This document shows positions 1 to 64,000 of a stretch of 64,000 nt of DNA, one piece after another (position 1 is the stretch's first letter; each line of letters begins with the position of its first letter). Under the pieces are notes generated by a model. It did no database searches, was not told the DNA's origin, and saw only the letters and a program-made list of their open reading frames with translations. Both the position numbers and the translations under genes were made by a program. The stretch is from Prostheceraeus crozeri (taxonomy: Eukaryota; Platyhelminthes; Polycladida; Euryleptidae), in assembly GCA_907163375.1 (NCBI GenBank), contig CAJQUW010004452.1, forward strand, positions 265,501-329,500, given 5' to 3'.

Positions 1-35
1 ACTCCTGCTTCACAGTCCAACACATCACCCAAGTA

Positions 36-500
36 TCAAAACTGATCTACATCTTGCAAAACGGCTCTGCCGATTTCCAGTCCATCGTTATCATCACCAT
101 TTGCTTGCTCACTTCCTCTCTCACATCTGGGGCACAAGAAATTGTCCAGCTCCGTCATTCTTCTGAGTCCTGAGCATCGGAAATGGCACCAATTATTGCA
201 CAAGCTGGATAAGTGACATTTTAATACGCATTTACCGGCATCGTTGTACAAATGCCCTGTATTTTCATGGCTTTTCAAAATTTCATCAAGAAATGTAATC
301 TGTTGAGAACTTGGCATTACTACCGAGAGCATGCATGCAATTAAAGAATTGCGCTCATGTTGTTCAAATTTATTCTCACATAAGCTGTCCCATAAGCTTG
401 TCGCTAAATGACTATTGATAACTATAGACGAAATAATGTAGCTGTGTGCTGTATGCAAGTACATGCAATGTATGCAGTTTATTATAACTGTTTTAGTCAT
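36..500 (-). pseudogene. PHD-finger-like ORF fragment
   Basis: This is an open frame of 154 codons. Its C-terminal third is Cys/His-rich, with WCHFRCSGL followed by FLCPRC, the spacing seen at the end of PHD-type zinc fingers. The N-terminal part is unlike anything I recognise and has no obvious gene start. It lies just outside the hAT element that begins at 554 and upstream of the first visible filamin exon, so it sits in a filamin intron or flanking DNA. It may be a remnant of a mobile element or of a retrocopied gene. No splice sites or promoter support it as a working gene. Confidence 0.35.
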
Positions 501-1140
501 TAATCTAGTTTATTATATGGTCGTTGTATAACGCTTCGACTACATGTTCACCCCAGGGCTGTGGAGCCGGAGCCTCAAGGAGCCGATGGTTTTGGTCGGA
601 GCCGGAGCCGCAGCCGATTTATCACAAAGGATCCGGCTCCGATAGTTTCAGCTTTGATATAAATCTAGAATTTTGAAAGTTATTAATTGGCATCATAAAA
701 AAATTAAATCATTCGAAATCTAAAGATATGTCTTTTAAGTATACCAATGATCTGTCCTCCACGATATCTTTCTTTGCAGTTGCCGCCTTCTTTGTATTAC
801 ATGTATTATATTTACACACATGTGTAATATTTTTTTTATTACATATGTTTCGTAAGACTAATTTCCATACCTTTCAGTGACAACGTATTCTCCAAAATCC
901 ATTAATTTGAAGACTTGTTATATGCATGCTAACTAGATGATTGTAGATTCCTAGAGACAATTGTCGCCAGTCATTTATGTACACATTTCCAGTTCAGTCA
1001 GCAAAGATAATATAGCTACATTTCTTGCGCAATGTCTTAAATCTAATACGGTTACTATGTAGGTTACCATCTATCGGTATGGCTACTGGCAGAAGCTACT
1101 GGCATCTGTGACAATGCCAATTTCCTTAGATTGTATTGTA

Positions 1141-1564
1141 GGCTCTTGTGCAGTCCCCCCACCTACATTTTTCAAAACAATCGATTATTCAATTTGATCA
1201 ATTTTGATTGGAGGGATAACCCTTCACACTCACACGAATGACCTGACTACAAGTCCTCGCATGGCTATAGCAACAAGCGACCAGCCACTTCTAGTAGCGC
1301 CTTATTATTCTAAAGGTATCTCATTCACAATGAATTTCCTTTGACTTCAAAATTCAAAGGGTATATTTCAATGCGAAAAAACCCGAAGGCAAATTACAAA
1401 GTTGACTTGCTGACGAAGTTTGCGACTATGACATCGCAATTACCCACGTAGATTTTTACAACAGCACAGAATGCTTCACTCAAACCGGTGATGCTGAAGC
1501 GGACATCCAATGGTGCTGCATCTTTTGACCAGAGAAAAAATGGGGGGAGGACTGCACAAGAGCC
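1141..1564. mobile_element. Nested MITE (8-bp target duplication)
   Basis: Terminal inverted repeat GGCTCTTGTGCAGTCC at 1141-1156 is matched by its complement ending at 1564. Flanks GTATTGTA (1133-1140) and GTATTGTG (1565-1572) agree at 7 of 8 bases. The 424-bp interior has no coding potential. It lies inside the larger hAT element, so it inserted later. Confidence 0.7.
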
Positions 1565-1802
1565 GTATTGTGTAATAATATTTCCCCAAATGTCATAGAC
1601 CTGTGGATTTCAAGAATTTTCATTATTATTTTTTCCGTCTGTCAACACTTTATGCTGATATCATGTTGACTTATATGTAAACAATAGAAAAAGACTGAGA
1701 CGCTCTCAATAAAGGCGCCTTTTGACCTCCCTTTTCTGTTGTTTATGACATTAAACCGCACGCGCATTCGAATGCTAGCAAAGTAGATGGGATTTCTGCT
1801 CG

Positions 1803-2138
1803 GTGGTCGCAGTCAAATTTTTATTATGCATTGCATCCTGCAACATGCTGTGTGATACTCCGAGTTCATTTTCATCAACCTTGGAGAAAAATATTGAAGC
1901 ATTAAGAAACAGTGGTCGACGAAAAGGAGACCTCTGGAAGTTATTGGACAGCGAAGACAAGAAATATGAATTATGCGATGAATTGGTACAGGCTAGAAAA
2001 ATTGTATATGCAATGCCGATATCACAGGTGTCCGTCGAAAGACTTTTTAGTTCCCTTAAACGTTTGCAGCCATCAAACAGGAGCTTAGATCTCATCGATA
2101 CACTGTTGTTCATTAGAAGCAATAGTACTGTTGAATGA
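1803..2138 (+). pseudogene. hAT transposase C-terminal dimerisation domain fragment
   Basis: About 110 codons remain. The segment MPISQVSVERLFSSLKRL followed by LDLIDTLLFIRSN has the pattern of the hAT C-terminal dimerisation region (Ser-Glu-Arg-x-Phe-Ser core, then a Leu-rich helix before the stop). The catalytic N-terminal part, with the DDE residues and BED finger, is not found upstream, where the nested MITE and AT-rich sequence lie. It is a remnant inside the 554-3228 element. Confidence 0.7.
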
Positions 2139-3228
2139 CATACATGTATAAGCCCTATCAGCAAGATTTAGATTTTAAGATTTTGAATTTTGATTATAAA
2201 TAGTTGATTCGTATTCTATGTTTCTTGTTTTCATTTCATCAGCCTAACCATCATCAGAGGAATAGTGGTAATATGTTATACATAAATTGAATGTAATAAT
2301 ATACATGAATCATTGATGAATTATTTAGTGCAACTTTACGCCATAATGAAAAAATTCGAAATTAACATAATGTAAGTTAAGCCTTAACTTATTAAGTATG
2401 CTGCATACAATTACAAAACTCGTCCTAAACTAGATATTTTTAATTTTTTTGAGTATAATTTTCAATTGTACATTTCTAGCCTACACTGCAATGAGACTAT
2501 CTATATTACAATTTCTACAGATAATGAGTCGTGGGCTACCCACCGATCATATTATTCATGGACCAACAGACTATTGGATAAAGGCAATAACAACCTAAGC
2601 TAGCCTATATACACTTTAATATTCAATAAAGCAATTGATATCTTTATTGATACGGTATATTTGGCTATACAGCCTATACCCTTTCCATGTTCGAGCAGAT
2701 ACAGGCCCTATAAGCTATTTAGAGGCATACGCTATCCAGTTTCATGTTCAAGCTTTGTTAAAAAGCCTATGCTACTATTCGGCCCCTGTGACGGCTAATT
2801 AGGTATATCATCATCATAACTCATGTGGTCTTATTTAATGTAGCCTCGTAGTAGACTGGTTGCAGGCTAGGCCAATTTATATTTAGCCAGTGCGGGAGAT
2901 CTTTATCTAATTTAACATATATAACTTTACTTTATCTTTCAGAGATTGTCAATTCATGCAAAAATATATGACAAGTATGTTATTTATCATTATATTAGGC
3001 TATTGTCATTTTTATTATTAACTTAAGTCGTTGCTTGTTAATGAAAACTAATTTGATGATTGTAGCAAGCTTCTAAAGGCCACACCGTTATCCAAAAACC
3101 CGTTCAACGGATCCAGGATAACCAGCATAGATAGAACCTGAATTTGAAGTCGGAGCCGGAGCCGAGCCTTTCACATCATTGTCGTGGAGCCGGAGCCGAT
3201 GAGATGACGCATCGGCTCCACAGCCCTG

Positions 3229-5297
3229 GTTCACACCCACTCATATTTGCACAAACTATCAATTTTATTTTATTCAATTAGCCATCTCTTAACGCTGTGA
3301 AATATGTAAAAGATCAGTGATGGTAGCAAGTAAGAACACCGAAAACACGGACTGGAACCGTTTGAATACATGCAGGAGCGACAAAAAAAATCGATTTTAT
3401 GGGTAGGACATCGAAGCGCAAACCCGATTTCAATTTCAAAAGTGATATTTATTCAGTCAGATGGGCAACTTTGTTGATACAGGAATACGGTGTTAGGTTA
3501 CAATAATCTAAAGAGATGAGGAGTTTGCCTAACACTTATTAAGGTTTGCATAGCAACATTTGATGACCTGGTTATCATGCTAAACTGCTCACAGAATGAG
3601 CAAATGTTTCAATATTGATACATCTTCAAATCTGACTTTGTCTCATTTTTCAAATATTTACTCCGCGACTGATTTCCAACATGCAGCCAATAATCAAATG
3701 ATATGAAACAGATTTTTCAAATTTAGTTATTGTTTAGTAGAGCTGTGATATGAATCTTTTATTTCAAAGTTATTGGTATAGTGCTGTTACTTTAGTTCAC
3801 TTCAAGAAAAATGTTGGTTATTTAAATTATGAGGTAATGATAATTATATGATTATGCCTCGACTTTTCTGGATACCCAAATTACAAAAAATCTTTATGAA
3901 ATCAGATTCATGATTGCTGTCAGAAGAATATCTTCCAAGGATCTAGCTGTCCTCGTTAATCAGGGTTTGCGATTTATCCGTTAAGGCTTTGCGGTTTTTG
4001 ATTTTCCACACTTTATACAAGCCTTAATGCAGGTCAGGTGTAAGAGTTTTGACCGAGTCATATTATTTGATCTTCAGCAATTGTAAACGCGTTTTGCGCA
4101 TTGTTTATTATAAGACATAATATTCTGACCAAAATGCACAATGTGTGATTGTTGGTCCAAAACATCCCTTCTATAGGCAATATCGTGGATAGCACCTATT
4201 ACTTTCGAAGTGTGTATTTTCAAACAATTCACGGGCATCCCTATGGGTGGGAATTCCTTCTCACTCTTGGCTGATATTTTTCTGGCTTATAGGAAATGCA
4301 GGTTCGTGACCTGCTTTCTTGCAAACGAAAGCCAGACTTCTTTCCAGCATCACTGTCGTCCACTTGATATGCCCTCGATATATGCATTTTTAATTATATG
4401 CACTTTGACAAGGTCGTATGTGAAAGTTGTCCTGTGATCTTTGAACAAGCAGAAATGGAAATACGGCAAGTGTGTAAATTATTTGAACATCAAAGTCCGC
4501 TCCGATTTCGCTCCTTCATTAAAGCAGTTATGTAGATACTAGGTGACCACTTGGTCCATATTCATGGACCGGTCCACATTGGTCCATATTTGGTCCATAT
4601 TTTTTGCAATGTCCATAGAAGTACATATTTCAAAATTAGTTATTTTTGATGATATTTTATAGGTTTTATGAAAACGTAATTCTGCTGCAAAAAAAGAATT
4701 TAATCAGGGTTGCCACTTGGCATGTATTTGCAGACTGCATGTTGCCTGTAAAGTCTGAATGGTTTATAATTTTCATTGAGGTCTGTATGTTTTGCAGTGC
4801 ATTCAATTTTGGATCAGTTTGAAAGAATGTTGGGTCTCACACGAGTCAGTCAATATTGTCCGACGAGATACCTCTCGTTATATTCTGTACTGGATGAAGT
4901 CTGTCACCAATTTCCTATCATCAAGAAGATAGTTACTATTTCCAACCATCAAGAGCGTCTTACTATGATCAACTATGATTCATTCCTCGTCCATCTTGAT
5001 CAATTCCTAGTTCACGTGGCTCCCATTTTTGCCTTTGTGAAGTGCACTCAAGGTCCTGGCTGGAGGGAGGATTGAGGAGGAAAGAATTTCAGTCCCTTTG
5101 TGCTATGATGGTATTGTGGGCAACATTCGGACGACCTTCACGTTCTCAGATCTGCCCACTTTTTTACTTTTTATCCCGAAAATTTTTAGTTTGATGATGT
5201 TCCTATATGTATGTTTTGCATGTAGTTTTGTCTTAATGGACGCAGAATAAAATGAATTGAAAAAATTACTATTACGACAGCTTCTATTGCATTTTAG
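3229..5297. other. Filamin intron sequence, no gene
   Basis: This precedes the splice acceptor at 5296-5297. It holds a short run of GGTCCATA-type direct repeats near 4550-4605 and one weak transposase-like frame (4776-5075). I see nothing else. Confidence 0.5.
4776..5075 (+). pseudogene. Possible transposase fragment (hAT-like)
   Basis: A 99-codon open frame contains CPTRYLSLYSVLDEVC, which resembles the Cys-x-Thr-Arg-Trp segment of hAT and related transposases, but Trp is replaced by Tyr and nothing else is diagnostic. There are no terminal repeats nearby. It may equally be a chance frame in a filamin intron. Confidence 0.25.
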
Positions 5298-5584
5298 GTA
5301 GCCCATTCCTTGTTCCGATTCGCGACCGCTTGGATGCATCTAAAGTTCGAGCATACGGACCTGGATTGGAACCAAGAGGGGCTCGTGTCTCTAAACCTGC
5401 CACCTTTCATATTGACACTAGTCGAGCTGGTAAAGGCCCTGTTGAAGCTACAGTGATCGATCGTCATGGAAGGACTCGCCCGTGTCAGATTTCTCCCAGT
5501 CCTAAGGGTCCTGATATTTTTGATGCTACTTATGTTCCTGATGAGGAAGGCCCAATCACCATCGACGTTCGGCTTGGAAACCAG
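5298..5584 (+). CDS. FLN: Filamin exon (Ig-like filamin repeat)
   Basis: The exon has acceptor ATTTTAG before 5298 and donor GTAAAT after 5584; it enters in phase 2 and leaves in phase 0. It encodes the end of one filamin repeat (GSPF) and most of the next: VRAYGPGLE opens the repeat, FHIDTSRAGKGPVEATV is the central strand pair and TYVPDEEGPITIDVRLG the later strands. Filamins are dimeric actin crosslinkers built of an N-terminal actin-binding pair of calponin-homology domains and about 20-24 Ig-like repeats. Those N-terminal domains lie outside the window. Joining to the exon at 7892 restores the repeat end AIPRSPF without changing frame. Confidence 0.93.
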
Positions 5585-7891
5585 GTAAATTATGCATGCA
5601 ATCACAATCTTAGATGAGAGGGTACTTTGCTTTTATCCAACAGTCTATTGTTTACTGTATCACCTGTTTTATCAATGAGTTATTCGATCATGTGTGTTGG
5701 TCTGATTTCTTCACATATGAAGTTAACTGCTATGTTCTGCTTCGTTTTTACCTCCCGATTATTGGAATTTCTTCTAATTACCTTGTCACCTTTCGCAGAC
5801 AAGCACGTCATTTGAGAACATCTACATGTATTTTAAGAAAAAGATTTGAAATTCTCACATCATTCGAGGTCTATGCTCCGCAAGACTTTGCAGTCTTGTG
5901 CTTGATGATTTAACTAATTTAGTGGACTGCTAGTACACGCCAACTTCAAACGCAAGTCCCCTCGGCCGTTTTGTAAGGACTTGCGCTGAAGCTGCATTCT
6001 ACTAACTGCGATGTCGGTACGGTGGAGGAGGAGCATCCTTGCTTTTGTAGTTAGATTGGGATGATACTCCGCCATTTGTTTATTAAATCACATAAATTGT
6101 ACTCTACTGGAGGGCCACAGCTGCTCAAATTTTCAAGGGCCGATGTCAGAGATAAAAAGCAGAAATGTGTTTTCTTGTCTCTGCCCTGCGTTCGTCTGCG
6201 CCTTGATCTGCGGTCTGAGCGACTCTAAATGGAGTTATTTTTTTAATGTACTGTCCCTGAATGATATAATCATGTTAATGCTGTATGAATATATCAACAG
6301 TCTACCGTTGTCCCCCAATTTGCCACTTTTATGTGCATGGACCCAAAGTAGCAGTTCATCACTCGCTGAGGGTCGAGGGCACATGGATCACGACTGAGAA
6401 ACACTGGCATAGATGAATGGATCTAATTGTACGTAGAATTGTAATGACTAACAAAAATGAAAATTTGGGTCCACGTTTTTCATGCACTCATTCTAATCTG
6501 TAAGATGATCTCGATTCTTGATTATCATTAATGATGTGTATGCATACATGTATACTTACAGCAACAATGAAAATGTTAAAACATGTTTGCGTGTACAAGG
6601 CATGTATGCAAAATGTAAATGTTATCTTTCTTGTAGACATGATTGAAAATATTGATCTTCTACAAGTGTGAAAACCAATGTACTAAATGTATAAACCGGA
6701 TCAGACAAAGCACGATTTTTCATGTTACAGTACCGACGTTTCACCACAAAAAGTAACGTGAATTAAACCATGTGATGACTTGCTCTTATTGACAACAGGC
6801 AGATGACATGCTACAGTTACCAAATGATTGTCACTTTCGAATTATGCTGGATTCCGGTTTTTCCGACCGACAAAGCTTCTCAAGACTGCAAATATTTTAT
6901 TGCGAAATGAGATATAGACAAATGTGATTACTGAAGAAAAATAAAAGGTAAAATGAGCATGAAAAGTCACTATTTCTGCAACCGGTGCAGTTTCGGTCCG
7001 AGGTTCCTTTGGTGTACAGTCACAGGTGGTAATTAGCGGTGTGGTGTGCGTCAGTGCATTCGAACGTGTGAGTGAGTGCATTGAGCTAACGGGATACTCC
7101 AGCTACGGCATTTAAATGAAATGAACCAATAATTTGCAGTTCATGAATTGAAGAAAGAACTGAACTGCTGTTTCTCCAATTCTTTTCTTTATGGGTCTAC
7201 TTCCATAACTATGGCTAAAAAACCTATGTGCGAAACAACAGAACCTCCTGATTTGACGCTCATGTGCTCGATTAGATAAAGTGGTTCGCCGTTGATGAAA
7301 ATAGCTGTCTTTGATCAGCCGGTATGCTGTTAGTCGCCTTTCATTTCATTGGTCCTCGGACTATATTCCGTCATTTTTGCTGTTGAAGTTGTGTTTCTTT
7401 CTCTCGCCTACAGCGTCTATGTATGTGCATGTATATCACGTCCCGTTCCGGACCTCTCAAAATAGTAGGACTTGATAATTAAGCGAGAAGAATGCTGGCG
7501 CACGTTACTAATTTTAATGCATAAACTGATCTGCTTTGATATACCGTTTTTATCAACCCTTCGCATTTTTCATCACAAAACTAAGATGATGCATGACTTT
7601 TACAAATGATATGACTTGCTTAGACATATTAACTATCAATGAAAATGTCCTCCCTTTCGAGACATTGTCATCTCGTGTTTCATTATCATATTTACTTAAT
7701 CTCACCTCCACTTCATTGTTATTCTGTAAATATCTCAATTCTCCTGGTCATCAGTCATCCCATTCATTTCTATCTACTTTTTATACGTTTTATATTTTTT
7801 CTTTTTCTTTTATCTACTTATTATAAATGAGCGTGTCAGTTATCTTGTACTATTTAATAGACACTCTAATTTCGAATGTTTTCAATTTCAG
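5585..7891 (+). other. Filamin intron
   Basis: It has donor GTAAAT and acceptor TTTCAATTTCAG. It is AT-rich with no coding region, RNA gene or transposon end that I can support. Confidence 0.6.
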
Positions 7892-8062
7892 GCAATCCCA
7901 CGGAGTCCGTTCCCGCAAAATGTTCTTCCAAGATCAGAGCCTCATCGTGTGCGTGTGTACGGCGAAGGAATAAAGCCTGATGGTGTCGTTGCGTGTAGGC
8001 CAACTGAATTCACCGTCGATTCCCGAGAGGCAGGAGAAGGTCCTGTCCGAGTTTCCATTCGA
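7892..8062 (+). CDS. FLN: Filamin exon (repeat boundary)
   Basis: This exon of exactly 57 codons, phase 0 at both ends, lies between acceptor TTTCAATTTCAG and donor GTAAGTG. It encodes the last strand of one filamin repeat (AIPRSPF), the hinge, then the first half of the next repeat, with VRVYGEGIKPDGV and FTVDSREAGEGPVRVSI. The same strand order as in the exon at 5298 shows they are consecutive repeats of one rod. It joins in frame to the exon at 13944. Confidence 0.92.
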
Positions 8063-10860
8063 GTAAGTGAAATGAATGCTGAATGATCTACCCTCACTTT
8101 GAACCTCACTTGCTAATATTTGAATCTCTTTTAATTACTAAAATTTCAATCTCTTTTGGGGATAGCTTGTACACCATAGACCTTGAGCTTTGGTAAAAAG
8201 CATTTTGTATTACATATTCTGATAAAAAGCTTTGATCATTTTCACTAAGTTGACCTCAAGCCTAATACGGACATGTGTATCAAGATTGGAGTCTGGAAGC
8301 AATATGGAAGCTTCATTTGGACGACTTCAAAGTTGAGAAAATGTCGTCCCAAATTTATCGTCTAAGTTCACCTGTCATTCCCCAATTCTATTTTCAATCA
8401 CAATATTATTAGGTGATTGTCTGCACGTTTTCTCAATCCAACGTAATAAATGCAAATTAGGCTAAACTAATGGGAATTGTGGTAATCGACTGATTTAGCG
8501 CATACATGCAGATAAGTTACAACATCTATTGAAATGATGCAGTTATTGCTGGTTTCATGAGAGTTGCAATGTGAAACAGAATTTTCTTTGTGAATGTATG
8601 AACTCAGAGTGCGAATTGTCGATTTGTTCAGACATCTCCATTCAATAGCAAATATATTTTTATTTAAGGATTCTGATCTTTTCTGTAGCGCTTCCCGTCA
8701 TGTTAGATAGATTTGTACGTAACTACATGCATTTGTAGTTATTATAGACAAAGTAGTGGATAAGTGTGATCGGAGAGGATATGAAGAGAAGAAATGTTAC
8801 CATGGAGTTACAAGTAGAAATGAATGGTGAAGGAAAGCAGTGAAGGGGCTGCCCAACCCCCGATCAACTTACATGTAGGCCCTATACGTGCATAATAAAC
8901 CGGATTGATTGATTGATTATTGGGTACTTCTTTTCTTTCTCCCCCCCCCCACATTTTCCAAATTCATCGAATTTTGTCAAACTTAGTCACATTGGATTTA
9001 AAATAGACTTGATCTGTGACTGAGTGATAGCACAGCACCACTGAGAAGTCTTACTTGACCCCTGGTATGAGGGATTGGTCCCTTGGATACTCAGTTAGAA
9101 TACAAGATACAGCTGTGCTGTGATCATGAACTTGGGATTGTTGTCTACACTGTACTTACATTGAACGGCGAAGCAAGTGCTGTGAATTTTCCACAAACCA
9201 GAGGAGTTTTGCACACTCAACGCTTTTGCGACGGTAGTGAGACTGCACTTAGGAGCAAGAGAAGATCGCTGACGATGCAACACTCAAACGTGTCAACAAC
9301 AAAAATGTGGGGAGGGGGAAATAGAAGTACCGATAATTGTAATTATTATATTTTCATTGGTAATGTTCGCTATAATAACGTTGCTGTCATTAGCGGGAAT
9401 TGTTTGGGCAATATCTATGATTATGGTTCTTCGTAGCACAGCATGTCAATTCTAATAATTACTTTTTGGTATTACGTGTTAACAATGTTTATCAATATGG
9501 AGGTGTGATAGATGACACGGTGATATAATTCAATAATGTCGCTTTTGAATACTATTTATCTAATGAATAGTTATTTCTGCTTCCGTAGGCTGCTGAGATC
9601 GTTGGAACGAGATAGTGTCACACCTTTAATGTTTATATTCATGTAATAGATCAGTACAACACAGCTCGTACGTGCCTGCAGTCAAATGTCAGTACACAGA
9701 AAATTCCTTGATCAATATTTGTGAAAGATCTTTATTGATTGTAATATTTACAATGAAGCTTTAGCATCACTGCTATAATAAGGGTGCTTGGATGGTGCTA
9801 CCAGTCAGATATTTTTGGAGCGCTATGACCCATTTAGCACGAATGCCTTTCCTGTCGACTTCAAATGACACTTTCCAGACTCGACCACACCACTAGATGA
9901 TCAAAAAGTCAAGCACTTACCACTGCCACGGTGACCGCATTGATTCGATCTTTATATAAATGATGTTTGCAATGTAGATCCATCCATGTATATGACGAAT
10001 TATGTCACTTTCATGTATCTTAATTTTTAGTCTACTTTTGTTATGGTCTGTAAGCTGCTTGTCTTGTATCAATTCAAATCGAGACAGTATCATGCAAGCA
10101 AAGAAAGGTCTTCAAGAACTTCATTCAAATAACTGACGATACGTGAACAATGTCGAGGCATTTCTGAGTCGTTCGGCTGTTTGGATGTTATATTGATCAT
10201 GATCAATACGGCCTTTCACATTTTCCGTCTTCCTTTGTATATTATGCGCTACTTTTCTGGATAAAGTGGAGCTAGGAATTTTTCAAAAATTATATGGAAA
10301 GATTCTTCTCTGTGACGCAGTAACATTTTTATGAACACTCCTGCAGCTGATTTATCTTCTGTAGGCCTATTTCTCTTTTCACCAAAAATATGTAACTGAC
10401 TCGACATTCGCTTAAAGTTCTTCAACGTTGAAAAGAGGTGGAGTCATGTAATAAAAGAATATGTGGCTTTGGGATGAGGGACATTTTCTGCTTTGGTCGT
10501 CAAAATTGTTGAAAAGAAGTCCTTGATGAAACGGAGTTCAATGAAATAAAATGGACGACGGATATTGCAATTGTTGAAAGGGCGTTGTTTACGCAAGCGG
10601 TCCTCATCTTGATATAGAGAGGCCTCTTGATGATACGAAGCCATCCATCGGTGTGTTACCGGATACATTTTGGTCGCTTAAATCCTAAATTGTCAAGTTT
10701 TGGCGAAGTCACTGACTTTGGTGTTTTATTTTCCGCTGATGTGTCTTTCGAGGGAATGCCTTCGAGCAGCCAGCTGTGGTAGCGAACTTTTGTGCATCAT
10801 GAACCTAGTCTTTAAATATCTTGATAATGTCTCCACATCTACAAAAGTCACATCAGACCA
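8063..10860 (+). other. Filamin intron, 5' part
   Basis: The intron begins at donor GTAAGTG. It contains short simple repeats (a TGATTGATTGATT run near 8905, a C10 run at 8941) and no gene, RNA or recognisable transposon end. Confidence 0.5.
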
Positions 10861-11236
10861 ATGATGCAGTATTCAAGTATTGTTTGGCCTCCATTATATA
10901 AGAAGGACATTGACGCATTGGAGATAGTGCAAAGGAGGTTCACAAAACGCCTTCGTGGTTTACATGATGTTCCTTACCCCTCACGCAGCCGCATGCTGAA
11001 ACTGTCATCCCTGCAAACAGGACGCCTAAGAAGTGATTTCATTTTTGTATGTACTCTAAAAGTTTTAAACGGCATGTGCAGAGTTTTGCTCAGGAATTTT
11101 TTTGTCATTCACACATCTACCATTTACACTGTCACAACCAAAGGTTGCTTCGTGCTCCATCTGGACAACTTACGCACCGAAATGTTTTCACCCGACGAAT
11201 GATTCCATTTTGGAATGCCCTTCCACTTGGCGATCT
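10861..11236 (+). pseudogene. LINE reverse-transcriptase C-terminal fragment
   Basis: The frame reads YSSIVWPPLYKKDIDALEIV followed by QRRFTKRLRGL, a pattern common at the C-terminal side of non-LTR retrotransposon reverse transcriptases (CR1/Jockey-like). It shifts frame before FTRRMIPFWNALPLGDL, so at least one indel is present. The 5' part of the element is missing. It is directly followed by a tRNA-derived SINE head. Confidence 0.7.
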
Positions 11237-11430
11237 CCGTGGCACAGTGGTTAAGTGCTTGGCCTAGCGATCTTCCGGTTCAGAGTTCGAGCCCCGGAAG
11301 TGTCACTGGAAGTCGTCAGGAAGGGCATCCGGACTAAAAGATCACAACTCTCCGGATTAAAGTCTGACTGTGTCAGCACCGTCCAAGCCCCCAGTATGGT
11401 GGAGTAGTGACGATAAACCACCATCATTCC
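11236..11430 (+). repeat. tRNA-derived SINE
   Basis: An A-box-like TGGCACAGTGG (11240-11250) and a B-box GTTCGAGCC (11285-11293) have tRNA spacing, followed by a GGAAGGGCATCCGGA stretch of the kind found in LINE-derived SINE tails. No tRNA cloverleaf closes around it, so I call a SINE, not a tRNA gene. Confidence 0.65.
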
Positions 11431-13943
11431 ACCTTTATGTGTTGAAGCTGTGATTATTTCTGTTTTCGAAAAGCGATTGGACTTATTCCTTCGGAGAGTA
11501 TTTCATTTATTTGATCAATGCTTATTTTCTTCTTTGTGGTATATATATGACTTCTACTTCATGTCCAAGTTCTATGCTCATGTTTTGTGATTCCACTGGA
11601 GCCTTTACAACAAATAAATGTAAATGCGTCAGTGTCTTGGCTATCAAAAGAGTTTAAAGTTCTATTTCTAATTACGGCATCTCGTCTGCGCTGCTTATTA
11701 TCATTGAAATGACTATTAGTGAAGTGAGGGAGCTGTTAGTATGTGGGACTGTTTGTTAACGGTAAATAGAAAAGGTTATAGTCGACGTATCTGGAATGTT
11801 GCGTTATAAGCAAATCTATTGAAATCTCGGTGCAGTGAATTATTGCATGCCATTATAGAATATGTCGTAGTTAATGAAAGAGAAATCCATGCTCCATGGG
11901 AATTGAAGTGATAATCACGATACAGATTTATCGAAATTTTCTGCTTGTATTGAATATACGCCATTAATGATAAATATATAGAAGCATTTTCCTGTGTGAT
12001 TTATATTCATTAGAATGAACTTATGATGATTTTCTGATGGATACACAACCATGCTACGTTGAATTTAAAATGCAAGATATTGCTTTTGAATCTCAATTTA
12101 TTTTATCTTCAAAATAATTTTTCAAGAAAATTAAGGAAAGTCTCACATGCGAGATTGCACAATGCACAGAATCACATACAAATAATATAAATTTCGGGGT
12201 AGATGCGACAAGATGCGAACTTGATGAATATGACAGACGATTCTATCTATGAAATTAAGTCAGATAAGGTTTAAGATGTTAAGGGATTTTCTGTTATTAG
12301 AAAGGACACATTATGATCGATTGATTATGTTAGTTTGAAATTAGCAGCTGAGTTAAGAAGTACTTGCGTAAATCCGTGTTGTGTATTGGTCAACACGCCA
12401 TTCAAACTATAAACTATAATTCAAAACTGTTGTTGTGAAAAAACCAAGATTGACTAGAATACTGATGTATATTGGTGCTATATACTTTGATTCATTTGTC
12501 ACCAGGTAGAGGTTACCCTAGATCTGTCATCGGTAATGAGTAAGTTCCATCTGATGATATTTGATCCATGGACCTACATCACCAGTTCTTCTACAATATC
12601 AGTGTTTTTCTTATGAACAGCGGAAGTCAGCTGATTTGAACGCTGTTCAACTTCAAGGAGGAACATCCGCGGCGGAACTCTGCCATCCATTTTACCACAG
12701 TGTTGCTCTTCGAAGAGATTCACCAAAAGCAGTTATATGATTGAGCAGTAATTCGGCAGCGGATGTGTTGCGACTTTACTAGCAATAATTTATCACATGG
12801 AAATGCTAGCACCTTGACGAAGGTCATGACGAATGCATCTTCAAGTTTTTCTTCTCTGAGCTTTCAATGCAGATCGAGTGAAGAATGTTCCTTCGTAATC
12901 GTTGAAACTGAAACTTCTCAACTCCTTTGAGAAAAGTTGAATTTTCTCTTCCGAATTTCAAGTTGAATCCAACGACTTATAGAGTAATCTTCGTGCTAAT
13001 TTTGTATGGAGGACTGCATTGAATCAGACCGCTAACAGGTGAAATTCACCTTTGGATCAATGCTGAGAATTTCATCTAGCTAATCTATTATTATTTGTTT
13101 GCGTTCTATTTTTGTAGCAATATTTTCCATTAATTGTTCAATTGTTTTTCTTTTCCAAAATAATCATGCGATGAAGAGAGACCGGATGAAAATGCTGACT
13201 GATTTACATAAACTCATACGCTGGCTCAGACTGACTGTCATCATCATATTGCTGTGGAATGCTTTGTAGTAGAGTCTGACAGCAGTAGAAATTTGAAGCA
13301 TCATGTTATTTAGACTGACATCATATTCATTACATAAATAATGTACTGAAATTGTCTATCTAGATGTCAAAATTCACGAAATATTATCAATATGCAGATA
13401 CCGGTAATCGTTGAAAATGTTGATAAAGATATTGTACTGTGGATAATCTTCGAGATATGCGACCAAGTGCATACTGGGCAAGGATCAGAACTGTCAGCGA
13501 TATTTCATCGTTGACTCAACGGTCAAATACTGCATTGTTTAACATGTATAATTTTCTAAGCATTTTGATGCAGTAGTGATGCATTTTTCCTCTTATGAAG
13601 ATGTTATACAGTGCTTGTCAAAAGCATCAAACCATCCGTTATCAGGCTTTTTAAAACTAACTTCCGTTGTTTTTATTGATGCAAAATAAAGTCTGCGCCT
13701 TGGAATTCTTAAAGTTACAGTTTTTTTGTAATTTGTTTTTAGTTTCAATTTTGTCCTGATCCTCATTCTGGGTTGTTCAGCATAATTCAATGACCGAGTC
13801 TCACTACGCAACTTTCTTTTCTTCCATTCACATAACACCATTACTATCAAGATATTTAGAAGATCTGTCTCAACTCCTAATAGTTTCAAATGCAAATGAA
13901 ATGCTGATGTTTATATTCTTTATGTTCTCTGATGAATTTTCAG
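11431..13943 (+). other. Filamin intron, 3' part
   Basis: AT-rich sequence up to acceptor GAATTTTCAG at 13943. I see no gene or repeat that I can name. Confidence 0.5.
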
Positions 13944-14133
13944 CATCCTGATGGTCATGAAGTTCCTTGTTCAGTGACACCTCAAGCTGAAGGCATCGTC
14001 AATTGTCGCTACACTCCTGATGATGTAGGACGATTCACTGTTAATGTGTCATTCGATGGCAAAGAGCTTCCTGAATCTCCGTATTATGTAAAAACCTCTC
14101 CTGCTGGACGAGCTGATCTTTGTTGGATTGAAG
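13944..14133 (+). CDS. FLN: Filamin exon (second half of a repeat)
   Basis: It runs from acceptor GAATTTTCAG to donor GTAATT, entering in phase 0 and leaving in phase 1. It encodes HPDGHEVPCSV, the YTPDDVGRFTVNVSFDG strands and the closing ESPYYV of a filamin repeat begun in the exon at 7892. The last codons (AGRADLCWIEG) lead into the next repeat. The following intron is 37.8 kb long and contains the nested hAT and Polinton. The reading frame is restored exactly at 51918, so the insertion has not destroyed the splice sites. Confidence 0.93.
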
Positions 14134-14212
14134 GTAATTAACGGAATTTCATTGTGTTAATCCTACTGAAAATGATTCACATATGTATCGTTTTTTTACT
14201 CATCCCTGTTCC

Positions 14213-14405
14213 ACCTAAGGCACATAGCCATTCTAGCAAACAAGGGATGGGACAGCATTCACACAATCGCAACTCTCACCAGGTCAGGGTTAGTGACATC
14301 TAATGAGAGCGCTGGTAACTCCGTAGGAGGACAGATTCGAACCCTGGCCCTTCTGCACCTCTGTACCGAAGCGCGGCCCTCAACCAACTGAGCTACCCTG
14401 CCACC
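14213..14405 (-). repeat. tRNA-derived SINE (minus strand)
   Basis: On the minus strand an A-box TAGCTCAGTTGG (complement of 14384-14395) is followed by a B-box GTTCGAATC (complement of 14334-14342). The intervening sequence does not fold as a tRNA and the element runs on toward 14213. It is interpreted as a SINE. Confidence 0.65.
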
Positions 14406-15719
14406 CGAATTATCTAAATTATGGAGTGGCTTAATGCAGAGACGATTTGGTTAATTGGTGTGATTAGTTTAATTCATTACACCATTTCATGTAGTGTATC
14501 AACTGATTATGATGTACGTTCGAATTAAACAGTGACATTACATGAGGTTCATAGATTAATCAAATCATAAAACGAATGGAATTTAAAGAATTTTCACTCC
14601 TAGTTAGGGATTATTAATAGAAATGTTTGCCATATTAATCTTCTACAATTATTATTCCTACTTGAAGTGTGGTCGCTGATTCCGATGTCTTTCAACTTCG
14701 GATTAAATGTTCTTCCGCCACTGCCTGTCCAGTGTATCTTCTTACGCCAATCCTTGTAGCTTCAATGCTCTCATCTTACTCTCATTTTCTCTTCTGCATG
14801 CATTCGTTTTCTTTGCAATCTCCATCTGTTTCATTTTTCGCCTCCCCATCACCCCACGTAATCCATCACATGCCCGTTATGCTCATATTCCCCAACATCG
14901 CATTGACTCTCACTCATTACAATCGCATTGACTAATAAATTCACCAATCTGACTTCGCTTTCGGAAGTTTCTAGTTTCTTAAGATCTATGTCGCAACGAC
15001 CAACAAAGCATTTTCATCTTCGCTACTTGCAACTCGCTATTATGTACTTTGGTCAGCGTTATTATTATTTCTGCCCTGAAAAATTCGCATGTCTCACCAT
15101 CGTCCCTTCACATTCCCTGGCACTTTTTTCACACATGACTGCTATAATCATTTTCCATGCACCCCAACGAATTTAAATTCATTTTGTCACTTGTTTGCAT
15201 GATCCTCCGTCCACTTGCACTGTCGACATCAGGTGCTTAAACGTATTAACTTTACCACTTCTCCTTGTTGCTCCCCTCCATCTCCTTTTCCTTATCTTTA
15301 ACTATCTCTTCACTGTCTTTCAGCTTAATGTACGCCGCCTTTTGCCGGCTCATCTTCATGCATCTGTCATCCAGCACCTCTCTGTACCTACAGTCTTCTT
15401 TCTTAAAATTTTGAATATGATTAACTGAAGGTTTGAATTAATAAAAAAAGCGAAAAGATTTAATAAAATCAAATCATCTTGAATTTTCTCAATCATAAAC
15501 CTAGCCATTCAAAGCTACGTTTTGAGCTCACACGATTGCTTGCAAGTATGATTGATTTGTTCCGCGTGTACTTCTATAGGAGACAGACCCTAGTCTTGGA
15601 GAGGCTTATTTTTCCCTCATAAAGCTTAATTTTGCCTCGAGCGAATTTCTATAACCTACGGGCAAAATTGTAAGTGCAGCACTAGTAATCAACTTCTTTC
15701 CTGCCAAAGAGTAGTGACC
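14406..15719 (+). other. Filamin intron before the nested insertion
   Basis: AT-rich and C/T-rich sequence. Several short open frames between 14669 and 15428 show no domain. It ends with the 8-bp duplication GTAGTGAC at 15712-15719. Confidence 0.5.
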
Positions 15720-16073
15720 AGGGCTAGGATCGGTTAACCGGTTAACCGGTTACACTCTCTCTTAACCGGTTACACTTTCTCTTAACCGGTTAAAATCGGT
15801 TACGACGTTTCATTAGATTTAACGTGTACTACACTACGTGTATGATGAAATCCGATTGAACTAAAGATTTTACACTGGTTTCATGGAGTAGTGGTTGCTC
15901 ATTCATCCTCATCCACAATCCATTCAAACTCATTCATTACAATTCGCAATCCTTTAGTCGTGCTGCTACGTACACATGGTCAGTATATTTCAACAATTTT
16001 ATTAGGTTGATGTACAATAAGATTATGTTGACATTTATATTTTCAATTTGATGTAATCTAAGTAACATCAGTC
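15720..16073. mobile_element. Left part of hAT-like non-autonomous element
   Basis: It begins CAGGGCTAGGA, followed by repeated GGTTAACCGG palindromes. The complementary end TCCTAGCCCTG is at 47115-47125. The 8-bp duplication GTAGTGAC is perfect on both outer sides (15712-15719 and 47126-47133). The element is split by the Polinton at 16074; without it the hAT-like element would be about 1.2 kb. The left part has no coding capacity. Confidence 0.85.
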
Positions 16074-16415
16074 AGTAGTAAGCAAAACTCCACTTCTGGA
16101 CCGCGCAAGATGGCGGCCATCGCTGCGTCCCCCCCCCCTCTGGCACGGCAGAGTGTCGTGGTCGGCCGCCGTGGTGCTTCGTGTCTGAGTCCCCCCCCCC
16201 TCTGGAACGACAGAGGTTGTGGTCTGTCGTGGTGTGCCGGCCAGGTGGGTCCACGTTCACAACATGTTCGCTGACGTCCCCCCCCCTCTGCAACAACAGA
16301 GTGTGAGACTCGGGTGAGTTGGTCCGACCGCCTGGTTGACGTGGGCGACCGTCTAGGTTGACGTGGGCGACCGCCAGGATTAGTCTTGAGGCTATAGTGT
16401 GTGATGTTTTTGGTG
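16074..16415 (+). repeat. Polinton left terminal inverted repeat
   Basis: It is near-identical to the complement of 45897-46239; the differences I see are in poly-C run lengths. It contains three modules of a C-run followed by CTCTG-N6-CAGAG (near 16131, 16191 and 16275). A second homologous block (16602-16837 against 45664-45900) continues the match after a 186-bp stretch present only on the left (16416-16601). Confidence 0.95.
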
Positions 16416-16722
16416 CAATCTGCTGAATGTTGGGTTGTAAAATGGGTTGTTTCGAGTGGAAGGAGTGGTCGGATGAGAAAACGGAGGTCAGATTCGGATT
16501 CAGCGTGAAATTCTGCATCGGTAGGGTGAGTTTCAAGGCAATCGGTGAGAAAAAATTTTCAACATTTTTCGAAAAACGACAGAGTTAGAATTTGGGACGT
16601 TTTGGTGTGTAGCGCCCAAACGAAGCATCGGATGAGAAAACGGAGGCCAGATTCGGAATCTACGTGAAATTTTGGGTTAGGAAGGATGTTTCCAGCGAAA
16701 TCAGAGAGAAAAAATTTTCGGC

Positions 16723-18186
16723 TGACGTCCCCCCCCCCTGGACAGCTTGCTTCCAGTGGACGGATTTTGTCGTGCGATAGCTCGTTTGAAAGCTAAGAGT
16801 GAGACAAATTCAGTGAAAGAATCGGCTTGTTCCTATCTGTCTTCGTTCAAAAGTTAGAGCGGTTACAAGATTTTAGGTCGGAGCTCGCTCACCTGAAAAA
16901 ATCCTAAGTGTCAGGGTGACTTTGTATGGGTAAAATTTTGAAAATTTTCCAAAGTGTGGAATTTCGACCTGGGACCGTCACCAAAACATTTTTCATCAAA
17001 TTTCACTGACCCCCCCCCCCCCGACAGCAATCTTCTATCTTTGGTTCTAGTGGACGGATTTTGTCTTACAGCTACTCGTTTGAAAGAGGAGAAAAAACTG
17101 CTCGACAACATTTTTTGTTGCGAGTCAATCGGACCAGCCGTTCACAAGTTAGAGCGGTTACAAGATTTTAGGTCGGAGCTCGCTCACCTGAAAAAATCCT
17201 AAATGTCAGAGTGGCTTTGTATGGGTAAAATTTTGAAAATTTTCCAAAGTGTGGAATTTCGACCTGGGACCGTCACCAAAACATTTTTCATCAAATTTCA
17301 CTGACCCCCCCCCCCGACAGCAATCTTCTAACTTTGGTTCTAGTGGACGGATTTTGTCTTACAGCTACTCGTTTGAAAGAGGAGAAAAAACTGCTCGACA
17401 ACATTTTTTGTTGCGAGTCAATCGGACCAGCCGTTCACAAGTTAGAGCGGTTACAAGATTTTAGGTCGGAGCTCGCTCACCTGAAAAAATCCTAAATGTC
17501 AGAGTGGCTTTGTATGGGTAAAATTTTGAAAATTTTCCAAAGTGTGGAATTTCGACCTGGGACCGCCACCAAAACATTTTTCATCAAATTTCACTGACCT
17601 CCCCCCCCCGGACAGCTAGCTTCTATCTTGGCTTCTAGTGGACGGATTTTGTCGTGCAATAGCTCGTTTGAAAGCTAAGAGTGAGACAAATTCAGTGAAA
17701 GAATCGGCTTGTTCCTATCTGTCTTCGTTCAAAAGTTAGAGCGGTTACAAGATTTTAGGTCGGAGCTCGCTCACCTGAAAAAATCCTAAGTGTCAGAGTG
17801 ACTTTGTATGGGTAAAATTTTGAAAATTTTCCAAAGTGTGGAATTTCGACCTAGGACCGCCACCAAAACATTTTTCATCAAATTTCACTGACCCCCCCCC
17901 CGGACAGCTAGCTTCTATCTTGGCTTCTAGTGGACGGATTTTGTCGTGCAATAGCTCGTTTGAAAGCTAAGAGTGAGACAAATTCAGTGAAAGAATCGGC
18001 TTGTTCCTATCTGTCTTCGTTCAAAAGTTAGAGCGGTTACAAGATTTTAGGTCGGAGCTCGCTCACCTGAAAAAATCCTAAGTGTCAGAGTGACTTTGTA
18101 TGGGTAAAATTTTGACAATTTTCCAAAGTGTGGAATTTCGACCTTGGACCGTCACCAAAACATTTTTCATCAAATTTCTCTGAACG
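16723..18186 (+). repeat. Five subterminal tandem repeats, about 294 bp each
   Basis: Shared sites TTTCACTGAC or close variants recur at 17001, 17296, 17589, 17883 and 18175, a period of 292-295 bp. Each unit opens with a poly-C run after CACTGAC. Two unit types alternate by content: units with a GAGGAGAAAAAACTGCTCG segment (second and third) and units with GCTAAGAGTGAGACAAATTC (first, fourth, fifth). A partial inverted copy follows at 18187-18315. Only about one unit is present at the right end, so the arms are asymmetric. Open frames in it are chance. Confidence 0.9.
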
Positions 18187-18483
18187 AGGGGGGGAGGTCA
18201 GTGAAATTTGATGAAAAATGTTTTGGTTAAGGTCCCAGGTTGAAATTCGGAAGTTTTAAATTTTTCAAAATTTTCACCACACTGGAGCTCTCACACTTAG
18301 GAATTTTTTCACTTGTGGCATGTTACATGGACATGTGCTGGCGGACCAACTTCCCGTGGTCATATGAGAATGGTTCAGGTGTCATATTGTAAAGAATGAT
18401 GAGACAAATCGTTTGCAACAAACCGCATGTCGCTACGATGAATACTTTCGGAGATAGAGCCATTTTAAGTTTTCTTCCGAGCA

Positions 18484-18491
18484 TATATAAA
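18484..18491 (+). promoter_or_regulatory. TATA box (TATATAAA) of the leftmost gene
   Basis: A perfect TATATAAA lies about 50 bp upstream of a donor-like GTAAGC at 18533 and about 590 bp upstream of the ATG at 19080. The same octamer precedes the next two small genes (20517 and 21041). Confidence 0.7.
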
Positions 18492-18532
18492 CCCCCGACA
18501 ACGTAAGTCTGATCACTTCATCGAAAGACGAG

Positions 18533-19062
18533 GTAAGCGACGGTCGTCGCTCTGAGCTCCCGATATCGGGTGCAAAGGACTCTATCTTTTGAAGTAGGCA
18601 AGCTATCTTGCTACTTCAAAGTTTGTATGATAGAGTTTGATAGTGTCTTTACTACTGATAAAATTTTTTAAAAGTAGTATGAGTAGTAAAATGCGGAATT
18701 TTTTAAAAATTCTTAATTTTCAGTTTTTTCAAAGTTTTAAAATATAGACTAAGGTTTTCAAGTATCCTGAGTTCAAATCTGCTATCAGATTTGAAATTTA
18801 ACTAAGTCTAAGGCAGCTTTGAGGGGTTAGATCCCAGCTACTGATCACTACCTTTGACTCGGCGTTCCTGTTACCACTTCGGGGCAGTGACAATGATGTC
18901 TTCAGCTGTAAAGAGCGGGTATCGGGGAAGATCTCTCACTTCCCTAGTGATCGGTACAAGGCCTTCGGGCTGTCGACGGGATCGAGTGCCACTCACTACA
19001 CTCTTTAGGAATATGACTGTACTACATGATTCCAAACTTATACAAATTTCATTATCTTACAG
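18533..19062 (+). other. Predicted 5'-leader intron with strong RNA secondary structure
   Basis: The donor candidate GTAAGC at 18533 (an alternative GTAAGT is at 18513) and the clear acceptor TTTCATTATCTTACAG ending at 19062 would place the ATG 18 nt into the next exon. The interval holds several long perfect hairpins (separate entry). The splice assignment is inferred from consensus only. Confidence 0.5.
18579..18952 (+). ncRNA. Candidate structured RNA (hairpin cluster)
   Basis: 18579-18636 folds into a 23-bp hairpin in three segments (8, 10 and 5 bp; 1-nt and 7-nt bulges) with loop CTAT. 18648-18690 pairs TTTACTACT with AGTAGTAAA. 18772-18795 is a perfect 10-bp stem, again with loop CTAT. 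An 8-bp stem joins 18843-18850 with 18945-18952. The cluster lies in a predicted leader intron just after a TATA box. It could be an intronic non-coding RNA, a pre-miRNA-like hairpin or a structured leader; I cannot tell which, and no family is recognised. Confidence 0.4.
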
Positions 19063-19079
19063 CTAACGATAAATCTAAC

Positions 19080-20258
19080 ATGGCAAACGACAGAAACAGA
19101 AAATACCATATCAAAATGTGCTCTTGTGGGCGAGTTAATCGCAGTGCGGACGCCAAAGCTCATGTGAAGAAGGCGGGCACCGGCCACATGATTGTCTTGA
19201 ATAGGGTTGCTTGCGTGAAGTGTAGAGTGCTGAAGGGTGATGAGGATGAGGCGCGTTTTTACAGAGTGCATGCTGACTGTAGTGGTGGTTTAGTGACTGA
19301 TTTGAGATTTACGCAGTTGATTGTGGAAGAGAGGGAGCGAATGTTGGCGAATGTTGCGAATGTTGTTGAGAATGTTGTTGAGAATGTTGTTGAGAATGAT
19401 GAGTTGGCGAGAGCGGTTGCGTCGTTGGAGGGTGAGATTGAGCAGCGGAAGAGAGTGCTTGAGAGTGATGATGAGGATGATGTGGATTTAGATAGGGAGC
19501 GTGTGAGGAAGCGTGTGAGGAAGTTGAGCTCTTCGTCATCGGAGGTGTCCAACATCGTCATCACCGACCCCCCGAAGAGCTCATCTTCCCCAAAAGTGAA
19601 GAGTGGTGGGATTCGTATGCAGTCGGCGAGGTGGTTGAAGGATGAAGAGAAGAGGCATGTTTCGCAGCAGATGGCGCATGATTTGTTAGTGAATAAGTTT
19701 GAGAGTTTGAAGAAAGTGAAGGATGAAGTTGTGAAGGAGTTGGATGAGTTGAAAAAGAAGGATTTGAAGTCGAAGGAGGTGGCGGATGAAAACATTAGAA
19801 TGAGGCGTTGTGTGACTGATTTGAAGAATAAGACGCGAGAGTTGGAAGAGAAGAATGATGCGTGTGAGAAGAGGGCGAGTGCTGCGGAGAGAAGAATGAG
19901 AGATGCAGAGGCGAAGTTTGAGGAGATGATGAAGGAGATGAGTGTGTTGAGAGCGAGGAATGTTGAGTTGGAGAGGACTGTGGCTCGGCGGGGTGATGAG
20001 AGGCAGGCGTGTGAGAAGTTGGAGCGCATGAGGGATGAGTGGGAACGTGTGAATGAGGATCGTTTGTTTGAATTTCACATCCCTATTCGGGACAATCATT
20101 TGGCCGGCGAAGTACTCGTAAACCAGAATTTAGACGAATCCATCCTATGCTACAATGGTCATCCCACGAAAAAATGCCTCCACGCCAGCTTACGAATGCG
20201 CGGCCATCTCCACAAATTTTCGATTCGGAAACGCGCGAGACTACCTAAGGATGACTAA
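19080..20258 (+). CDS. Coiled-coil protein with Cys-rich N-terminus, unknown function
   Basis: I chose ATG 19080 because it follows a strong splice acceptor (19062); an upstream in-frame ATG at 19026 would sit in the predicted intron. The protein is about 392 residues. The first 70 carry CSCG, later CVKC and HADC, compatible with a zinc-binding module. Residues about 85-115 include a triplicated VVEN motif. From there to about 335 the sequence is Lys/Glu-rich heptad-like and should form long coiled coils, broken by a Ser-rich acidic linker. The last 60 residues differ in composition, so a frame or splice change near 20060 is possible. A 61-bp intron (20263-20323, GTAAGT to TTGCAG) lies just after the stop, and a histone-like stem-loop cassette follows. 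I recognise no family. Confidence 0.6.
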   Translation: MANDRNRKYHIKMCSCGRVNRSADAKAHVKKAGTGHMIVLNRVACVKCRVLKGDEDEARFYRVHADCSGGLVTDLRFTQLIVEERERMLANVANVVENVVENVVENDELARAVASLEGEIEQRKRVLESDDEDDVDLDRERVRKRVRKLSSSSSEVSNIVITDPPKSSSSPKVKSGGIRMQSARWLKDEEKRHVSQQMAHDLLVNKFESLKKVKDEVVKELDELKKKDLKSKEVADENIRMRRCVTDLKNKTRELEEKNDACEKRASAAERRMRDAEAKFEEMMKEMSVLRARNVELERTVARRGDERQACEKLERMRDEWERVNEDRLFEFHIPIRDNHLAGEVLVNQNLDESILCYNGHPTKKCLHASLRMRGHLHKFSIRKRARLPKDD

Positions 20259-20359
20259 CTTGGTAAGTGAAAAAGTAAATAAGATAGTATATCCTATTCT
20301 AATACATATCATTTTCATTGCAGATCTTTGCCCGCCTTCACCACCCCATCACGTCACTC

Positions 20360-20500
20360 CCGAGAACGAACCATCGGCTCTCTTAAGGGCCACCTAGGGG
20401 CAAGACATGATAGAACCTCCACGCGGTTTGCCCTGGGCAGTCTTCGGACTGGCGAATACTATCATTAAGTTGAATCTGCTATCAGTCAACTTGAACGTTG
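20360..20500 (+). terminator. Histone-mRNA-like 3'-end cassette, copy 1
   Basis: GGCTCT-CTTA-AGGGCC (20376-20391) forms a 6-bp stem (one T-G pair) with a 4-nt loop and is followed by ACC and a downstream CAAGACATGATAGA. This is close to the stem-loop plus purine-rich element that ends replication-dependent histone mRNAs. Further on are a UUCG-capped hairpin CAGTC-TTCG-GACTG (20438-20451) and a CTG-CTAT-CAG hairpin flanked by AAGTTGA/TCAACTT. The cassette is repeated almost identically at 20836 and 21354. Confidence 0.6.
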
Positions 20501-20516
20501 CGTCGCGTTAGAGGGG

Positions 20517-20524
20517 TATATAAA
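20517..20524 (+). promoter_or_regulatory. TATA box (TATATAAA)
   Basis: It lies 31 nt before the ATG at 20556, so the 5' leader must be only a few bases long. The leader holds CATTTCATTTCATTTCA repeats. Confidence 0.75.
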
Positions 20525-20555
20525 CCACTGCCTCTCATTTCATTTCATTTCAATC

Positions 20556-20822
20556 ATGCAGACGCCGAACAGTCAAGTCAGCTCTCCTCGCGGACCGCAG
20601 TTAAGGCCGCGAAATTTATTTGAGGAGTTCGTCAGGCTAGAGGAGCAAGACAGAGTCCACAACAATCTTGCTCGGATTGGCAATCCGATGACAGCAACTG
20701 CTGTCAATCCAACGGAATGGCGCTACATTCCAATTTTTAGTCATGTGCCAGTTAGTGTGGAAGTCGACAGTGCTACCAAAGAGAGAGTCTTTGACTCTCT
20801 CAGCAGAATTGGTAGGCTGTAG
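20556..20822 (+). CDS. Small left-arm protein, 88 residues, unknown
   Basis: ATG 20556 is the first after the TATA box at 20517. The protein is hydrophilic, with no membrane segment or Cys cluster; LFEEFVRLEEQDRVHNNLA and VFDSLSRIG suggest two short amphipathic helices that resemble each other. The stop is 29 nt before the histone-like stem at 20852. The unit (TATA, short gene, stem-loop cassette) is repeated by the next gene. The product is unrecognised; an early regulatory role is only inferred from position and promoter type. Confidence 0.6.
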   Translation: MQTPNSQVSSPRGPQLRPRNLFEEFVRLEEQDRVHNNLARIGNPMTATAVNPTEWRYIPIFSHVPVSVEVDSATKERVFDSLSRIGRL

Positions 20823-20835
20823 GATGACGCTACAT

Positions 20836-20972
20836 CCGAGAACGAACCATCGGCTCTCTTAAGGGCCACCATGGGGCAAGACATGATAGAACCTCCTCGC
20901 GGTTTGCCCTGGGCAGTCTTCGGACTGGCGAATACTATCATTAAGTTGAATCTGCTATCAGTCAACTTGAAC
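20836..20972 (+). terminator. Histone-mRNA-like 3'-end cassette, copy 2
   Basis: The stem-loop GGCTCT-CTTA-AGGGCC is at 20852-20867, with CAAGA 10 nt after it. The sequence is nearly identical to copies 1 and 3. A short frame starting at the ATG in GCCACCATGG (20871) is open for about 45 codons here but is broken in the other two copies, so I read the element as an RNA signal, not a gene. Confidence 0.65.
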
Positions 20973-21040
20973 ATTATGCAGTCGATTGCTATCCCTGAAG
21001 CATTCTGATTCGCTGTTGAGCAATTCATTGTTGAAAACCC

Positions 21041-21048
21041 TATATAAA
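21041..21048 (+). promoter_or_regulatory. TATA box (TATATAAA)
   Basis: It lies 40 nt before the ATG at 21089, directly after cassette copy 2 and a single GCAGTCGATTGCTATCCCTG motif (about 20977) that recurs in the 205-bp repeats at 21833. Confidence 0.75.
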
Positions 21049-21088
21049 CCAGAAGATTGTAGCGCTTCTCATTCAATTTGAAGTCACG

Positions 21089-21340
21089 ATGGAAGCGACA
21101 TCTACCGACAACATTCCCGTCTTCACCGATGAAGACAACGGCATTCCCGAGTTCGTCATCCTCGACGAGTGGGATGAGGAGGATGAGAAGGGGAAGATCA
21201 AGAGGATCGTTTGGACGGATGGGGTGTGGACTCCAAATACCACTCGCATCCGAAAGGTGCCAGATGCACCAGTACGACCTCGGCGGTATAGGGTCTATGA
21301 CAACCTAACCGTCATACCCATTGACTATTCAAGCCAATAG
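21089..21340 (+). CDS. Small acidic left-arm protein, 83 residues, unknown
   Basis: It starts at the first ATG after the TATA box at 21041. The N-terminal half is strongly acidic (FTDEDNGIPEF, then DEWDEEDEKGK); the C-terminal half is basic (RIRKVPDAPVRPRRYRVY). There is no signal peptide, Cys cluster or known domain. The stop at 21340 is 30 nt before the histone-like stem at 21371, the same spacing as in the preceding gene. Function unknown. Confidence 0.6.
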   Translation: MEATSTDNIPVFTDEDNGIPEFVILDEWDEEDEKGKIKRIVWTDGVWTPNTTRIRKVPDAPVRPRRYRVYDNLTVIPIDYSSQ

Positions 21341-21353
21341 TCATCTTGTTACT

Positions 21354-21495
21354 CCCGAGAACGAACCATCGGCTCTCTTAAGGGCCACCATGGGGCAAGA
21401 CATGATAGAACCTCCTCGCGGTTTGCCCTGGGCAGTCTTCGGACTGGCGAATACTATCATTTAGTTGAATCTGCTATCAGTCAACTTGAACGTTG
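21354..21495 (+). terminator. Histone-mRNA-like 3'-end cassette, copy 3
   Basis: The stem-loop is at 21371-21386. It is identical in the stem, loop, CAAGA element and UUCG hairpin to copies 1 and 2; the main difference from copy 2 is CATTTAG for CATTAAG. Confidence 0.65.
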
Positions 21496-21498
21496 CAA

Positions 21499-21705
21499 AT
21501 GAAGTTCGGTGTAATACTTCCTTTCGACGGGCGTTCTGTAAAGGGCGGCGGTGAAACCCGTAGCTATGTATACCGCAAGGGACATTCGGCAATGGTCAAT
21601 CTTGTTAAACCTCTCTGCGTCATGTTTGCAAGTGATTGCCTCTGTCTCAACGTAGTATGCATTCGCGCCAGGGCGACATTTAGCCAACTGTCGAAGGTTG
21701 CCTAA
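21499..21705 (+). CDS. Small uncertain ORF, 68 residues
   Basis: ATG 21499 follows cassette copy 3. No TATA box or 3' signal is visible. The sequence has a hydrophobic, Cys-containing C-terminal half. It follows the position of the two preceding small genes but lacks their promoter. It may be a decayed third unit or noise. Confidence 0.25.
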   Translation: MKFGVILPFDGRSVKGGGETRSYVYRKGHSAMVNLVKPLCVMFASDCLCLNVVCIRARATFSQLSKVA

Positions 21706-21832
21706 AACTTTCCATTGCATACGTTATGAGAACCATGAGTTCTACCTGTCTCTATCAATGAGACGAATTGATGAATGGAATGAAATGGGAGGACACTCAC
21801 GCGCCACACGCAACATAACACACTTCTCTCTT

Positions 21833-22447
21833 CCGTAGTCTAACAAGCTCTTTACATATGGATCGCAGTCGATTGCTATCCCTGTATCAGAAGTGTAAGC
21901 TATCTTAATTTATTTGACACTATTTTATCTACCATCATCGTCCATATGAAATGTTTTAAGATTTACAAGTTAGACTAAGCGTGCTACTATTTCCAAATGA
22001 AAAAGTATACATGGTTAAATCATCCACTTAAGCCCATCCGTAGTCTAACAAGCTCTTTACACATGGATCGCAGTCGATTGCTATCCCTGTATCAGAAGTG
22101 TAAGCTATCTTAATTTATTTGACACTATTTCATCTACCATCATCGTCCATATGAAATGTTATAAGATTTACAAGTTAAACTAAGCGTGCTACTATTTCCA
22201 AATGAAAAAGTATACATGGTTAAATCATCCACTTAAGCCCATCCGTAGTCTAACAAGCTCTTTACACATGGATCGCAGTCGATTGCTATCCCTGTATCAG
22301 AAGTGTAAGCTATCTTAATTTATTTGACACTATTTCATCTACCATCATCGTCCATATGAAATGTTATAAGATTTACAAGTTAAACTAATCGTGCTACTAT
22401 TTCCAAATGAAAAAGTATACATGGTTAAATTATTCACTAAAACCCCA
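21833..22447 (+). repeat. Three tandem 205-bp repeats
   Basis: CCGTAGTCTAACAAGCTC recurs at 21833, 22038 and 22243, an exact 205-bp period with few substitutions; the third copy decays after 22420. Each unit contains GCAGTCGATTGCTATCCCTG and AAGCTATCTT, the latter shared with the loop of the 18579-18636 hairpin. There is no coding capacity. A role as a cis element (replication or packaging) is possible but unproven. Confidence 0.85.
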
Positions 22448-22495
22448 TTCAAGTAAGTCAGTATGAAAGCACAGATAATACGAAATAAACATTTA

Positions 22496-22885
22496 TTATG
22501 GCATGTATTTCAAAAGGTCTTCATCGTCAATATCGTCCCAGAGTCTGGCTTCACATAGATTACAAAAACAGTTGAGCTGCTTTAAACGTTCTTCTGCAGC
22601 GTCCCTCACTTTCTCAATGTACGCCCACTCCGCCACGGTTCGCGGTTGGGAGTTAGGGGTGTACCACTCCCATATTTGATGCAAGTGCGACTTGCTGGTC
22701 ATCTCCATCACCCCTTCGGCATCATATTGTAAATATTTCCACCGTATGCCTGTTAGGTCGGGCAACTCCTCTTCATCCTCCTCCGATAATGATAACTTTC
22801 GTATATTGTCGAGATTGTATGTCTTATCCACCTTTGCCTTTCTTGGTGCATTTGGTGTAACGAGCACCTTTGCTGATGTATATGG
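22496..22885 (-). CDS. 3' exon or truncated ORF, about 125 residues, unknown
   Basis: The frame is open from the edge of the purine-rich tract to the stop at 22496. There is no credible ATG at its start: the codons before VLVTPNAPRKAKVD run into the tract. Features are a Ser/Glu acidic run (LSLSEEDEEELPDL), WEWYTPNS, a helical stretch ending in a CFCNLCEARLW Cys cluster, and an acidic tail DDIDDEDLL. An AATAAA lies at the stop. On this strand the tract is a long polypyrimidine run ending in CATCAG, so this may be a 3' exon whose first exon is at 25802. Function unknown. Confidence 0.5.
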   Translation of the reverse strand, partial: PYTSAKVLVTPNAPRKAKVDKTYNLDNIRKLSLSEEDEEELPDLTGIRWKYLQYDAEGVMEMTSKSHLHQIWEWYTPNSQPRTVAEWAYIEKVRDAAEERLKQLNCFCNLCEARLWDDIDDEDLLKYMP

Positions 22886-25762
22886 AGAGGAGAAGAAGAG
22901 AGAAAAGAGAAGAGAGAGGAAAGAGAGGAAGAAGAGAAGGAGAGGAGAGAAAGAGTAGAGAGAGAGAGAAAGAGAAGAGGAAAGAGAGAAGTAGAGGAAG
23001 AGAGAAGAGAAAGGAGAGAGAGAGGAGAGAGAGTAAAGTGGAGAGAAGAAGAGAGGTAGAAGAGTAGGAGAGAGAGAGTAGAAAGGAGGAGATTAGAGAA
23101 AGAGAAGAGAAGAGAGAGAGAGAAAGAGTGAGGAGAAGTAGAAGGCTGGGAAGTGAGAGAAGAGAGGAAGAGAGAGAAGAGGAGAGGAGGAGATAGAGAG
23201 AAAAGGTAGAGAAAGTTAGGAGGAAGAGAAGAGAAAGAGAGAGAGAGAAGAGGATAGAGAAGTAGAGAAGAATGAGAGGAGAAAGAGAGAGAGAAAGTAG
23301 AGAAAGAGCAGAGAATGAGAAGTAAAGAGAAATAGAGAGAGTGAAAGAGAAGAAGAGAGTAAGAAAGAGAGAACGAGAGAGAAGAGAAGAAGAGAGAAAG
23401 AGAAGAGAAGAGAGAGAAGAGAAGAGAAGAGAGAGAGAAGAGAGAAGAGAGAAGAGAAGAGAGAGAAGAGAAGAAGAGAAGAGAGAAGAAGAGAGAGAAG
23501 AGAGAGAAGAGAAGTGAGAGAGAGAAGAAAAGAAGTGAGAAGGAGTAAGGAGAGGAAGAGATGGATGATGAGAAGGTGGAGAGAGAGAAGTAGGTAGAAG
23601 AGAAAGAAGTTTGACAGAGATCAGAAGGAGAGGGAGGATGAGAAGAGTCAGGAGAGATGATAGATGAAGAGAAGAAGATAGAAGGTGATAGAGGCGTTTG
23701 ATAGGTGAGGAGAGGGGAAAGAAGGCTGAAGAGTTGAGAGAATTGATAGATTTGAGGCGAGAAAGAGAGAAGTAAGAGAGGGGTTGTGTGATTAGTAGAG
23801 AAGTAGAGGCAGATGAGAAAGAGAAGAGGAGGTAGAGAAAGATAGAAAGAGGAGAAGTAGAGAGGTAGAAAGAGAGGATTGAGAGTAAGAGGCAGGGTTT
23901 AGAAGAGGAGAAATGAGTATGAGCAGAGAAATAGTGAGGCTGAGATTAGAAGAGAAGAGTAGATTAGAGGGGGTAGAAAGAAGTAGAAGAAGACAAAGAA
24001 GAAAGAGTAGAAGAGAGAGATAAGAGAAGAAGATGGAAGAAGAAGAGAGAGAGCAGAAAGAAAGAAGAAGAGAAAGCATGAGAGAGTGAGATAGAGAGAG
24101 AGGACGATAGATTGGAAGAAGAGAGAGAGTAGAGAGAGAGAGGTAGAAGAGAGGAGATAGAGGAGATTAGGAGAAAAAAGACGAGAGATAAAGTAGAAGT
24201 AGAAGAAGAGGTGCATGAAAGATGAGAAGAAGAGAGATAAGAGAAGTGAAGAGGAGGGATGGTGTAGGAGAAAGTAGAGAAGGAGAAGAGAAGAGGAAGC
24301 GAGAGGCAAAGAGAAGATAATGAGAAGAGAGATAGATAGGAAAGTTAGAGAGAGAAGAGAAGAGAGCTAGGAGAGGAGAGGAGAGTCAACCCTACACAGA
24401 CTCAATTAGAGAAAGATTAGATTGAGAAGGACGAGAGAAGAGGAGAGAGCAGAGAAGATCAGAGGCTCAGAGAGAGATGAGCAGGAAGGGGGGGAGGGGG
24501 AGAAGAGAGGAGAGAGAGTAGAAGAGAAGAGAGAGACGGAGAAGGATAGAAGAGGAAGTGGAGAAGATAGTAGAAGAGGGAGACGAAGAGAATTAGGATG
24601 TATAGGAGAGGGCGAGATAGAGGACGGCGAGAAAGAGAGAAGTAGAAAGAAAGAGAAGAAAGATAGAGAAGAGAGGTGAGAAGAGGCATAAGGAAGGAGA
24701 GAGGCAGAGAAGATGTGGAGAGAGAGGAGAAGAGATGAAGTGTAGCAGTAGAGCGTGAAGAGGCCAGAAAGATATAGAGAAGAGAAGAGAGAAGAAGAAG
24801 AGGAGTGTAGATAAAAGATGAGAGAAGATAAGAAGAGAGATAGAGAGAGGAAGAGAAGAGAGAAGGAAGAAGAAGATAGAAGAGTAAGTAGAGGAGAGAG
24901 AAAGAGAAGTATAGAAGAGTCAGTAGAGAAGAAAGAAATGAAGTATGAAGAATGAGGGAGAAGAAAGAAGAGAGGGCAGAGAGCGAGAGAGATAGAGAGA
25001 GGAAGAGATCGAGAGAGAAGAGAACGAGAGGAAAGAAAGAGAAAAGAGAAGAGAGAGAGAATATGAAGAGCAGAGAGAGAGAATAGAGAGAAGGAATAGA
25101 AGAGAAGATGAAGATATTGTAGTAAGAGAAGTATTAGAGAAAAAGAGAAGAAGTCAGAGCAAAGAGAAGGAGAGAGTAGAGAAGAGGAGGTAAAGATGGA
25201 AGAATTTGAGATGAGAGGAAGAGGAAGAGAGATGAGTAGAAGAGAGAGAACGAGAGATAGAGAAGAAGAGGAGAAGTGAGATGAAGATGGGGAAGTGAAG
25301 AGAGAAAGAGAGAGAGAGTAGAAGAGAGAACGTTGAAGAACTGAGAGTGTTAGAAAGAGAAAGAGAAGAGAGATAGAAAGAGGAGAGTGAAGAGAGAGTG
25401 TAAAGGCGTTAGAGATTTGGAAGATAATGGAGCAAGAGAGGAGAGATAAGAGAGTATGTATGAGAAAGAAAGAGAAATGAAAGAGAGGAGTGATTGAGAG
25501 AAAGGAGAGACGAGGAAGAGAGAAGAGATGAGTAAGAGATAGAAATGTGAGGAGAAGTAGAACGAGAGAAAGATGATATGAGGTGGCTAGAGAGAGTGAA
25601 TGTAGAGAGAGGAGAGTGAGGAGGGCAAGATTGAGGGGAAAGAAGAGAAAGAGGAGAGAGATGTACGGAAGATGTGAAGAGAGATGAAAGAAAGAGCTGA
25701 AGAGAGTGAGAAGTGAGAGAGGAGGCAGTAGTTAAAGAGAGAGAAAGAGGATAGAGAAGAAC
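22880..25762 (+). repeat. Purine-rich (GA)n simple-sequence tract, about 2.9 kb
   Basis: Almost only A and G on this strand, with scattered T (mostly in GTAG or GATAG) and very rare C. There is no longer repeat unit. Open frames within it, on both strands, are compositional and encode only Arg/Glu/Lys or Ser/Leu/Phe runs. It may be an expanded microsatellite or a poorly resolved assembly region. Confidence 0.95.
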
Positions 25763-25802
25763 TCCAATGCGGTATTTGGTGTTGTTTGGAGGACGTTGTC
25801 AT
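25763..25802 (-). CDS. Possible first exon of the minus-strand gene split by the GA tract
   Basis: ATG 25802 on the minus strand opens MTTSSKQHQIPHW and then runs into the purine-rich tract, where the frame becomes Ser/Leu-rich. With the frame at 22496-22885 it could form one gene whose intron or linker is the tract. The evidence is only position, strand and the lack of a start for the downstream part. Confidence 0.3.
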
Positions 25803-25925
25803 GTTGTCTTGAATGCTGACTTTGAAATTTGATCAACTTTAACATTTTTCTAATTCTTAATGTATACACAAGCAGCCAATCAGACATGAAACATCCAATG
25901 AATGAAGAGGATGAAAGTATATAAG
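25803..25925. promoter_or_regulatory. Divergent promoter with CCAAT and TATA boxes
   Basis: On the + strand CCAAT boxes are at 25876 and 25895 and TATATAAG at 25918, preceding the + gene whose ATG is at 26068. On the minus strand the same region precedes the ATG at 25802 but shows no canonical TATA. The arrangement resembles the right-arm promoter at 45468-45515. Confidence 0.6.
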
Positions 25926-26067
25926 CAAAGTGACATTCAGGTCATTTCATTTAATCTTCGTGAATCATACATGTGACGAACGCACGATCTCTGCTCTTTG
26001 ACTATTTATATTGAGTGAAGTTCTCTATCTTGTACGAAGTATCAACTTAATACTTGATTTCGTTGAA

Positions 26068-26488
26068 ATGGTAAGTTGAAAAATTACCTCTCTCATCTCC
26101 CTCAAACGTGTTATTTGTTGGTTGTGGACTATTAGCATTCTTCCTTCAATTTCAGACATCAACTTCTATCACAACGCCCCTCTCTTCTCGAGGAAAGTTT
26201 AGAAGTTATTGAGTCACAGGTAGTAAGTTGTAACATACACTGAGGCTTTTTGAACAGAGATGAAAGAATGATTTCTCTTTCAGGTGATGTGAGTTGCAGT
26301 CTGGACTCTCGCGGCAAGGCAACGAGTGGGAATGTGCCGACTGCGGACATATGTTTACAAGGAAGCACAGTCTCCTTCGACACATCAAACAACGTGTGTG
26401 TCAACGCAAAGCGGCGTCAATCTCGGAGGTGAAGTTGATTCTGACGATGACATCTCCTTTCTTGCGATTTGTGCCCTCTTTCTTTTGA
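26068..26488 (+). CDS. Spliced zinc-finger protein (tentative)
   Basis: Exon 1 ends exactly with the ATG (26068-26070), followed by donor GTAAGTTG; the acceptor TTCAATTTCAG ends at 26155. Exon 2 has an open frame reading SLLEESLEVIESQ up to a CAG/GTAGTAAG donor at 26219, but that frame is offset by one base from the ATG, so an indel or another splice is needed. A third segment from about 26300 (after TTGCAG) reads in phase with it and carries a zinc finger: CADCGHMFTRKHSLLRHIKQ then RVC, a C2HC-type arrangement. It may be an independent DNA-binding protein or an N-terminal extension of the polymerase gene that follows. Confidence 0.45.
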
Positions 26489-26529
26489 TAGTCACTTTCA
26501 GCGATCTTCGCACAGACTTCAACACACGC

Positions 26530-26537
26530 ATGCAAAT
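26530..26537 (+). promoter_or_regulatory. Octamer ATGCAAAT upstream of the polymerase gene
   Basis: Perfect octamer, 74 nt before the ATG at 26612. This is farther than at the capsid-type genes, so its assignment is less certain. Confidence 0.35.
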
Positions 26538-26611
26538 GATCACTACACAACGGTACCTCTACCATCTCCCTCATTAATGTTTCACATAATAATTTAGTAC
26601 GCGACTACTGC

Positions 26612-29600
26612 ATGGAGTCCAATACTCAAATTGTAGATTTTCCTGAGTGGCTCCTTCAAAATTCTAACATTATCGAAGCGCTCTTCAATAATTTAGACAA
26701 TTTTAGAATGAAGGCGCTCATCTACCTTAAACTAAAATATATTAAAATAGATTTTCAAAGGGTCAAGTGACGGAGAGAATACAGTTTCATGTTTCCTTCC
26801 TCTTCGCAACCGAAGTTGTAGACTGCGAGTCTTGGCTAAATTTTCACATTCAATGTTTAAAATCAAATGTAGATAAATTCAATCAACGCGACAGCGCTCT
26901 CATTTTTGATGGTGTGGACTCAGCCATATTCAAAATTTCCCTATTAGAAAGTCATGCAGCTCGAGGCACATTTAAACTTCCAAAAACGTTGTATAATAAG
27001 AAAGCTGTCATCAATGTTGATTGTAAATCACAGTGTTTCAAATATGCAGTCCTATCCATCCTTCACTATAATGATATCAACGCGCATCGAGATCGCACCT
27101 ATAGCTATAGACAGTGGGAGGATGAACTAGACTTTGAAGGTTGTGATAGTAACAACATGAAAATCAAAGATGTAGAAACGTTCGAAAAACATAATAAGAT
27201 TAAAATTGTCGTTCACGTGTGGGAGAAGGGGTTGAAGGGTGCCCGCTATAATTCACGTTCAACTTGTTATGAACGTGTAGTCAACCTCTTATTAGTAAAA
27301 CAAGATGATAGCGAGGAATGGCACTACTGTGGTATTCCCAAAATCTCTCGCTTGTACACTCACTTGGGGCACTCTAAAAGAGGTGAACATTTTGTATGCG
27401 ACCGCTGCATCCGCTCATTTTGGAGTAAAGATAAATTTGAAACTCACTATGAATGGTGCAAGCGAGGTAAATTACAAATGGAACGCATGCCCAAAGATAA
27501 AATATTTTCACATAGGGATAATGGTGACGAATTAAGTCCCTGCGTGTCATTTACGCAGACATAGAATGCTACATTGATGATATCATCCACAAGCCAGCAG
27601 CCATATCCTGCTATGAAGTATGGCATGACCACTTTAGGAATAGACAAAACAAAATGCATACTTGGCAAGGTGAAGATTGCATTTCAAAATTTCTAGAATT
27701 TCTCGATAAAGCTGCAAAATTTCAACAATCATATGATTCCAATTGCAGCGTAAGTCACTACATATGTCAGATGAAGACAAACAAAAATTTGAAAGTTGCA
27801 CATCCTGTCCTAAATGTCATAAAACGTTTGATGACGATAAAATTAAGAAAGTGCGTGATCATGATCACATCACTGGTAAATTTAGAAACGCACTCTGCTC
27901 CAAATGTAACTTTTCACTTAGGTTGAGACGTCGTGTACTACCCGTCATTTTTCATAACTTTAAGGGCTATGACAGTCATATGCTCATAAAAGGAGGGTTG
28001 AGCCAGATGAAATCGTGGCAGTTTAATGTAATAGCACAAACGAGAGAAAAATTCATGGCAATGACAGCAAAAGTACCAGTAGATAAAACTAAAGAAAATA
28101 AGACAGTCTTCTTCGAAATAAAATTTTTAGATTCATTTCAATTCATGTCAGCGTCACTAGCTTCTCTCGTTCGTAATCTCAAGTTTCTTCCCATAGTCAA
28201 ACTTTGAAGAAAACACTATCCAAACTTAACGGATGAAATAATCACTCGCAAAGGAGTCTTTCCTTATGCGTATTTTAGCTCAATGTCTAAACTAAATGAA
28301 ACAACCCTTCCTTCCATTGACAAATTCAAAAACGATTTGACGGGTGAAGATTGTCCAGTAGAGGACTATGAACATGCTCAAGAGGCATGGTTAAAATTTA
28401 ATTGTAAAACGTTTGGCGATTATATGATCGCTTACTTAGAATTAGATGTCATTTTGCTGGCTGATGTCTTTCAGGAGTTTCGACGAGTGGCATTAGAAGA
28501 AGACAAATTAGATCCTATCCACTTTGTCAGTCTACCAGCCATGTCCTTTAAATCAGCCTTTAAAATGACTGGTGAGACCATTCATCTCTTACAAGACCCG
28601 GAGATGTATAATATATTTGAGCGCGGAATACGCGGTGGTCTCACATTTGTAAATAAACATCATATAAAATCTGAAACAGTAGGTGATGATCATATCCACC
28701 TAAAGTACTATGACCAAAATAATTTATATGGCAGTTCACTGTCTAAACCACTACCTCATTCCGAGTTTAGTTGGTTAAATCAAAATGAGCTTGAGTATTA
28801 CTCCAACCCTTCAAACATACTGAATATTCCAGATGAAGGTGATTGGGGATATTATTTTGAAGTGGATTTGATTTATCCAAATAGTATTAAAAATAAAACT
28901 GCTGATTTCCCACTCGCACCTGAATCTGGCGAAGTGACTGAAGATATGTTTTCACCATTCATGTCACAATTTCATAATAACTTAACAGAGTGTGGACAGC
29001 CAAGGTACAAACCATGCCGCAAACTTTTACTCACCCAATATGATAAGAAAAATTATCTCGTACACTTCTGCATATTAAAATTCTATTTAGAAATGGGCAT
29101 GCTTCTAAAGTCAGTTCACCGCATTATCAAATTTAGACAGAAAGCCTTCCTCAAACCCTACATAGATAGTAACAGTCAAAAACGTGCACTCGCCCAAAAT
29201 AATTTTGAAAAGGATTTTTATAAATATAAGAATAATAGTCTATTCGGAAAGACCATGGAGGATGTTAGAAAACGTATGAATTACAAACTAGTCGTTGATG
29301 AACAAAAATATCACAAATTGACCTCATCACCTCTTTTCATTGATAGAGACATCATCGATGAGGATCTTGTAGGTGTTAAAATGATTAAATCAGAAGTTGA
29401 GTTGTGCAAACCCATCTATATTGGGCAAGCCGTTTTAGATTATTCCAAGCTTGAAATGTATCAACTCTTCTACAAAATATTAAAACCATGCCCTCTCGTA
29501 AAAGAGGTTCGCTTGCTGGGTGGTGATACAGATAGTTTCTTTTTAGGAATTACCACTCAAAAAGATTTAAATTTTAATGAAGTAGGTAAGTCATTAGAAA

Positions 29601-30061
29601 AATATTTCGATACATCTAACTACAATCCCACTCATCCACTCTATTCCATACAGAATAAAGCCAAACTTGGTTGTTTTAAGGATGAAACAGCAGGAAAGGA
29701 AATAGATGAAATGATTCTCCTCCGTCCTAAAATGTATTCCATGAAACTAAAAGAATGTGCAGATAGTATTAAGCGTGCTAAAGGTATATCAAAATCCATT
29801 GTTCATAAAATGAAACATCGGTCCTATAAGAAGGCCTATAAAAATAAAACTATAACGTTTGTCAATATGACAATCTTAAAATCTCAAGTTCATACTGTGA
29901 AAACGTACACGTTCAAGAAACGAGCACTTTCAGCATGGGAGGATAAGAGGTGTTGGATAGGACATAACACATCTCTTCCACATGGACATCCTGACACAAA
30001 CATACCTCCACCCAAAAGAATAAAACTCACGCTACCACATTCAGGAGATGTATTGACATAA
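26612..30061 (+). pseudogene. pPolB: Protein-primed-type family B DNA polymerase, broken
   Basis: This is the Polinton replicative polymerase. A short lead-in frame (26612-26770) precedes the main frame 26746-27567, which holds a family-typical N-terminal region and a C2H2-like finger (CDRCIRSFW, HYEWC). The exonuclease DIEC motif (27558-27569) is in the next frame, so a single-base break lies near 27530-27550. A second -1 break lies near 27735-27750. The third frame carries a CPKC/CSKC zinc site with RDHDHITGKFR and the exonuclease FHNFKGYDSH, then an in-frame TGA at 28205-28207. The rest (to 30061) has exonuclease III AYLELDVILLAD, motif A YYDQNNLYGSS, motif B KNNSLFGKTM and motif C GGDTDSFF. 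All catalytic motifs are present, but this copy cannot be read through without recoding or correction of sequence errors. Confidence 0.93.
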
Positions 30062-30219
30062 TCAACTTTAACTCAGTATTTTGATGTTGCTTTTTGTAGA
30101 TATACATGGTTGTTTTATGTATCGCATGAGATCGTTTCTTCCTTGTGAATATATGCCTACAGTCAGCCCATTCCCCCTATATCTGTGAAAAGACTTTTTC
30201 ATATACATATTTTTATTTC

Positions 30220-30225
30220 AATAAA
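30220..30225 (+). terminator. Polyadenylation signal AATAAA after PolB
   Basis: AATAAA on the + strand about 160 nt after the PolB stop. A minus-strand AATAAA (complement of 30212-30217) serves the convergent structural gene, so the two transcripts end back to back. Confidence 0.6.
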
Positions 30226-30240
30226 CATATCACAATGACT

Positions 30241-31761
30241 TCACTTTGTTTTCCGAAACACTAAAGTTACGAGGGATTTAGTATCTTTCACATGGATACA
30301 CTCTTGTAAACCATTGGTAATTTTGATAGCAATAGAGGGTATAGTTTGTTTGACGACGGGATGATAGAAAATAGATTCAAACATCTTCTCGACTATTCCA
30401 TATGAAGCGTCTTTATCATGAATGAAATCACGTAAAATGTATTCTTTTTTCTCGCCAACAGAAATAGGTAAAATCAAATCACTTTGAATGTAAAGGTGTT
30501 GTTCATGTTTATCAAGTGTCATTGGTGTTTCTATACCAATCGTATGCGCAGCAGCAAACACAGTTTGTAGCATTGAAAAGCCAAAGAGTTTTTTCAAATT
30601 TTTACTCAATTGACATTGAATGTCATCACCCAGTTTCAGAACAACGCGTTGTTTTTCAATTGAAAACGAAATGTGGTGTGTCTTTACATCATATTTACTT
30701 TTCATCACATGCTTCAACTTCTGTTGTATATAAGGATTTACTACATGAATGAAGCTTTCAACTGTATGATATAGACGCGGCATTATATTGATAGCAACTT
30801 TAGATTCTTCATAAGACTGGTAAATTTTCTTGATGCGATCGCCATAGATGTCCACCCACCATTCATCATTAACTGAATCAGCTTTAGTGTGATATTCATG
30901 AGAACCATACACCACACCGCTTCCAATAATAGGCGTATAATGTCTTACAAAATGACGCAAGGTTGGAGAGAAATAAACTGTAAGTTTGTCATTATATTTC
31001 TGAATAACCAACTTATTTTTGTCCGCCATAATTTTCTCTCCATACTTCTTACCCACAGTCTCATTCCATCGTTTTACTAACTCAATAAGTGATAAAGGTT
31101 GAACACCACGCTTTTTCAAAATGATGCGTTCTTCGCATTCTACAACATCTTCATCAAATATTTTAAATCTATAATGAAATTTGTTGATTCGAGTTGAATA
31201 AACTTTTTTAACATTTGCAGTAGCAATTGACGTTAGATGTAGTCCATGACCAAAACCAAGATGTGGATAGAATTCACTATCCAACCTCAGCGTAAGACCT
31301 TTAGTAAAAGAATGAAAGCGGAGGAACTGTCTCCCACTCCAATGATAGATAGTAAACTCATAAGCTTTCTGATTTTTATTCTTCATGATGGAAGTATTAC
31401 CACTGTTGAATGCCTTAATAATTTTCTCATTCCCAAATGGCTCATAAGAATCTGATTTTATCTGAATCCATTCATAGTTCCACTTTCCATCTGATGTTAA
31501 ATTGTATGGGAACTGAAATGCATTATTCATCGTTATTCCATCATGGGTGCGAGGAGTCAATATCATTTCTTCCAAATCATTCACATTCTGAATATTGCTA
31601 TCATAGCAAATACTAGAAACGCCAACTTCCCATTCACCTTCTAAATGCAGTGGCCGATTTAATTCTACTCGATAGTCTGATGGTTTATTTTTGGGAAATT
31701 TATTCATAGAAGCATTACTGGGCAAGTAGATTAGAAACGAGTCCTTATTTTCACTTTCCAT
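30241..31761 (-). CDS. Structural protein, EWEVG family, paralogue 1
   Basis: The frame is open from 31791, but I prefer the ATG at 31761 (MESENKDSFLIYLPSNAS) because an octamer-like ATGCAAAA lies at 31794-31801, 33 nt upstream of it. About 506 residues. The N-terminal segment FLIYLPSNASMNKF and HLEGEWEVGVSSICY is shared in pattern with the next minus-strand gene. This arrangement occurs in the large structural proteins encoded beside Polinton capsid genes; whether it is penton, fibre or another component I cannot say. The C-terminal half includes LKKLFGFSML and ends CIHVKDTKSLVTLVFRKTK. No breaks are visible. Confidence 0.65.
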   Translation of the reverse strand: MESENKDSFLIYLPSNASMNKFPKNKPSDYRVELNRPLHLEGEWEVGVSSICYDSNIQNVNDLEEMILTPRTHDGITMNNAFQFPYNLTSDGKWNYEWIQIKSDSYEPFGNEKIIKAFNSGNTSIMKNKNQKAYEFTIYHWSGRQFLRFHSFTKGLTLRLDSEFYPHLGFGHGLHLTSIATANVKKVYSTRINKFHYRFKIFDEDVVECEERIILKKRGVQPLSLIELVKRWNETVGKKYGEKIMADKNKLVIQKYNDKLTVYFSPTLRHFVRHYTPIIGSGVVYGSHEYHTKADSVNDEWWVDIYGDRIKKIYQSYEESKVAINIMPRLYHTVESFIHVVNPYIQQKLKHVMKSKYDVKTHHISFSIEKQRVVLKLGDDIQCQLSKNLKKLFGFSMLQTVFAAAHTIGIETPMTLDKHEQHLYIQSDLILPISVGEKKEYILRDFIHDKDASYGIVEKMFESIFYHPVVKQTIPSIAIKITNGLQECIHVKDTKSLVTLVFRKTK

Positions 31762-31793
31762 ATTATTCACATTGGAAAAATATATTAGCATAC

Positions 31794-31801
31794 TTTTGCA
31801 T
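31794..31801 (-). promoter_or_regulatory. Octamer-like promoter motif ATGCAAAA
   Basis: Minus-strand ATGCAAAA ending 32 nt before the preferred ATG at 31761, where a TATA box would be expected. Confidence 0.5.
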
Positions 31802-33197
31802 TAACTCTTCATTCGGAAATGGAGTGTAATACTTGTCACAGCATCTTTATGAAAAGGAATCAACGCACCAGCATCATCATAAATGGCAATATCAATTTGT
31901 GGGATGTAGTTTGATTTCAGCTTTGTATAATGCACTTTCTTGAAAGTATGCTCAGATAAAATACTGCAGCTTTTTGGCTGGTATGGTATCATTGCTAGCA
32001 ATGGAGCTTCAACATCTCCCACACGTACATCTTCACCAATATTGGAATATATCTGAAAATAGTTAATACGACGCGATAGCGACATGTCTGCGCTAGCTTT
32101 GGTTACAGTACCACTTTTAAAGATATTTTGATCAAACCCAAAATGTCCATTAGAGTTTTATCCATAATTAGTTCAATACCTTTTCCATTTATAGTGAGAG
32201 ACAAAGTACCTTCTTTTTCAGAAAATGAAATATGTTGCTCATTAATCACTTCATTTAAATAATCTACAACCAATTTAACCGAAGTAATAATGCGAGGCAT
32301 CAACACTCTTGTTTCATGTAAGAAACCACCAAAAGGCTCTACACACTTTCTGTATAAAGATACGGCCCATTCTGTATCAAATTGATTTGACCTTTCACAT
32401 GGTAAATGTTGCATATCAGATTTTCCATGAACAGCTGCAGAACGATGTCGTAAGAACTGATGAAAATCTTTTGAACAAACTAATACTAGATCATCATCAT
32501 TTAATTTGCTTATTGCAATATGATTAGATGATTTAATATAAGTCAATGTTGCCACTTGTTTGTCATCAACTCGAAGGAGATAATTAAATTTCTTCAATAA
32601 TGTTTCAGGAGTCATGTTTGTCTTTCTTGGCTTAATCACAATCTTCTTCACCAACGTCTTCTCATTTCTTGGAATAAGATCTACATAATAAGCTTCCTCT
32701 CGATATATTAACTGTTTATGACCACTTATGTGGTAATTAACGTTAAAATTATCATAGCTTGTTAAGGCGCTAGCGAGGTAGCCTAAATCATTTCTTAAAC
32801 TTGGACTTAAACCAACAATCCAATCTTTCTCAACTACATGATGTACATAATTATAATCATCATTGTGCGGAGTAAATTGGACAATATGTTTACACGCTTT
32901 ATTCAAGAAATCATATATAAACTTTTTACATGATAAGAGATCTTTCTTTGGCCACTGTGGAATGTATACTCGGCACCCCTTTTCACATTGATAAGCAGCT
33001 GTACGCCTCATATTAATAGTCATCACCTCATGATCAAAAGTATAGACACAGTTGCTATAAACAAGTTGAGTGACACCCACTTCCCAATTCCCATTTAGCT
33101 GTTGTGCATGATCAATGGGAGTAGAAAAGAGTGCGGCTCGATTGCTAGTAAATCTCTTTGTAGCCGCATTGCTAAGCAAAATATGATAAAACGACAT
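31801..33197 (-). CDS. Structural protein, EWEVG family, paralogue 2, split by a -1 frame change
   Basis: ATG 33197 (MSFYHILLSNAATKRF) opens a frame with NGNWEVGVTQLVY, the same N-terminal pattern as the neighbouring 506-residue protein. That frame stops at 32103. A second frame (to 31801) carries the family-like C-terminal part with GDVEAPLLAMI and VTSITLHFRMKS. It stays open backward to 32136, so the two overlap and are related by a -1 shift. At 32136-32142 the coding strand reads T TTG GGT, a heptamer of the X XXY YYZ form. So either ribosomal -1 frameshifting or a one-base loss explains the split. It is probably a capsid-associated protein; exact role unknown. Confidence 0.65.
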
Positions 33198-33232
33198 TTT
33201 TATATTGCTAATCTGCAACTTTGCATAACATC
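33198..33232. promoter_or_regulatory. Very short divergent promoter with octamer
   Basis: Only 35 bp separate the start codons of the minus-strand structural gene (33197) and the + gene (33233). It contains minus-strand ATGCAAAG at 33219-33226, 21 nt from the minus-strand ATG. For the + gene only weak matches are visible. Confidence 0.5.
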
Positions 33233-33589
33233 ATGAAGACTTGGATTTTGGACTCTCTACAATATATCAGAGTTGATCGTGATGGAAACGTACATTTCAA
33301 AAATTCTCATGGTCATACATCAAGAGGAATTACATTAACATGGCGACAATTTGTCAACCTCAATGATATCATGAGGGATTTGGAATATTTTGAAACATTA
33401 AGATTCATCTCCTTGGGTGATCAAGTTTGGCTTCAACATTACAGAAATGAAATTCAAATCTACCATTCTCATTCCGCAAACTGTTTCTCATTTCGCAAAT
33501 ACAATTGGGAGAAGTATAGAAGATACATACATCGCTCCATCATGACATTTATTCGTCGTGAGTTCATCGCCCTACTATGCAAATCTTAA
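33233..33589 (+). CDS. Small basic protein, paralogue A (unknown; weakly PC4-like)
   Basis: It starts at ATG 33233 (MKTWILDSLQYIRVDRDGNV) and is 118 residues. It is clearly homologous to the next gene: both share W-x-LDSLQ-x-I, NV-x-FK-x-S-x-G, an Arg/Gln-Phe-x-x-Leu-x-x-IM-x-DL helix, a GD/GNR-x-W-L strand, and WEKYRRYIHRSI near the end. A beta-strand-rich first half followed by a helix is reminiscent of the PC4 single-strand DNA-binding fold, but I cannot demonstrate it. It is the first gene of a three-gene + strand island ending in the TBP-like gene, among minus-strand structural genes. Confidence 0.6.
   Translation: MKTWILDSLQYIRVDRDGNVHFKNSHGHTSRGITLTWRQFVNLNDIMRDLEYFETLRFISLGDQVWLQHYRNEIQIYHSHSANCFSFRKYNWEKYRRYIHRSIMTFIRREFIALLCKS
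33577..33584 (+). promoter_or_regulatory. Octamer ATGCAAAT upstream of paralogue B
   Basis: Perfect octamer in + orientation, inside the last codons of paralogue A and ending 27 nt before the ATG at 33612. Confidence 0.55.
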
Positions 33590-33611
33590 TCAGATATGAT
33601 TACCACGCACC

Positions 33612-34262
33612 ATGAGTTGGAAATTAGATTCCCTACAACGTATTGAAACGGATCATGATCGAAACGTCTATTTCAAAGATTCAACTGGAAATGTGAGAAG
33701 AGAGTTTGTTTTATCTTATCGTCATTTTCAATCTCTACATCATATCATGAAGGACTTGAAATACTTCTATATGAAAAGACATTCACGTATTGGAAATCGC
33801 ATCTGGCTGCGCGTCAACAATCGGCGAATTCAACTCTATCATTCCCAACTTCATACTAACTTCACATTTCATCAAGGTAGTTGGGAAAAGTATAAAAGGA
33901 AGGTACATCGCTCAATTTACTCATTCTTTCATCATGAAGCGCCATCGCTACACCATCGTCAACATTCTCCGTCGCTTCAGACTCTACACCAAAATCGATC
34001 TCACAACATTACGCCAACAGCTTCCAAACAGCAAGTATTACCCGGGCCGTCCTCAAATGTTAGTGGTGAAGATGAACAATTCACGGAATCTTCAACTCTT
34101 CCCAAATGGGACTGTACAGATTCTCGGCGCCCTTTCTCATTCATCGGCGCAGTCAATGCGCTTAGAGCTACAGAGACTACTACGTCGGATATGGAAGAGG
34201 GAGAGGTGTGTGATGTCGAATCTGACTGTGGACAATATGGTGATCTCTACTCAATTGAGTGA
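33612..34262 (+). CDS. Small basic protein, paralogue B, with unsupported C-terminal extension
   Basis: ATG 33612 opens MSWKLDSLQRIETDHDRNV. Residues 1-108 align with paralogue A and end at the equivalent HRSIYSFFHHE. The frame then stays open for another 108 residues (to 34262) overlapping the TBP-like gene in a different frame. That tail is Ser/Gln/Thr-rich low-complexity and is probably open only because of constraint on the TBP frame, although a genuine overlapping extension cannot be excluded. A TATA box for the next gene lies inside its WEKYKRK codons. Confidence 0.55.
   Translation: MSWKLDSLQRIETDHDRNVYFKDSTGNVRREFVLSYRHFQSLHHIMKDLKYFYMKRHSRIGNRIWLRVNNRRIQLYHSQLHTNFTFHQGSWEKYKRKVHRSIYSFFHHEAPSLHHRQHSPSLQTLHQNRSHNITPTASKQQVLPGPSSNVSGEDEQFTESSTLPKWDCTDSRRPFSFIGAVNALRATETTTSDMEEGEVCDVESDCGQYGDLYSIE
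33891..33898 (+). promoter_or_regulatory. TATA box (TATAAAAG) before the TBP-like gene
   Basis: TATAAAAG ends 35 nt before ATG 33934, within the coding sequence of paralogue B. The corresponding codons of paralogue A read AAGTATAGAAGA, which is not a TATA box, so the motif is not forced by homology alone. Confidence 0.5.
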
Positions 34263-34479
34263 CAGTCTATCATTTTTGAAGATTCGTACCAGCAGTTACA
34301 GTTTGTGTTATGAACCCGAACTTTTTCCTGCAGCTCTCATTAGTTGTTGGTTGCCTGTGCATGTGGCAATCTTTCATAATAGTAAAGTGATCATTACTGG
34401 ACTAAAATCTCATGAACAAGCAAATATGATCCTAGACTATCTCATTGAGTATGTACGTACCCAGCGGATTGTAAAATAA
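33934..34479 (+). CDS. TATA-binding-protein (TBP) homologue
   Basis: ATG 33934 gives 181 residues, almost exactly the size of the TBP core domain. Two repeats are visible. Repeat 1 (about residues 6-86) has YTIVNILRRFRLYTKIDL, YYPGRPQMLVVKM and LFPNGTVQILGA. Repeat 2 (about 96-178) has NMVISTQL, the hallmark CYEPELFPAALI, then VAIFHNSKVIITGLK. The Phe in LFPNG, ELFPA and AIFHN sit where TBP uses Phe to kink DNA. TBP nucleates RNA polymerase II initiation by binding the TATA minor groove. This copy is divergent from cellular TBP and has no N-terminal extension. It has its own TATA box (33891) and an AATAAA overlapping its stop. TBP is not in the standard Polinton core set as I know it. The frame is intact. 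Confidence 0.87.
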   Translation: MKRHRYTIVNILRRFRLYTKIDLTTLRQQLPNSKYYPGRPQMLVVKMNNSRNLQLFPNGTVQILGALSHSSAQSMRLELQRLLRRIWKRERCVMSNLTVDNMVISTQLSDSLSFLKIRTSSYSLCYEPELFPAALISCWLPVHVAIFHNSKVIITGLKSHEQANMILDYLIEYVRTQRIVK

Positions 34480-34505
34480 AAAACAATTTTTCCAACATGA
34501 TGTTT

Positions 34506-34967
34506 TTATTTCAAATCATGATAGAACTTACAAATCATTTTTTCATTAGAGGATGGATTACATGAAAAGTTTTGAATAACAGATGCAAATCGAGATACAT
34601 GTAAACGTTTTAAGATGAAGTACAGTACAAAAGCACCACACGTTGATGAAAGTGGATGTTGTAGTATGCGTTCATTTCGCTGATATTGACGCGTATGTTT
34701 TCTCAACCACTGCTGTGTTGGTATATTTGGAGGTTGAGCAAGAGAGTCAAATAGTTCACCACGTCGGTCTTCTCCAATAAAGATCGCTTTCCAATGCTCA
34801 CCGCCTAAATTCTGTGAATGAGTGTTTAGCACAATAAAGATGGGATAGTGATTTACTGCAGGTGGTAAGGTATCGAGTGAATAGACATTATCGAAAGCTT
34901 TCAACGTCGCTTCGTCTGCATTACGCTGCACTTTAGTCTTAATATCGTCAGCAGTCAACCAACTCAT
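34506..34967 (-). CDS. PRO: Adenain-like cysteine protease
   Basis: 153 residues, in the size range of Polinton and adenoviral maturation proteases, which cleave capsid precursors. Catalytic His in GGEHWKAIF, acidic residue in GELFDSLA, Gln in RILQHPLSS and Cys in STCGAFVLYF are in the expected order His-Asp-Gln-Cys. Its ATG overlaps the stop of the major capsid gene (TAATG), suggesting coupled translation or one transcript. An AATAAA overlaps the stop. No breaks. Confidence 0.9.
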   Translation of the reverse strand: MSWLTADDIKTKVQRNADEATLKAFDNVYSLDTLPPAVNHYPIFIVLNTHSQNLGGEHWKAIFIGEDRRGELFDSLAQPPNIPTQQWLRKHTRQYQRNERILQHPLSSTCGAFVLYFILKRLHVSRFASVIQNFSCNPSSNEKMICKFYHDLK

Positions 34968-36244
34968 TAACGATTATACTGAAGAATCACGTCACGATAC
35001 TTTGTAATTTCAATATTTGAATCGAAGACTGCATAAATTAATACATTGATCGTCTCAGGTAGTGTTCTTTTGAACGTCAAATCCAAACGAATATTATGAG
35101 GCACGTTCGCTTGACGATAGGGTGCACTAATATCGCTGTCAGCAGTCAAATCAAATGCATAAATAGTATATCCACTCTTAAACTCTTTCATAGTCAGTCC
35201 GTTGGTATCATCCGTATTGTAAAAGCCAAAGACATCCATAAAATCAACATAACTGCGCATAAATTGATCCGAAGCAAAATCTGGTTTGTAGGGTGGACCA
35301 GGATGACTCACACCATTAACACGTAAAGCAATTTCACTTAACTGATTGTGTTTAAAATTGAAAGGATTCTTCTTTATATTACCATTAAATGCATCATTTT
35401 CAACCATTGCCACCATGAGGAGCTTCGGTGCTTCCGATGGAAAGAGGCCATCTTTCATGAAACTCTTTTGATCTTTCGGAATTGTAAAGGTGAGAAGCTT
35501 TGTATGCTGAACGGGGTAAATGGCATTTTGGCGGTTAAGACCTTCAGCATGCCCTCTAATGACACTTGGATTCGGTACTACTCGACGAATGTAAAGTGCA
35601 ATATCTTCCACATGAATTCTAAAATTGTCAACTTTAGCAAATGCATTCAGCGCAAATTCAGGCTTATTCAATGTCAGCTTGAGTCGCATGCTGGTATTAC
35701 AGAGTAAAAACTTTGACTGTCTAAAGAAGTCTAAATTCAGCGGACCATATAGCTGACATACTCTACTATCTTTAATCATAGCAGATCGCTTTACAAAGCC
35801 ACTGTTTGTTTCAACATCAAATTTTCCTGCTTCATCTCTGTACCATCCCATGGCTTCCATATGACTTTTTTGTGCTGCTGGATGAAACTGTGATACATGA
35901 TTGAAATATGATTTATAGGGATAATCGCTTTGACCACCTTCCACCTGCTGCTCTCCAATCGTTAGAGAAACATCGCGAAGTAATGTAGTCAATGGTAAAT
36001 TGTTCAGTCCAACTTTATGTGCATCGTCAATAGCAGTTCCATCTGCTTGCTGAATTCTAAACCTCAAATCAAGCATCGCATAACTCAAATCTATGTAGTC
36101 ATCACTACCACCAGGAATAACAAATTCAATGGGGCCAGCATTCTCAGCTGTTCGAGGATGATAATCTACAATACTTGAACTAAGAATATCTGTCTGTATG
36201 GCTTGTTGATCGAACAAACAAAAACCGGAAGTTTTACACTCCAT
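34967..36244 (-). CDS. MCP: Major capsid protein (double jelly-roll type, putative)
   Basis: 425 residues. The N-terminal part (FVIPGGSDDYIDLSYAMLD, LRDVSLTIGEQQVEGG, YPYKSYF) has the features of the capsid protein conserved in animal Polintons, encoded as here beside the protease. Mid-protein segments LDFFRQSKFLLCN and FTIPKDQKSF and a C-terminal IRLDLTFKRTLPETINVLIY fit beta-rich capsid folds. The frame is intact. It lies 2 nt downstream of the small basic protein gene and directly upstream of the protease, in one minus-strand cluster. I infer the jelly-roll fold from the family, not from the sequence alone. Confidence 0.78.
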   Translation of the reverse strand: MECKTSGFCLFDQQAIQTDILSSSIVDYHPRTAENAGPIEFVIPGGSDDYIDLSYAMLDLRFRIQQADGTAIDDAHKVGLNNLPLTTLLRDVSLTIGEQQVEGGQSDYPYKSYFNHVSQFHPAAQKSHMEAMGWYRDEAGKFDVETNSGFVKRSAMIKDSRVCQLYGPLNLDFFRQSKFLLCNTSMRLKLTLNKPEFALNAFAKVDNFRIHVEDIALYIRRVVPNPSVIRGHAEGLNRQNAIYPVQHTKLLTFTIPKDQKSFMKDGLFPSEAPKLLMVAMVENDAFNGNIKKNPFNFKHNQLSEIALRVNGVSHPGPPYKPDFASDQFMRSYVDFMDVFGFYNTDDTNGLTMKEFKSGYTIYAFDLTADSDISAPYRQANVPHNIRLDLTFKRTLPETINVLIYAVFDSNIEITKYRDVILQYNR

Positions 36245-36246
36245 GA

Positions 36247-36702
36247 TTAGAAGTTATAGCAGCGTCGTCGTTTAGCGCCTGATGAATGATTAGAGCCTCT
36301 GCGACGTTTGCGTGAATGCCTTTTGACTGAAGATCGCACCTTACCAGCTCCGCGATGTTTCCTCCTTCCTTTTCTCATTCGTTTAGGTGATTTCTTTCCT
36401 TGAGTAACACCAGCAATGGTCTGCTTCAATGTTTTTAAACCGCGTTCCTTCCCACGATTCAACAAACTGCTCTTAAAACTTCTACCTCTGGAAAGATCAC
36501 TAGCAACATCACCAGCAAAGCCAACGGCATTACTTAAAACATTTCGTTTTAAAGATCTACCGACATTGGATATGAGAGGTGCTACAACAGATTTCAGTGC
36601 ACCAAGTATGCTACCTCCACGTTGGCGGCGAGCACCGATGTAAATTTGTCCTCCACCACTTACGTAGGAGGGTCGTGAATAAAATGAGGCAGTTGGATTC
36701 AT
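36247..36702 (-). CDS. Small basic virion-type protein with Gly-rich N-terminus
   Basis: 151 residues. The N-terminal part YVSGGGQIYIGARRQRGGS is followed by an amphipathic hydrophobic segment (ILGALKSVVAPLISNVG) and a Lys/Arg-rich tail (KRMRKGRRKHRGAG and KRHSRKRRRG). A membrane-active helix plus a basic DNA-binding tail resembles small core or minor proteins of adenoviruses and Polintons, but orthology is not shown. ATG 36702 lies 30 nt after an octamer (ATGCAAAG, complement of 36733-36740). The stop is 2 nt before the capsid gene start. Confidence 0.7.
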   Translation of the reverse strand: MNPTASFYSRPSYVSGGGQIYIGARRQRGGSILGALKSVVAPLISNVGRSLKRNVLSNAVGFAGDVASDLSRGRSFKSSLLNRGKERGLKTLKQTIAGVTQGKKSPKRMRKGRRKHRGAGKVRSSVKRHSRKRRRGSNHSSGAKRRRCYNF

Positions 36703-36732
36703 AGCTCAAACCCTAAACATTGTTAGTTACAA

Positions 36733-36740
36733 CTTTGCAT
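36733..36740 (-). promoter_or_regulatory. Octamer-like promoter motif ATGCAAAG
   Basis: Minus-strand ATGCAAAG ends 30 nt before ATG 36702; probable promoter of the basic protein, capsid and protease cluster. Confidence 0.55.
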
Positions 36741-36751
36741 GAATCACTGTC

Positions 36752-37830
36752 GATCACTTAGATGAAAGATGTCGGCACGACGCATCCAAGAGTTCATACT
36801 TGAAGGATAACCAGTCCATTTAACAAGACACCATTCTTCACCTTGCCGTTTTTTTACATCGAATGATTTTCTCTACCAAATATGTTTCACTTTCAGTGAC
36901 TACCTCAATCTCATCGCGGTAAAGCTACCCTCAATTTCTTCATTATCGTAATCTTTCAACTTGTAGGTGGTCGGAGAGTCTTTTTGATTAATCCTTGATA
37001 CTGTAAATACCTCCTCTGTCCAATTCGGGAGGTACCCTTTAGCAAAAACACTTTTCACTTTTGAGATACGAACTTTATCGCCAATTTTCACATCACTTTT
37101 CACATGAGTGCGTTTTCGTTGGATTGTTTCGCGCACTTTATCTACATTGTCAGCATTTACATCTACTGGTCTGAGTCCAATAGAACGATGGATAGAGTGA
37201 TTGTAGGCATGGAGTGTATCTTGTAGAACCTTTGTCCAATTTTGTGTCAAGTTGGCAGTAAATGTCGCCACAAACGATTTTTTAATGTGCGATTAAAACG
37301 TTCAACGAGTGCAGCTTTATAAGCGCTCTTTACACTAAACAACTCAATGTCATGCCTCTCAAATAATCTTGTCACATGCTGATTTTCAAACTCTTTTCCT
37401 TGATCACTCTGAATTCTTTTTGGAATGCGACCTTCTCGAAAATTTGTTTGGAATGCTTTTGCTACTCCTTTCCCTTCTTTAGTTTTTAAAGGTTGAGCCC
37501 ACGCATAACGCGAGAAAATATCAATGACGGTTAAAATAAAATTATTGCCCGAGTTATGTTTTGAAATGGAGGCAACATCGCACAAATCTGCTTGCCACTG
37601 TTCATCGATGTCATGAACAATATAATGGCGGGTGCGGTACTTCTTTTTCGCTTGTTTGTGGATGTGTATAGGTAGCCTGACCCTTTAACATCGTTTCACT
37701 TGTGATTGTGGAAGACCACTCGCTTTTGATAATTTCTTGATAGATGCAAATCCTGCCGGATGTTTACCATCATAATAGATTGACTTCAAACGTTCAGAGT
37801 CGTGATGACGACTGACTCTTTTTTCTCCTT
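36752..37830 (-). pseudogene. INT: Polinton DDE integrase with chromodomain, several frame breaks
   Basis: This is a retroviral-type integrase that inserts the element. In order: an N-terminal helical region (YYDGKHPAGFASIKKLSK), the first catalytic Asp in QWQADLCDVAS, the second in RIQSDQGKEF, the Glu in ALVERFNRTLK, a C-terminal basic barrel (VKIGDKVRISKVK) and a chromodomain (YLVEKIIR, then WCLVKWTGYPSSMNSWM). The pieces lie in different frames. Breaks are seen near 37815 (A-run), 37685, 37650, 37262, 36927 (TTT) and 36867 (A7). All catalytic residues survive. The concentration of breaks at short homopolymers could reflect decay or uncorrected sequencing indels. Confidence 0.92.
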
Positions 37831-38118
37831 CTCATCTTTTTGTTTTCTTGCCTTTCTACATTTACAACAACTGCAGCATTTAGCTTTAGCGGTTTTGCGA
37901 TCGTGTTCACATTGCTTAGGGGTTTCATTGTGAGAGCTGGAGCATCAAGTGCAAGTGACAACGACATTCACCTCTGGCGGCTCATTACATGGCAAGCAAC
38001 ACATCTGCTTCATATTAATAGTCTGAGAACATGTATTTCCTTGGGAGGAGCTGTTTTTACGTTTTCCTTTTACCAGTTTTAGTGGCGATGTAGATCTACG
38101 TCGAGTTCTTCCTCTTGT
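37790..38118 (-). pseudogene. Cys-rich basic ORF truncated by the G/T tract
   Basis: A minus-strand frame emerges from the G/T-rich tract as a basic Arg/Lys-rich segment (TRGRTRRRSTSPLKLVKGKR). It has CCLPC, then an in-frame TGA near 37950, then continues in the same frame with CEHDRKTAKAKCCSCCKC. The Cys pairs suggest metal binding. No start is visible; the upstream part is lost in the tract. It lies just before the integrase. Function unknown. Confidence 0.4.
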
Positions 38119-38936
38119 TTGCTTAGTGAGTGTAGGGAGGGGATAGTTTGTTTTTTGTGTGTGTTGTTGGGTTGTTGTGTTGTTATTTGTTTGTTTTTTG
38201 TTTTGTTTTTTTGTTATTGTTGTTGTTTGTTTATTTGTGTGTTGTTTTTGGTTGTTTTGTTTTGTTGTTGTTGTTTTTTGTTGTTATTGTTTTTGTTTTG
38301 TTGGTTTGGGTGGTTTTGTTGTTGTGTAGCTTGTGTGTTTTGTTTGTTTTGTGTTGTATTTTGTTGTAGTGTTTGTGTGTTAGTTGGTGTTGGTGTGTGT
38401 TAGTTTGTTTGTTGTTTGTGTTTTTTGTTTTGTGTTTGTTGTTTGGTTGTTGTTGTGGTGTTTTTGTTTGTGTTGTTGTGTTGTGTGTTGTTTGTTTGTG
38501 ATTTTTGTTTGTTGTTGTTTTTTTGTGTTGTTGTGTTGTTGTTTGTGTTGTTTTGTTTTTTTTTGTTGTGTGTTGTTTTTTGTTGTAGTGTGGATAGTTT
38601 ATTTATTGTTAGTGTCGTGTAGCGGTGTGTTGTGTATTTGTATTTGTAGGTTGTTGTTTTATTGTTGTTTTGTGTGTTTTTGGTGTTTTGTTGTTTTGTG
38701 TATTGTTGTTTGTTTTGTGTGTTGTGTAGTTGTTGTTTGTATTTGTTTGGGTTGTTTTTTGTTGGTTGTGTATGGAGTTGTTGTTTTTGTATTGTTTTTG
38801 TTGTTTTGGTGGTTGTTGTGTGTTGTTGGTGTTTTGGGTTTTGTGTTATTGTTGTGTTGTGTTGTTTGTTTGTATGGTTTTGTGTGTTTTGGTAGGTTGG
38901 TGTGAGTTTGGTATTGTTTTTGGTTTTGTTATTTGT

Positions 38937-38999
<63 letters not shown>

Positions 39000-41409
39000 G
39001 TGGTAGTTGTTTGTAGGTAGATGGTTTAGTTTGTTTGTGTTTGTTGTTTTGTAGTTGTTTTTGTGTTTGTGTTTTGTTGTTTTTTTGTTGTTGTTGTAAT
39101 TTGTATTGTGTTGTTTTTGTGTATATGTAGGGGTTTTTGTGTTTTGTTTGTATTTTTTTGTTTGTTGTAGTTAGCGGGTGGGTTTTTTTGTTAGTTGTTA
39201 GTGTGTTTGGTTTTTGTTGTTTTTTGTATTTTTTTTTTTTTGTATGTATTATTGTTTAAAATGTTGATTTGAGTGTATTTTAAGTTTTAAATTTGTTTTA
39301 AATATATATATTAATGATATAAAATTTAAAATAAGATTAAAAATATATATATTTAAAAATAAAATATAGTTGTTGTGTTTTTGAAAATTATTGTTTTAAA
39401 TTTATAATATAATAGAAAGTGAATATAAGAAATAATAAAAATATAAGAAATAAATAAAAAAATGATTTAAAAAAAATTATATTAATTAATGGGGGGGTGT
39501 TGTTTTGTTTGTGTGTTTGTGTTTTTTGTTTGTTTTGTTTTTTGTGTGTTTATGATATGTAATGTAGGTTGGTATTTGTTTTGTTGGTTTTTTTGTTTTT
39601 TTGTGTTTTTTTGTTGTCTTTTGTTGTAGCTGTATTTTGTTGGAGTTGTTTTGGTAGTTTGTTGTTTTTTTGGTTATTGTTTGTTTTTTGTAGTCGTTTT
39701 TTGTTGTTTGTGGTTTGTTTTGTTTTGTAGTGGTATTTTGATTATATGTTTTTTTTTTTGTTGGGTTTTATTGGTGTTTGTTGTTTTTGTTGTTTATTAT
39801 ATTTGTAGCTTTGTTGTTGTCGTTTGTTTTTATGTTTGGTTGTTGTTTTGGATGTGTTGGGGGGGGGGGGGGGGTTTTTGTTTTGTAGTTTGATGTTGTC
39901 TGTGTTGGGTCTGTTTATTGTTGTGGGTTTGTGTGGTAGGTTGTGGTGTTGTTTTTTTTTTTTTGTTGTTTTTGTGTTGGTAGTTTTGTGTTATGTGTAG
40001 TATTGTTGTGTTTGTGTTTGTTTTTGTGTTTTTAGTTTGTTTGTTTTTTGTGTTTTGTTTTGTTGTAGTGTTTGTGATTTGTTTGTTGTTTTTGTGATGT
40101 GTGTTGTTTGTTTTTTGTTGTTTTGTTTGTGGTTGTTGGTGTTGTTGTGTGGTATTTTGGTTGTTTTGTTTTGTTTTGTTGTGTATTTGTTATTGTTTTT
40201 TTTGTATTTTGTTATGTTGTGTTTGTAGTTGTTTATTGTGTAGTGTGGTGGTTTTTGTAGATGTTTAGTGTATGTTTTGTGTGTTGTTGTTTTGTGTTGT
40301 ATTGTTGTTGTTTATTGTTTTTTGTGTAGTAGTTTGGTCTTGTTTTGTGGTTGTTTTGGGATAGATGGTGTAGTATTTGTTGTGTGAGTATTCGTTGTTG
40401 AGTTTGTTTATTGTGGATGTGTTGTTTGTGTTTTTGGTTGTTTTGTTTTTTTGGGTTTGTTTTGTTTGTGTGTGTTGTGTTTTTGTTGTTTGTTTTTGGT
40501 TTGTTTGTTTTAGCGGTGTTGTCTTTGTTTTCTGTTTTTTTGTTGGTAGTTGTTTGGTGTTTTTGTTTGTGTGTTGTAGTGTGTGTGTGTTTGTGTGTTG
40601 GTTTTGTTGTTGTGTAGTTTTTTTTGTTGTTGTAGTGTTTTGTTATTTAGTGTTGTTGTCGTTGTAGTATGATAGCTTTTTGTGTATTTGTTGTTTTTTG
40701 TTGTTTTTTTGTGTTTTGTGTTGTTGGTGTTTGGATGTTGCCCCCTTTGTGGGTAGAGGTGTTGTTGTGTGTTATTGTATTTCGTTTGTGTTTGTTGTTT
40801 GGGTTGTTGTTTGTTGTTTTTTGTTTTGTAGAATGTAAGTTGTTAGGTTATGATTGTTGTAGTGTTGTTGTTTTGTATTGTATTGGTTTTATTTGTTGTT
40901 GTTTGTTTTTTTGGTAGCTGTTAGGGGGTTTGTTATGTGTGTTTTTTGTAGCTCTTTGTTATGTAGTGTTTTTTATTTGTATTTTTTTTTTGTTTTGTTT
41001 GTTGTTGTTTTTTGGTATTGTTTTTTTGTTTGTTGTTTGTTTGTTTTTGTTGTTTGTGTATGTTTTTTGTTGTTAGTGTGTTGTTGTAAGTCTTGTTGTG
41101 TGTTTGTAGTTTGTTTTTTGTAAGGCGTTTGTAGTATTGTTTTGTTTTTGTAGTGTGTTGTTTTTTGTTTGTGTTTGTTGTGTTGTGTTGTTATTTGTTG
41201 TTTTGTTGTTTGTATGTGTATTTGGTTTGGTTTTGTTGTGTAGTGTTTGTTGTTATGTTGTTTGTTTGTGTTGTGTATGTTTTTTTTTGTATGTTGTTTG
41301 TTTGTTTTTTTGTTTTTTTATTTTTATTGTTGTGTTTGTTTGATTTTGTTTATGTGTTTGTTGTTGTAGTTTTTGTTGCGGTTTTTTTTGTTTTTTTTTG
41401 TGTTGTAGC
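38119..41409 (+). repeat. G/T-rich simple-sequence tract, about 3.3 kb
   Basis: Almost only G and T on this strand, with sparse A and very rare C. It includes a run of 59 consecutive G at 38939-38997, a second G run near 39859, and an AT-rich island at 39240-39490. Open frames here are compositional (Val/Leu/Phe/Cys runs). It truncates the minus-strand ORFs on both sides. Confidence 0.95.
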
Positions 41410-41970
41410 AGGTGACGCCTTAAACCAATTTGTTGGCATTTTCATCGTCTGAAGCATTGGAGTAGTAGCCACTGTTGAATCAAGTTCTTTCAATGTCTCA
41501 TTATTCAAAGCAAATTTTGGCACATTATGCTTTTTCAATAGTTTAAGAAAGTATGACCAACCAGGTGGAACATAGCCCTGACGGCGCTTTCTACGTGTCG
41601 CATACTGAATCAAGTCTTCATAACGTGAAGCATCAATCACTTTATTTTCATCTGTAATGATTTCTCCTCTATCATTTACATTGAGATGGGGCTCAATACT
41701 ATTGAAAAGAGATATGGCATGTGCGCGAGATGCTAAAGGTGTAGCAGTCGATACAGAGTCACGCATCTTATTCTTCAAGTTTTTCAATTGCTCAACAGTT
41801 TCCGATTGTAATAATACAGCACGATGTGGATCTTTGATGTGAACATTTTGCTGATAATCTATTTCTTTCCTATACATTTGATTTGCAAGAGGTTGCTTTA
41901 CTTGCTGCATGGCAGTCAATTGTACATATTCATCCTGAGGAATAACAATCATGCGAGAATAAGAACTCAT
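41350..41970 (-). CDS. Polinton conserved-type protein, C-terminus running into the G/T tract
   Basis: The frame is 206 residues; only about the first 187 are outside the tract and the Thr/Lys-rich tail is compositional. It opens SRMIVIPQDEYVQL and contains a helical region with LLQSETVEQLKNLKNKM and a W/P motif GYVPPGWSYFLKLLKKH. The start overlaps the stop of the ATPase gene (ATGA), so it is probably translated from the same transcript. I believe genes of this general form accompany Polinton ATPases, but I cannot name a function. Confidence 0.6.
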   Translation of the reverse strand: MSSYSRMIVIPQDEYVQLTAMQQVKQPLANQMYRKEIDYQQNVHIKDPHRAVLLQSETVEQLKNLKNKMRDSVSTATPLASRAHAISLFNSIEPHLNVNDRGEIITDENKVIDASRYEDLIQYATRRKRRQGYVPPGWSYFLKLLKKHNVPKFALNNETLKELDSTVATTPMLQTMKMPTNWFKASPATTQKKTKKTATKTTTTNT

Positions 41971-42584
41971 AGTTTGTAGATAATCATGGGAGTTTTCAAA
42001 ATATCACTTCGAAATCTAAATTCTTCCGGACACTCTTGCGTAAAGTCAATGAATAAGTAACCGTATGGTTTTTCAGTAGCTGCTTGAAAAATTTCAATTA
42101 AGGCTTTTGATCCTCTGGGTGCAACTTGTCGCGCTAAAATTTCAAATTGACTTTTATCTCGCGGATTCTTGAAAATAGCATAATAGTGTGTATTCAGGTT
42201 TCGTGTACGAGCTTCTTTTCCATCAGGAAACAAATTTTGTGTAATATAGATGATAAAGCACCTTTTATGGTGTGCTGCGCGAGTAAACATATCTGTAACA
42301 TCTTTTGAATTCTTACTTTCTTTTAATAAATCATCCAATACAACAACATCATTAGACTGAAGTTTATCCACTGGAATAATTCCTTCATGTCGAATAAAGT
42401 TGCGACTTTGCAATTCCTGAAACAGCGACGGTTGATAAATACCATAACACCAAATCACTCGATTGATAGGTTCCTTAAACAACTCCCTTCTTTTATCCAA
42501 TAAATTCAGCGTGAAAACAGTTTTACCTGCATGAGATGGACCTGATACAGTCAGAACTTTATCACATTGAAGTCTGAAATCCAT
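41967..42584 (-). CDS. ATP: Packaging ATPase (FtsK/HerA, A32-like)
   Basis: The frame is open from 42632; I prefer ATG 42584 (MDFRLQCDK) because a perfect octamer (complement of 42606-42613) lies 21 nt upstream and the longer start would put the motif inside the coding region. Walker A GPSHAGKT is near residue 15, Walker B VVVLDDLL near 80, and a following IIYITQNLF has the conserved Thr-Gln of this family. About 205 residues, usual for genome-packaging ATPases of Polintons. Intact. It is followed by an overlapping gene at 41970 and preceded by the small basic protein gene. Confidence 0.93.
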   Translation of the reverse strand: MDFRLQCDKVLTVSGPSHAGKTVFTLNLLDKRRELFKEPINRVIWCYGIYQPSLFQELQSRNFIRHEGIIPVDKLQSNDVVVLDDLLKESKNSKDVTDMFTRAAHHKRCFIIYITQNLFPDGKEARTRNLNTHYYAIFKNPRDKSQFEILARQVAPRGSKALIEIFQAATEKPYGYLFIDFTQECPEEFRFRSDILKTPMIIYKL

Positions 42585-42605
42585 TTTATTACTTTGAGAC
42601 TCAAC

Positions 42606-42613
42606 ATTTGCAT
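42606..42613 (-). promoter_or_regulatory. Octamer ATGCAAAT before the ATPase gene
   Basis: Minus-strand ATGCAAAT, 21 nt before ATG 42584. It overlaps the end of the preceding gene. Confidence 0.5.
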
Positions 42614-42615
42614 AA

Positions 42616-42972
42616 TTAACGCTTAGAGCCAAAGATATTTCCCAATAGGTTGCCCACGGCAGGAGCTATCATTGGAAGTATTGCTGAAAGGAAACCACCC
42701 TTTTGTGTTAGAGTTTTCCTCTTTCTTTGAAGGGCGACTTTAGGATTGGAGATGAAACGCAATTTTGTAGCATATCGCTTAAGTAACTTTCGTTGTTTTG
42801 GTGCTAATTTCTTCGTCCTCAACTTCCTCACATGAGAAATAATTTCACAAATGAATTTATCGTTAGCATGTCGTATAGCATTGTATCGCTGATTTGCTTT
42901 CATTCGTCGGAGAGCTTGAATGGCTGAAGAAAACTTTTGACTTTTACGTTTCGTCATTTTACGTTTCGCCAT
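42616..42972 (-). CDS. Small basic protein with hydrophobic C-terminus (virion type)
   Basis: 118 residues. It starts MAKRKMTKRKSQKF, is very rich in Lys/Arg, and ends in a Gly/Ala/Leu-rich hydrophobic helix (GGFLSAILPMIAPAVGNLLG). A basic body with a membrane-active tail is typical of small condensing or membrane-lytic virion proteins of adeno-like viruses and Polintons; role inferred. ATG 42972 follows an octamer at 43011-43018. Intact. Confidence 0.75.
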   Translation of the reverse strand: MAKRKMTKRKSQKFSSAIQALRRMKANQRYNAIRHANDKFICEIISHVRKLRTKKLAPKQRKLLKRYATKLRFISNPKVALQRKRKTLTQKGGFLSAILPMIAPAVGNLLGNIFGSKR

Positions 42973-43010
42973 TTTCCGTGTTAGTCTTTGCTAAAACCTA
43001 TCTTTACCAC

Positions 43011-43018
43011 ATTTGCAT
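43011..43018 (-). promoter_or_regulatory. Octamer ATGCAAAT before the small basic protein
   Basis: Perfect octamer on the minus strand, 38 nt before ATG 42972. Confidence 0.55.
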
Positions 43019-43023
43019 AGGTA

Positions 43024-43347
43024 CTAACTATTGCGACATAAGTGACACTCGAAATGAGCAATATCACAGTGGTAACATTGGCAAAGTTGAATGCAATTAC
43101 GTATGAAACAGCGTTGACAAAAAGCATGCTTACATCTCTTGAAGATGCGCTTTTCATTTCCATCCTTTCGCTTACATACATCACAACACATAGTTTCACC
43201 GTTACTGATGTCTATAGCAAGTCTTTTTGAAGATATGAATTTGCTAGCCTTTTCTAAATAATAGACGCATGTACAGAAGGAATATACTTCGAGAGTGAGC
43301 AGACATAGCTCGAAAACCAGTTGTGCTACAATCAAGTACCACTGCAT
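43024..43347 (-). CDS. Membrane-anchored RING-like protein
   Basis: ATG 43347 gives 107 residues. Residues about 3-32 form a hydrophobic helix (YLIVAQLVFELCLLTLEVY), probably a membrane anchor. A Cys/His cluster follows: CCDVCKRK, FKRCKHAFCQRCF, then CQCYHC and CHLC. The spacing C-x2-C, C-x-H-x2-C-x2-C, C-x2-C is RING-type, suggesting a ubiquitin-ligase-like factor. The start lies 3 nt after the stop of the preceding gene (TGAAAATG), so coupled expression is likely. Confidence 0.6.
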   Translation of the reverse strand: MQWYLIVAQLVFELCLLTLEVYSFCTCVYYLEKASKFISSKRLAIDISNGETMCCDVCKRKDGNEKRIFKRCKHAFCQRCFIRNCIQLCQCYHCDIAHFECHLCRNS

Positions 43348-43349
43348 TT

Positions 43350-43760
43350 TCAATTTTTCTTTATGGAAAGTTGAATGTGAATATCTGAAATCGCTTCAAT
43401 CACTAGACTGCTACCATGATGGTTAAATGCGTTAAGACGTTCAGCAATTTTTATCATATGTCTTTTAAAAAATTCTTGGGGGTGATCTACCACTTCCATT
43501 GAATAAGAAGCAAAATGGAAAGAGCGACTTTCCACCTCTTCCTTTCCAAAATGACTAAACTTAATTTTCGCAACTAATCGCGCCATGATAATGCTATCAG
43601 AGAATGTATTCATTAACTCTAGAAATAGAGTGCTAGCATCATCGACCACTGCTTCGATGTCGGTCTCATCTTTATGAAATTTTATCACATAATCTTGAAC
43701 AGCTCCTTTTAAACTTTGCCTATGAAAACGTAATGTTCCGCAGTCGTTTGAGAAAGACAT
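43350..43760 (-). CDS. Protein resembling the N-terminal region of PolB (stand-alone)
   Basis: 136 residues from ATG 43760. The C-terminal half (FHFASYSMEVVD, then RLNAFNHHGSSLVIEAISDI) follows the same pattern as the N-terminal region of the element's polymerase (LNFHIQCLKSNVD, FNQRDSALIFDGVDSAIF): a Phe-rich strand, a helix ending in Phe-Asn, a Ser-Leu/Ala-x-x, an acidic turn and an Ile strand. I infer common origin; pairwise identity is low. A partial octamer (CATTGCAT, 43784-43791) lies upstream. Function unknown. Confidence 0.5.
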   Translation of the reverse strand: MSFSNDCGTLRFHRQSLKGAVQDYVIKFHKDETDIEAVVDDASTLFLELMNTFSDSIIMARLVAKIKFSHFGKEEVESRSFHFASYSMEVVDHPQEFFKRHMIKIAERLNAFNHHGSSLVIEAISDIHIQLSIKKN

Positions 43761-43847
43761 GATCGCCCTTTATCTAACCCATCCATTGCATGAAAACAAC
43801 AACTCTTCTCATAGTAACATTTATTGAATAATGGTAACAAGCATGCA

Positions 43848-44396
43848 TTATAAATCAATGGTTTGAAAGAGATAAAATAGATACAGCTGGTAACTATCAT
43901 ACAGCGAGCAATGATAACCATACAGGACTTTGGCAGTGTTGAGGTAAGGAGGAAAGAAGCATTGGTTATGAACGTAGCTACTACAACGAACAGACAAAAT
44001 AGGAACACACAAATCCTTAAAACGTTTTGTGACTTCATGATAATGTTGATTCACTCTACTATCCCAAGGTGGGAGCAAAATATCATCAATGATTAGATTG
44101 GGAAATACTTTCCTCTCCTTACCAGGATTATTACAAAAGATGCGTATAACATTGAAAGCAGCTAACCATCGTTTAAAGTCAATAAGAAGAGCACTCTCAC
44201 AAGAAAAGCCATAGTCTTGCAAATATTTCAGATTAAGTCCATGAATGTGTTTTCTCGCCCATTGATCAACATTGGGATCGCAGTTGGCATGTTGATGATA
44301 GACACTAACAATCTGATATGTCCAATTGTTCATAGCAATGGCACTGAGCTCCTGTACAGGTTCACCCTCACAATCCATAAAAATGATGATAGAAGC
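43848..44396 (-). CDS. Exonuclease-like (DEDD/DnaQ-type) protein, spliced start suspected
   Basis: The frame is open from 44396, immediately after the acceptor-like CCGTTTTAG. It reads a hydrophobic strand, then MDCEGEPVQELSAIAM, the Asp-x-Glu arrangement of DnaQ-like exonuclease I motifs. Downstream LLIDFKRWLAAF and FPNLIIDDILLPPW would be further core strands. An internal ATG exists at 44378, but it would cut off the first strand. The frame after the acceptor is in phase with an ATG-only exon (see 45364). About 182 residues. Possibly a nuclease for replication or host interference; role inferred. Confidence 0.5.
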   Translation of the reverse strand, partial: ASIIIFMDCEGEPVQELSAIAMNNWTYQIVSVYHQHANCDPNVDQWARKHIHGLNLKYLQDYGFSCESALLIDFKRWLAAFNVIRIFCNNPGKERKVFPNLIIDDILLPPWDSRVNQHYHEVTKRFKDLCVPILSVRCSSYVHNQCFFPPYLNTAKVLYGYHCSLYDSYQLYLFYLFQTIDL

Positions 44397-44430
44397 CTAA
44401 AACGGAAATTTACACATCTAAGGAAACGTT

Positions 44431-44556
44431 CTATAACATATTACAAAATGAAGAATTACATCGATGCTTTTCACGACAAAATACACAAATGATATGATGG
44501 CAACGAAGAAGTAAAATGTATCTAATAAGACCACGTCTACGACACTCAAAGCACAT
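44431..44556 (-). CDS. Short RING-like Cys/His-rich protein, 41 residues
   Basis: ATG 44556. The spacing MCFEC, 13 residues, then CHHIICVFC and two later Cys is RING-like (C-x2-C-x13-C-x-H-x2-C-x2-C). The frame extends upstream to 44679, overlapping the end of the next gene. It could be an alternative exon of a spliced transcript. Confidence 0.4.
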   Translation of the reverse strand: MCFECRRRGLIRYILLLRCHHIICVFCREKHRCNSSFCNML

Positions 44557-44590
44557 AAGCGAATTGTCATAGGGAAGAGTTAGGAAAGGA

Positions 44591-45366
44591 CTAGCAATTC
44601 TCCTTCTTTGATTTGCGTTTTGATGTAGCATTCTTCTCCGACTTGCGCTTCGTACCACTGCTGTTAAGGATTTGATCAATTATGTCGTCCACGTTGGGTG
44701 GTTTCGGAATATATAGGATGGATTCCATATGCATGGAGAGAGAGGCTATTTTATTATCCTTGTGTCGACCATAATATAGCCCATTCACTTTGAAAAGGAT
44801 ATCCCAAGTACCTTCTCCGAGCTCATCACATCTGATGGGTATTGAATGATCTCCATCCTTCTTATAGTAAGTACACCAATGTGATACCGGTAGGCAAATG
44901 TGATTACCATCCCAAATCTTTCTATAGGGAGTATCCTTGTCATCTCTAGCCTTCCACTCTTGAGCAAGAGGAGTAGGAATGTCCATATTTAATGTCACGT
45001 ACTCCTCAATAGTATCAAGTTGGTGGCGAATGTACGGACTCACGGGGATCAGTATGTAGTCCCCATACTGATTGTGCATTATCTTGACATCCGTGGAAGG
45101 GAGCATTCCCGTTTGGAGTACTACGCTATGATCATCATAACGCAAGGCTTGTTTAAATTTACGCTGTAGCGGTGTAGGATTATGTACCTTGGTTGTTTCT
45201 TCCACTGGCCTCAGTTGTAGATGATCTGACCGTAGCGAACCTTGTAACGTTTGACCGCCATTTTGTCCTACTAGTGCAGTAGATGGAGTAGATGCCTGAA
45301 AATGAAAAAAGATTGTATTAAGTTTACGTTCAAGGGAGGAGAGGGAGGGAAGTAGCGACTTACCAT
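44591..45366 (-). CDS. Spliced unknown protein with ATG-only first exon
   Basis: Exon 1 codes only the ATG (45364-45366), followed by donor GTAAGTCG; the acceptor TTTTCAG ends at 45296. Exon 2 (45295-44591) reads ASTPSTALVGQNGGQ in phase and stays open to the stop, giving about 236 residues. The middle holds WDGNHICLPVSHWCTYY and YYGRHKDNKIASLSM; the C-terminus is Lys/Arg-rich (KRKSEKNATSKRKSKK) like a nuclear-localisation or nucleic-acid-binding tail. It has a TATA box (45468) and two CCAAT boxes. I recognise no family. Confidence 0.65.
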
Positions 45367-45467
45367 TTTAGTTGGATAATAGAACAGGGAACTAGGGAGA
45401 GAGAAAATGTGCGTCCGTCACTCGTGTGATTCAACGATGGAATGATTCTCGCTGTGGAAGGCTCGCT

Positions 45468-45515
45468 ATTTATAAAGAAATGCTTGATTCTCATTGGATG
45501 ATGATCCTCATTGGA
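45468..45515 (-). promoter_or_regulatory. Right-arm early-type promoter (TATA and two CCAAT boxes)
   Basis: Minus-strand TATAAATA (complement of 45468-45475) is preceded by two TCCAATGAG boxes (complements near 45491-45499 and 45507-45515). It is about 100 nt before the ATG-only exon. The layout mirrors the + promoter at 25876-25925. Confidence 0.7.
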
Positions 45516-45896
45516 CAATAACATCAAGTTGATTCCAAATCTGGCATCCGTTTACCAATCCGATAGTTCGTTTTGAAGCTACAGCCCAAAACGTCCCAAA
45601 TTCTAACTCTGTCGTTTTTCACCAATGTCCCAAAATCTTAAATGGCGTCTCACATCTAAACGAAGGCAGATACGAACAAGCCGATTCTTTCACTGAATTT
45701 GTCTCACTCTTAGCTTTCAAACGAGCTATCGCACGACAAAATCCGTCCACTGGAAGCAAGCTGTCCAGGGGGGGGACGTCAGCCGAAAATTTTTTCTCTC
45801 CGATTTCGCTGGAAACATCCTTCCTAACCCAAAATTTCACGTAGATTCCGAATCTGGCCTCCGTTTTCTCATCCGATGCTTCGTTTGGACGCTACA

Positions 45897-46239
45897 CACC
45901 AAAAACATCACACACTATAGCCTCAAGACTAATCCTGGCGGTCGCCCACGTCAACCTAGACGGTCGCCCACGTCAACCAGGCGGTCGGACCAACTCACCC
46001 GAGTCTCACACTCTGTTGTTGCAGAGGGGGGGGGACGTCAGCGAACATGTTGTGAACGTGGACCCACCTGGCCGGCACACCACGACAGACCACAACCTCT
46101 GTCGTTCCAGAGGGGGGGGGACTCAGACACGAAGCACCACGGCGGCCGACCACGACACTCTGCCGTGCCAGAGGGGGGGGGGGGACGCAGCGATGGCCGC
46201 CATCTTGCGCGGTCCAGAAGTGGAGTTTTGCTTACTACT
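45897..46239 (-). repeat. Polinton right terminal inverted repeat
   Basis: Complement of 16074-16415, with poly-G runs of slightly different length. The three CTCTG-N6-CAGAG modules are conserved. The adjoining 45664-45900 matches 16602-16837. Confidence 0.95.
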
Positions 46240-46245
46240 TCAGTC

Positions 46246-47125
46246 CATTTAATACTTATAGTGGGCCTATGCATAGAGTGACCTATTTAACTGCGGAAAG
46301 TCTTACACCATTTGTAGTTTTAACCTAAAAAGTGGTGAATAGGATAAGTTAGCAATAATAACACACAGACGACATCGCATAGGCTATATATGCCAATAAA
46401 AACTAACTCACTTTGAATTGAGTTGGCAAAGAATATAGGGCCTACATGTAGCCGTAGGTGTCACTTGCAAAATCGGTTTCTATTGAAACAACCACTTTGG
46501 AAATAACATTCGTAAATTTGGAGATGTAAGCTTACTTATCAAGTGGACAATAGGATAGATAGGTTTATTAAGCAGGATTCATACAGAAGCACTGACTATT
46601 ATACTAGTAGAAATAGTAGAAACCAAAACTAGTACGCTAACGATTGAAACATAGCGAGTAATAAAAATGAAATAATAATAGGCGTTTTTTGGAAGGAATG
46701 ACAACCGTCCTTTACAGCTACAATCATCGTTCATACAATGAATTGCAAGCGATCCCTGAAGTTATCGATGATCCAGTTGACGTATCCAGTGGATTATCCA
46801 AATCAGCCAGACTGTTAATGATATGGTTAAACTTCAGAGTATCGAAGACTTTTGAATAGTCGTAGGCAGCAACCACAACATTATCAATTGAACTATCATC
46901 TAAACGTGAAGTTCTGTATTCGCATGCAATGAAATCACAGCACTGCAAATGGAAGAATTAGGTCAAAACCCAAAGTGGCAAGGTCCGTAGTTTTTGATAT
47001 ACCTTGACAACTAAATAAATACCGGGAATCCTCCTCTAACCGATTTTAACCGATTAACCGATTTTAACCGGTTAAAAATATAATCGGTTAACCGGTTACA
47101 AAAAAATTAACCGGTCCTAGCCCTG
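46246..47125. mobile_element. Right part of hAT-like non-autonomous element
   Basis: It continues from the Polinton target duplication (46240-46245) to the inverted end TCCTAGCCCTG at 47125, followed by GTAGTGAC. GGTTAACCGG-type repeats lie at 47035-47115. It carries a short reverse-transcriptase remnant, so it contains older debris. Confidence 0.85.
46724..46948 (-). pseudogene. LINE reverse-transcriptase fragment
   Basis: VVVAAYDYSKVFDTLKFNHI has the Asp-x-Ser-Lys-x-Phe-Asp form of reverse-transcriptase motif A of CR1/Jockey-like LINEs. The continuation needs a frame change. About 75 codons remain. Confidence 0.6.
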
Positions 47126-47786
47126 GTAGTGACGCAGCAAATCGAAAACAATGGTACATGCAATAGTCAATTATCGACGACTTGACCTTTTCGTTGCCAT
47201 AATTCAGATTGCTGTTGATAAAAAGATAGGCAAGCCTCTCTCGTGTTTCTCCCACATCAAGATTTCTTGCAACATAGCACGTTTAAGTAAGACATCGACG
47301 CATGCGATTTTCTGCAAATGAATCGGCTCATGCTGAAGTTAAGCAGCAACGTTGCCAGTAATGCCGTTAATTTACATGTTCTGATCAGTATGTATCCTAT
47401 ATTTCCACTTGTCGGGTTATCCTTGACATATTAACTAATGTTGCTGTAATTCATTAAGCAAATTTCTATTGTTTTGATATTCACACTTGATATATCCTTT
47501 GAGTTTTTTACTCGCGTATCTCAGAGTTTGATAACAATGATTTAGGGAAACATGACAAGGTAAGGATTGTCGCCTTCTCCTTGACATTGATATGTCATAT
47601 GCTTCTTATCAAGTTGTGCTGCAAACGTTTCCACATTCATGAGTAGAAATAAACAAGAGGTTGCTAAATTTTACGTATTATGTTATACCGAATTGATAGT
47701 ATAATCCTTTGAATTGAGTAACAGATAATATTGATATATAATTGTTATTATAATATAATATGATAATATAACTGTAATATAATAAT

Positions 47787-48430
47787 ATGATAATTAATAA
47801 TATTATTATAAAGTTATATTATAAGTCAGCAGATGCGACAGTGTCCCATATACTCACAGGATGCTCAAAACTGGCATCAAAAGAGTACCTCAATCGCCAC
47901 AATGAAGTTGCCAGAATGATACATAGAGACATCTGTCTACAGTATGACATCAGCGTATCGACAGAGCCATGGAAACACATGCCGATGTCAGTAGTTGAAA
48001 CAGACATGGTGAAGATCTTATGGGACTTCGAAATAAGAACCGACAAGAACATTTCAGCAAGGAGGCCCGATATAGTGATAGTGGACAAAGAAGAGAAGAT
48101 GGGATACATAATCGATATCGCCGTTCCCGAGGATAGAAACATATGCAATAAAGAGCGAGAGAAAATAGCAAAGTACCAAGACCTGAAAATAGAAATACAG
48201 AAGCTGTGGAAGATTAAAGAAAAAGTGATACCAGTAGTAGTTGGATCCTTGGGAGCCCACACTGACAACCTAAAGAAGTACCTCAGAGAGATTCCCGGTC
48301 GACACAAAGTACCTCAATTACTTAAGGCTGCCCTGCTCGGTAGTGCCTACATCCTCAGACGCACTCTGGATCTCCCTGAGTCCTGGTAGGATTCCGAGGT
48401 CCTGAGTTACAACCGACCATTGTGTGGTCG
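47787..48430 (+). pseudogene. LINE 3' end with restriction-like endonuclease domain
   Basis: A 5'-truncated copy. HILTGCSKLASKEYLNRHN is the C-terminal Cys/His knuckle region; ARRPDIVIVDKEEKMGYIID followed by IAVPED is the PD-(D/E)xK-like nuclease core; then VIPVVVGSLG. This arrangement is typical of the C-terminus of site-specific-type non-LTR retrotransposons (R2/NeSL-like). A short 3' UTR and an A-run followed by AT microsatellite end the copy. The 5' end joins AT-rich DNA. Confidence 0.75.
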
Positions 48431-51020
48431 TGATCCAAAAAAAAAATATTATATATGTAATATATATATTATATTATATACATGTATATATATAATATAT
48501 ATTAAATATATTATAATATATATGTATATATTATAACAGATAATATAATTGGCCAGTTGACTTATTTAATGCATTTTGATGATAACTCAGCTTTCCAATA
48601 CGTACCGGTATGCGCACCAGTGTGCTTAGTTTATTATGAAATTATTTTGCTATCACAAGTCAACATCTCGAATGGACTAGATTGCAATTTAATTCGTCTG
48701 TTCTCTTCCGGCATTTCTGGAGTATCAGTACAAATGCCTTACTTTTCGTTACTGCTTTTTAGGAATTATAATTCTTTTGAGCACGTCCAGACAAGCACCA
48801 GCTGGCGTGTCAAGTGTGTGCCTTGGCGAAGTGTAGTCACTGAGCCTGAAGCCACAAGATAAAAAATTCAGATTGTACCTCTTGTTCTACTATGAGTCGA
48901 AACTGTTGACATTCAGTTGATAGCAAGACACGCCAGACAATGAATGCGGTTGAAGTTATAATATTTACAATAGTTCAATATTTACTGTACTAATCAATTG
49001 CAATTCCATGATTAAATATAGAATTATTGATTTCACACTGATGATCAATTTTCCCATACATTCTTCGTTGTTGAGTTTCTCATGTTTCTGAGGAACGCCG
49101 GTGATTGTGATAAGACAAAGCTTCTTTAATTTGTGTGATTACCCGATTGAATCAAACATATCGTCGATCTCCTTTTCTGCTAGTGTGTTCACGTTGACGT
49201 CTGTCGCGATTTATCACAGTGGACGAATCCATTAATCTGTCATACAGAAAACTTCGGATCATTTACTATCACATCTCTGTTTGGAATTGCTGTATTCAAT
49301 CGCATGCGATATCTTCCAAGGAAAACTCAACGTCCTTTTTGTGAGTTGGTGCCATATTTCTATTGTCTTTATCCCAAGCATGTTTCTGTGTGGAGGACTT
49401 TAAAACTATCATTTCTTAACTCTCCATCAGCAGGCCATAGTTTTTGGTGGCTATTGCTATGAATTTCGGTCGGTAATTAGTAGAAATGTCGGCATTTTCC
49501 AGAAAGTGTGAAGTAAGAGTGCTAAAACGAATCTCAACCGTAGGTAAGCTGCATACCTGATGAAGAATTTCCACTTTAGGACTTGCAAAGCAAGAAGAAT
49601 CAGTGTGCTATCATTTTAAAAGTGCAAAGCTTCAAGTTTCTGAAATCCAAGCAGATGTGTATATCGGAAAATTGGCACGTAACTTCATCATGATTCATTG
49701 ATCCATTTTTCCACTAATTCTCTGCGAGATTACACAGGGCAATATTGAAGCATAGCATTGAAATATTTATAAAATGCCTCTAACTTTCGCAGAAAGTTTT
49801 TGCAGCTGCGCAACGTTTCAAACCCTTCAATGGAGCAACTGAAATATTCATGCAATGCTTATACATGGAAATATTAAATTGTTGATATCTGGAACTGCTA
49901 TCCAGAATTAAAGTGCATGATGTTACTTGATTTAGAAGCATGAATCATGCATTGAATCATCTAAGTCAAAATTTGATAAAAACATGGTAAATTTCGAACG
50001 AAATTCGTCAAGTTCAATTCAACGAATGCGAATGTGCGAATGTTCGATCATAGATCAAAAGTTTGTGCATCTAATGTGTAGCGTAGGTATCAAATACTTT
50101 GTTGAGCAAATTTGGATTATTCCTTACTAACAGTGAATGAAATGTTTCTGTTTAAATTTTTATGCAGAAGATGTTCGCCTGGTAGGATTTGAATTATTGA
50201 CTATTCTGGTTACTCCGGTGACTATCCACCTGAGAATGTTTATTGGCAATGCACATATGATGTGCCATATTACACTCATGAAAATATGTCTTATTCACCT
50301 CGATGATAGAGATCATGTAGATCTTTGAAATGCATCGGTTTATCAGAAAATACGAATTTTGATAGCAGCAGTTTGTGGTCTTCCCGGCAAAAACAGATTA
50401 AGTTCTCACGACCTGTACTCATACTGTAGTCCGTGTTCAGGCTTCATTTTCTTTCTTGTTTTTCAGTAATAGTTTTATTGAAGTTGGTGGAATTTTTTGT
50501 TGAAAACAAGCTGCTTTAACTTGTAGTTGATGTAATCTTATGAAATGTTGAGCGACCGCCTGAATCCCATCGTAAATGTTACTAGATCTTAATTGCTATT
50601 TCATTCAACATCAGGCATCATTTAATAGAAGTTAGGGAAGAGTCAAGATTTAGTGATGAATTTCAACCTGAAGATAATCACTGTGCTGTGATAGAAATTA
50701 ATTGTATATGACGAACAACAAAAAGGAAGAGAACTTGAATTAATCTTGACTCTTCCCAAGCCCCTATTAATCAGAACTGTGATCAAGGCATTCTTAGTAC
50801 ATCGGGCGCATCATCAGGGCGGTGCCTTCTCTTCGAAAATGATGCTTGAGTGCTTGGAATATGCTGACATCGAATGATGCGGATATTCGTATGTGGTCTC
50901 CTCCTTTCATTGTATCATGCAGTCAAAATGAAATTTTAATGATCAATTTTAATCTCAAAACAACATTTTCGCCTTTATCCGCAACTACTACAAAACATCG
51001 TCAACTAGCGGATTACCAAT
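48431..51020 (+). other. Filamin intron, mostly unique AT-rich DNA
   Basis: It starts with an (AT)n-rich microsatellite to about 48540. I see no further gene, RNA or transposon end. Confidence 0.5.
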
Positions 51021-51106
51021 AGTACGCTTTTACTTTACTTTACTTTTTCGTATTTCGTCGCTTCATCCCTATTCCACTAGGGTTGGAAGTTGCTGCGGTG
51101 ACTTTT

Positions 51107-51680
51107 TTACCATGCATTACGATCCAGAGCAGTGTCCACCTTGATCTTCAGGTATTCGAGATCTTCTTTGACACACGCATACCACGTTTTCTTCGGTCTT
51201 CCTGATGGACGGCGACCGTCAACCGGTAGATGATGTGCCTCTCCGATGTTGTCGGGTGCTCTCCTTGCATGTCCGAACCACAGCAAGCGTTTCTGGCGTA
51301 GGCGAATAGGTAGTTCGGGTAGGCCACATAGTCTTGCCACTTCTTCACTCACTTGGCACTTTATCCTTCAACTTTACAAGTGCCGTGCATCGCAGCATTC
51401 GCCTGTCAACGCCTCTTAGCTACTCCGTCAATTTCAGAGTGAGGGGCCATGTTTCCGAACCTTAAATTAGGACCGATTTTATACACAGCTCGTATACGTG
51501 TGTCCTGTACCGCAACGGAATGCCTTTGTTTGTCAGCAGGCTGGCTAGTTCTCTCCACTTGTTCCAAGCTGCTGCAATGCGAGCTCTGACTGCCCTTTCC
51601 GTTTCGGCTTCCCTGTCAAGGACATCCCAGATAAAAAAACTCTTGGACTTCTTGCACTGTCATGCTGTTGATCTATGCTA
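51107..51680 (-). pseudogene. LINE reverse-transcriptase C-terminal fragment
   Basis: RLRQKRLLWFGHARRAPDN and GRRPSGRPKKTWYACVKEDL form the pattern at the end of RTE-like reverse-transcriptase ORFs. An upstream part (to about 51680) is in other frames. Degenerate and 5'-truncated. Confidence 0.7.
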
Positions 51681-51917
51681 AGTTTTATATTTTTAAGAAA
51701 CTCAAATGCAGTCACCTACAATTTATTTTTCATGTAAGATGAGATAATTCTTTTTTGAAGTTGATATAACTTTCGAAAATGACTGAAATGAGGATTTCAT
51801 CCACATAGCAACAATTGGAAAATTCAATCGAATTCAGCCTTATTTTTCCATTTTTTGCTGAAATCGTGTAGTGATTCATTTTACACATGTCATTTTATTA
51901 TTTGCTTTTTCTTCCAG

Positions 51918-52162
51918 ATGGTAATGATGAGTATATTCCTGTTCGTCAAGAGAGTGTTATAACAGTGAACACGAGCCAGGGAGGACCAGGTAATCTTAGC
52001 TGTAGTGTCACTAGACCTGATGGCACGCCTGTGAATGTGGGCTTGGAACAAAACCCGGATGGTACTACATCTGTCTTTTACTTGCCAATGGAGAAAGGCG
52101 ATTACTTAGTTGACATCAAATACGGTGGACAGCGAATACCCAACGGACGATTTCTGCAGAAG
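51918..52162 (+). CDS. FLN: Filamin exon (Ig-like repeat)
   Basis: Acceptor CTTTTTCTTCCAG precedes 51918 and donor GTGCGT follows 52162. It enters in phase 1 and leaves in phase 0. It restores the frame left at 14133 across the 37.8-kb intron. It encodes YIPVRQESVITVNTSQGGPG, then VFYLPMEKGDYLVDIKYGG, the middle and late strands of a filamin repeat, and ends GRFLQK. Continuity of frame and domain across the giant intron shows the host gene tolerates the insertion at the coding level. Confidence 0.93.
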
Positions 52163-53515
52163 GTGCGTTTGCTGATCTTGTCTGAACGTGTTTCGTTGAT
52201 AAATGTCCAATTTTGTGTCACGAGAAAGAATTGTCTATTTGACGGATTTTTCGTAGACTTATGATATTGAGTTAACATGATTTTCATGATTATTGGTAGG
52301 TAACGTTTCAAATGCTACAATGAGATGCATCCAATGGATGCATTATGGTGAGTTTACTAATTTTCACGTCTGTGATATGTCTCATAATACGGAACACTTT
52401 GTAATTGGCATGAGTATTGAATAAATGCACATTCCCTGTTATTCAGAAAGTAAAAAACTTAAGAAACTTCAGAGTGCAATGTGGCATTGAGCCCACTCCT
52501 CCATATATCCCATTGATTATGAACAGAAAGATTGTCTTGTTGCATTAATGTGCATGATTAAACTCTGTGATCGAAACTTCTCACATAAACAGCAGCAATT
52601 AGGTATTCGAGGACGCACTTTCTGAAGCCCAAGCGGTTTGGAAGGCCATCATAATCGATGTTTTTTTTAAAGAAATTAAATGATAATTTATCTATTCCTG
52701 TGAAATGCACAGGATTATATTGATGCATTCGATGAAGTCATAAACTTAATTCACCATTTTTATGGAACCGAAGCGAAATTCTCGTGTAGTTAATAAGTCC
52801 ACCGACTGAAACTGTTTTGCATTGAACCTGGTTGTCGGCGTACAGAAGCTAGTCAAGTGTTGTTAAAGGATTAGAAAAGTGCGATAGTAGAGACCTCAAT
52901 GATGCAATTTTACTGCAATTAATCGTAAGTTATTTGCACGAAGTCGTGTCAATAAAATGATGAGATCGAAAATATTCAAATTATCTAAGTTCCACAGCTA
53001 CAATAAATTCCCCCTATTTTACAAATTTTGATATTATTATTATTACTCTTATTATTTAGTTAGTGACAAATCATTCTTTTCTGCGTCTATTTCTAATCTC
53101 AATAATCACGGTTAATCGGCTTGCATTCGATGTGTGATAGGAATTGTAGCGCATTCTCTGTGATTCAGTTCTGCTCTCCAGATGCCAAAATACATTTGAT
53201 GGTAGTAGTTCCTGCTGCTCCAGATTGTTTATTGACGTGTGGTGAGTATGTTTGAACAAAAGACTATTCAATCCAATGAAGCTATTCATCAGTAACCGGT
53301 ATTTGCTGCTTTGAACGCCTGAAGCAACGGCTCTATTGAACACACAAATCACAGCTAGTTAACGATAAACAGGTGAAAACACTTGATGGATATAGCGTAC
53401 AACTGACTTCAATTCTCATTGCTGCATTTTCATTGTGACCATTGTGTGATAGGTGACATTGTTTTATGCGATTGATGCTGGCGATTGATTCATTGACAGC
53501 AATTTTTACTTACAG
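52163..53515 (+). other. Filamin intron
   Basis: Unique AT-rich intron between donor GTGCGT and acceptor TTACTTACAG. Nothing recognisable. Confidence 0.55.
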
Positions 53516-53548
53516 GCAGTCGATCCCAATGAGCTACCAAATGGATTG
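53516..53548 (+). CDS. FLN: Filamin microexon, 11 codons
   Basis: A 33-bp exon, phase 0 on both sides, between acceptor TTACTTACAG and donor GTGAGTGG. It encodes AVDPNELPNGL, a linker between the repeat ending GRFLQK and the exon at 58326. Being a multiple of three it could be skipped without changing frame, so it may be alternatively spliced. Confidence 0.7.
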
Positions 53549-55262
53549 GTGAGTGGATAAATTTCTTCGCATATTTTGTAGATTTACAGTTTCGGAAACA
53601 TTGTCGGTATTTAAAATTGCCAATTTCACGTAACAGTTTAATATTTCGAGCTCTGACTTTTTGTCAATCACAGGCCGTAATTGTTAGGAACGTCATGCTT
53701 TTGCAATCCATCACTCACTATTTACAGTTGAATCTTAGTGCTCCTTAAGACCTCAAACATTTTATGTCTACTTAATATCGCGTAATGTGAGCTTCTAGAT
53801 TTTTTATTTCATTGAAATTATCCCTGTCCTTCCGCCGAAAAATCAAAATTATGCTACATAGAGCGGCCATTGATCGACAGTCTACGTCAGTGCTTAATCA
53901 TAAGGAATCGCTCTCGTTGCCCGGAACCAATTGTTCCATAAGAAAGTGAAGTTTAAATTATTTTACAATTTATGAAAACCCTTTTTTGAATTGTATTTCT
54001 ATTCTACAAGGAACTACCGTTATAGTAAGCAAGTCCTGTGAAAATGCAAGCAAAAGTTAAATGAGCTTATGTTGATGTCGCGTACAAATTCTTCTATACG
54101 CGGCTCAATAGCCGTTCAAGCGACACGTATGGATGTTGCATATTGATTCGATTTCTTCTTGGCGTCTTAAGAATTGTGAGCTGGGAGAGGTCAACATCAC
54201 ACATGTAGGATGTCGTCAATGGAAGAAGTGCAGCCTTCGCCTCCTGCCAAAGTAGAAGTTCCTCTTTCTTTACTTTTGTCCAGAAATGAGATGTCGCGAA
54301 GTTGTGTGGGACATTTGCTTGAAGTCGGCTTCACTATGAAGCTCAATGAGATTCTCGATGAACTGGAACCTCTCAGCGTTGCAGGCTAACTTGAATATTT
54401 GACCTAAATAACTCCACAGCCCAAACTCAGACCATTCACGGCCTTGTTTTGGGCCGATTGCTTGAGAAGCACTGGTCTAGGTTGAATAACTAGCCAGTGT
54501 AATCAATCTTGACATCAATAACTTGATTGGCTGTTCGAGACAAGTGTTTCGCTTCAAGAATGTGCACTTATTTAAATCATCGCAGAGTGCATGTATTCAT
54601 GACAAAGCCGTCAATTCTGTATTACAAGAAAACAAAAATCTGGTATTAATCAATGCTGATTACAGTTCATTATATGTACGGCATGCATTTTTGATGAGCG
54701 CAGCTTGTGTTCTATCATGTGTGCAAATTTAATACACAAATAGAATGGTTTGCATAATTTATGTGGCACACATGTATGTCCGAATAATTACAAAATACCA
54801 TTTTGCATTAGATAATGACTTGACTAGTTAACTGATTAATGGGTCTGATTATTCTCTTTTGAGCTGCTGTTGTTTAGCTAGATTGATTGACGTGATGTCA
54901 GTCACAGAATATTACATAGCTTACAATTGCTCATCAAAGGATTTTTTTGATTTTCAATATAAAATCAGCATTTTTTCAGACAACACTGTTCACATTTTCT
55001 TGATTGGCCCCTCCGATCATCAGTGCAGGTCGTTTAAGTGTAAGTAATAACACTTCTGTGAAATTGTGACGAATGGAAAGTTGATAAATCAGCATGAAAA
55101 GAGACTAGATATTGCTGAGGAACGTTAGAATGTCAATCATTGTGAAAGCTTGAGAAACAGGGAATATCGGCGTCAAAACTCATAAATTCAGGCACGAACT
55201 CACAGTTAAGCTGCAGTTGTAACAAATTTCTTTATTCATAGTTATCTTCAATATAATTTTTC
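53549..55262 (+). other. Filamin intron
   Basis: AT-rich sequence with no supported feature until the LINE fragment at 55270. Confidence 0.5.
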
Positions 55263-55269
55263 AATAAAT

Positions 55270-55628
55270 CATCATCATCATCATCATCATCAGCCTGTTC
55301 TGTTCCACTGTTGGACAAAGGCCTCAGTATGCTTCTTCCATTCTTTTCGATCGTGAGCTCGTCTCTTCCATGTTAGCTGTCCACAAAACCAGTCGATGTC
55401 GTCTTTCCATCTCGTTATTGGCCTGCCTCTGCTTCTTTTTCCATAACGTGGGGTCCAGTCTGTCAATCCGATAGTCCATCTATTGTCTTGCATTCTTGGG
55501 ACATGTCCCGCCCATCTCCATTTGGTTTCTTTTGCTTTTTCCACCACGTCCTTGACTCTTGTCTGCGCTCTAATCCATTCATTGGTCTTCTTGTCCCACT
55601 TCCTGATTCCGATCATACTTCGTTCCAT
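55270..55628 (-). pseudogene. LINE reverse-transcriptase C-terminal fragment with (TGA)n tail
   Basis: The minus-strand frame reads TRVKDVVEKAKETKWRWAGH and SRGRPITRWKDDIDWFCG, an RTE/L2-like C-terminal reverse-transcriptase pattern. It is followed at its 3' end by a (TGA)n microsatellite (complement of about 55270-55292), as is common in such LINE tails. 5'-truncated. Confidence 0.75.
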
Positions 55629-55640
55629 CTTTCCTTGTGC

Positions 55641-58325
55641 TACTCAATAATCTGTGCTATTCAATAAATGCATGCATCCTATTGAACAATCACGCTTTGA
55701 AGCAGTTAGATTGCTTCCTGAGAGCCATCATTAACTTTCATTTATTGGTGGCGAGGATTCTCCTTCTCTTTTCGACTGCTACGGAAATGTTAAAATTTCA
55801 TTTAGAAATCAATTCTTTTCCCTGTCAGTTCCGCCAAAATAAAGACAAAGTAAGTACATGTCCAGATTCACTTGAAGGCGACATTTTGGGACGTATACCC
55901 GTATCTTTCTTTCTTTGTGGAAAAGCATCTCGTAGACCAAATAATCAACTTTTCCTGAGTAAAAGCTCCTATGTACCTATTTTCATTTTATGTAGAAATG
56001 TAAGCCTGGCTCAATTATTCTGTTCTCTGATATGCAATTCTTGCGACTTTGCAACTTCAGACATTAGGTTATTCATTATGAATGGTCTGATAATTTTGAT
56101 GCTTCAGAGTGTTTGAGATGCGGTCTCCTATTGCCAATATTCAGGTCACGATAAAGATAAAGAACCCAACTTCTATTGTGGGTTTCATTTGCTAAAGGGT
56201 GGTCAAAACAAGCACTTCTACCTAATTAGAAGTGAAGGAATTCTGCTTGCCAAACGTCTGTGTGAAGGTTGTTACGAAGCTGCTTCTGAACAATTGGGAA
56301 GGTCGCATCCGATGTAATAAATGTCGAAGATAGTAAACACACCACTGTTGATTCTTCAAGACAATTAGGTCTTTAAGCTAATCTCTTCTCAAAAGTACAC
56401 AAATTTCTACTCAAAGATCACTACGAGTATATTCAAAGACGACGCGTGGTTTCGCTTGAAATTCCTATGTAGTTGTTTTCATTTTGGATCGTCGCTGTCA
56501 ACAATTAATCACAATGTGTAAACTTGTTAATGGAGTTCATTTTCTCTGCCGCTGCTGACGGAGGTCAGACTCAATAATGATAACGTTTATTGTCTTGCCG
56601 ATTGCAGAAAATTTGTAACTGCCACAGCCGCTTGTGCTTATGCAGCGTGCATATTTACTTCGTATTAGTTCAATACTTGTATGACTTCTTTTGAATTAGG
56701 CATTGTTAATTGCCTGACCATTAACAGAGCCATACTTGTACGCTGTGCTCTTGAATAGTAATAATTGTTCTACATAATAAAAGATAATTGGTTTTGTCGG
56801 TAGAGATTCATCATTTCACATAGCGAGTATTTGCTTTGCGGAAAGCGTATGATAGAAAATTCCATATCTTTGCCTAAAACAGCATTCAAAAATCGAGTCC
56901 TTTTCTTGTCTTGTGTACTGTAGTTACTTAGTGGGTATGCACCAAGTACCACGAATAAGCAGCGTCTTTCACACATAATTTGCAGTGCATGCATCATCAG
57001 TACATGCAACTTATGCACACGTATGTGTATATGTTACATACTCGTGCACCTGGTGTTTCTCGATTTTGATTTTGCCGTATCGGACAAGTAGTCTTAGTGA
57101 CAAAACTGTATTTGTTGTTAATGTTTTCCATCAAGGAAGGATTTCAAATGTAACGCATGTTTTTGATATTTAATAATAACAGAATGTGTATTGAAAATCG
57201 ACAGACGAGTTAGTCAGGTGTTTTAGTTAAAGCCTCTTTAAGCGGCAAATAAATAGATTTTTGCAGTATGACCGACACAGAGTTATTTACTCGAAAAGAG
57301 GGAGTGGCCTTTTTATGCATGTTCCAGTAAATAATCTAATTTGGTAGTCATAGGCGGATGACTTATCTTGCGAATAATTTTCGCTAATCACATGAATTGA
57401 ACAACCTAACTTAGTAGAGAAAATGCTTTTCCTTGACGAAAGCCGTTATTCATTTGACCTTTGTTCAGACATCAAATGAATATGGCAAAAACGACAGGTT
57501 GAATGAAAAGTTAAGTAAAAATGTGAGAATGATGTTTGAAATTCATCCTTATAAATTTGCAATCTCTTGTAGAAAACCGTGATTGTCTATGCATGTAAGT
57601 TCTATTCTTGAACGGACGTTTCTGAGTAGTTTTATTAACTTTCGTAGGTGCAAATTATTTTCTAACAGAGTGTTTTGTATGTGTCCTTGATTCCATCTTG
57701 TATGGCAACTTATTTAACCAGATAAGCATTCGGCTTAACGAAATCCACTATAATTACTATGTTTCTAAATATTTCTCTCTCTAATATCTCACAGATATGT
57801 CGAGCATCCATCACATAAATCCTCCCTCATGTCAGTATTTTATTGTAGAAAAGAGGTTCTGTTGAGTGCACCTGTTTAAAGCATTTCTGTTATTGATGAG
57901 TCATTGTAAGGCTTCAATCTGCAATAGATGGTCTGGAGCAATAGTGATGGATATGATGACAAACTTTTTATCTTTGACTCATTACATTGCACCTTTTATA
58001 TGCCAGCGTTAAGAATTATATGTATCAATAATGATATTTCATTTTTTGCTATGAGGTTATCACTGTATTGTGTTACATTGTATGTGTTTTGATAGAAAAT
58101 TCTTCATAAAATGATGTCTTATGCCAGTCAACAGATAATTCATTCGAAATTTGAAAGTTGCAATAATACACACAATAAATCATTTAATGCTCAGACTAAT
58201 TTTTATCCTTTCTCATTCCTATTACTACTGTTTAAAGCCTCATAACAACCCATCAATCAAGTTAACTGCAAAACCTGACTGTAACATATGAACGGTATCT
58301 CGAAGGAGCCTCTCGATTCTTGTAG
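55641..58325 (+). other. Filamin intron
   Basis: AT-rich; several short frames show no domain. It ends at acceptor TTGTAG (58325). Confidence 0.5.
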
Positions 58326-58443
58326 ATTGAAGACAACATCATGCCAGACAAGGTTGATGGGGTGAGGTCTGCACCTGTTGCAGATTCCTATCATCCCGTG
58401 GATTTCAAATTTCCTGTTGGTCCCAACTTCGATTTGATCGATG
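58326..58443 (+). CDS. FLN: Filamin exon (inter-repeat linker and repeat start)
   Basis: Acceptor TCTTGTAG precedes 58326 and donor GTGAGTT follows 58443. It enters in phase 0 and leaves in phase 1. It encodes IEDNIMPDKVDGVRSAPVAD followed by SYHPVDFKFPVGPNFDLID. The HPVDFK-x-PVGPNF segment marks the opening strand region found in some middle and late filamin repeats. It joins in frame to the exon at 60054. Confidence 0.85.
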
Positions 58444-60053
58444 GTGAGTTATCAGATCATGTTGATGATGTTGCAGTCGTATATTGTGATTGATACATAT
58501 GTGTAAAAATGCATATACATGTATGCATTGATGCTTGTTATTTAAAACGGCAATTGATGAATTGGAGTTATTCAGCTGATAAATATTGTCCATGTCAAGC
58601 GCTTTGTTCTTTTCTTACCAGTTTTGTTAGTTTCAATCACGTTTTTTGTGATATAATTAATTGAAGCACTTGCAAGTTTAAGACAAGTCCCATCCATAAG
58701 CTGTTAGCATAGAAGACTATAGAGTGCCGGTTCTTGTGAGTATAGACCAGAAAAAATCCACCGATTTGAAGAATAGAACTCAAGTGCGGAAATCCTGGGC
58801 AGCCGTAGGCTCAGTGTTTCCACAAATACTCATTTGCACCACCCGGAATGGCTTAGAATAGCTTACTACATCTAGAAGTGGATTAACAAGCTGATAGACT
58901 GCACAACAAGCTGCTCTATGTTTGCTTCTTCAGACTTAATCTTGCAGTTGATAGTCATAAAATGCTAGAGTGTCAGTTTTCTTGGTCAGAATACATGTAA
59001 GCTTATAAGAAAGCTCCAACCTAACTAAATAAACACTGGCATGCTCTGATGAACCCTTGCCAAACGAAAGGTAGACTCGTCTGCTGCCAGAGAATAAAGT
59101 ACATTGTTCAAGTGTGAGAACATTTTTTCCATTCCCATATGCGGCATGGGCTGGTCAATAATTTCTTCGCATTCCTTCAAAATTTTATTAAAAAGAACGC
59201 TTTCAAACGCTTCGCTCTGCTGTCTTACAACCAGTGAAGTGCTCGAAAAGCTTCCTAATCGTGATTGGCTATTTTGGAACATTAAAACTCGTTTGTTGCA
59301 CCGAATTTTATTGAGCAGAGCCTGCGGCTTGTATGACTTATAACTTAAGTGTTATTTCTATTAAAAGACGGATTGTGACAAGAAATAGAATCTGCTTAAT
59401 TTGTACATCATATTGTTTTTTTGGTCACGCAGAACCTTACAATAATAGATCACTCGCTGCAATAGATCGATGACATTTTTAAAAAGTTGATAAATGAAAT
59501 TCCAGTGTTTTTCCTGTGATGTTTTCACGCACGACTCAGCAGAAAAGGGCGGTGATGATATCCACTTACTAGAATTCTGCGACACATAATTATATTGACT
59601 TAAATTGTATTTTATTTGTTTTTGCATGCTGTTGTATTTTGCATCGCATAATATTTTGATAATGGAATGAACATTTCTTGACAATTTAGATATTCATACA
59701 CCGTTAAATACATGTAACTAATTTTTGTCTGCATGGTGATCGCTGTTGATCATGGTCTTTTGTATAGGATTATCTGCTTTCATGTTTTTAAAATTCGACA
59801 TTTACTTTTTAGTTTAAAAATAATCAATTATGATTAAAGCAGCAAAAAGTAATCTGTTTGAAAAGTGTAAAATAACGCAGATATAATGATTAGTTTTAAA
59901 TTGTTGATGACGAATTTTACTGGTATTATTCGAGATCAAGCTGTACTCGAGAAAATTCGGCATATCTAATTAGTCTAAAATCAATTCAACAATTTTGTTT
60001 GTATATTATCTCAAGTGCAGATGAACGTTTAGAATGATATGATATTCTTTCAG
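58444..60053 (+). other. Filamin intron
   Basis: No supported gene. A minus-strand frame of 85 codons at 59025-59282 has no recognisable domain. Confidence 0.5.
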
Positions 60054-60323
60054 CCGTCATACTCACCCCGTCTGACAGAACTGTCCGTCCAGATGTGATT
60101 AATAATCATGACGACTCAGTTACTATCCGCTATCATCCAACCGAGAGAGGCATGCATGAACTCTCGGTCTCATACAACAAGCAGCCAATCCCAGGAAGTC
60201 CCTACAAGTTCTTCGTTGATACTGTTGGAACTGGTCGTGTGACTGCGTACGGTCCTGGTTTGAGTCATGGGACTACCGGTCAGCCAGCTGACTTCACAAT
60301 CGTCACACGCGAAGCCGGAGCAG
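60054..60323 (+). CDS. FLN: Filamin exon (repeat end and next repeat start)
   Basis: It has acceptor ATTCTTTCAG and donor GTACGA, entering and leaving in phase 1. It encodes SVTIRYHPTERGMHELSVSY and IPGSPYKFFVD closing one repeat, then GRVTAYGPGLSHGTTGQPAD opening the next, an arrangement close to vertebrate filamin repeats. The conserved GSPYKF and AYGPGL landmarks are intact. Confidence 0.94.
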
Positions 60324-60399
60324 GTACGACTACAGATTTCGGTCTGATATTTGGCGAAAAATAATTCATTCTTCTAACAATTGTAATTTGACATTTTAG

Positions 60400-60573
60400 G
60401 TGGTTTAGCGCTTGCTGTTGAAGGTCCATCTAAAGCAGAAATTCAGTGTCATGACAATCGAGACGGAACTTGTGGTGTAACATATCTTCCTCTTTGCCCT
60501 GGTGACTATAATGTCATCATTAAATTCATGGATAAACATATCGCCGGGTCTCCTTTCACAGCCAGAATCTCAG
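60400..60573 (+). CDS. FLN: Filamin exon (second half of repeat)
   Basis: Acceptor GACATTTTAG precedes 60400 and donor GTAAGCC follows 60573. It encodes [20 protein letters not shown], then [19 protein letters not shown] and [10 protein letters not shown], completing the repeat opened in the previous exon. It leaves in phase 1, so the coding region continues beyond the window. Confidence 0.95.
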
Positions 60574-61819
60574 GTAAGCCCGTAACATCAGTACGTAAAT
60601 GGCACTTTTCCTATACAAAGCATCAGCTTCATTCCGCGAGTATCTGAGTCTTTCTCAGAACATTTTGAAACATGAATTTAAAGCAAATCGATGATTTTTC
60701 CTGTCGGTTAACGGTATTCCGGCTAACGCCCTGAGTTGGTTGCTTATGCATTTTTTTATTTCATGGATGTGTACCCTCCTACACTATCTTTTTTCGGAAA
60801 AGCACTCGTCGAAACAATGACATGTTCATCTCTGTGCTTAGGTTCATATGAGGTGATAACAAGATTTTTATCATCGCAGGGACTACAGGCTATTATATCT
60901 TATTGTGAACAATCAGTAATTCAGAAGCAAATAAATCATCATCTGAACGACAGACAAATTGATTCAAACCTCGTTATCTGAGCTTGGGTTCAAAACTTTT
61001 AGGTTCGCAAACACGAATGCAAATTGCTTATTCGTGTTTACAACTCATTCAGTGGCTTTTGGTGAAGATTAAGGATTTCCCGGTCAGAAGGGTTCAGTGT
61101 TTCGATACACCAATATCTTAAATTGTTATTTCGATACCAAATGTATTGTTCCTTGATTGAATTTCATGAATTAAAACTGCATCAACACTAAAACAAATCG
61201 ATGAGCTAAGGCATGAGTCAAAATTCACTCAAACGCTTTTTAACTTATCGGCGATCCTATCATACGAAATCATATTGCAAATAACAATAAACACGAAAGC
61301 TGAGAACTCGCAATTCCATATTGTTGCGTAGTGAAGTCTTGATTGTATCTTAGTGATGTCAGTTATGAATGATAAATACACTGCTGTTCTTTGTTCAGCA
61401 TTGCATGCATTTGAGAAGTGTCAATTAATTGATACTTCAGGTGCACACCAGTGTGTACCTCCTTTCAATTATCATTCAACCGTAACGTAGCTGGTCTCTT
61501 AAAGAGTAGCTTGTGGTATTTCAGTAGCCCTGAGATTCATCTCTGACTTTTCATAGTGTTGACTGGTCTGTTTATCAATTTCTCGTACGCACATGCCGCA
61601 TAACTGGTGTACAACAATGGATACTTCTCGGTGATAATTCCAATTTAACATGTGAGTTTTGGAAATTATTGTTATCTCAGCCGCATCCAATTATCTATCT
61701 CGCTTACTTTTCCTTGACCAGTTTAGTAAGCGTCAGTACTGTTACCTTGGGGACATGCAGGACGAAGGTGGTGGGGGGGGGCGATCGCTGCAGTACAGAC
61801 CTGAATTCGATGTAGTTGG
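60574..61819 (+). other. Filamin intron
   Basis: No supported gene or repeat apart from a short G-run near 61770. Confidence 0.5.
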
Positions 61820-62330
61820 ATGGAGTTCAGAGAACTCCCGCGCTTTTTGACAACCAAAGCACCAAATTTAAGAAAGGCAAAGATTTACGAAGCATGTGTC
61901 AGAAACTGCATGTTGCACGGCAGCGAAACGTGGGTCATTTCGAAGGAATCACTAAGGCGACTTGAAGTCAGCGACATGAGAATGGCGCGTTGGATGTGTG
62001 AGGTCTCTGCTCAAGATCGGATCTCAAATGAAGAAGGCTCGGGTTTGAGGGAATTGGCGACGTCTTACGGAGAAGGCTTCTGCGTTGGTTCGGGCATGTC
62101 ACCAAAATAAATAACAACTGTTGGACAAGGCGAGTGCAATCCATGGACGTGGCAGGGCGAAGACCACCCGTCCGACCTAAGAAGTCAAGGAGAAACAATG
62201 TCGATGAAGATCTTCGACTACTGGGACTTGTCCTCAACGATGCCCTCGATCGAGAGAAATGGCGAGGAGCTATAAAGAGAAATCGTTGTACCCAATCAAT
62301 TTGGTGCAATCGACGCTAAATGGATTGAGT
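61820..62330 (+). pseudogene. LINE reverse-transcriptase C-terminal fragment
   Basis: VRNCMLHGSETWVISKESLR, LEVSDMRMARWMCEVS and, in another frame, RRPPVRPKKSRRNNVDEDLR followed by ALDREKWRGAI give the C-terminal reverse-transcriptase pattern of RTE-like LINEs. At least one frame break near 62100. It ends in a short GAGT-rich tail near 62330. Confidence 0.75.
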
Positions 62331-64000
62331 GAGTGAGTGGGTGAGAGTTAAGTTAGCGATAGTGACGTAGGAAAGACATTTAATTCATAATTTGAAGTTC
62401 ATGCTATGCAGATCAGTGGTGCTACCTATTTTCATCGAAATGATTTACTACTATGTTGCACTTGAGGTTGTTTTTAACAAAGTTTCATCGTTGCATATTT
62501 TAGGAATGTTGACAATTGTTAGACTCATGCATAGTAACTTCAGTATGCAGGAGCATATTCATCGCTATCTAGTTACAGTTTAATACATATCTTGTAGGGA
62601 TAAGAGCAGAGATCATTTGCATATACCATTCAACTTGCGATGATGAAATAATTGCATATTGCCATTATATTATAATGAATCACCAAGTATCTTCTGCTTC
62701 TACATTGGACTATTCCCCTATCTAGGGTTGTCACCCTGAATAATGGCTCGCCAGAAACTCTTGTCGAAACTGTACTCCAGGTCAACCCGCACGATTTATG
62801 CTGCAGATCCTTCTTATTGGTAGTCCGTGTTGACCCTTCTTATTCAGTCAGCCTTCCCAATCTTCTGCACATGTCTGTATCATCCTGCTCTCCTTCTCTC
62901 ACTCAATCATTCACTCACTCTTACATTATTAAAGTCATCTTAATCCTTTGCTTCTTTGCTTCTCATTTTGTCCTGACTTGGCATTTCCTTGGCGAATATC
63001 ATTTAGAAATATCACTTCTTTGGATTCAGCGAAATTTAATTGGTACTATCACATGGTGGTCCTTTTTCTTTCGCCTTCAGCCAGGCTACATTCTGAGCCA
63101 CACAAGAGCACTAATCGTATTTTTGCTTTGTGCACACACCCTTGTAAGTATTGAAAATTTCTTTGACATATTCTTATCGTATATGAAATGATGATTCCAT
63201 TAGTTCTCATAATTTTGCCCAAACTTTGCTCATTCTGACCATGACTATCGTTGCCCTGATCTTCCCTTCTCATTTAAGATCACATATATGTATTTAAAAG
63301 CTTAGCAAGTTAGCATCACAGTTTCATTACGTTTGACATCCGCAGTCATATCATGCTACCGAATATCACCACTATTTTCAAAGAGTTGAAATTCACAATT
63401 ATCTTAACATTTTTTCTTCCACACCAACAAACTACGCTGCAATTCCTCTACACATCCTGTCACAACTTCATCGGGAGCAGCGGCTCCTAGGGCTGGCTTG
63501 TGAAAATAATGTCATAATTTCATAGTAAAAAATGGCTGTTGACTGCGAATTTCAGATCTGTACACTACACCGACAATTAGAAAAAGTCTTTTAAATTCTT
63601 ATCCTTCAGACTCAGACTAACTGCGGTTGTCAAGCATCAGTCAAGTGCATCAGTCAGATAAAACTGGTGCGTCAGATGTTCTCAAATTCCTTATATTTTA
63701 TCAAGAAAAAACAGATGATACCGAAATGTGATGGAACAAGTGTTATCTACACTATAGATTACTCGACATCAGTGACAAAACTGTAAATATTGACTTTCAT
63801 TTTGAGCTGGTGAAAAAGTGAAAATATGTGTGCATGCCTTTGAAAATAACAGCTGTGGCTACTATGAGAATCGATGTGAAAACTTATCGGTGTTCTTTTC
63901 GACAAGAAGTATTTATATGAATAGTTTGTCGATAGTATTTGTGATTGTCAGCGCGTTAGATCAAATTTTAATGCAAAGATGCACGACATGGGTTTGCTTG
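62331..64000 (+). other. Filamin intron to window end
   Basis: AT-rich; a stretch near 62700-62780 resembles the 3' region of the LINE at 51050 but is too short to call. No further filamin exon is recognised before 64000. Confidence 0.45.

Follow-up and report, generated by a model that had tools for sequence, protein, structure and literature searches.

A divergent TATA-binding protein gene within a Polinton of the flatworm Prostheceraeus crozeri

The stretch of DNA analysed here, 64,000 nucleotides in length and hereafter called the window, contains a Polinton/Maverick element of 30,166 bp at positions 16074–46239. Its ends (AGTAGT.../...ACTACT) could be placed exactly: terminal inverted repeats beginning with 5'-AG and a 6-bp target-site duplication are both present, the hexamer TCAGTC standing at 16068–16073 on the left and at 46240–46245 on the right. 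Within the element, a gene of the TATA-binding protein (TBP) family, with 181 codons and two TBP repeats, lies on the forward strand at 33934–34479 and converges with a gene for an Ulp1/adenain-like protease (34506–34967, reverse strand; Peptidase_C48, E = 0.0012, 19.2 bits against a cut-off of 20.7). The protease gene belongs to a run on the reverse strand that starts with the ORF 36247–36702 and includes a capsid-type gene of 425 codons (34967–36244), which is without a Pfam match and whose product we take to be the Polinton capsid (F54H12.2-like). A DNA polymerase B region of interrupted frames (27157–30061, forward) was recognized by eye from a polymerase motif; its part 27764–28207 matches Endonuclease_7 (E = 4.8e-7) and, under the cut-off, DNA_pol_B_2 (E = 9e-4), and no Pfam polymerase match was obtained on 28283–30061 or on the 1048-codon frame of locus L036. 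The integrase region (36900–37684, reverse), which in the window was recognized only by eye as a pair of overlapping frames, has a counterpart in the TBP-bearing relative L035 that matches rve (E = 1.5e-13) and Chromo (E = 1.5e-7). A packaging-ATPase candidate (41967–42584, reverse) and an ORF for an Adeno_PX-like small protein (42616–42972, reverse) both have Pfam matches under the cut-off, and the ATPase candidate of L035 has no Pfam match. The polymerase and integrase frames look interrupted, and the window copy of the Polinton does not seem intact, although its TBP frame is. An earlier note on this DNA had placed the TBP gene between structural genes and inside terminal repeats, and had attributed it to the element and not to flanking host sequence. 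Indeed, the repeats are real and the capsid-type and protease genes lie within the same element; the attribution holds, as these neighbours co-occur with the TBP gene in other copies and the element TBPs form a separate clade (see below).

The element also contains two strand-asymmetric tracts, one GA-rich of 2.5 kb (22885–25398) and one GT-rich of 3.2 kb (38149–41397), a 293-bp tandem unit in 4.9 copies adjoining the left terminal repeat (16749–18183), and a charged ORF of 410 codons (19026–20258, forward) without significant Pfam match, possibly a coiled coil as judged by eye. The ORFs at 30241–33197 (reverse), adjoining the TBP module, have similar N-termini, with EWEVG or NWEVG after an Asn/Pro-rich run, and counterparts of these two ORFs were found in L033/L036. 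A search of the window against Rfam gave 0 matches at gathering scores.

The TBP frame is open through all 181 codons, and its translation matches Pfam PF00352 in two stretches (E = 7.6e-21; 74.2 bits against a cut-off of 22.9), so that the intact frame with two TBP-type repeats described in the earlier note, and its expectation of a significant profile match, are borne out. With the window TBP as query, phmmer matched 35 PDB sequences up to E = 1 (best 2.8e-14), of which 34 are named as TBP or TFIID or are TBP-holding fusions, the remaining one being the E. cuniculi ECU04_1440 protein; a profile of 61 sequences gave the TBP of M. jannaschii as its best match (9.8e-25). The AlphaFold2 model (mean pLDDT 95.5) contains the beta-sheet/helix unit of the TBP saddle twice, and Foldseek against the PDB at E ≤ 0.001 returned 44 chains, all from TBP entries or TBP-holding initiation complexes (for a few of them, we presume that the matched chain is the TBP), with a top TM score of 0.82 (1pcz). 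Several top matches in BFVD are named giant-virus TBPs, at 8–20% identity among the best 15. It is thus near certain that the ORF encodes a divergent member of the TBP family, not a canonical TBP.

The divergence is unevenly spread over the protein. We aligned 135 Polinton-type sequences and numbered positions after yeast TBP (y), the alignment being uncertain by one residue near y114; apart from the four intercalating Phe, the roles of these positions in contacting DNA and TFIIB are assumed here. The window TBP is 22% identical to yeast TBP, and over the 135 sequences the mean identity is 15% for repeat 1 and 29% for repeat 2. Three positions of repeat 2 are near-invariant (y159 N in 135, y161 V in 135 and y215 T in 134 of 135 sequences), and the acidic TFIIB-contact loop is kept (y186 E in 132 and D in 3; y188 E in all 135). 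Repeat 1 departs from TBP at y122 (V to Q, 135/135), at y124 (T to L, M or F, 135/135) and at y71 (V to M, L or H in 115 of 121 ungapped sequences); repeat 2 is also altered, at y205 (L to A, T or S, 135/135) and y209 (S to N or T, 132/135). The four intercalating Phe of TBP are named in PMC12529657. Three of them are kept in the Polinton type (y116 in 135/135, y190 in 134/135, y207 in 135/135), and the position of yeast F99 is occupied by P in the window TBP and in 129 of the 132 ungapped family members. Regarding structure, the earlier note was therefore right about the saddle fold but not about four intercalating Phe. Judged from these residues, the DNA face of repeat 1 appears rebuilt, and repeat 2 and the TFIIB-contact loop appear mostly TBP-like. 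The simplest reading would be that the specificity of this TBP has changed at one half-site, its engagement of host TFIIB being retained; the P at the yeast F99 position should weaken DNA bending.

The TBP gene overlaps another gene. An ORF of 216 codons on the same strand (33612–34262) shares 329 nt with it in another frame, and this out-of-frame overlap also occurs in distant families. Comparison of its predicted fold ranks PUR, MRP and Whirly proteins first, at 7–11% identity, and the ORF has no significant Pfam or Foldseek match; PC4, a guess made by eye, found no match in Pfam and seems a less likely family. In the model, the N-terminal half is folded (pLDDT 67–85 per block over residues 11–110), and the C-terminal half, which is encoded in the TBP overlap, is of low confidence. 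A paralogue with 42% identity, identified by sequence comparison, precedes it at 33233–33589 (forward) without overlapping the TBP gene. The PUR/Whirly-like protein presumably binds single strands; binders of this type are also linked with replication.

A promoter seems to be nested in this overlapping gene. We compared nine loci from three families, i.e. the window and 8 of the 27 element TBP loci. The box TATAAAAGG (33891–33899, forward, within the PUR-like ORF) stands 43–46 nt before the TBP start in eight of the nine; the exception, L014, has TGTAAAAGG instead, with the same layout as judged by eye. An initiator-like TCAYT is found at the same place in all nine (TCATT at 33921–33925, forward, in the window), and in the eight its A lies 32 nt past the first T of the box, a distance that corresponds to TATA–initiator spacing. 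Read in the frame of the PUR-like ORF, the box covers Tyr-Lys-Arg codons, and it is identical at synonymous positions across families; in the TBP frame, the TBP genes of these families are near saturation (dS 1.6–2.7 where computable, for L012 versus the window or L018). Among database relatives with N-terminal extensions, nine read upstream x-I-K, 11–12 residues and Met, which fits the same box, and three others (P0015, P0023, P0048) are without the x-I-K pattern. When 16 starts of the window were examined, TATAAA at about −43 was seen for the TBP gene only; another TATAAA lies 7 nt before the ORF 32103–33197. This arrangement points to a canonical TATA–initiator core promoter directly before the TBP gene, nested in the PUR/Whirly-like gene.

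The TBP gene is abundant in the genome. The assembly that contains the window (2.05 Gb) has 4,767 exact copies of a 31-nt stretch of the gene, against 0 of the reversed control, in what looks like a very large Polinton expansion. With the window TBP protein as query, the best 150 of 11,886 first-look candidates were all 100% identical and stop-free. Eight copies fetched from this list of identical proteins, whose low divergence is biased by that choice, differ from the window by 8–21 substitutions in 3.5 kb, and all eight have the neighbouring protease DNA and the reachable part of the capsid-type gene. A diverged TBP query gave at least 150 matches of another type, 145 of the 150 scored being without stops; the TBP was read in L021, L024, L026, L031, L032 and L034, the last with a polymerase-like frame seen by eye. 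In a third type (L012, L013, L016), the TBP gene lies beside capsid-type and protease genes; the TBPs of L012 and L013 are far diverged from that of the window (dN about 0.6), and a frame matching rve and Chromo adjoins the L013 copy. Two further families of the same genome thus carry the gene. The earlier note had considered that absence from related copies would suggest a one-off capture; the identity of 150 of 150 scored matches and the two further families contradict such an absence, and the far-diverged TBP beside capsid genes in the L012/L013 family supplies the linkage in other Polintons that it had proposed to look for.

Some copies are rearranged. Two mini-elements (L031:909-8533 on C1764 and L032:1520-8706 on C6222) contain a polymerase-like fragment recognized by eye. 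Both have the TBP/PUR pair twice, in inverted arms (100% identity; 2.65 and 2.9 kb) of a kind that fold-back replication might produce. Two copies, L020 and G000:C2388:146500-147042, have an extended open frame of 292 codons, and in L020 the PUR-like and TBP frames form a single frame.

The host's own genes are distinct from these copies. Yeast TBP as query identified two TBP exons of the host, with 79% and 86% identity, at other loci, as well as an exon resembling TLF, an animal-specific protein, at a separate locus (39% identity to yeast TBP, one TGA inside), and these exons fit an animal genome; the remaining 147 of the best 150 rows had 23–26% identity, and the nine that were read (L012–L020) are of the element type. 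In protein databases, the single TBP sequence retrieved 60 relatives at E ≤ 4e-14 and the profile 388 at E ≤ 1e-5; among the 120 of the 388 listed, 4 carry a name given by the source (TBP or TFIID). These relatives probably lie in Polintons. No relative was found in IMG/VR with the window TBP, the capsid-type protein, the TBP alignment, the PUR-like alignment or the ATPase candidate, nor in GTDB genomes and phage records.

A tree was computed from 44 rows: 26 of the Polinton type (the window, three loci of its genome and 22 chosen from 134 database relatives), 12 TBP loci from IMG/VR (10 of them different), 4 eukaryotic and 2 archaeal. A branch of length 2.2, supported at 100/100, separates all Polinton-type rows from the others, the L013 and L021 families being placed among the database relatives; the IMG/VR loci lie outside this clade. 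Host TBP groups with the TBPs of yeast and E. cuniculi, away from the 26 Polinton-type rows, so that the comparison with host TBP suggested in the earlier note separates the element TBPs from animal TBP and TLF. Long branches may meet in this tree (vir_L041), so that any sister of the Polinton-type clade in it is tentative. Over the whole TBP gene, dN/dS in the three pairs formed by the window, L014 and L018 is 0.25, 0.24 and 0.11 (0.09–0.33 for gene parts). Among near-identical copies (window versus L017, L019 and L020) it is 0.79–1.18 on 13–15 changes, values that are not informative and would be compatible with constraint having relaxed once a copy has inserted. Between sub-families the TBP gene is conserved in its protein sequence, and its divergence indicates that it is old.

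Candidate boxes of another kind precede some structural genes. ATGCAAA occurs 29–46 nt before 6 of the 16 starts of the window, and four of the six read TATGCAAA. These four lie at 33220–33226 (reverse; −29 from the ORF 32103–33197), 33577–33583 (forward; −35 from the PUR-like ORF), 42607–42613 (reverse; −29 from the ORF 41967–42584) and 43012–43018 (reverse; −46 from the ORF 42616–42972); the other two are at 31795–31801 (reverse; −40 from the second ATG of the ORF 30241–31791 and −10 from the first) and 36734–36740 (reverse; −38 from the ORF 36247–36702). Ten starts are without the motif, four of which (protease, capsid-type, 41970 and 43347) are located in the preceding gene or no more than 3 nt from it. 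L014 and L019 retain the box before the PUR-like ORF, L018 having ACGCAAA there; L019 also retains ATGCAAA before the ORF 32103–33197. In a second TBP-bearing family, TAAGCAA stands 34–38 nt before 3 of 16 starts, the other 13 being without it. In 2,000 randomly placed sets, ATGCAAA never preceded more than two starts and no 7-mer more than five, and for TAWGCAA in the second family none of 5,000 random sets reached three starts; however, these figures are optimistic, since ATGCAAA was chosen by eye before counting and guided the search that gave TAAGCAA. ATGCAAA was rejected as a box common to all families: in the second family it is, by eye, not before genes, and in the third the three occurrences seen are tied to no gene start. 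ATGCAAAT is also the octamer site of POU factors, which counts against a box private to the element.

Taken as a whole, we consider it about an even question whether the element-encoded divergent TBP acts as a promoter-selecting factor that uses host TFIIB and Pol II; that the protein is a TBP is near certain, and its role as a selector is what we infer. In such a scheme, host TBP and Pol II would read the TATAAAAGG promoter, and the element TBP would be made early. It could then bind a modified box at the TATA position before the leading structural genes, namely ATGCAAA, mostly as TATGCAAA, in the window family and TAAGCAA in another; its repeat 2 would read one half-site much like host TBP, and its altered repeat 1 would tolerate GC. 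The kept acidic loop would recruit host TFIIB and Pol II, a recruitment proposed because neither TFIIB nor RNA polymerase was matched in Pfam by the 20 window ORFs scanned. PUR/Whirly-like proteins from the same region may help by binding RNA or the strand that has been opened, and the outcome would be a late-type transcription of capsid genes, independent of host promoter choice. In its most specific form, that of a private promoter code in which the TBP with remade repeat 1 recognizes the GC-containing TATA substitute TAWGCAA and recruits host TFIIB and Pol II, aided by the PUR/Whirly-like binder, the proposal is possible but somewhat short of even. Several observations weigh against the selector reading: most starts in both families are without a box, the box of the PUR-like ORF is altered in L018, the yeast F99 position is P, and repeat 2 itself is changed at y205 and y209. 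A box at −29 combined with host spacing would also leave almost no leader.

Other explanations must be weighed against this one. The protein could be an ordinary TATA-reading TBP that acts in trans, raising or replacing host TBP where this is limiting (in resting or germ cells), without any private code. The repeat-2 core, the TFIIB loop and the saddle fold are all kept, and a canonical TATA box in its own promoter means that such a TBP could feed back on itself; yet that box is found, at about −43, before none of the other 15 starts, and the DNA-contact positions of repeat 1 are consistently changed throughout the 135 sequences, so that we regard this explanation as unlikely. A role outside initiation seems to us rather improbable as well, whether the protein titrates partners of host TBP (TFIIB, TAF1, Mot1, NC2) or has an architectural or replicative function on the DNA of the element. 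Three of the four Phe and the near-invariant minor-groove Asn, Val and Thr of repeat 2 would be needless for a pure competitor, although the loss of one Phe, the reshaped repeat 1 and the proximity of a presumably single-strand-binding protein, of a class linked with replication, would suit such a role.

That the gene was captured from host TBP recently and only once, or that its frame has decayed and has no function, is scarcely credible. The interrupted appearance of other genes in the window copy and the dN/dS of near-identical copies could be read in this way; however, 22% identity to yeast TBP compares with 79% for the host's own exon, the clade is separate with full support, dN/dS between sub-families is 0.11–0.25 and the copies number thousands. 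Host capture or an artefact was accordingly rejected on the identity of the host exon, dN/dS, copy number and the tree.

Transcription initiation in eukaryotes and archaea centres on TBP, and its possession by a mobile element suggests that elements of this kind may themselves determine the sites from which their genes are transcribed. If the reading as a private promoter code is true, the TBP module would represent a minimal two-gene viral initiation system, and its TBP a natural one with changed DNA specificity. Two questions become testable: the timing of capsid gene expression by integrated Polintons, and whether TBP specificity can be re-coded via one repeat while TFIIB contacts stay. With thousands of copies of the gene in its genome, the host could face a considerable additional load of TBP-coding sequence. 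In the literature on Polintons, Mavericks and adintoviruses, no Polinton TBP was found among the matches listed from open-licence PMC text: neither 'TATA' nor 'TBP' occurs in PMC11071308, PMC10120064, PMC4642659 and PMC8097293, and 'TATA' and 'transcription' are absent from PMC4028283. Four findings go beyond the earlier note: a PUR/Whirly-like gene that overlaps the TBP gene, a core promoter nested within it, a candidate box unlike TATA, and one intercalating Phe fewer than the expected four.

Compared with known systems, the element is a Polinton/Maverick in its AGTAGT ends and its 6-bp duplication, to which a candidate protease gene, a capsid-type gene and probable remains of polymerase and integrase are added, and it differs by the overlapping TBP and PUR/Whirly-like module. 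Vertebrate Mavericks, as described in PMC8097293, also have AGT twice at the 5' end, and measure 12.7–24.6 kb when intact, against 30.2 kb here. With cellular TBP (PF00352), the Polinton TBP shares the two repeats, the saddle fold, the TFIIB-contact loop YEPELFP and three of four Phe; it differs by P for F at y99, Q for V at y122 and L for T at y124 (M or F in some relatives), by the lack of a long N-terminal extension and by being encoded by a mobile element. The overlapping ORF differs from the single-strand binders PUR-alpha, Whirly and MRP in its low identity to them (7–11%) and in being without a significant Pfam or Foldseek match. The giant-virus and mirusvirus TBPs share with it a TBP fold in a DNA virus, at the low identities found in BFVD. 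TBP is named as a viral gene (PMC11464507, PMC4602308, PMC10132985), TATA-binding proteins are placed in mirusvirus-like elements (PMC10675990), and giant or large algal viruses with TBP also encode TFIIB (PMC11464507, PMC4602308) and RNA polymerase subunits (PMC11464507); unlike in those systems, neither of the latter was recognized in the 20 window ORFs. The logic would be parallel, if the selector reading holds, to that of KSHV ORF24, the TBP mimic of a beta/gamma-herpesvirus. According to PMC12529657, ORF24 is a TBP-like protein that directs host Pol II to late promoters with the altered TATA box TATTWAA, has all four Phe, relies on additional domains and does not have the acidic contacts to TFIIB, whereas the Polinton TBP consists of a bare core domain with three Phe and retains the acidic loop.
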